From the IMG/VR virus record IMGVR_UViG_3300010885_014609, positions 1 to 27,034 of that record: a stretch of DNA of 27,034 nt. The stretch is one strand, 5' to 3'. Numbering within the stretch: the stretch's first letter is position 1; each line of letters begins with the position of its first letter. This DNA comes from a virus. Of the stretch, positions 1 to 27,034 are shown piece by piece. The notes beneath the pieces were generated by a model. It was given only the letters and a program-made list of their open reading frames with translations. It ran no database searches and had not been told where the DNA came from. The translations under genes were made by a program, and so were the position numbers.

Positions 1-97
1 ATGGTTTTGGATTCGGCCAGACTGCGGTTTGTCTATAACTTGCCTCACCTGCCTTCAGAGATCTCCCAGACTCATAGCTCCTGATCTCGTTGTACAG

Positions 98-126
98 TAT
101 ATATCTCTTAGCCTACGGTTTGTCAA
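98..126 (-). promoter_or_regulatory. possible sigma-70-type promoter reading left
   Basis: On the minus strand a perfect TTGACA (126-121) is followed after 17 bases by TATATA (103-98), which matches four of six positions of the -10 consensus. The layout is like the much stronger promoter at 26893-26921. It would read leftward out of the window, downstream of the tRNA. The surrounding DNA is rich in TATA-like words, so the -10 match alone means little. Confidence rests on the exact -35 and the spacing. Confidence 0.35.
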
Positions 127-148
127 GTGTGTATATGTATAGTGTATA

Positions 149-160
149 GTGTATATATAC

Positions 161-162
<2 letters not shown>
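149..162. repeat. 14-bp perfect palindrome beside the tRNA
   Basis: GTGTATATATACAC is a perfect palindrome a few bases beyond the encoded 3' CCA end of the minus-strand tRNA. Similar TATAGTGTATA words recur on both sides of the tRNA (about 139-150, 248-258, 276-284) and again near 694-711. It could be a processing or protein-binding site, or simply part of an AT-rich repeat family. There is no T-run, so it is not an obvious terminator. Confidence 0.5.
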
Positions 163-254
<92 letters not shown>

Positions 255-325
255 ATACATAGTCTATATGCTATACAGTGTATGTACTTATTATAGCACG
301 GATCTAGGGTTTGGGCAAGTGAGAT

Positions 326-418
326 CACCGTGGAAAAGGTTCAAAAACGGTGTCAAAACGGTGGATTCTGTGGCTTTTTGACACGGTTTTACGGTGGAAT
401 TACTGTGATTTTACAGTA
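326..418. repeat. ACGGTG cluster with two inverted repeats
   Basis: This gene-free stretch holds three direct copies of ACGGTG (347-352, 358-363, 391-396) and one inverted copy, CACCGT (326-331). Overlying them is a perfect 9-bp inverted repeat, GTGTCAAAA (350-358) with TTTTGACAC (376-384), separated by 17 bases. A second inverted repeat, TACTGT-6 nt-ACAGTA, lies at 401-418. Clustered short direct repeats with nearby hairpins are typical of operators, phage origins or recombination sites. Nothing in view says which. I see no convincing gene between 245 and 711. Confidence 0.5.
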
Positions 419-510
419 GTTTATCTTGGGGTCAGGATGGGGTGGAGGGGTAATAGTCAAATGGTTTTTCCTAGGCCCCACCATTCTCTCACTATTTTCC
501 CCACCACTCT

Positions 511-692
511 AGCGGGGTATTCCACACCCACTACGTGGCCCCTACAGCGGGGTATTCCACACCCACTACGTGGCCCCAAAGAGTTCGCCCTGCGAGCTCT
601 CTCGTACAGCGGGGCATTCGTGTACTGTATATATACACTCGATACTCTCACGCTTCTGGACAACTCTCCAATTGTGCTCTAGCGGGGTATTC
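511..692 (+). repeat. four-copy direct repeat AGCGGGG(T/C)ATTC
   Basis: A 32-bp unit beginning AGCGGGGTATTCCACACC and ending ACGTGGCCCC occurs at 511-542 and, identical, at 546-577, a 35-bp period. The first 12 bases recur alone at 608-619 (with C for T) and at 681-692. Each full unit contains CCAC-TAC-GTGG, able to form a small stem, and GGGG at one end with CCCC at the other. The last copy sits about 20 bases before the start at 712. With only two full units, a 3-bp gap and no spacers this is not a CRISPR. A repeated regulatory or recombination element is more likely. Confidence 0.7.
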
Positions 693-711
693 ATGTATAG
701 TGTGTATATAT

Positions 712-903
712 ATGACTACTAAGATACATCGTGCCTACACTGATCGTTTTTACTCTATACCTGTAGACTGGGTTACCTATATTGTACATGACTCTGCTGT
801 AAGACAGTTCATACATGCACAAAGCAATGATCTATATGAGTGTTTGGGCTACGATCACTATCGTATTGATCCTAGACTATATACACTCGTGGCGCTGTTA
901 TAA
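712..903 (+). CDS. 63-aa hypothetical protein
   Basis: I do not recognise this small protein. It begins MTTKIHRAYTD, is rich in aromatic residues and histidine, has no membrane segment or signal peptide and ends in a hydrophobic LVALL. The frame stays open further left, but that upstream part runs through the direct repeats and does not look coding, so I place the start at the ATG at 712. The start context is alternating TA with no Shine-Dalgarno sequence, as at several other starts here. It is followed nine bases later by another small rightward gene, suggesting a two-gene unit. It is probably a genuine small phage protein, but nothing shows its role. Confidence 0.55.
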   Translation: MTTKIHRAYTDRFYSIPVDWVTYIVHDSAVRQFIHAQSNDLYECLGYDHYRIDPRLYTLVALL

Positions 904-911
904 GTAATAGT

Positions 912-1049
912 ATGATCCGACTATTAGTGTGTATATCTATAATTTTTGCTTTGGCTGGTTGTGCAATGGTCATCTTGTTTCCCGGAGTTGGGCTGGCCAG
1001 TTTGGCTCTAGGGGCTTGGGTTGGTTGGGAACTATACCGGGATCAATAG
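912..1049 (+). CDS. 45-aa small membrane protein or lipoprotein
   Basis: This 45-residue protein starts MIRLLVCISIIFALAGC. A short basic N-terminus and a hydrophobic stretch end in L-A-G-C at residues 14-17, which matches a lipobox with Cys17 as the lipidated residue. A second hydrophobic, Gly-rich segment follows (about 20-38), then a short charged tail. It could be a small lipoprotein, such as an outer-membrane spanin-type or superinfection-exclusion protein, or a two-helix membrane protein. Against a typical outer spanin, the mature part is hydrophobic rather than Pro-rich or coiled. No Shine-Dalgarno is visible. Its last seven bases overlap the end of the convergent DUF6165 gene. Confidence 0.55.
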   Translation: MIRLLVCISIIFALAGCAMVILFPGVGLASLALGAWVGWELYRDQ

Positions 1050-1414
1050 CTCTTTTCTTCTACTATCATTGAGCCCGCCAGTAGATTGATCTCTCGCTTG
1101 ATTTCAGCACGGCGATCGTTCTTTAGGTAAACATTTCGAGCAGCCTCAATGAACATCAAGTCGAACTGTTGAGTCTGTTCACAGGCACGTTTGTAGTTCT
1201 CAATATCCCAAAGCTCACTGTTGACTAGATATAGCTGAGACTGCTGTAGTTCCACGTTGGGTATTCCCGATGAGTCTCGCAGTTCTTCGAGTAATTGCAG
1301 TTCCTGCTCTATGTTCTTTAGTTTGGCAGGGCTGAGGATACGTTGGCTTTTGATCTTGAGTATGGTGATCTTGTCAATCAGCTCACCTACTGATATTGGT
1401 GCAGATACTAGCAT
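1043..1414 (-). CDS. DUF6165 family protein
   Basis: The 123-residue product starts MLVSAPISVGELIDKITI and has a long helical body rich in Gln, Leu and Glu (the ILSPAKLKNIEQELQLLEEL region). The ISVGELIDKITIL opening is the hallmark I associate with DUF6165, a family of unknown biochemical role often found beside glycosyltransferases. An in-frame ATG 23 codons upstream would overlap the GT9-like gene by 64 bases. I prefer the ATG at 1414, five bases after that gene's stop and matching the start of the conserved block. The two genes form a leftward pair, consistent with a shared envelope or glycan role. Neither enzyme activity nor membrane segments can be seen. Confidence 0.8.
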   Translation of the reverse strand: MLVSAPISVGELIDKITILKIKSQRILSPAKLKNIEQELQLLEELRDSSGIPNVELQQSQLYLVNSELWDIENYKRACEQTQQFDLMFIEAARNVYLKNDRRAEIKREINLLAGSMIVEEKSY

Positions 1415-1419
1415 ATATG

Positions 1420-2190
1420 TTATTGTCCCGCGGAAAAGATACGGCTTCGAGGGTTCATCTGAGGATTTTCCAACCATGTCCAAGCGCCCAGGAATGTGGG
1501 TGTCAGCTGTATGTGATGCTGGGGGATAAAATAGCGTTCCGGACCCTCAAAGTCCATGCCGTCTACTAGGTTGGCAAACACTGAGTCCGTCATTATGACC
1601 GCTTCACTGCGCTCAATCAGCTGGAGCCAATCGAATATGGTGCCCTCGCTGGTAATGTCCACACGAGCTAGATCTGGGGGTATGATGGCGGGGTCGATGC
1701 TGACAGTCTGTTGGCTTGATTGTAGGTGTGTGATCACATAGCCCCGGCCATCTTGGGGTGCAAATCGATCGTAGAACTCCTGCTCTCGCTGTGGATCACG
1801 GGTAATGCACTCCGCTAGGCGCAGTTTGTGCTTGTAGGCTACACCTGCACGTATATACTTGTACTGATCGAACCCGGTGTGTTGGAACCAAGCTGCATTG
1901 CTGAACTCTGGGTGGCCTGTTAAGGCTTGGTAAAGGCAAATGATTTCATCACACTTGAAGTTCTTGAGGCGTTCCATTGGCACATCATAGAAAAACGCAC
2001 CGCTATCGGGCTTGATGGGAATCCATTTGACCCAGGGCACATGACGGGTCAACTGATCTACCCATTGTTCTTCTACGGGCCAATGTATGTGCATACCCTG
2101 CTCATGATAGTGTAAGGCAATGGGCAGAGCGATCATGATGTCGCCCAGGCCACGAGTTTGAATAATGCCCAATCTGTTGGTTGATGCCAT
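1420..2190 (-). CDS. GT9-like (heptosyltransferase-type) glycosyltransferase
   Basis: The 256-aa protein begins MASTNRLGIIQTRGLGDIMI. The GLGDIMIALPIA block at residues 14-25 is the N-terminal glycine motif of GT-B glycosyltransferases of family 9 (ADP-heptose:LPS heptosyltransferases). The C-terminal half has VITHLQSSQ, then a DWLQLIERSEAVIMTDS block (about 187-203), resembling the nucleotide-sugar-binding second Rossmann half with its conserved DS. It is shorter than bacterial heptosyltransferases, which usually exceed 300 residues. The donor and acceptor cannot be read from sequence. A role in adding sugars to host LPS or a phage glycan is inference. AAGGA and a TATAAATT octamer precede it on the minus strand, and DUF6165 follows after five bases. 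Confidence 0.75.
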   Translation of the reverse strand: MASTNRLGIIQTRGLGDIMIALPIALHYHEQGMHIHWPVEEQWVDQLTRHVPWVKWIPIKPDSGAFFYDVPMERLKNFKCDEIICLYQALTGHPEFSNAAWFQHTGFDQYKYIRAGVAYKHKLRLAECITRDPQREQEFYDRFAPQDGRGYVITHLQSSQQTVSIDPAIIPPDLARVDITSEGTIFDWLQLIERSEAVIMTDSVFANLVDGMDFEGPERYFIPQHHIQLTPTFLGAWTWLENPQMNPRSRIFSAGQ

Positions 2191-2208
2191 GTTAGGTGTT
2201 CCTTTAGT

Positions 2209-2216
2209 AATTTATA
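2209..2216 (-). promoter_or_regulatory. T4-type late promoter-like octamer
   Basis: On the minus strand TATAAATT matches seven of eight positions of the T4 late promoter TATAAATA. It ends about 18 bases before the ATG of the GT9-like gene, with AAGGA in between. It forms one side of a divergent region shared with the fibre gene. Confidence 0.5.
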
Positions 2217-2258
2217 TACGTATTTAATTATAGCATCACTGAGCTAGGAATAAAATAC

Positions 2259-2266
2259 ACTAAATA
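2259..2266 (+). promoter_or_regulatory. weak late promoter-like octamer before the fibre gene
   Basis: ACTAAATA keeps the TAAATA core of the T4-type late promoter (six of eight positions). It lies 23 bases before the ATG at 2290, with an AGAGGA ribosome-binding site between them. A structural gene is expected to have a late promoter, which raises its credibility despite the mismatches. Confidence 0.35.
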
Positions 2267-2289
2267 TCCATAAGAGGAACTACTAGACT

Positions 2290-5200
2290 ATGAGTGACGG
2301 CTACAGAGATATTTTACCAGCGTTTGATCGAGTTAACTTCTGGCCGGGCAGCGACATCCAGGGTGCTTATCAAGAGAATACCACCAACCAGGTCAACTTT
2401 GGCGTGAGCAGCAGTTATCCTGTGCCCGTGGGAGCCACTTTGACCATAACGGGCTATGCTAATATCACCCCTACTCAGACTACTTTTCCCTTGAGCTTTG
2501 CGGCCAGCACCAGCGACACCAACCTGCCCGTGGCCACAGTTACATTTAATCTGGCTGTGCCCGATGCAGCAGGTCACTATACTCCCGACACTACCCAAGC
2601 TGGTTGGACCCTAGAATATCGCATTGACTATACAGACCCTGCTACCGGGTTAGCCAGTGTACGTTACGGCACCCAAGGTGGTTTGATCTATACTGCTGCT
2701 CAATACGCAGCAGCCACCAACGCCACAGTCAGCACCCCCGTGGCCAGCGCACCTATCGCCGAACCTCAACCAGTGGTGCATGTACAACCAGGACCCGAAG
2801 AGATTACTCCTTTGCTGTTTCCCAATTTGTCAATTGCAGCAGGCAGCTCCACAAACATCACAGTGACTATACCACAGAGACCCATTGTTAATCTGCATGA
2901 AGATACCTACAGTTATAGTTTTATCAATGTGCCCAGTTGGGTCAGTTTGTATTTGGAAAACGGACTCAGCACCTATAGGTATCCACTGACCGTTAATCGA
3001 ACTATCAATGAACTGGCCAATCTCATAGGGGAATACCCAAGCCAGGGTGGATGGATTAGGGACCGTTGGAAAAATGAGTTTGGTTTCGTGCGTACCGCTG
3101 CCTATAATGTGACAGCACAGCTGATCAACGGCGTGGTAGAGGATGTCTGTGCAGTTGACCCTGACTTCCAAAACATAGATCTATTTGGCGTGGGCAATAC
3201 ATCTGAACCGTTTGAAGCGGCCTATGTGCGTATTGCACACTATCTCTATGGTCTCAACAACTACACAGCAGAACAACATGCAGCCATCCAGGCTGAAGTT
3301 GCGGCCTTTGGCTATACTAAAACTAACCTAGACGGTACATATGCTCTTGATCCGGTAGCCTATCCAAAAATTACCGCATGGTACGGACCACAGCCCAGTA
3401 GATTTAGACTATTAGGTGGCGGCACAATAATTAGAAGTGTACCTAGTCAGCTGCAGGATGCATGGGATGCCTATTGGAACAGCTGGTCCACAGCCAATAC
3501 AGATTATAGCAACGACCCTGACTATATTGCACACGGCGCTCCCAGTGTAGATTTTGCCCGTGGAAAACTATATAGAATCAGTCAGGATCTAGCACAGTAT
3601 GTTTGGTACCAAGAATTAACTCCTTCGATCGCACCTACAGTGACTCAGAGCACTGGAACATACACAGTCACCGTTAGAACTCTTAGCAACCTAACTGGTA
3701 ATTATTATGATAGTCCGTGGAATATTACAGTATTGCCCCCGGGCAGTACCGGGGTCGGCGGTGTATTGACCACTACACAGACAATCTCCAACATTACCCT
3801 ACGCACAGGCGCAGCAATTAGGCCCTTCACTCCAGTAGTGGCAGCTGGAGGTACTCCACCTTATACATTCACTGTGGCTACACCCAGTCTTCCAGCTGAT
3901 ATCCAAATGAATCCTAAGAATGGAGAAATATATGGAGTACCGGCTGCACTACAGGGTTCTACAGGCTATGTAGTAACTGTCAGAGATTCTGTTGGGACAT
4001 CAAGGACCAGGCCTCTGAGTATCACCGTTCTTCCGCAAGATGGAAAAATCCTTGCCGAAGATTATAACTCCATACAGCGTAAAATTGACAATATATTAGG
4101 AACTAATATCAATGGATGGGGATATCCAAGCCATTATGCGGCTCCTGTGACTACCCGTAACAGAGCTACTAGAGCTCAATGGAGAAGTATTTTAAGTGAT
4201 GTTAATGTTATACAAACACACATCACCGACGCTGGGACCAGCACACAAGTCCCTAGTACAGGTTCTGTAATTACATCGGACCTACACAAGACAATAGAGG
4301 GAGATGTCAATTATCTGTATCAAGACAGCCAGCGATATATATGCCACCCTCAACAGTTTGCCAACGGTGGTGCTCCTAATGTTCTTTACGGCACTAGCAC
4401 ACGAACAATAGTTTGGAGTAAGTCTATAGAGCACAGGGTTAGAGTGGACTGGCCTACTAATCTATTAGCACATTACTTTTTTAATCAAGGAAGCCAGTTT
4501 GTTTGGAGACCATACTTTTTATCTGGTATAGGCAATGACAGAGATGGTGAATGGGCCAACTTTATCAGTTATCTGCAAGACGTTGGAACCTATACCTATA
4601 CTAGAGCTGATTTTGTACGCCCCGAGACAACTACTGTTACCAACTACAGCAGTGGAACTTTGGCAGTAAGTATTACTGCTACACGCAGAGACGATGTAAC
4701 TTCGACACGCCGCATTGATTTCTCGGCCAAGTTTGAGAATACTGATACTAATGATTTGATAATTGACCCTACTTACGGATACTGGAACTACGGTCCGTGG
4801 GAAGCATTTGTTACTGATTCAAGTTCTACTCATATATCATCTACCTCAACTGCCCTAGCTCCCAATAATGCACAATCTGGATTTAGTTTAGACAAGCTCA
4901 GTGGTGTTATAATATTATATATGGGTGCTTGGCCTAATGAAAATACAGCCTGCGATCCAGAATGGCTGGCGTTTAGTAATTTAGGTATTAACAAGTTGGG
5001 TAATAACGAGCACAGCAATAACTACAGATATAGCAACGGGTTCAATCCCTATTGGACTATGGGTGGAGAATATAACTTGAGCAGTATTCCTATTGGAACT
5101 ACAATTCAATATAAAATCCCTAGAGCCCCCTATAACCAAGTAGACTACACATATTCAATTAAACGAATAACCTCTAATTCTGTGCAAATATCAACTTATA

Positions 5201-5382
5201 CAGCACCTTGGGTAGATACCGGAGGGGATGATAATATCACTGCTACCATAGCGGCATGGTGGAGAGTAACTAACGAGTTGTGGGGATATACACCAGCAAT
5301 CCCTCCTACCTATGACGGTGATGGCAACGTCATAGACCCCGGAACACCAGCAGTACTGGGTGTGGGCACATTTACCTGGTAA
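2290..5382 (+). CDS. large virion structural / fibre-like protein with Ig-like domain
   Basis: This 1030-residue protein is rich in Thr, Ser, Asn, Tyr and Gly with alternating hydrophobic residues, the composition of beta-rich phage fibres and adhesins. Residues about 500-583 look like a putative Ig (He_PIG-type) domain: GGTPPYTFTV, then LPADIQMNPKNGEIYGVP and YVVTVRDS. A helical stretch with DYNSIQ at 591-596 and ILGT resembles a segment I recall from marine phage structural proteins. Residues about 250-480 may be helical to mixed. There is no signal peptide. AGAGGA precedes the ATG. Base composition changes inside the gene: sampled 60-base lines near 2.5 kb are 53-55% GC and near 4.8 kb 32-42%, suggesting a mosaic. 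The exact structural role is unknown. Confidence 0.8.
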   Translation: MSDGYRDILPAFDRVNFWPGSDIQGAYQENTTNQVNFGVSSSYPVPVGATLTITGYANITPTQTTFPLSFAASTSDTNLPVATVTFNLAVPDAAGHYTPDTTQAGWTLEYRIDYTDPATGLASVRYGTQGGLIYTAAQYAAATNATVSTPVASAPIAEPQPVVHVQPGPEEITPLLFPNLSIAAGSSTNITVTIPQRPIVNLHEDTYSYSFINVPSWVSLYLENGLSTYRYPLTVNRTINELANLIGEYPSQGGWIRDRWKNEFGFVRTAAYNVTAQLINGVVEDVCAVDPDFQNIDLFGVGNTSEPFEAAYVRIAHYLYGLNNYTAEQHAAIQAEVAAFGYTKTNLDGTYALDPVAYPKITAWYGPQPSRFRLLGGGTIIRSVPSQLQDAWDAYWNSWSTANTDYSNDPDYIAHGAPSVDFARGKLYRISQDLAQYVWYQELTPSIAPTVTQSTGTYTVTVRTLSNLTGNYYDSPWNITVLPPGSTGVGGVLTTTQTISNITLRTGAAIRPFTPVVAAGGTPPYTFTVATPSLPADIQMNPKNGEIYGVPAALQGSTGYVVTVRDSVGTSRTRPLSITVLPQDGKILAEDYNSIQRKIDNILGTNINGWGYPSHYAAPVTTRNRATRAQWRSILSDVNVIQTHITDAGTSTQVPSTGSVITSDLHKTIEGDVNYLYQDSQRYICHPQQFANGGAPNVLYGTSTRTIVWSKSIEHRVRVDWPTNLLAHYFFNQGSQFVWRPYFLSGIGNDRDGEWANFISYLQDVGTYTYTRADFVRPETTTVTNYSSGTLAVSITATRRDDVTSTRRIDFSAKFENTDTNDLIIDPTYGYWNYGPWEAFVTDSSSTHISSTSTALAPNNAQSGFSLDKLSGVIILYMGAWPNENTACDPEWLAFSNLGINKLGNNEHSNNYRYSNGFNPYWTMGGEYNLSSIPIGTTIQYKIPRAPYNQVDYTYSIKRITSNSVQISTYTAPWVDTGGDDNITATIAAWWRVTNELWGYTPAIPPTYDGDGNVIDPGTPAVLGVGTFTW

Positions 5383-5391
5383 ATATATATT

Positions 5392-6501
5392 ATGGCAATC
5401 CCAGTAACCTTTACAGTATTCAATAACAGTTCCACAGCAGCAACTATAACCGGATTCAACTTTGTTGATACTGCGGGAATAGTACACCGTGCAACACTGA
5501 CTAATTTTAGTATTCCGGGAGTGTTCACTGGTATAAGCACTACTACTAATACTGTTATTCCTCCGGGTGGTCAATTAGATTTCATCACTCATTATACTAC
5601 TGCAACAACTACATTAGGTAGATATACAGGAACTATAACAGTCAGTGCATCAACTGACATAGGACCTAGAAGTTTAACGGCAACTAACCTCGTACTGATT
5701 AGCCTTAATCCGGTTCCAGACCCTAATGCAGTTGTAATTACAGGTGGCGGAGCAAATCACGGCGGAGGTGGCGGGGGTGGCTGGGACATTATTCCTCTTT
5801 TAATTACCATTGCTACAATTTTGGAATGCTTTACCCCTGAGACACAAGTTCTGATGGAGGACGGAAGTACCAAAGCCATAATAGATGTTAATCTAGGGGA
5901 TCGTGTTTGGAATAGAGATAAGACATCAGTTAATACTGTTAAATTCATTGAAAGAACAATTGATACAGAATGGGAATATATATACTCCCCTAACAAAACA
6001 TCTAAGCCATTTGCCACGATAAACCATCCATTGTATATTGACGGCAGGCTGTCTGCTTTTAATACAAAAACTCATTACGATTTGTATCCCTGGTTGGGAG
6101 AAGCTGTTGAACTGAGCTCCTATAATCTAGAAAAAACTGGAGGAAGGACTGTTTATAATCTATGGGTCGATGGTGACAACACTTATCAAGTCAACGGGTA
6201 CGGAACAACATCCATTATGTCGCCTGGTTGGGTGAATCAAGCAATAGATTATGGATATATAAACAATGAACAGGCTGCATTGATCTTAGATGAATGTGGC
6301 AATACTGCAAGAAATTTAAGAACTGGATCATATTTAATAAACAGATTTGTTGGCTGGATGGATATTAAACTGTTGAGCAAATTGATAGGCAGTATACTTA
6401 CATCGGAAGATACAATCTCTAGAAAAGTTTTTATCATTGCAATGAAGGCAGTGGGCTCAATAGCAAACACTTATTACGCATTAAGGAAAAAAAATGTTTA
6501 A
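5392..6501 (+). CDS. structural-type protein with C-terminal Hint domain
   Basis: The 369-aa product has three parts. Residues 1-110 form a predicted beta-sandwich (NNSSTAATITGFNF; VIPPGGQLDF; RYTGTITVSAS). Residues 118-130 are a Gly-rich hinge and 131-143 a short hydrophobic segment. From Cys146 there is a Hint module: CFTPETQVLMEDGST, DVNLGDRVWN, the block-B-like INHPLYIDG (His212), and YNLWVDGDNTYQVNGY. This is the N-terminal-cleaving fold of hedgehog proteins and inteins. The usual C-terminal His-Asn and following nucleophile are not seen, so splicing is unlikely. Cleavage or ester transfer at Cys146 remains possible. A helical tail (about 285-369) follows. The start has no Shine-Dalgarno but lies ten bases after the previous stop. 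Confidence 0.75.
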   Translation: MAIPVTFTVFNNSSTAATITGFNFVDTAGIVHRATLTNFSIPGVFTGISTTTNTVIPPGGQLDFITHYTTATTTLGRYTGTITVSASTDIGPRSLTATNLVLISLNPVPDPNAVVITGGGANHGGGGGGGWDIIPLLITIATILECFTPETQVLMEDGSTKAIIDVNLGDRVWNRDKTSVNTVKFIERTIDTEWEYIYSPNKTSKPFATINHPLYIDGRLSAFNTKTHYDLYPWLGEAVELSSYNLEKTGGRTVYNLWVDGDNTYQVNGYGTTSIMSPGWVNQAIDYGYINNEQAALILDECGNTARNLRTGSYLINRFVGWMDIKLLSKLIGSILTSEDTISRKVFIIAMKAVGSIANTYYALRKKNV

Positions 6502-6676
6502 CATAACAATAGACGAAGTAGCAGAAAAAATTAATAATCTAAGTTTTGAAGAAAAGATGGTATTACTTAATGGTATTACAATACATGCGGCGCAGATTCT
6601 GCAAAAGCTGTTTCCCGATGATGCACTCATCGCATGGTTTTTGCAGACCAAACAACAGCTATCAGGCCGCGCATAA
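6494..6676 (+). CDS. 60-aa helical protein, unknown function
   Basis: This 60-residue protein (MFNITIDEVAEKINNLSFEE at the start) is predicted mostly helical, acidic in the first half, with no signal peptide or membrane span. It overlaps the end of the Hint-domain gene by eight bases and has AAGGA eight bases upstream within that gene, so it is very likely translated by coupling. It sits between two structural-type genes. It could be a chaperone-like or regulatory partner of the Hint protein. I do not recognise the family. Confidence 0.75.
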   Translation: MFNITIDEVAEKINNLSFEEKMVLLNGITIHAAQILQKLFPDDALIAWFLQTKQQLSGRA

Positions 6677-6682
6677 TATATT

Positions 6683-8239
6683 ATGGCAACATCACAAGTT
6701 GTTACTATTGATGTAGGAAGTGAGTTTGGTTTTAAACGACCAGCCACTGCCCCCGTACCAATCATGGAAACTATTAAATCGTTTAATACATCGACTGTTA
6801 TTCCGGGGACACGAGCTAACACATCATCTAGAGTAATATCAGTTAGTACACTTAGTGAATTTGTGTTTCCTATAGGAAACACTGCTACCTTATCGGTAAT
6901 AGCACAACACGGCACTGACTACATCGATTATCTACGGGCATGGACACAGCCTTTTAAAAAATCTTTAATTATTTCTAACGATGGAAACTCGGGTGTTGTT
7001 ATGTTTCCAAATCCTCCCTATAGACCAACATTCTCTGTACCAACAACTCCGGGTGTGTTTCCTGTTCTTCATTCTATTAACGGAGTTGCCACTACCTCAA
7101 CATTTGTCCTTCCTGCTGGTACTACATCAAGTATTGAGCTTGCCTATTACGGAACTGATGTTGGCGATTATTCTAGTTTCTTTCAGATAACCAATTTAAA
7201 CTCCGACGATAGTGTTAACACTATTACAGTTTTTACAAGTCAAATTGTCTTAGAGTCCACGTTTGATTTTACGTTATCTACATCAACTTTTGTTAATTAT
7301 ACAACAATATTAGGATCATCAAATACCACTGTTATTGATATTACTCCTGTGTATAACGGTATAGAAAGTCCTGATACACCATTAGACTTCTCAACAGGCC
7401 TAGTAGGTGATGCCGGTTGGAAATATACCACTGGAACTAATCAGATTACTATAACATGGGATCCCAATTATGTCAATAACTCTACAGGCACATATCGATC
7501 GACCCTAACTGTTTATGCAAATGAAATAACTCATACTATACAAAATATTTCTTATGTGAATATTGACTACAACAAATATAAGAATTTAGCATCATGGACA
7601 AGTCCGGCAGCACCCTATAACAGTATTATTGCCATGAGTCTCGATTTGATAAACGGAAACAAAGTTTTAACCATTGGTGTTGGCACAGGAGCAGACGGCT
7701 CTCCGATCTATGCTGATGGCGGAGTCCAATTTGCAGAAATTTATGATCTAGGGTTTACTGCATCGACTATTGATATCCCATATCCGTATTGGGCAGAAGT
7801 TTATAGCTTTCCGTTGACAGATAATCTAGCTACGACACAGCTAAGTGGGGAGAAGGATCCAGATGGCAAATTTAAGTATTTTGTCAAACCTGTTGCAGAT
7901 ATGGCACCGATGGGGCAATATTTTGGATATGAACAAAGTCCAGGTTATGGATCTATGTTTATCGTTGATCACGACGGTATGGGTAATATCACTATAGAGA
8001 TCAATAACTTAAGAGAGCCATCTGGAGATGATCAATTAGATGCTACATTAAACAATCTAACTAGAGCATTCTATTATTATTCGGGAGTTGATAATCCTCC
8101 TAGATACTATCAGTTAGACGGACCTATTAAGGACGGTACAGTTGGATATCTGTTTAGAGGATTCTCTGCATCATACTCTCCCGGCACCTTTAAATGGAGT
8201 TGGGCTCCGGAAGTCAGCATAGTAGACCTGCCTGTCTAA
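6683..8239 (+). CDS. virion structural-type protein with beta-sandwich repeats
   Basis: The 518-residue product is rich in Thr, Ser, Val and Tyr and looks like a string of beta-sandwich units. Units around residues 45-95 (FVFPIGNTATLSV), 118-175 (FVLPAGTTSSIELAYYGTDV) and 185-270 share a pattern of hydrophobic residue, P-(I/A)-G, then alternating strands ending near a G-Y/D-Y turn. The N-terminal domain of the Hint protein shows the same pattern (VIPPGGQLDF), so the two genes probably share an Ig-like domain. The C-terminal part (about 310-518) is a different beta-rich domain with many Gly, Tyr and Asp residues. No enzyme motif or signal is visible. It starts seven bases after the 60-aa gene, without a Shine-Dalgarno. 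Confidence 0.75.
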   Translation: MATSQVVTIDVGSEFGFKRPATAPVPIMETIKSFNTSTVIPGTRANTSSRVISVSTLSEFVFPIGNTATLSVIAQHGTDYIDYLRAWTQPFKKSLIISNDGNSGVVMFPNPPYRPTFSVPTTPGVFPVLHSINGVATTSTFVLPAGTTSSIELAYYGTDVGDYSSFFQITNLNSDDSVNTITVFTSQIVLESTFDFTLSTSTFVNYTTILGSSNTTVIDITPVYNGIESPDTPLDFSTGLVGDAGWKYTTGTNQITITWDPNYVNNSTGTYRSTLTVYANEITHTIQNISYVNIDYNKYKNLASWTSPAAPYNSIIAMSLDLINGNKVLTIGVGTGADGSPIYADGGVQFAEIYDLGFTASTIDIPYPYWAEVYSFPLTDNLATTQLSGEKDPDGKFKYFVKPVADMAPMGQYFGYEQSPGYGSMFIVDHDGMGNITIEINNLREPSGDDQLDATLNNLTRAFYYYSGVDNPPRYYQLDGPIKDGTVGYLFRGFSASYSPGTFKWSWAPEVSIVDLPV

Positions 8240-8278
8240 TATATTTGTTAGCATTCTGTACTAAGATAATTAGTATAT

Positions 8279-11095
8279 ATGCTAGACAATATATATCAAA
8301 TACCCTTTGACGAAGTGCGCAAAGTTGAATGGCTCGGCGATAACATGCTCTACGACCTACAGCTATACGAACTAGGTAACGGTTGTGATGAGTTCGTAGT
8401 GTTGATCCCTGACATTAATACTGAATTACTTTGGCACAAAAGTCTTAAACATTATATAGAAGAAGTTCCTACTACTAGGAAGTGTATTGTCTTTACTTAC
8501 GAAGACACTTGGGTAGCTAAGATATTCAAAGATGGTTGGTATCCATATCACGGATATGAAACCGTAGAAATTATTAAGCCTAAGCCAATCTGGACAAAGA
8601 ATCCAGAAATAGATAAACTAATGCAGTTCATTGATGAGCCGTTTGCAATATACGAGCCCAACAAATGGGAACGAGATTATAAATTAGTTTGGTATATGGA
8701 TCCTAGATTCAATGACACTAATGATAAGATTTGGGTTATGTCTGTACAAATGACCGGTAGAGAAGTATTAGGTACAAAAGATATGGGATACCTTACTCCA
8801 GACGTATCTGTAGACTTCAATGAATACCTTCCTGACCTAGGTATTAACGTAGACGAATGTTGCCCGCCATTCTGGGATTTGTCCAACGAATGTGCATATG
8901 AACTTGATCCTATACATCAAACACCAGACCTTTCTGAACGCATGTGGGTGGTTAAGTTTAAACCCAACTGGCGAAAACCCAAAGAGTGGAAATGGTACGG
9001 AATAATAAGTCCTCAATATCATATTATCTATAATCCTGCCCTACCTGAATTATCTTATGAATTAGATTACATCGTTCCGTGGCACGACTTTAAGTTTGAA
9101 CACGTTTGGATGTTGGACAGGAAACATCTTCACAACGAAGAAGATGATATATGGGCATTTACTTTGCATGTTACAACTGAACAAACTGGATCTAAAACGA
9201 TAAGTCATGTTAGCCCCATAATCAATGTGGAATATAATCGTAATCTTCCTAAATTAAAATATGATTTAGACTATATTATTCCTTGGCATGACCTTGGGTT
9301 TAAACACGTTTGGTATACGGATCCTAAAGAGAAGATATGGGTAGTGCAAGCAACAGCAACAGAATCTCCTATCGGTGAGAAAGAAATTGGATACATCACT
9401 CCACAAATGGATCAATTAGATGTAATCTTTATCAGTTATCACGAGCCTAACGCAGAAGATAACTGGAAACGTGTATTAGAAAAAGCACCACATGCAAAAA
9501 GAGTAGACGGTGTAACTGGTATATTCAAAGCACATAAAGCAGCCGCCCGGTTATCAAAGACTGACATGTTCTACGTTGTCGACGGTGATGCCTACTTAAC
9601 AGATGATTGGCAATTTAATTTCCAGCCAGAAATATTTGATAGAGATTGTGCCCATGTATGGAATAGCACTAATCCTATAAATGGTCTTATCTATGCAAAT
9701 GGGGGGATTAAACTATTCCCTAGATCATTGTTATTGAAGACACGCAAATGGAAAACTTTAGATATGTTTACCGGCGTTTCTAACAAGATTAAAGTAATAG
9801 ATACTGTTAGTAATGTAACAAAATTTAATACTGACGAATTCTCTACATGGCGCAGCGCATTTAGGGAATGTGTTAAGTTATATGTAGTTAACCAGATGAC
9901 AAAATTAAATACATGGCTAACGGCAGGAAAAGAAAATCAATACGGCGAGTATGCGATATCAGGAGCAGAAGCAGGGTATCAATATGCACAAGCCAATAAA
10001 GATAATCAAGAAGAGTTGATTAATATCAATAATTACACTTGGTTAGAAGAACAATTTAATCACCTATACCCTATGTTAAAAACAAAAAAGTTAACAGTGT
10101 TTGATTACAAACCTATTAAAATTATTAAAAAAGAAGAAATCGTTATTGACCCGTTGCAATACATAAGATTAGAACATTCAAACTTAGATCATAAAGATTG
10201 GTTTGTTGTCAATTGGTGCCTAGGCAATACGTGTAATTTTAGTTGCAGCTATTGTCCAGTAGATCTACACGATCATTCTATCCCCTGGCCAGAGTTTGAT
10301 GTGATCAAACAGTTTATATCTAATGTAAGAGAAACTCATCAAGATAAGAAAATCTATTTTGAATTTACCGGAGGGGAAGTTACACTCTATAAACACTTTA
10401 TAGAACTATGTCAATTCTGCAGAGAATTAGATGTTAAGGTTGGGTTGATCAGTAACGGCAGTCGTACACTAAGATATTGGGAAGAAAATAAACAATATTT
10501 TGATCATGTATGTCTGAGTTTCCATCCAGAAGAAGCAGACGAAAAGCATTTCACTGAAGTAGTTAAAATTCTAAACAATGATGTACGCACACATGTGAAC
10601 ATTATGATGAGTCCTGATAAGTTTGATTTCTGTTATGCCGTGGCCAATAAGATTAAGAATTTAGGCAATATTTCAATGGCTCTACAACCTTTGATACACG
10701 ACTTTGGCGACACGGTTTATGATTATAATGAATTTCAAAAAAAGATATTTGATAAGCAGCATGAGCTAATTGTAAAACATATCAAATATACAAAGTCATT
10801 CGATTACTATCGTGGGGCTATGGTAAAGATCTATCCAGATAATGGTAGACAGGTATCAAGCGCACAGCGGTTCGTCAGTGACAAGACCAATGATTGGTCA
10901 GGATGGAAATGCTACGCTGGGGTAGAACAACTTATAGTTGATAAAGATGGTAGTATACATCGAGGCTGGTGCAAAGAAGGAGGTCCAGTTGGACACATCA
11001 AAGATGCTAATTTAAACTTATTGATAGATCCTGTAGTATGTGGGAATAATATGTGCCATTGTAATTTTGATATTATGTGTACAAAAGAACTATGA
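8279..11095 (+). CDS. repeat domain / glycosyltransferase-like / radical SAM fusion
   Basis: This 938-aa protein has several modules. Residues about 135-378 hold four degenerate repeats (HVWYTDPKEKIWVV; LDYIIPWHDLGFKHVW; GYITPQ). Residues about 380-540 resemble a GT-A-type glycosyltransferase: VIFISYHEPNAEDNW, then FYVVDGDAYLTDDW with a DGD that could bind metal and nucleotide sugar. Residues about 640-830 are a radical SAM domain with CX3CX2C at Cys652, Cys656 and Cys659 and GGE at 698-700. The C-terminus carries an auxiliary Cys cluster: Cys878, Cys898, Cys921, Cys926, Cys928, Cys934. Such a cluster usually binds a second iron-sulfur centre. The start has no Shine-Dalgarno. The substrate is unknown. 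It heads the ATGA-coupled cassette and follows structural genes after 39 bases. Confidence 0.82.
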   Translation: MLDNIYQIPFDEVRKVEWLGDNMLYDLQLYELGNGCDEFVVLIPDINTELLWHKSLKHYIEEVPTTRKCIVFTYEDTWVAKIFKDGWYPYHGYETVEIIKPKPIWTKNPEIDKLMQFIDEPFAIYEPNKWERDYKLVWYMDPRFNDTNDKIWVMSVQMTGREVLGTKDMGYLTPDVSVDFNEYLPDLGINVDECCPPFWDLSNECAYELDPIHQTPDLSERMWVVKFKPNWRKPKEWKWYGIISPQYHIIYNPALPELSYELDYIVPWHDFKFEHVWMLDRKHLHNEEDDIWAFTLHVTTEQTGSKTISHVSPIINVEYNRNLPKLKYDLDYIIPWHDLGFKHVWYTDPKEKIWVVQATATESPIGEKEIGYITPQMDQLDVIFISYHEPNAEDNWKRVLEKAPHAKRVDGVTGIFKAHKAAARLSKTDMFYVVDGDAYLTDDWQFNFQPEIFDRDCAHVWNSTNPINGLIYANGGIKLFPRSLLLKTRKWKTLDMFTGVSNKIKVIDTVSNVTKFNTDEFSTWRSAFRECVKLYVVNQMTKLNTWLTAGKENQYGEYAISGAEAGYQYAQANKDNQEELININNYTWLEEQFNHLYPMLKTKKLTVFDYKPIKIIKKEEIVIDPLQYIRLEHSNLDHKDWFVVNWCLGNTCNFSCSYCPVDLHDHSIPWPEFDVIKQFISNVRETHQDKKIYFEFTGGEVTLYKHFIELCQFCRELDVKVGLISNGSRTLRYWEENKQYFDHVCLSFHPEEADEKHFTEVVKILNNDVRTHVNIMMSPDKFDFCYAVANKIKNLGNISMALQPLIHDFGDTVYDYNEFQKKIFDKQHELIVKHIKYTKSFDYYRGAMVKIYPDNGRQVSSAQRFVSDKTNDWSGWKCYAGVEQLIVDKDGSIHRGWCKEGGPVGHIKDANLNLLIDPVVCGNNMCHCNFDIMCTKEL

Positions 11096-11763
11096 GAATT
11101 TGTTTGTTAGGATTACCAAGATGTGGTAGCCAATATATTTCTAGTTTAATCATATCGAATACTGACTATAAAATTAAAAATTTGTCAGAACCATTCACAC
11201 CAAGGCACGAAGCGTCGTTAAACGATATTGGTTTTACTATCACAGATTTTAATTCTTATGAAGAACAAGTATCATTGGTCATAGATCGAATAAAATCATT
11301 TAATAGTGGCCAATCTCTAGTAATGAAACTATTCCTTCATTCGACTATTCCGTTAATCAATCATATCAGAATTATAGAAGCCCTGAGAGAACTAAATTTT
11401 AAATTTGTTATTATAAAACGTAAGAATACCGTTGACCAATTGCTTAGCCTAGGAATAGGTCTAAAGGTAAACAAGTTTTCTAATTTTGGTAGTTATGATA
11501 ACAGTATAGTAGAAATAGATGACTATATATTATCTATTATGAAAACTCTCCAGGACGACCTTGAAAAATTTGATGGTTTGATTAACGAGCTAAATTTATC
11601 AGATTCTCCTACATTATACTACGAAACTATAAATCAGGACCTATCTGCATTTTTAGGAAAAAACATAAAGATTAATTCTGGATATAGACGAATGTCTATT
11701 CTTCCTTCAAAATATAGGATTTCAAATATTGATAAGGTCCTTACTTCTTTAAATATATCATGA
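11092..11763 (+). CDS. sulfotransferase-like P-loop protein
   Basis: The start is set at the ATG inside the ATGA overlap with the preceding gene, giving 223 aa. The N-terminus MRICLLGLPRCGSQYISSLI has the PRCGS-type loop that binds the 5'-phosphosulfate of PAPS in sulfotransferases. A second match is VIIKRKNTVDQLLSLGI (about 106-122), resembling the 3'-phosphate-binding Arg/Ser segment of that family. The usual length is 250-350 aa, so this is a short member. If active it would move sulfate from PAPS to a sugar or peptide hydroxyl. A divergent kinase-like P-loop protein cannot be excluded. Its position among sugar and radical SAM enzymes fits sulfation of a glycan, which is inference. Confidence 0.6.
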   Translation: MRICLLGLPRCGSQYISSLIISNTDYKIKNLSEPFTPRHEASLNDIGFTITDFNSYEEQVSLVIDRIKSFNSGQSLVMKLFLHSTIPLINHIRIIEALRELNFKFVIIKRKNTVDQLLSLGIGLKVNKFSNFGSYDNSIVEIDDYILSIMKTLQDDLEKFDGLINELNLSDSPTLYYETINQDLSAFLGKNIKINSGYRRMSILPSKYRISNIDKVLTSLNIS

Positions 11764-13166
11764 ATAATAAAATAATACCAATAAACCCAGAGCAGACAAC
11801 ATCACCTAATCCAATGGATACTATGTGTGAGTTTAAATGGAACTATCCTATCTTTCAAATAGATAGAGGAGAGTTTAGAAGCTGCTGTCGTACTCCTTCC
11901 AAACCAATACCTGAAACTCTTTTACAGGAGAAAGGTATAGATGCCTTCCTTAATAACGATCAACTCATTGGTAGCAGATTATCTTTGATCAAAGGGGTCA
12001 GACATTCGGACTGTCAAAGTTGTTGGAATCTTGAAGATAAAGGAATGCAGAGTCCTAGAGAACCAAAAAACTTTTGGAACTTTTTAAAAAGAGAAAAAGT
12101 TATTCCCCAAGATATGGAATATACTGAGGAAAATGTACGAGTAGAATTAGGGAAGATTGATTCAGTGGATCATCCTTTTCTAAAGGCCAAAAGACCATAT
12201 ATGATGGAAATTAGTTTAGGTAATACATGTGATTTAAAGTGTATGTACTGTAACCATCATTATTCGACACAATGGGCATCTGAATTGATTAAAATAGGAG
12301 AAATTACTCAAGAACAATACGACAGAGAGTTTCCTAAGGCCACAACTAGTTTTGAATCTAAGTACTGGGAATGGTTCGAAAAAGTAGGTAGATGGTATAT
12401 ACATCGTGTAAACATGATAGGGGGAGAACCTCTTATTATTCCTGAATTTTACGAATATGTAGAAAAAATGTCTGCACAAATTACTCAGATTATGGCTATC
12501 AAAAAATTAAGGCCTACCCTGTGCATTGTGACTAATCTTAATACTCCTGCAAATTATTTTAACAGATTCATTGAACGACTTCCTAAAATTACCGAAGCAT
12601 TTGATTTAGAAATATTGATCAGTATGGAATCTCTAGATAACCGAGCCGAATATATTCGGAATGGTATCACATGGGAAAGATTCAATTCAAATGTTAATAG
12701 GTTATTTTCAATAACTGATACACAATTCCAGGTTGGATTTTTAATGTCTATTAGTGCATTGAGTATAGCGACCACAAAAGATTTTATTGAATATGCTACT
12801 AACCTATCGGATCAATATAATAGACCGGTTGGATTAAAACAGAATATTATTAATTTTCCATCATGGCAAAGTCCCATGATACTGCCACCGGAGTTTTCGA
12901 AGTATCTTAATGATACCATTGCCTATATGGAGCAACACGTAGATAGAATGCCTAATGTAACTGATTTTCACGGCCGGTATGATCAATATATAATATTTTT
13001 AAAAAGCCTGTCGGAGAGCATGGCAAACAATACAGGTGATTACACAGTAGATAGGAAAAAATTCTACGAATGGTATAATACATTTGATCAAAGGCGCAAT
13101 CTTAATTTATTGTCAACATTTCCTGAGTATACAGAATTTTATAACTTGTGCAAAGGACTTCAGTGA
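11760..13166 (+). CDS. twitch-domain radical SAM protein (468 aa)
   Basis: The N-terminal auxiliary (twitch-like) domain has Cys23, the Cys42-Cys43 pair, and CQSCW at 85-89. The radical SAM domain follows: ISLGNTCDLKCMYC gives Cys157, Cys161 and Cys164 for the 4Fe-4S cluster, and GGEP at 221-224 is the SAM-binding motif. The four auxiliary Cys positions (C, CC, CxxC) suggest a second cluster. This domain order, twitch first, matches the family NCBI calls twitch domain-containing radical SAM proteins, whose chemistry is largely unassigned. The gene overlaps the sulfotransferase-like gene by ATGA. A 26-base gap follows before the next enzyme. The substrate could be a peptide or a sugar. Confidence 0.85.
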   Translation: MNNKIIPINPEQTTSPNPMDTMCEFKWNYPIFQIDRGEFRSCCRTPSKPIPETLLQEKGIDAFLNNDQLIGSRLSLIKGVRHSDCQSCWNLEDKGMQSPREPKNFWNFLKREKVIPQDMEYTEENVRVELGKIDSVDHPFLKAKRPYMMEISLGNTCDLKCMYCNHHYSTQWASELIKIGEITQEQYDREFPKATTSFESKYWEWFEKVGRWYIHRVNMIGGEPLIIPEFYEYVEKMSAQITQIMAIKKLRPTLCIVTNLNTPANYFNRFIERLPKITEAFDLEILISMESLDNRAEYIRNGITWERFNSNVNRLFSITDTQFQVGFLMSISALSIATTKDFIEYATNLSDQYNRPVGLKQNIINFPSWQSPMILPPEFSKYLNDTIAYMEQHVDRMPNVTDFHGRYDQYIIFLKSLSESMANNTGDYTVDRKKFYEWYNTFDQRRNLNLLSTFPEYTEFYNLCKGLQ

Positions 13167-13192
13167 AGATCTGATACACTGTAGAAATAATA

Positions 13193-14560
13193 ATGCAAAA
13201 GAAAACATTTATACCTATATTTGAACAAGATGACGGAGAAGGATCTCCTATTTGGTACACTGCCAAACATTTAGATAATACCTATGGAACCAGTTTGATT
13301 CCCATCATTGGGGTAGAAGATTCGACATACACAGAACAATTAAGAGATCAAGTACCTGATAATTTTTGCCTCTACCCATTCACCCATTTTCAATTAGATC
13401 CAGATGGTCGAGCAAGACCATGTTGTAAGTATAAAGTTGGCGATGACTCTTGGCAAACAGATGTTCCAAAACTACCTGATGTTAATATCGGTGAGCTGTG
13501 GGAGCAGCAAGAGTTTCAAGATTTGCGAGGCAAATTTCTACGAAATGAAAGACCTAGTGGATGCAAAGCATGTTGGGATGAAGAAGCCGCTGGTATCACT
13601 AGTATGAGATTAATGAGAGAACAAGGCGGCAAAGAACACCCATATGCTACCTTCTTTCATCATGTGCCTAGAGAATATCCTAAAACACTTGATTTGAAAC
13701 TTAGTAATCTCTGTAATCTAAAGTGCAGAATATGTACTCCTTATTTGAGTAGTCAATGGATTAAAGAAATCAAAGATCTTGAAGTTCGAGACATGGGAGA
13801 TGTTAATTCTTTTACAAGAAACTCTAGAGAAAAGTTTTTAGAAGATCCTGAAAATGCAGAGATACTAAAACAGTGGGCTCCTGGTATTGACTACATGGAG
13901 TTCTACGGCGGTGAACCATTAATGCAGCAAGAACACGATCGTATTTTAAATATCATGTACGAGCATGGCAAACCAGCTGATACGGGTTTATATTACAATA
14001 CCAACTCTACAATATTTAAAGAGTACCTGTTTACATTGTGGAAGCCATTTAAAGAAGTTGTGATCAACTTTAGTATTGATGATATTAAAGATAGATTTGA
14101 ATATCAGCGATACAATGCCCACTGGGAAGAAACACTACTTAACATTAGGAAGTATCAACAGTATAGTAAAGAACTAGGTGTTAACATGGATCTGCGAGTA
14201 TATGCAACCGTTGGTATATTGAATGTTTACTATTTGAAAGAATTCTTTGAAGAACTAAAAGGCCTAGGAGTCAAAGTTACATTGAATATGGTACATTATC
14301 CACATCATTATTCTATTGTGAATTTACCTACACCTGTTAAAGATATTGTAAAAGAAAAGTTAGAGTCTATCAATACAGACCTAGTACATCATCATTCTTT
14401 GACAATAGACAATATTATTAATTTCATGTATGGTAATAAATATAATAAAGATTTATTGGTTTTATTTTTTACAAAAACAAAACAACATGATGGATACAGG
14501 AAAGAGTCATTTGAAAGTACATTTCCAGAATTTTATGAATTGATTAAGGATTATAAATGA
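13193..14560 (+). CDS. twitch-domain radical SAM protein (455 aa)
   Basis: After about 55 residues of unassigned N-terminus, the twitch domain begins FCLYPFTHFQLDPDGRARPC with Cys59, Cys77, Cys78 and GCKACWDEEAAG (Cys124, Cys127). The radical SAM motif is LKLSNLCNLKCRIC: Cys174, Cys178, Cys181, with GGEP at 239-242. It is much closer to the 391-aa enzyme at 17182 than to the 468-aa one: both have CWDEEAAG, LCNLKCRIC or VCNLKCRIC, and a shared VFNVYYL/ILNVYYL stretch. This points to gene duplication inside the cassette or joint acquisition. The extra N-terminal 55 residues are absent from the 391-aa paralogue. No Shine-Dalgarno is obvious. The 3' end overlaps the next gene by ATGA. Confidence 0.87.
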   Translation: MQKKTFIPIFEQDDGEGSPIWYTAKHLDNTYGTSLIPIIGVEDSTYTEQLRDQVPDNFCLYPFTHFQLDPDGRARPCCKYKVGDDSWQTDVPKLPDVNIGELWEQQEFQDLRGKFLRNERPSGCKACWDEEAAGITSMRLMREQGGKEHPYATFFHHVPREYPKTLDLKLSNLCNLKCRICTPYLSSQWIKEIKDLEVRDMGDVNSFTRNSREKFLEDPENAEILKQWAPGIDYMEFYGGEPLMQQEHDRILNIMYEHGKPADTGLYYNTNSTIFKEYLFTLWKPFKEVVINFSIDDIKDRFEYQRYNAHWEETLLNIRKYQQYSKELGVNMDLRVYATVGILNVYYLKEFFEELKGLGVKVTLNMVHYPHHYSIVNLPTPVKDIVKEKLESINTDLVHHHSLTIDNIINFMYGNKYNKDLLVLFFTKTKQHDGYRKESFESTFPEFYELIKDYK

Positions 14561-15855
14561 GAATAGCAGTACTAATCAGCGGTGAATATAGAACATTCGC
14601 AGAAACTGTACAATCAATGCCATTTCTAAGTGATCCGTTTGTCGATATTTATTTTTCAACATGGAATGTATCAACTTTCCGATTTGACTTTTTAAATATT
14701 TTAAAATCTCAAACTATTACACACCAAGATATTTCTAAATATCTAGGAGGTAAGGGTGTGCGTACCGATATTGCCGATCTTCCCGATCTTCCTGAACTTC
14801 CTTCAAGTATAGATAGAATGATTAATCGATGGATTGCTGGGTTAGATATGATTAATAAATCAGGGATAACCTACGATTACATATACATTATTCGACCAGA
14901 CACATATTTTCAAACTGTGTTTACTGATATTGTCAAAGAGATAGAATCTAAAATAATAAAAGATACTTTTTATGTAGCCTTATCTCAGCATCTACATATG
15001 AAAAGTCTAGGCGATACGGTGATGTTATCATCACCATATATTATGAATTTATTAATTAATTCAAACTTAAAATTTCAGTGGGAAAATACCAAAAACATAC
15101 GAGAATGGCATAATTGGTGGTACAACTATGTATATGATCGAACTAGAAAAATTGAAGAGTTGAGAATGGGAAAACAGCAATGCCTATTGGGATGTGTTGA
15201 TATATTAAGAATGCCACTATTACCTCCAGCAAAACAAAGTGGTCTTATAGATCTACAGTCCCTTACAGATAGAAGTATCCAGTGGTGTAATATAAACACG
15301 ATGAATATTATGCTTAAGAATTCTATGCGGGACGTTCTCTTTCACGGGGGCGATCACGTTAAAATGGCGTTTAATTGGTACTTTGATCGCTATCAAATAA
15401 TTAAAAATCATTTTTTGAAAAATTCTAAACTTATTTCACACAGAGGAAATTTAAGATTTGCTATCCCATCCGAAGAAAATAAACCAGAATATATTTTAGA
15501 AGCACTAGACCGATTTGATGTTGAAATAGATGTTTGGTATGTCAATAATCAATTTTATCTTGGACACGATAATCCACAATATCCTATAGACGAATCATTC
15601 TTGCACAATGATAAATTATGGTGTCATGCTAAAAACCATGAAGCTTTAGAAGCTATGGAAAGAATAAATGTTGTTAATTATTTTTGGCATGAAGAAGAGC
15701 CATATGCATTAACATCGTCCGGGTACCTATGGACCTACCCTGGAAAGCCTCTATCAAAATTATCAATCGCAGTCATGCCAGCTGACATATTTCACATAAC
15801 CTCACCTGTATATGGAATATGTTGTGACTATGTTGAATTTTTGCAAGTGAAATGA
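14557..15855 (+). CDS. glycosyltransferase-like / GDPD-like phosphodiesterase fusion
   Basis: The 432-aa protein appears bifunctional. Residues 1-280 begin MRIAVLISGEYRTFAETVQS and contain DYIYIIRPDTYF (107-118), whose RPD resembles the metal-binding motif of GT-A-like capsule and glycan proteins. Residues about 290-432 resemble a glycerophosphodiester phosphodiesterase: ISHRGN (His295, Arg296), VEIDVWY (Glu323, Asp325) and LGHDNP (His337) line up with the family's catalytic H-R, E-D and H. The GDPD part is short, about 140 residues against roughly 240 in free enzymes, and may be a truncated barrel. AAGGA precedes the ATG, which overlaps the upstream gene by ATGA. The next two genes are a HAD hydrolase and a nucleotidyltransferase, suggesting one sub-pathway. 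Confidence 0.7.
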   Translation: MRIAVLISGEYRTFAETVQSMPFLSDPFVDIYFSTWNVSTFRFDFLNILKSQTITHQDISKYLGGKGVRTDIADLPDLPELPSSIDRMINRWIAGLDMINKSGITYDYIYIIRPDTYFQTVFTDIVKEIESKIIKDTFYVALSQHLHMKSLGDTVMLSSPYIMNLLINSNLKFQWENTKNIREWHNWWYNYVYDRTRKIEELRMGKQQCLLGCVDILRMPLLPPAKQSGLIDLQSLTDRSIQWCNINTMNIMLKNSMRDVLFHGGDHVKMAFNWYFDRYQIIKNHFLKNSKLISHRGNLRFAIPSEENKPEYILEALDRFDVEIDVWYVNNQFYLGHDNPQYPIDESFLHNDKLWCHAKNHEALEAMERINVVNYFWHEEEPYALTSSGYLWTYPGKPLSKLSIAVMPADIFHITSPVYGICCDYVEFLQVK

Positions 15856-16454
15856 AATATATGTTGATGATATTTGATCTAGACGGAGTATTAGTGGATA
15901 CAACATATATCCATTCAAACGCACTTAAACAAGTCGTAAAAGAATATGTGTCGTCAACCGCAGCCGAAGAACCTTATCTAAATGCCAGCGACGGTAAACG
16001 TACTGTCGATAAATTAAAAAAATTACAAACTCAATATAAGTTAGATGATACTGTCATAGATGCTATCAATCGCAGCAAAACTAGCCTAACAATAAATGCA
16101 TTGCATAATATTCCGCAAAATAAATACATAGAAGAGATAATAAACTTTATAAAGTCCAAAAAAATTCTTATTGGAATTGGATCCAATACTCGACGACAAT
16201 ATCTTGATATAATCTTATCTCAGCTCAATATAACAGTCGATTTTACATTAGCCGGTGATGAAGTTTCTAATCCAAAACCAAACCCTGAAATTTTTAATAA
16301 AATTATACAAGTATCGAATAATACTCCAAGTAGCACAATAATTTTTGAAGATAGCGAAACTGGTATAGAAGCAGCAGAAAAAACTGGTGCAACCGTTATC
16401 AAAGTTAATCCTAAAAATCTGTTAACAAGAGAAGATATATTAAAAATATTATGA
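15852..16454 (+). CDS. HAD-superfamily hydrolase (phosphoglucomutase-like)
   Basis: The 200-aa product has all four HAD motifs: FDLDGVLVDT (Asp9 nucleophile, Asp11 acid/base), IGIGSN (Ser111), NPKPNPE (Lys142) and IIFEDSETGIEAA (Glu166, Asp167). The helical cap between motifs I and II (about 18-90) places it with subfamily IA, which includes beta-phosphoglucomutase and small sugar- and glycerol-phosphate phosphatases. The substrate is likely a small phosphorylated sugar or polyol used by the next enzyme, the nucleotidyltransferase; this is inference. ATGA overlaps on both ends make stoichiometric translation with its neighbours likely. Confidence 0.87.
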   Translation: MKYMLMIFDLDGVLVDTTYIHSNALKQVVKEYVSSTAAEEPYLNASDGKRTVDKLKKLQTQYKLDDTVIDAINRSKTSLTINALHNIPQNKYIEEIINFIKSKKILIGIGSNTRRQYLDIILSQLNITVDFTLAGDEVSNPKPNPEIFNKIIQVSNNTPSSTIIFEDSETGIEAAEKTGATVIKVNPKNLLTREDILKIL

Positions 16455-17173
16455 AACCTATTATATTAATTCCTATGGCCGGCAATGGAACTAGATTTTC
16501 TACAGCAGGTTATAAGTTACCAAAACCATTAATAGATGTAGACGGTAAACCCATGATAGAAAGGGTAGTTAACTGTTTTAACAGTATAGACGCAGACTAC
16601 ATTTTTATTGTACAACAAAATCATATTGACAATTATGACATTGATAAACGATTAGAGTCCATAAAACCGAATAGTACCATAGTTAGTACAGGTGCAGGAG
16701 TAACAGAAGGTGCTGCCTGCACAATACTTTTGGCAACAAAATTTATTAACAACGATAGACCCCTGATCGTTGTTAATTCAGATAATTTAGTCGAATGGAA
16801 AGTTGACCTAAATGAATTTACAGAAAGTAATTCAGACGGATTAATATTGACACACTACGCAACAGAACCAATCTGGAGTTTTGTTAAATTAGATGATAGC
16901 GGATACGTAAGTGAGGTAGCTGAAAAGAAACCAATAAGCTCTTTAGCTACATCCGGAGTTTATATCTGGAAACAGGGTAAGAATTTTGTTAAAGCTGCTA
17001 ACCAAATGATCGATAAAAATATTCGAACAAATAATGAGTTTTACGTTGCTCCAGTGTTTAATGAAAATATATTACTTGGTCATAAAATATCAACAGTATT
17101 GACAAGAATGTGGGGTCTAGGTACACCTGAAGAATTAGAAAAGTTTTTGTCTACCAACATTCTAAATAATTAA
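16451..17173 (+). CDS. sugar nucleotidyltransferase (NTP_transferase family)
   Basis: The 240-aa enzyme opens with MKPIILIPMAGNGTRFSTAG, the glycine-rich nucleotide-binding signature (G11-N-G-T-R15-F), followed by YKLPKPLIDVDGKPM with the expected Lys25. VVNSDNLVEW (Asp111) is the metal-binding site. This is the fold of enzymes that couple NTP and a sugar-phosphate, or phosphocholine-type phosphates, to make an activated donor. Which NTP and sugar are used cannot be read here. It follows the HAD hydrolase by ATGA and is separated by eight bases from the next radical SAM gene. Together with the glycosyltransferase-like domains it argues for glycan or phospho-substituent synthesis. Confidence 0.87.
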   Translation: MKPIILIPMAGNGTRFSTAGYKLPKPLIDVDGKPMIERVVNCFNSIDADYIFIVQQNHIDNYDIDKRLESIKPNSTIVSTGAGVTEGAACTILLATKFINNDRPLIVVNSDNLVEWKVDLNEFTESNSDGLILTHYATEPIWSFVKLDDSGYVSEVAEKKPISSLATSGVYIWKQGKNFVKAANQMIDKNIRTNNEFYVAPVFNENILLGHKISTVLTRMWGLGTPEELEKFLSTNILNN

Positions 17174-17181
17174 ATAGGTAC

Positions 17182-18357
17182 ATGAACTTACCTAATACAT
17201 TTTGTACCCTGCCTTGGATCAACTTATCTACTGACGTCAACGGATCATTAAGACCCTGTTGTAAATTTGCTCAGCCGGAAGCATCTAATGAATATCAACT
17301 TCCTAACATGAAAGAAGGATCATTAGATGTTTTATGGAATGATATTAGATACCAAACTCTAAGGCAGGCATTCTTAGATGGCAAGAAACCTAAAGAATGT
17401 CAAAGTTGTTGGGATGAAGAAGCCGCCGGCATGAACAGTTTTAGAATACAGTTTGCCAAAGATAAAAAGATTGATACCAGCAAAATGGAATTTACCCCAG
17501 TTGCTGCCAGCGGTCCAAAAGCCATGGACCTAAAACTTAATAATGTTTGTAATTTAAAATGCAGAATATGCGGTCCGCAGGCAAGTTCTACATTTTTAAA
17601 AGAATATCAAGAGCAGTATAATATTAAGATTGAAGATAGTGCCTATTGGTTATCTAATAAAATACTAGGTACAGCTAATGAACAGGTGATTAAACAGTGG
17701 GCTGATGATCTAGTGCATTTGGAGATCACCGGCGGTGAGCCTATGGCAAGTCCAGAGAACATTAAAATACTAGATTTGTTGATAAGATCTAATCGTGCTC
17801 AAAACATTTCTATATTATTGAATACTAATGGTACACTGTACAATAAAAAATTCTTAGATCTATTGGTAAATTTCAAAGAGGTTACTCTCTGTATATCTAT
17901 CGACGATCTAGGAGAGAGATTGGAATACGAAAGATATCCTACAGAGTGGACAGTTGTACAAGATAATATTAAAAAATTTATAGAGCTTAAATCTCGACAT
18001 GATAATTTATTTTTAACTCTCTGCCCAACTGTCAGTGTGTTTAATGTCTACTATCTTCCAGATTATCTAGAATGGGCCAAGACTATGAATATGTTTACCT
18101 ACTATAATATACTACACTACCCTCCTAGTCATAGTATTAAAAACTTGCCCGATGCATTAAAAGAAATAGTATCAGAAAGATTAACAGCATCGGAGTTTGA
18201 TATCGTAAAGAATTTCCTACATCTAGAGTGCGAAGGCCAAGATCTTATCAAAGAATTTATTAACAAGAATAACGTATTAGATAATTTTAGAGTACAGAAT
18301 TTTAAAACAACATTCGGAGAGTGGGGGACATTAGTTACTGGATATGCAGATGAATAA
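17182..18357 (+). CDS. twitch-domain radical SAM protein (391 aa)
   Basis: The twitch domain begins almost at residue 1: FCTLPWINLSTDVNGSLRPC gives Cys8, Cys26 and Cys27, then ECQSCWDEEAAG (Cys73, Cys76). The radical SAM motif LKLNNVCNLKCRIC has Cys123, Cys127 and Cys130, and GGEP is at 184-187. It is the nearest relative in the window of the 455-aa enzyme and lacks that protein's N-terminal extension, so it looks like the minimal architecture. AGGT precedes the ATG. Its 3' end overlaps the following radical SAM gene by 14 bases. Confidence 0.88.
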   Translation: MNLPNTFCTLPWINLSTDVNGSLRPCCKFAQPEASNEYQLPNMKEGSLDVLWNDIRYQTLRQAFLDGKKPKECQSCWDEEAAGMNSFRIQFAKDKKIDTSKMEFTPVAASGPKAMDLKLNNVCNLKCRICGPQASSTFLKEYQEQYNIKIEDSAYWLSNKILGTANEQVIKQWADDLVHLEITGGEPMASPENIKILDLLIRSNRAQNISILLNTNGTLYNKKFLDLLVNFKEVTLCISIDDLGERLEYERYPTEWTVVQDNIKKFIELKSRHDNLFLTLCPTVSVFNVYYLPDYLEWAKTMNMFTYYNILHYPPSHSIKNLPDALKEIVSERLTASEFDIVKNFLHLECEGQDLIKEFINKNNVLDNFRVQNFKTTFGEWGTLVTGYADE

Positions 18358-19498
18358 TTTAACACAAGAACAAATTCTAGCCTATAATGAAAAACGTCAA
18401 GAATTTGATCGTTCTAGAAAAATTAATACTATCAGTCCGTGTGTTGCTCCATTTAATAACATGTACTTTACTGTTGAAGGAAATGTTGCACCTTGCTGGT
18501 TATTGGTAGGACATGTTGATAAGTGGTCGTCATCGAGATCGATTAAAGATATATGGCAGGGTGAAGAATTTACCACATACAGAAACAATCTTATAAAAGG
18601 TGCATTTGAAAAAGAATGTAGAGTTTGCAAACAGAAAATAGAAGCAGACACGTGGCCCCTAGCCATGGCCTATGATGGGTTTAGTATTAAAGAATATCCT
18701 ACATTGATGGAATTAGAACTCAGTAATCAATGTAATTTAGAATGTGTTATGTGCGATGGTAGATTAAGTTCTGGTATTAGAAAGAATAGAGATAAACTGC
18801 CACCGATGCCGGCAGTTTATGATGACTCATTTGTCGAGCAGTTAAAAGAGTTTATACCGCATTTAGAAGAATTGCGATTCAACGGCGGCGAACCTTTTGC
18901 ACAAAAGATTGTTTACGACATCTGTATGCTGGTTGCAGAAATCAATCCTGGCTTGCGAATCAACATTGCTACAAATGGTACTGTATATAATAAACAGGTA
19001 AGATCTATATTGGAAAAATGTAATGTAAGTTTGAATATCAGCATCGATAGCCTAGACAAAGAGAATTACGAATCTATTCGTGTCAACGGTAACTTTGATG
19101 ACCTAATGGAAAACTTTCAAACTTTCAATAATTACTGCAAACTTAACGAAAGAGGATTGAGTGTTATGGTCAATCCTATGCGTACTAATTGGTGGGAAAT
19201 GCCCGAGTTTGTTAGGTTTACAAATGAAAACAAAGTTAACCTCTGGTATAATACAATACATCATCCCGAGCATCTTAGCATATGGAGTTTACCTAGTCAG
19301 GACCTGAGTATTATTTTACAGGCTTTAGAATTACGAGTAGAAGAACTAAAGCCTGTAAATACTGAAAATTATGTTGCTTACGGAAATTGGGAAAAATTAG
19401 ATCATTTTGTCAATAAACAAATAAAAAATTGGTACAACAAACAACAGGCAAGAGAAATCGAGTCAGATAAAAAAATAATTAAAATTAAATCAATATGA
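18344..19498 (+). CDS. divergent twitch-domain radical SAM protein (384 aa)
   Basis: The radical SAM motif LELSNQCNLECVMC gives Cys130, Cys134 and Cys137; GGEP is at 181-184. The N-terminal twitch-like region has Cys33, then APCW with Cys51 alone where the paralogues have a Cys-Cys pair, then ECRVC (Cys92, Cys95). One auxiliary ligand of the other three is therefore replaced by Trp, which could change the auxiliary cluster. A second ATG at 18350 (MNNLTQEQ) is equally possible as the start and differs by two residues; neither has a Shine-Dalgarno. The protein ends with a Lys-rich tail. The last four bases overlap the SGNH-like gene. Confidence 0.85.
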   Translation: MQMNNLTQEQILAYNEKRQEFDRSRKINTISPCVAPFNNMYFTVEGNVAPCWLLVGHVDKWSSSRSIKDIWQGEEFTTYRNNLIKGAFEKECRVCKQKIEADTWPLAMAYDGFSIKEYPTLMELELSNQCNLECVMCDGRLSSGIRKNRDKLPPMPAVYDDSFVEQLKEFIPHLEELRFNGGEPFAQKIVYDICMLVAEINPGLRINIATNGTVYNKQVRSILEKCNVSLNISIDSLDKENYESIRVNGNFDDLMENFQTFNNYCKLNERGLSVMVNPMRTNWWEMPEFVRFTNENKVNLWYNTIHHPEHLSIWSLPSQDLSIILQALELRVEELKPVNTENYVAYGNWEKLDHFVNKQIKNWYNKQQAREIESDKKIIKIKSI

Positions 19499-20355
19499 AA
19501 AAATTATTAATAAACGGATGTAGTTTTGTAGCAGGAGATGCGATCGTGTGGCACGAATATCGTATGAGCCTAGGCCAGGAATATGCTAGCGTTCCTTGGG
19601 AAACTGCATCTGTGACTCATAATAGTCTATATCAACAATATAGGCATGAATATAGGCCTAAATTTAATATGGGCGCTAAATTAATTGAAAATTTAGGATG
19701 GACTGATAAAGTTGATCTATCAGATGATGGTAGTAGCAATGATATGATTTCTATGAAAACCATAGCTTATCTATTGTCTATACCGGAAGAAGAAAGACAG
19801 CAGTTTCATGTATGTGTAGGATGGACAAGTGTTATGAGGTTAATGAAATATGTCAAAACTGCTAATGTATATGCAAATTTACATATAAATCATTTTGGAC
19901 AAACAGATCATCCAATGGTTAAGGAACTACATAATTATATTAGATATTGCTTGGTTGAAGCTTACGATGAAGATTTTTCAATGAATTATATAAAAAATGT
20001 AATACTGTTAGAAAGTTTTTTAAGATCTAATAATATAACCTATACTTTCTTTAGAAGCTTGGGTACACAGCATGATTTTAAACGAGGCGATTTTGACGTT
20101 TTCAATGAACATAATTCTAAAAATTCTCGCCTTGCTAAAGATGGAATCAGCGATATTAAAAACTGGTACAAATTTTACGATAATAGAGACAAAGCCGACT
20201 ACGATCCTATTTACGGAGTATCTTGGTGTGATTCCACTGTTCTTCGAAAACCAAATATGCTATTGCCAGCGCCTAGTGGCCACCCTAATCTAAACGCTGT
20301 AATAGATCTTGCTGGATCACTTTCTAATTTTATTAAATCTCAACAAATTTTATAA
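19495..20355 (+). CDS. SGNH/GDSL-like hydrolase
   Basis: The 286-aa protein starts MKKLLINGCSFVAGDAIVWH. NGCSF with Cys9-Ser10 is the block-I nucleophile region of SGNH-fold proteins common in phages. GSSND (79-83) could supply the block-III Asn. Near the C-terminus PSGHPNLN (His262) resembles the catalytic-His block, but the Asp usually two or three residues before that His is missing. The fold assignment is reasonable; activity is less certain. SGNH enzymes remove or transfer acyl groups, often on sugars, which fits the neighbours. It is the last gene of the rightward cassette and meets the leftward radical SAM pair tail to tail with a six-base overlap. Confidence 0.65.
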   Translation: MKKLLINGCSFVAGDAIVWHEYRMSLGQEYASVPWETASVTHNSLYQQYRHEYRPKFNMGAKLIENLGWTDKVDLSDDGSSNDMISMKTIAYLLSIPEEERQQFHVCVGWTSVMRLMKYVKTANVYANLHINHFGQTDHPMVKELHNYIRYCLVEAYDEDFSMNYIKNVILLESFLRSNNITYTFFRSLGTQHDFKRGDFDVFNEHNSKNSRLAKDGISDIKNWYKFYDNRDKADYDPIYGVSWCDSTVLRKPNMLLPAPSGHPNLNAVIDLAGSLSNFIKSQQIL

Positions 20356-22872
20356 TTTTTGAAATAACATCATATTATCCACTGTTTTGATCAGTTTACA
20401 TTTTGTATTGATATATTCTTTAGAAATATCTCCTATGTTGTAAGTATGCACAGCTATATACTTGTTTTCTTTCACATAGGGAATCCATTTAGTTAAATTA
20501 TCAATAGATGGATGTTTAATAATACACAGATCAACTGGTGTGCTCCATTCTTCCTGTAATAATTTAATATTTTTAAATTTTTCAGTATTGCGCTTCCATA
20601 CTAAGAAACCACTAGGATCATTTTTAAAATCAGAGTAAATTCCTGCTAGGTATGTTTCTGCTACATCTGTAGATTCGTTCACTTCTCTGCACACATCAAA
20701 CAATTGCTCTTGAACATATGACGTTGAATTATTAAATTCATCATATAATCCGTTTCCATTAAATGATCCTACACTGTAAATGTGAACAGTTGAATTATTA
20801 TGTGCAAGAATTGCAGAAATTCCACCCATTCCTGAATCAACATCGACTACTATATCATCTTGGGATAATGTTTTAGAAAAATTTGCTAGAAATAATCTTT
20901 CTGATACTGAAATAGAAGAAAAACAAGAAGCTAAAGGTAATGTGCCTTTATCTATCGATTGTTGTTTTATGAAAAATATCTTTTTAACTTTGGTCTTGGA
21001 AGATTCGCTCCATTTATCTGCAATATTAAATGCATAGGCAAATCCAGGAGTATCGACTACATCTCTAAAATTGTTTATAAACTTGTATACTCCTGATGCA
21101 GAATAATTTCCAGTGTCATCTATTTTAAATCTAATGGTGCCTGTAAAATCGTTTGTTTCTGGAACTAGAGCAAATATAAAATCTTTATGATCAAGTTCTT
21201 TATTGAAATTAATATTGATTTCGAATCCGCCTCGGGCCCTCCATAACATACGTAGTAGTCCAAACACCTCGTTCATTACACTATCGGCAAATTGGCCATG
21301 GCCTGACTTAATAATATTAAAATCAAAATCTTCGTATTCGATATGATTGCTGATATATTCTGAATCGAATTTAACACTAAAATGATCAGTGATGTTACCA
21401 ACACTGTGTACATTTGCTAAAGTCCCACCATATTCTTTGCATATATGTAACCATATGTGCATTAGTTTAATTCTAATCTGCCTATGTAATTTTGTATTGG
21501 TAAGATCTTTGGTATACCAACCACCCAGCCAAGGCTGGTCTCTATGGTTTAAATTGTATTTTTCTCTGTTGTCATAGTCTGAACCAAAATTATCTCCTAG
21601 TCCCGGACCGGGACTAACTGCATAAATTCTTGCCCTATGATTCCACAGCATGTTAAAACTATGTGCAAATGCTTCTATATCTTCGCCCGGTGCGCCAATA
21701 ACCCAACAGGCAGATACTTTCATACCTACTATATGTGAGTCAATAATATTTTGATTGATTTCAGCAACTGTGTTTTTCTTATTGATTGCTTTCAATACTT
21801 TATCGCTACCTGTTTCAATTCCGTAGTTAAACCCTTGGCAACCTGCATCAGCCATTAATTGATAAAATGCTAGATCCATACGACCGTCACATCGTGCATA
21901 TCCCCACCAATTAATTCCCAATTTGCGTTTAACTAATTCCTCGCAGAACCTTTTAAATTCTTTTAGACTGCCATTCATTAGACTATCAACAAATGACACA
22001 AATGTAATGCCATATCGACTAACCTGATATTCTAACTCGTCGACAACAGTTGTTGCTCCCCTATCCCTAAATTTCCAATAGTATACTTCTGTGCAGTAGC
22101 TACACTTGGCAATACATCCTCTACTGATTTCTGCACAGATGGATCCTTTGCCCCAGTACTTGTCTAAATCGAAATCTGAGTAATCCGGATAAGGTAAGCT
22201 GTCGATATCAATGCGAGTATCACTGTATAAACTTCCTACTGCCTGTTGTGCAGGTCTAATACCATTTTCCCAATCATTTAAAAAGTCTAAGATATTTTGT
22301 TCACTTTCTCCAACAAAGTAATAATCCACACCTTTAGGTACATTAAATTTTTCTTCATGACATTGTGGCCCTCCCATGAGGATAGTTATATCAGGCCGAA
22401 CTTTTTTAATTTCAGCAATCATCCATTTGGTTGCTGTAAAATTTGTGTAGTAGGTGCTGAACCCAATGATGTCAACATCGTCAGCGAGCAAGGTTGCTAA
22501 GTATGTTTTTAAAATAGGTTCATAAGTAGGGTGTATTCTTGCATAATATTCTTTTTCATCTTGCCACCACCAATAATTAGCACCGTTCCATGCATCATGT
22601 AAATCTGGATTCTTTTCTTTTAATGCATAATGGGATTCTACGTTAAAATCGTATACTTTAGTAAGATAACCTGCTTCTCTAACTAAACTAGATAATCGTG
22701 CTAGGTTGTAAGGTGGCATATAGATTGCCCAACTTCCTAATACGCATAGTGTAAATTTTGTTTTTCTTGTAGCATTAAAAACGTTTACAGATTTAACATT
22801 TAACCTTGGTTTACGAACTGCATTTTTTGGAATTAAATTTTCTGCGATCCATGTATCTTTATCCATTGCCAT
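20350..22872 (-). CDS. B12-binding-type radical SAM protein with methyltransferase-like tail
   Basis: In the 840-aa product, residues about 38-200 form a cobalamin-binding-like Rossmann domain (CVLGSWAIYMPPYNLARL; VDIIGFSTYYTNF; ILMGGP; VGESE). The radical SAM domain follows with RGCIAKCSYC: Cys253, Cys257, Cys260. Typical downstream features are YGIETGSDKVLKAINK and VIGAPGED. Residues about 500-640 are unassigned. Residues about 655-835 look like a class I methyltransferase fold (DIVVDVDSGMGGISAILAHN, VHIYSVGSF). B12-radical SAM enzymes often methylate unactivated carbons or rearrange rings. The canonical DxHxxG cobalamin motif is not visible, so cobalamin may bind base-off or not at all. 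The start follows the upstream gene's TAA directly. Confidence 0.82.
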   Translation of the reverse strand: MAMDKDTWIAENLIPKNAVRKPRLNVKSVNVFNATRKTKFTLCVLGSWAIYMPPYNLARLSSLVREAGYLTKVYDFNVESHYALKEKNPDLHDAWNGANYWWWQDEKEYYARIHPTYEPILKTYLATLLADDVDIIGFSTYYTNFTATKWMIAEIKKVRPDITILMGGPQCHEEKFNVPKGVDYYFVGESEQNILDFLNDWENGIRPAQQAVGSLYSDTRIDIDSLPYPDYSDFDLDKYWGKGSICAEISRGCIAKCSYCTEVYYWKFRDRGATTVVDELEYQVSRYGITFVSFVDSLMNGSLKEFKRFCEELVKRKLGINWWGYARCDGRMDLAFYQLMADAGCQGFNYGIETGSDKVLKAINKKNTVAEINQNIIDSHIVGMKVSACWVIGAPGEDIEAFAHSFNMLWNHRARIYAVSPGPGLGDNFGSDYDNREKYNLNHRDQPWLGGWYTKDLTNTKLHRQIRIKLMHIWLHICKEYGGTLANVHSVGNITDHFSVKFDSEYISNHIEYEDFDFNIIKSGHGQFADSVMNEVFGLLRMLWRARGGFEININFNKELDHKDFIFALVPETNDFTGTIRFKIDDTGNYSASGVYKFINNFRDVVDTPGFAYAFNIADKWSESSKTKVKKIFFIKQQSIDKGTLPLASCFSSISVSERLFLANFSKTLSQDDIVVDVDSGMGGISAILAHNNSTVHIYSVGSFNGNGLYDEFNNSTSYVQEQLFDVCREVNESTDVAETYLAGIYSDFKNDPSGFLVWKRNTEKFKNIKLLQEEWSTPVDLCIIKHPSIDNLTKWIPYVKENKYIAVHTYNIGDISKEYINTKCKLIKTVDNMMLFQKL

Positions 22873-23916
22873 TTATTTTCTATCTCCAAATAGTATGTAG
22901 TCTTCTTTAGTGTAACCGTCCATCACCTCACTGCCAGATTTAAGATTAGGTTGACTATTTTTGTTATCTAACCCGCCTCGAATAGGAACAATCGCCCAGG
23001 TGCAATAGTCTGTAAAATGTGGTAATGTTTTAAGTTCTTCTTCTAATAATAGTGCTTCCTCTCTGTTGTGGGGAGCCATCATAAACTTGACTTCTAGGTG
23101 TCCGCAACCTGCCACTGTTGCTTTTTCGTGTGCTACTGCTTCAACTACTTTGACAAATTTGGCCCTATCATAGAACTCGAAGTGTACACTAAGGTTAAGA
23201 TCACCGTAGTGAATAACTTCTCTATAATAATCAGGTAGTCGACTTCCGTTGCTGTGCAGGCTAACATGGTGCCCCATTACGTTTAGATACCGTAGCCAAT
23301 CCAAAAAGTTTTTGTTGGCAGTAGGCTCGCCACCGCTGATGATAAAGTTAACACTTTCGCCTTTGGTAAAATGTTTTTCCAAATTGTGAGTGGCATGCAT
23401 TAGTTCTTCTAAGGTCTTGTGCCTATCAGTGTTATTATGTATCCACGGCCAGCAGTATGAACAATCGTAATTACATCTACGGCTAATTTCCCAGTAGATT
23501 TGTTTTTGTTTACTGGCATGCGTTCGTTCCATAGCAACAAAATCTGTTAGATTGTTGTTACGAAGTTCTGGTTGTGTGTCTAGTCCTTGGCCCTTGCGAA
23601 GCATCGGCATAAATTCTATTTTTTGTACTTTAGGGATAAAGAGATCTGCACCACAGCTACAGTTATTTCTTGTGCAGTCAATCCACGATTCGGGTACCCT
23701 AAAGTCTTCAAAAACATTACCAAGAGGTCCGCCAACCCTACAACTAGCTGTCCATACTCCGCCATCCATATCGATGAATAGGCTGTCTACTCCGGCCCCG
23801 CATTTCCATCCTGTGATATAATTTAGTTTAGCACCGACTAATTCATCTGTACTCCAATCTCTCCATGTGCCGTCTTGGGCGTATGTTCGAATTGGTTTGC
23901 CGGGAGTTTGGTCCAT
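22873..23916 (-). CDS. radical SAM protein with N-terminal auxiliary Cys domain
   Basis: The 347-aa protein has an N-terminal auxiliary domain with Cys39, Cys59, Cys81, Cys86 and Cys88 (GWKCGAGVDSLFID; SCRVGGPLGNV; NNCSCG). The radical SAM domain follows: ISRRCNYDCSYC gives Cys148, Cys152 and Cys155; GGEP is at 195-198. The auxiliary domain matches the C-terminal end of the 938-aa protein in residues and spacing, so one is a permuted version of the other. The C-terminus stops soon after VPIRGG and LFGDRK, short of where the auxiliary domain sits in the 938-aa relative. AAGGA and a CATAAATA octamer lie upstream. It is co-transcribed with the 840-aa gene. Confidence 0.85.
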   Translation of the reverse strand: MDQTPGKPIRTYAQDGTWRDWSTDELVGAKLNYITGWKCGAGVDSLFIDMDGGVWTASCRVGGPLGNVFEDFRVPESWIDCTRNNCSCGADLFIPKVQKIEFMPMLRKGQGLDTQPELRNNNLTDFVAMERTHASKQKQIYWEISRRCNYDCSYCWPWIHNNTDRHKTLEELMHATHNLEKHFTKGESVNFIISGGEPTANKNFLDWLRYLNVMGHHVSLHSNGSRLPDYYREVIHYGDLNLSVHFEFYDRAKFVKVVEAVAHEKATVAGCGHLEVKFMMAPHNREEALLLEEELKTLPHFTDYCTWAIVPIRGGLDNKNSQPNLKSGSEVMDGYTKEDYILFGDRK

Positions 23917-23934
23917 GTTTTTTTCCTTGTGCTA

Positions 23935-23942
23935 TATTTATG
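23935..23942 (-). promoter_or_regulatory. late promoter-like octamer for the leftward radical SAM pair
   Basis: On the minus strand CATAAATA matches seven of eight bases of the T4-type late promoter. It ends 18 bases before the ATG at 23916 and is followed by AAGGA. It lies two bases from the divergent octamer at 23945. Confidence 0.5.
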
Positions 23943-23944
23943 TC

Positions 23945-23952
23945 AATAAATA
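23945..23952 (+). promoter_or_regulatory. late promoter-like octamer for the cytidylyltransferase operon
   Basis: AATAAATA matches seven of eight bases of the T4-type late promoter, 23 bases before the ATG at 23976. A TATAAT hexamer lies between (23957-23962), but I see no good -35 at the right distance, so the late-type reading is preferred. Confidence 0.5.
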
Positions 23953-23975
23953 CTGCTATAATAAAAGATAAGCAC

Positions 23976-24743
23976 ATGCGAAAAATAGTATTAGTAACAG
24001 GTGGATTTGATCCTATTCATAGTGGTCATATTGCCTACTTTAAAGAAGCCCGAGAATTGGGAGATATTCTTATTGTTGGAGTTAATTCGGACGCCTGGCT
24101 CACACGCAAGAAAGGTAGATCTTTTATGCCTTGGGAAGAACGTGCCACTATTGTCGCTGCTATGCATTATGTTGATAGAGTTATCAATTTTGATGATACA
24201 GATGGATCTGCAAAAGATGCAATACGCAAGACGCGAGCAATATATCCTAACTGTGAAATTATCTTTGCTAATGGTGGAGACCGTACTAAAGAAAACACTC
24301 CAGAAATGGATCTACTCAAAGAATACTTACATCTAAGATTTAAATTTGGAGTAGGTGGTGGGAATAAGGCCAATAGTAGTAGCTGTATCTTAGAAGAATG
24401 GAAGGCTCCTAAAACAGAACGTCCGTGGGGTTACTATCGTGTACTACACGAAGTGCCCGGAACAAAAGTTAAAGAATTAACAGTAGATCCTGGACAAAGC
24501 CTAAGTATGCAGAGGCACGATCATCGTTCTGAGTATTGGATTGTTAGCGAAGGAACAGCCGTTGTTAATAGTATGATGCCTGGAGGATACAGTATGCCTA
24601 GTATCGAACTAGAAAAACATGCAGAATATCATGTTCCATTAAATCAATGGCATCAGTTAACTAACCCATTTGATGTTCCTTGTAAAATTATAGAGATACA
24701 ATATGGATTACAATGCAACGAGTCAGATATTGAACGTAGATAA
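23976..24743 (+). CDS. cytidylyltransferase-cupin fusion
   Basis: The 255-aa product joins two enzyme types. Residues 1-130 begin MRKIVLVTGGFDPIHSGHIA with HSGH (His15, His18), the signature of nucleotidyltransferases of the glycerol-3-phosphate cytidylyltransferase / RfaE type. Residues about 145-245 are a cupin like the isomerase half of type II mannose-6-phosphate isomerase/GMP proteins: RPWGYYRVL, SMQRHDHRSEYWIVSEGTAV (His181, His183, Glu186) and NQWHQLTN (His226) provide the expected metal ligands. The frame is open 37 codons further upstream, but that part would cross the divergent promoter region, so the ATG at 23976 is chosen. It probably makes an activated sugar or polyol and epimerises or isomerises it. 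The substrate is unknown. Confidence 0.83.
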   Translation: MRKIVLVTGGFDPIHSGHIAYFKEARELGDILIVGVNSDAWLTRKKGRSFMPWEERATIVAAMHYVDRVINFDDTDGSAKDAIRKTRAIYPNCEIIFANGGDRTKENTPEMDLLKEYLHLRFKFGVGGGNKANSSSCILEEWKAPKTERPWGYYRVLHEVPGTKVKELTVDPGQSLSMQRHDHRSEYWIVSEGTAVVNSMMPGGYSMPSIELEKHAEYHVPLNQWHQLTNPFDVPCKIIEIQYGLQCNESDIERR

Positions 24744-25281
24744 AGATGCGTTCAGTAGTGGCCAAATTGGTAGTAAAATTTGGCTATGCGAAGAACTAGA
24801 AAAACTAGTCGAGTCCATCGATACGATATGGATCTACGGCGGTTGGTATGCAGTCACGGCATTCTTATTAAACAGTCGTGGCAATGTAGGCGTAGGTAAG
24901 ATACGCAGCTATGACATTGATCCTAACTGTGCGGCTGTTGCTGATATGATCAACGAAAATTGGCTATATCAAGATTGGAAGTTTAAAGCTGAAACACAAG
25001 ATTGTAATACACTAGAGTTAGGCAATACAGGTCCTGACTTAATAATCAATACTAGTACTGAACATTTTGAAAGTATGGATTGGTGGGACAATATTCCTGA
25101 AGGAACTATGGTAGTCTTGCAGGGTAACAATATGATACACGATGATCATCATGTTCATAGTACGTCCGTAAATGAATTCGCTGCACGATTTCCTGTAACA
25201 GACGTGCTGTACAAAGGACAGAAAGAGTTTGTATATCCAGATTGGAGATTTACTAGGTACATGCTAATAGGTATTAAATAA
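24703..25281 (+). CDS. methyltransferase-like protein
   Basis: The 192-aa protein has a Rossmann-like pattern: TIWIYGGWYAVTAFLLN (41-57) in the position of methyltransferase motif I, RSYDIDPN with Asp71 and Asp73 as the acidic residues that contact the SAM ribose, and PDLIINTSTEHF after the next strand. Motif I is degenerate (GGWYA rather than GxGxG), so activity is uncertain. The predicted start overlaps the upstream gene by 41 bases, unusually long for this window. An in-frame later start may be the true one, although no better ATG lies in the next 70 codons. The class I fold is likely; the substrate is unknown. Confidence 0.65.
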   Translation: MDYNATSQILNVDKDAFSSGQIGSKIWLCEELEKLVESIDTIWIYGGWYAVTAFLLNSRGNVGVGKIRSYDIDPNCAAVADMINENWLYQDWKFKAETQDCNTLELGNTGPDLIINTSTEHFESMDWWDNIPEGTMVVLQGNNMIHDDHHVHSTSVNEFAARFPVTDVLYKGQKEFVYPDWRFTRYMLIGIK

Positions 25282-25285
25282 AATT

Positions 25286-25396
25286 ATGCAAACTATTAAA
25301 AACTTTTTCAATTGGATTATAAATTGGCGTCAGCGTCGTCAATTGGCTAAACGTATTGAAGAACTACGCAAACGCGACCCGTTCATTTATAAGTAA
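25286..25396 (+). CDS. 36-aa basic helical protein
   Basis: This short gene reads MQTIKNFFNWIINWRQRRQL and ends RDPFIYK. It has an amphipathic aromatic N-terminal half and a strongly basic helix (RQRRQLAKRIEELRKR). I recall similar tiny proteins ending in DPFIYK in T4-like marine phages, but the function is unknown. It fills the gap between its neighbours exactly: it begins four bases after the methyltransferase-like stop and ends one base before the carbamoyltransferase ATG. No Shine-Dalgarno is seen. The tight packing and a protein-like composition support it. Membrane-surface or nucleic-acid binding would fit the charge pattern. Confidence 0.65.
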   Translation: MQTIKNFFNWIINWRQRRQLAKRIEELRKRDPFIYK

Positions 25397-25397
25397 T

Positions 25398-26876
25398 ATG
25401 GACTATATTGGATTGAGCTGTGGCTTCCACGATGCCGCAGTTAGTGTTATCAATTGTTGCGGTGAGATTGTATTTGCTAGTCACAGCGAACGATATAGTA
25501 AGAACAAACACGATGCGGACCTATGCAAATCTATTATCCAAGATGCATTGTCCTACACTGTAGAAGATTACTCGCTGCACTATTACGAGCGCCCTACATT
25601 AAAATACCTACGTCAGTTAATAGCAGGACAGAAACCCCAGTTAAGAACGCTAAATGCTAAAAACATAATTGGTAAAGATACAATGTCTTTACTAACTGGT
25701 CAAGTACATACACATAACCATCACCTAAGTCATGCAGCCGCAGGATTCCAAACAAGTCCTTTTGAAGATGCTACAGTTGTGGTCATAGATGCTATAGGAG
25801 AGTTCGATACAATTACTATATGGCATGCAGAGTATGATCACGATACTGGCCGTGCCGAATATAAGAAGTTGTGGTCACAGCGTTATCCTAACAGTATTGG
25901 GTTGTTCTATAGTGCAATGACCAAGCGTGTTGGTCTTAGACCTTTAGATGAGGAATATATCTTAATGGGTATGGCAGCATACGGATCTGACACAGTTAAC
26001 CTAAAACAACATTTAATACATAATGCAGATAAGCTGACCTTTAATTACAATCTGCATAGAGGCATGGATCCGACATTCAGACCCGATGCAGATCAATACG
26101 ATATTGCAGCCAGCAGCCAAGCTCTAGTTGAAACACTGATTACTACAGTAATAGCTAAGGCTCGTGCATTAAGCCGGAGTTCCAATTTGGTCTACGGCGG
26201 CGGTGTTGCCCTTAACTGTTCAGCAAATAGACTACTGGGCAACTACTATGACAACATTTGGATTATGCCCAACCCTGGAGATGCTGGTAGTAGTTTAGGT
26301 GCAGCCGCGTTAGGATATCGATGCAAGGTACAATGGACAGATGCGTTCCTCGGACATAACATACCGGGCGACTATCCAGTTGACACAATCATACAAGAAT
26401 TATATACTAATAAGATAGTGGGTGTGGCTAGTGGTCGAGCAGAGTTCGGCCCTAGAGCATTGGGCAACCGCAGCCTGCTTGCAGACCCTAGGGGTCCAGA
26501 CATCAAGGATAAAGTAAATGACATCAAACGCCGCCAGAAGTTCCGACCCTTTGCGCCCGTTATTCTGGAGGAGTTGGCTGATACTTACTTTGATATGCCT
26601 CCTGGTTTCAATAATAGTAGGTATATGCAGTCAGTCGCTCGTTGTAGGGTTCCTGAGTTATTTCCTGCTATCGTTCATTATGATGGTACTTCTCGTGTCC
26701 AGACTGTTGCGAAAGATGGCAGCGGAATACGACAACTGCTAGAAAAATGGTATGCTCTAACAGGCTGTCCAATGTTATTAAACACTAGTCTTAACATACG
26801 AGGCGAACCGATGGTTAACAACAGGGCCGACGCAGATCGTTTTGAACAGCAGTATAAAATTACTGTTTGTTCTTAA
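25398..26876 (+). CDS. NodU/CmcH-family O-carbamoyltransferase
   Basis: The 492-aa enzyme begins MDYIGLSCGFHDAAVSVINC, the ASKHA/Kae1-type start of this family. HNHHLSHAAAGF (107-117) carries the metal-binding histidines. GGGVALNC and EFGPRALGNRSLLADPR are the nucleotide and YrdC-like domain signatures, and LNTSLNIRGEPMV is the conserved C-terminal block. These enzymes make carbamoyl-adenylate from carbamoyl phosphate and ATP and pass the carbamoyl group to a hydroxyl, usually on a sugar. It stops shortly after LNTSLN, so it is shorter than bacterial NodU but like phage versions. A more upstream ATG (25356) lies in the 36-aa gene and adds unrelated residues; 25398 is preferred. Confidence 0.9.
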   Translation: MDYIGLSCGFHDAAVSVINCCGEIVFASHSERYSKNKHDADLCKSIIQDALSYTVEDYSLHYYERPTLKYLRQLIAGQKPQLRTLNAKNIIGKDTMSLLTGQVHTHNHHLSHAAAGFQTSPFEDATVVVIDAIGEFDTITIWHAEYDHDTGRAEYKKLWSQRYPNSIGLFYSAMTKRVGLRPLDEEYILMGMAAYGSDTVNLKQHLIHNADKLTFNYNLHRGMDPTFRPDADQYDIAASSQALVETLITTVIAKARALSRSSNLVYGGGVALNCSANRLLGNYYDNIWIMPNPGDAGSSLGAAALGYRCKVQWTDAFLGHNIPGDYPVDTIIQELYTNKIVGVASGRAEFGPRALGNRSLLADPRGPDIKDKVNDIKRRQKFRPFAPVILEELADTYFDMPPGFNNSRYMQSVARCRVPELFPAIVHYDGTSRVQTVAKDGSGIRQLLEKWYALTGCPMLLNTSLNIRGEPMVNNRADADRFEQQYKITVCS

Positions 26877-26892
26877 TTTTTACCAAAATGGC

Positions 26893-26921
26893 TTGACAAC
26901 GCCCCCTTTCGGTGCTATACT
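26893..26921 (+). promoter_or_regulatory. strong sigma-70-type promoter
   Basis: TTGACA (26893-26898) is perfect and TATACT (26916-26921) matches five of six, with an ideal 17-base spacer. The start of the next gene lies 50 bases downstream with a near-perfect Shine-Dalgarno. Such promoters serve host-polymerase (early) transcription in T4-like phages, in contrast to the late-type octamers elsewhere in the window. Confidence 0.88.
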
Positions 26922-26971
26922 AGTGCTTCGCTGATAACTAAACTTACCACTAACGAAGAAGGAGGTCTTAA

Positions 26972-27034
26972 ATGACTGAAATTACGCTAGATCGGGAACA
27001 GGCACAAGTAGAGATTCCTAGTTCGGTCTTAAAA
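26972..27034 (+). CDS. start of a gene, cut by the window edge
   Basis: The first 21 codons read MTEITLDREQAQVEIPSSVL and then Lys, remaining open at the edge. AAGGAGGT (26959-26966) is a near-perfect Shine-Dalgarno, five bases before the ATG and the strongest in the window. With the sigma-70 promoter upstream this looks like a highly expressed early gene. The product cannot be named from so little sequence. Confidence 0.8.
   Translation, partial: MTEITLDREQAQVEIPSSVLK

Follow-up and report, generated by a model that had tools for sequence, protein, structure and literature searches.

What does a phage do with a whole battery of radical SAM enzymes? Phages carrying a dozen twitch-type radical SAM genes have remained unexplained since 2010, and the question is raised again by the window analysed here (the whole stretch of 27,034 nucleotides), where seven genes lying within positions 8279–23916 score above the curated cut-off of PF04055 (Pfam Radical_SAM; Table 1). 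The region is probably the host-recognition and surface-modification region of a T4-like phage, in which coupled enzymes assemble and tailor a glycan. The best reading of the radical SAM genes and their partners, hereafter the module, is a multistep pathway tailoring a glycan, with the host envelope as a likelier destination than the virion.

Table 1. Features of the window, with supporting matches and the positions of the PF04055 domain.
Feature	Position	Strand	Family match or motif	PF04055 match
Virion-like genes upstream of the module: Hint-domain (369 aa), 60-aa and beta-rich 518-aa proteins	5392..8239	+		
938-aa fusion: N-terminal repeats, GT-A-like middle, C-terminal radical SAM	8279..11095	+	PF04055	10220-10522
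Sulfotransferase-like P-loop protein, 228 aa	11077..11763	+	no family match; motif GLPRCGSQYI	
N-twitch radical SAM, 468 aa	11760..13166	+	PF04055, NF033640	12210-12707
N-twitch radical SAM with N-terminal SPASM, 455 aa	13193..14560	+	PF04055, PF13186, NF033640	13700-14167
432-aa protein, glycosyltransferase-like with GDPD-like C-terminus (both by eye)	14557..15855	+		
HAD-family phosphatase / beta-phosphoglucomutase-like, 200 aa	15852..16454	+	PF13419; TIGR02009 below cut-off	
Sugar-1-phosphate nucleotidylyltransferase-like, 240 aa	16451..17173	+	PF00483	
N-twitch radical SAM with N-terminal SPASM, 391 aa	17182..18357	+	PF04055, PF13186, NF033640	17539-17997
N-twitch-like radical SAM with N-terminal SPASM, 384 aa	18344..19498	+	PF04055, PF13186, structure model	18716-19216
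SGNH-like (DUF6071) protein, 286 aa	19495..20355	+	PF19547, 29.9 bits (cut-off 27)	
B12-binding radical SAM, 840 aa	20350..22872	-	PF04055, PF02310	21649-22131
Radical SAM, 347 aa	22873..23916	-	PF04055	23155-23490
Cytidylyltransferase-like (heptose-1-P adenylyltransferase-like) + mannose-6-P isomerase-type cupin fusion	23865..24743	+	PF01467, PF01050	
Methyltransferase-like, 192 aa	24703..25281	+	no family match	
NodU-type O-carbamoyltransferase, 506 aa	25356..26876	+	PF02543, PF16861	

The preliminary description had reported seven radical SAM proteins (938, 468, 455, 391, 384, 840 and 347 aa) between 10202 and 23916. Their number and sizes proved correct, while the start of the span has to be moved to 8279, the radical SAM portion being only the last third of the 938-aa fusion. 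The motifs also agree with that description: CX3CX2C is present in all seven proteins and GGE/GGEP in six, the 840-aa protein having in place of GGE a B12-binding domain (PF02310; 39.2 bits, cut-off 32.1), which together with PF04055 identifies it as a B12-binding radical SAM protein. The CX3CX2C cysteines are invariant among the orthologues of all seven enzymes; in the six of twitch/SPASM type, the same holds for the cysteines of the auxiliary cluster. Membership of the N_Twi_rSAM family (NCBIfam NF033640), defined by a score above 170 bits, was found for the 455-, 391- and 468-aa proteins (332.6, 314.3 and 234.5 bits, respectively), with the 384-aa protein slightly below the cut-off (164.8 bits) and the 938- and 347-aa proteins outside the family in the NCBIfam search. 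A SPASM domain (PF13186) precedes the radical SAM core in the 455-, 391- and 384-aa proteins; the 468-aa protein shows a conserved N-terminal cysteine set without a PF13186 match. In the 347-aa protein, the most conserved member of the module (62% invariant columns), the auxiliary set is N-terminal, with a spacing resembling that of the C-terminal set of the 938-aa protein. The C-terminal domain of the 840-aa protein weakly matches stand-alone Methyltransf_24-type proteins of a related phage, G044. None of the radical SAM matches reached an NCBIfam equivalog with sugar chemistry; TIGR04479 (PhpK P-methyltransferase) gave 114 of the 600 bits needed and NF038283 (prokaryotic viperin) at most 57.7 of 180. 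In the tree, the four twitch groups form separate orthologous clades, three of them with their own bacterial relatives, and a recent duplication is thereby ruled out as the origin of the seven enzymes.

From a structural perspective, the model of the 384-aa protein (pLDDT 75.8) is that of an N-twitch-like radical SAM enzyme whose fold search returned enzymes of peptide maturation as well as sugar-nucleoside and nucleotide enzymes, with the RiPP maturase SkfB at the top, so that it does not allow a choice of substrate. In the 938-aa fusion, the GT-A-like domain (about residues 373-625, with a DGDA motif) matched mostly GT-A glycosyltransferases when its model was searched with foldseek, with modest TM-scores of about 0.4 and with the protein glycosyltransferases SunS and ppGalNAcT among the top matches. 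These scores, the undecided search with the 384-aa model and the missing match to a sugar-chemistry equivalog count against a glycan reading. In sequence searches of the PDB, the profile of the 391/455 group found no match, that of the 347 group a single weak match to tetraether synthase, and that of the 840 group weak matches to AprD4 and B12 enzymes; such profile matches are not enough for assigning a chemistry.

The preliminary description had proposed testing whether the gene set travels together. About 21 further IMG/VR records contain these genes with order and orientation unchanged, and this identical synteny rules out a chimeric contig, just as it speaks against a random occurrence of the genes. 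Among 104 adjacent core gene pairs 95 overlap, and the sole gap of at least 60 nt measures 63 nt. Further genes belong to the conserved set: the SGNH gene, present in nearly all relatives yet fast-diverging, and, in the relatives, two more GT-A-like genes upstream. Variable genes around the module comprise three GT-A-like, sulfotransferase-like, SGNH, methyltransferase, 2OG-oxygenase-like and carbamoyltransferase genes; homologues of the 228-aa sulfotransferase-like protein, itself a variable member, occupy the same slot in relatives, and the 192-aa methyltransferase-like gene is kept beside the module in some of them. The two halves of the 938-aa fusion are separate adjoining genes in most relatives; a fusion of a radical SAM gene with a GT-A-like domain occurs in the window, in L012/L013 and in L009/L011. 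Of the neighbours named previously, the HAD (PF13419), nucleotidyltransferase (PF00483), SGNH (PF19547) and carbamoyltransferase (PF02543/PF16861) genes are backed by family matches; the 432-aa glycosyltransferase-like protein has no match in Pfam or NCBIfam, its phrog_34507 match is confined to residues 290-394, and its gene belongs to a sub-cassette absent from most relatives and found also in L069.

The near-complete relatives are T4-like phages, as indicated by the presence of Gp23, which is absent from the 27 kb window (a fragment) and present in large relatives including G044, a carrier of the full module. In one near-complete relative of 230 kb, 11 radical SAM genes lie within 20 kb. 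The virion-like genes upstream of the module are swapped for other fibre-type genes in most relatives; more generally, the adjoining fibre genes vary by lineage and the module persists. It often lies 3' of fibre genes on the same strand, an arrangement that fits virion modification too and counts against the envelope reading. Gram-negative porins are encoded in 7 of 16 phage records bearing the module or its outer pair. Of 24 records, 7 carry iscU, a gene of Fe-S assembly, which adjoins the module in L012, L013 and L023; A-type carrier genes are close to it in some records. Neither an ABC-2 exporter (PF01061; 0 of 20 phage records) nor a Wzx-type flippase (PF01943; 0 of 16) was found, which suggests that export depends on the host or that the target is cytoplasmic, for instance virion proteins during assembly. 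Among isolate phages, tblastn gave no match for the 938-aa protein, whether whole or reduced to its radical SAM part, and three weak ones for the 840-aa protein.

The bacterial relatives are multi-radical-SAM arrays in surface-polysaccharide loci. The nearest ones of the 384-aa protein are about 45-51% identical, and 25 of the 26 loci examined with a close relative of this protein carry two or more twitch radical SAM genes. Their other genes include GT-like (17 loci), SGNH (16), methyltransferase (15), UbiA (15), AsnB-type (8), PhyH (8), polysaccharide-type ABC ATPase (5), B12 radical SAM (3) and carbamoyltransferase (3) genes. L147, an Oligoflexia MAG locus, combines relatives of the 391-aa and of the 384-aa protein with PAPS synthesis (CysN/CysD/APS kinase), an ABC exporter and a sulfotransferase-like gene.

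The constant order and the overlap of the genes, their co-inheritance and the intactness of seven distinct enzymes point to a coordinated pathway, and thus uphold the multi-step pathway first proposed. That proposal had left the product on virion fibres or a host envelope; its glycan part is supported by the neighbouring genes and the bacterial relatives, and as to destination the evidence leans somewhat to the envelope, given the relatives in export loci, the porins in the phages and the change of fibre genes around a constant module. During infection, the module most likely makes an unusual surface sugar chain bearing decorations. The gene set, its intact catalytic residues, co-inheritance and operon packing, the GT fusion and the position of bacterial relatives in polysaccharide loci are observed; the sugar nature of the substrate, the step order, destination and purpose are what we infer from them. 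The nucleotidylyltransferase, the HAD phosphatase, the cytidylyltransferase-cupin protein and the GT-A-type glycosyltransferases would supply and attach sugars. On these, or on sugar-linked intermediates, the four N-terminal-twitch and two other Fe-S-rich radical SAM enzymes may carry out hydrogen-abstraction changes (candidates are oxidation, dehydration, epimerisation and C-C or C-S changes), and the B12 radical SAM-methyltransferase fusion of 840 aa could add carbon. The sulfotransferase-like, carbamoyltransferase, methyltransferase and SGNH proteins would decorate the glycan ends. The product, presumably exported by the host's own machinery, would most likely alter the envelope of the infected cell, e.g., masking receptors against competing phages.

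Decoration of the virion would be the main alternative destination: the glycan could be made, entirely in the cytoplasm, on fibres or the baseplate of the phage itself. We regard this as unlikely, albeit deserving serious attention, since the module stands immediately 3' of same-strand fibre-type genes in many relatives (e.g., G044), export genes are missing from the phage records and SunS and ppGalNAcT are among the fold matches; however, the module is constant beside differing fibre genes, and its bacterial relatives accompany genes for lipid-linked or exported glycans rather than fibres. Peptides are frequent substrates of SPASM/twitch enzymes, and this, with SkfB as top fold match, would suit a sugar-independent maturation of peptides or proteins (RiPP-like, or a post-translational modification of fibres); yet the neighbours are carbohydrate enzymes and the overlapping core genes leave no intergenic room for a RiPP precursor gene, which makes this reading improbable.

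Radical SAM enzymes of the QueE type serve phages in 7-deazaguanine routes, and thyA occurs in several relatives, so that a hypermodification of nucleobases, already a lesser alternative in the preliminary description, had to be considered. However, most module-bearing relatives have a full-length thymidylate synthase match, its gene adjoining a DHFR-like gene in G012; this enzyme therefore looks ordinary, and base modification was rejected on that ground. Moreover, a hydroxymethylase-type gene was not found in the window and nothing links the bacterial relatives to DNA, and we give this reading almost no credence. Scarcely more probable, in our opinion, is a loose set of auxiliary Fe-S/oxidoreduction genes aiding host metabolism, a role suggested for CP220 (PMC2853527) and for the TARA virus (PMC5332604) and in keeping with the iscU and A-type carrier genes near some modules; distinct enzymes in fixed order with glycosyltransferase, sulfotransferase-like and carbamoyltransferase partners argue instead for a single pathway, and iscU is better read as cofactor supply.

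Under the glycan-tailoring reading, the fixed module, the related bacterial polysaccharide loci and the partner enzymes common to both define a testable pathway with a sugar or lipid-linked sugar as expected substrate, and the Oligoflexia locus hints at a sulfated, methylated or carbamoylated glycan. If true, it would show how phages rebuild the host surface in lytic infection. A broader suggestion, tentative and in our view rather doubtful, is that lytic T4-like phages carry a complete multi-radical pathway editing sugar carbon skeletons into a new glycan of cell or virion, partly shared with bacterial polysaccharide loci and served by their own Fe-S assembly factors.

T4-like phages with many radical SAM genes are already known (PMC2853527, PMC5332604); the earlier remark that single phage radical SAM genes occur understated the case, as published phages carry 11-12. 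The T4-like Campylobacter phages CP220 and CPt10 have 11-12, with an interchangeable cluster of five radical SAM and two GT-A-fold (nucleotide-diphospho-sugar transferase) genes near baseplate-type genes (PMC2853527). The window shares with them a multi-radical-SAM cluster with a GT-A-like domain and, probably, the T4-like setting; its tested radical SAM proteins gave no sequence match to these phages. CP220 has an amidinotransferase, matched by none of the window proteins scanned, which sets the window apart from a CP220-type module, whereas the B12-type enzyme, the carbamoyltransferase and the sulfotransferase (in the window a sulfotransferase-like protein) are not seen in the annotated cluster of CP220.

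Similar in setting, by description, are the T4-like TARA_ERS488813_N000010, with 12 radical SAM genes (PMC5332604), and the pelagimyophages, with radical-SAM cassettes in the host-recognition region (PMC7029224): both are marine, with many such genes in a variable tail-fibre/glycosyltransferase region and IscU or A-type carrier genes in some, and both accounts define no module, gene order, enzyme classes or bacterial relatives. NF033640 is a family without assigned chemistry, from which the window differs in holding four divergent groups side by side. Vibrio phage KVP40 and its relatives (Schizotequatrovirus) are cultured T4-like phages with twitch-type radical SAM genes; these are fewer, far diverged (best matches to the 455-aa protein about 25% identical or less), placed in a separate clade of the tree and, unlike those of the window, surrounded by NAD salvage and QueC genes. 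The Bacteroidota/Oligoflexia polysaccharide loci, finally, have in addition genes for lipid carriers or export, which are missing from the phages, and share with the module relatives of the 384-, 391- and 455-aa groups and, in varying subsets, SGNH, methyltransferase, carbamoyltransferase, B12 radical SAM and sulfotransferase-like partners.

Seven PF04055 matches above the family cut-off were returned by a profile search of the window (IMG/VR record, 27,034 bases), bearing out the seven radical SAM genes of the preliminary description together with their protein sizes and motifs; the left end of the set, previously placed at 10202, moves to 8279, where the 938-aa gene begins, the last third alone of its product being the radical SAM part. 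The 468-, 455- and 391-aa proteins belong to N_Twi_rSAM (NCBIfam) and the 384-aa protein falls slightly below its threshold. In the 455-, 391- and 384-aa proteins the SPASM-type domain, usually C-terminal, is N-terminal. Family profiles place the 840-aa protein among the B12-binding radical SAM enzymes and rule out identity with PhpK; its C-terminal region shows weak similarity to stand-alone proteins encoded by a relative, and one of these gives a match to Methyltransf_24. The auxiliary cysteines of the 347-aa protein (N-terminal; 39, 59, 81, 86, 88) and of the 938-aa protein (C-terminal; 878, 898, 921, 926, 928) have nearly identical spacing at opposite termini, which suggests circular permutation of one domain. 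Across 12-16 orthologues per family, no CX3CX2C cysteine varies in any of the seven families, and the six twitch/SPASM-type families likewise keep every auxiliary cysteine.

The 384-aa query retrieved 36 viral loci, of which 21, plus the window, share the order [GT-like], radical SAM "320" (the counterpart of the C-terminal part of the 938-aa fusion), 468, 455, 391, 384, SGNH, then 840 and 347 reversed, order being read only as far as each contig extends, most records being fragments. The gene set thus travels together, a point the preliminary description had left to be checked. Since some contigs are near-copies of single viruses (L009/L011, L012/L013, L015/L016/L017, L026/L027/L028), independent cases number about 15; the 840-aa gene is absent from the L026-L028 group. 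Adjacent same-strand core genes overlap in 95 of 104 pairs. Independent searches gave 51 loci for the 347-aa and 29 for the 840-aa query, twitch genes being usually present wherever the latter has enough flank. Because "320" and 347 also pair without twitch genes (e.g., in loci L075, L082 and L094), the module has two layers, a more widespread outer pair and a twitch/B12 core. In some viruses the 840-347 interval holds extra twitch-type radical SAM genes, methyltransferases and, by eye, 2OG-oxygenase-like genes, bringing the highest total for a single record to 13 radical SAM genes. Identity to L011 is uneven from gene to gene (347-aa 94%, 391-aa 76%, 455-aa 59%, SGNH 36%), which fits recombination within a maintained set.

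In the tree, the four phage twitch groups form separate, well-supported clades, 384, 391 and 455 each with bacterial relatives nearby and 468 on a long branch without one; fresh copying as their origin is ruled out by these clades, and the phages thus possess old, distinct enzymes. The 384-aa protein has bacterial relatives in Bacteroidota and Oligoflexia assemblies, most of them at 45-51% identity, and 25 of the 26 loci concerned carry at least two twitch genes. Partners there are GT-like (17), SGNH (16), methyltransferase (15) and UbiA (15) genes, more rarely AsnB-type (8), PhyH (8), polysaccharide-type ABC ATPase (5), B12 radical SAM (3) and carbamoyltransferase (3) genes. In the Oligoflexia locus L147, relatives of 391 and 384 lie beside CysN, CysD, APS kinase and a sulfotransferase-like gene, together with both components of an ABC exporter. 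In a Bacteroidota MAG (L163), five radical SAM genes with products of about 302-325 aa form an array next to UbiA and two twitch genes; the one nearest to the 347-aa protein shares about 31% identity with it. In the phages, the radical SAM gene carries a fused GT-A-like domain in the window, L012/L013 and L009/L011; elsewhere this domain is a separate gene just before it. Structure modelling of the domain (pLDDT 81) gave matches mainly to GT-A glycosyltransferases, at modest TM-scores. The fusion and the bacterial neighbourhoods link the module to a probable glycan product.

Large relatives encode the T4-type capsid protein Gp23, among them the 230 kb record G044, which carries the complete module; for the window, whose 27,034 bases contain no capsid or terminase gene, we infer a T4-like nature. 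G044 has 11 radical SAM genes at about 135-156 kb, with three GT-A-like, two sulfotransferase-like, several SGNH-like and one carbamoyltransferase gene. Several radical SAM matches of the very large record G039 (524,565 bases) equal those of G040 (170,963 bases), and the two may represent a single virus or nearly identical ones. Seven of 24 records carry iscU, which in L012, L013 and L023 is found together with A-type carrier-like genes immediately downstream of the module; these genes would provide the enzymes with cofactor. The finding agrees with T4-like viruses carrying iscU or A-type carriers, one of which has 12 radical SAM genes (PMC5332604).

Features of the window and of related loci
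Feature	Record	Position	Strand	Match
Radical SAM genes, 938 (first), 468, 455, 391, 384 aa	window	from 8279	+	PF04055
Radical SAM genes, 840, 347 aa	window		-	PF04055
Repeated elements AGCGGGGTATTC; inverted copies TATATACACACTAT	window, left end	121-941		
tRNA-Met (CAT)	window	167-244	-	
Gly-rich stretch, then Hint-type domain	window	5392-6501		under cut-off
Five adjoining radical SAM genes	L163	3705-8803		
LpxH-like phosphoesterase and GT2 gene	G044 (L171)	about 124.3-125.8 kb		LpxH-like under cut-off
Porin	G044	126019-126822		PF13609
Porin	G037	25749-26633		PF13609
Porin	G039, G040, G042, G045, G018 (L172-L175)			PF13609

As to where the product is destined, we lean towards the host envelope, because of porins, of the LpxH-like and GT2 genes of G044 and of fibre neighbours that change. 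Gram-negative porin genes, flanked by phage genes and apparently encoding signal peptides, occur in 7 of 16 large phage records carrying the module or its outer pair, and could possibly serve receptor replacement or exclusion; the LpxH-like/GT2 pair adjoining the G044 porin possibly has a lipid A-related function. Decoration of the virion itself is a serious rival: the module region of G044 directly adjoins fibre genes, and searches of the larger phage records for an exporter or a flippase gene gave none. In the window, the Hint-type protein, with homologues in L013 and L023, adjoins fibre-like genes.

Phages with multiple radical SAM genes are as such already known, since CP220 and CPt10 have 11 and 12, respectively, with an interchangeable cluster accounting for five (PMC2853527), and pelagimyophages carry radical SAM cassettes within the host-recognition region (PMC7029224). 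In CP220, the interchangeable cluster contains two GT-A-fold genes as well and has baseplate-type genes nearby. Compared with these precedents, the module, its gene order, its enzyme classes and its bacterial relatives appear to be undescribed in the literature searched.
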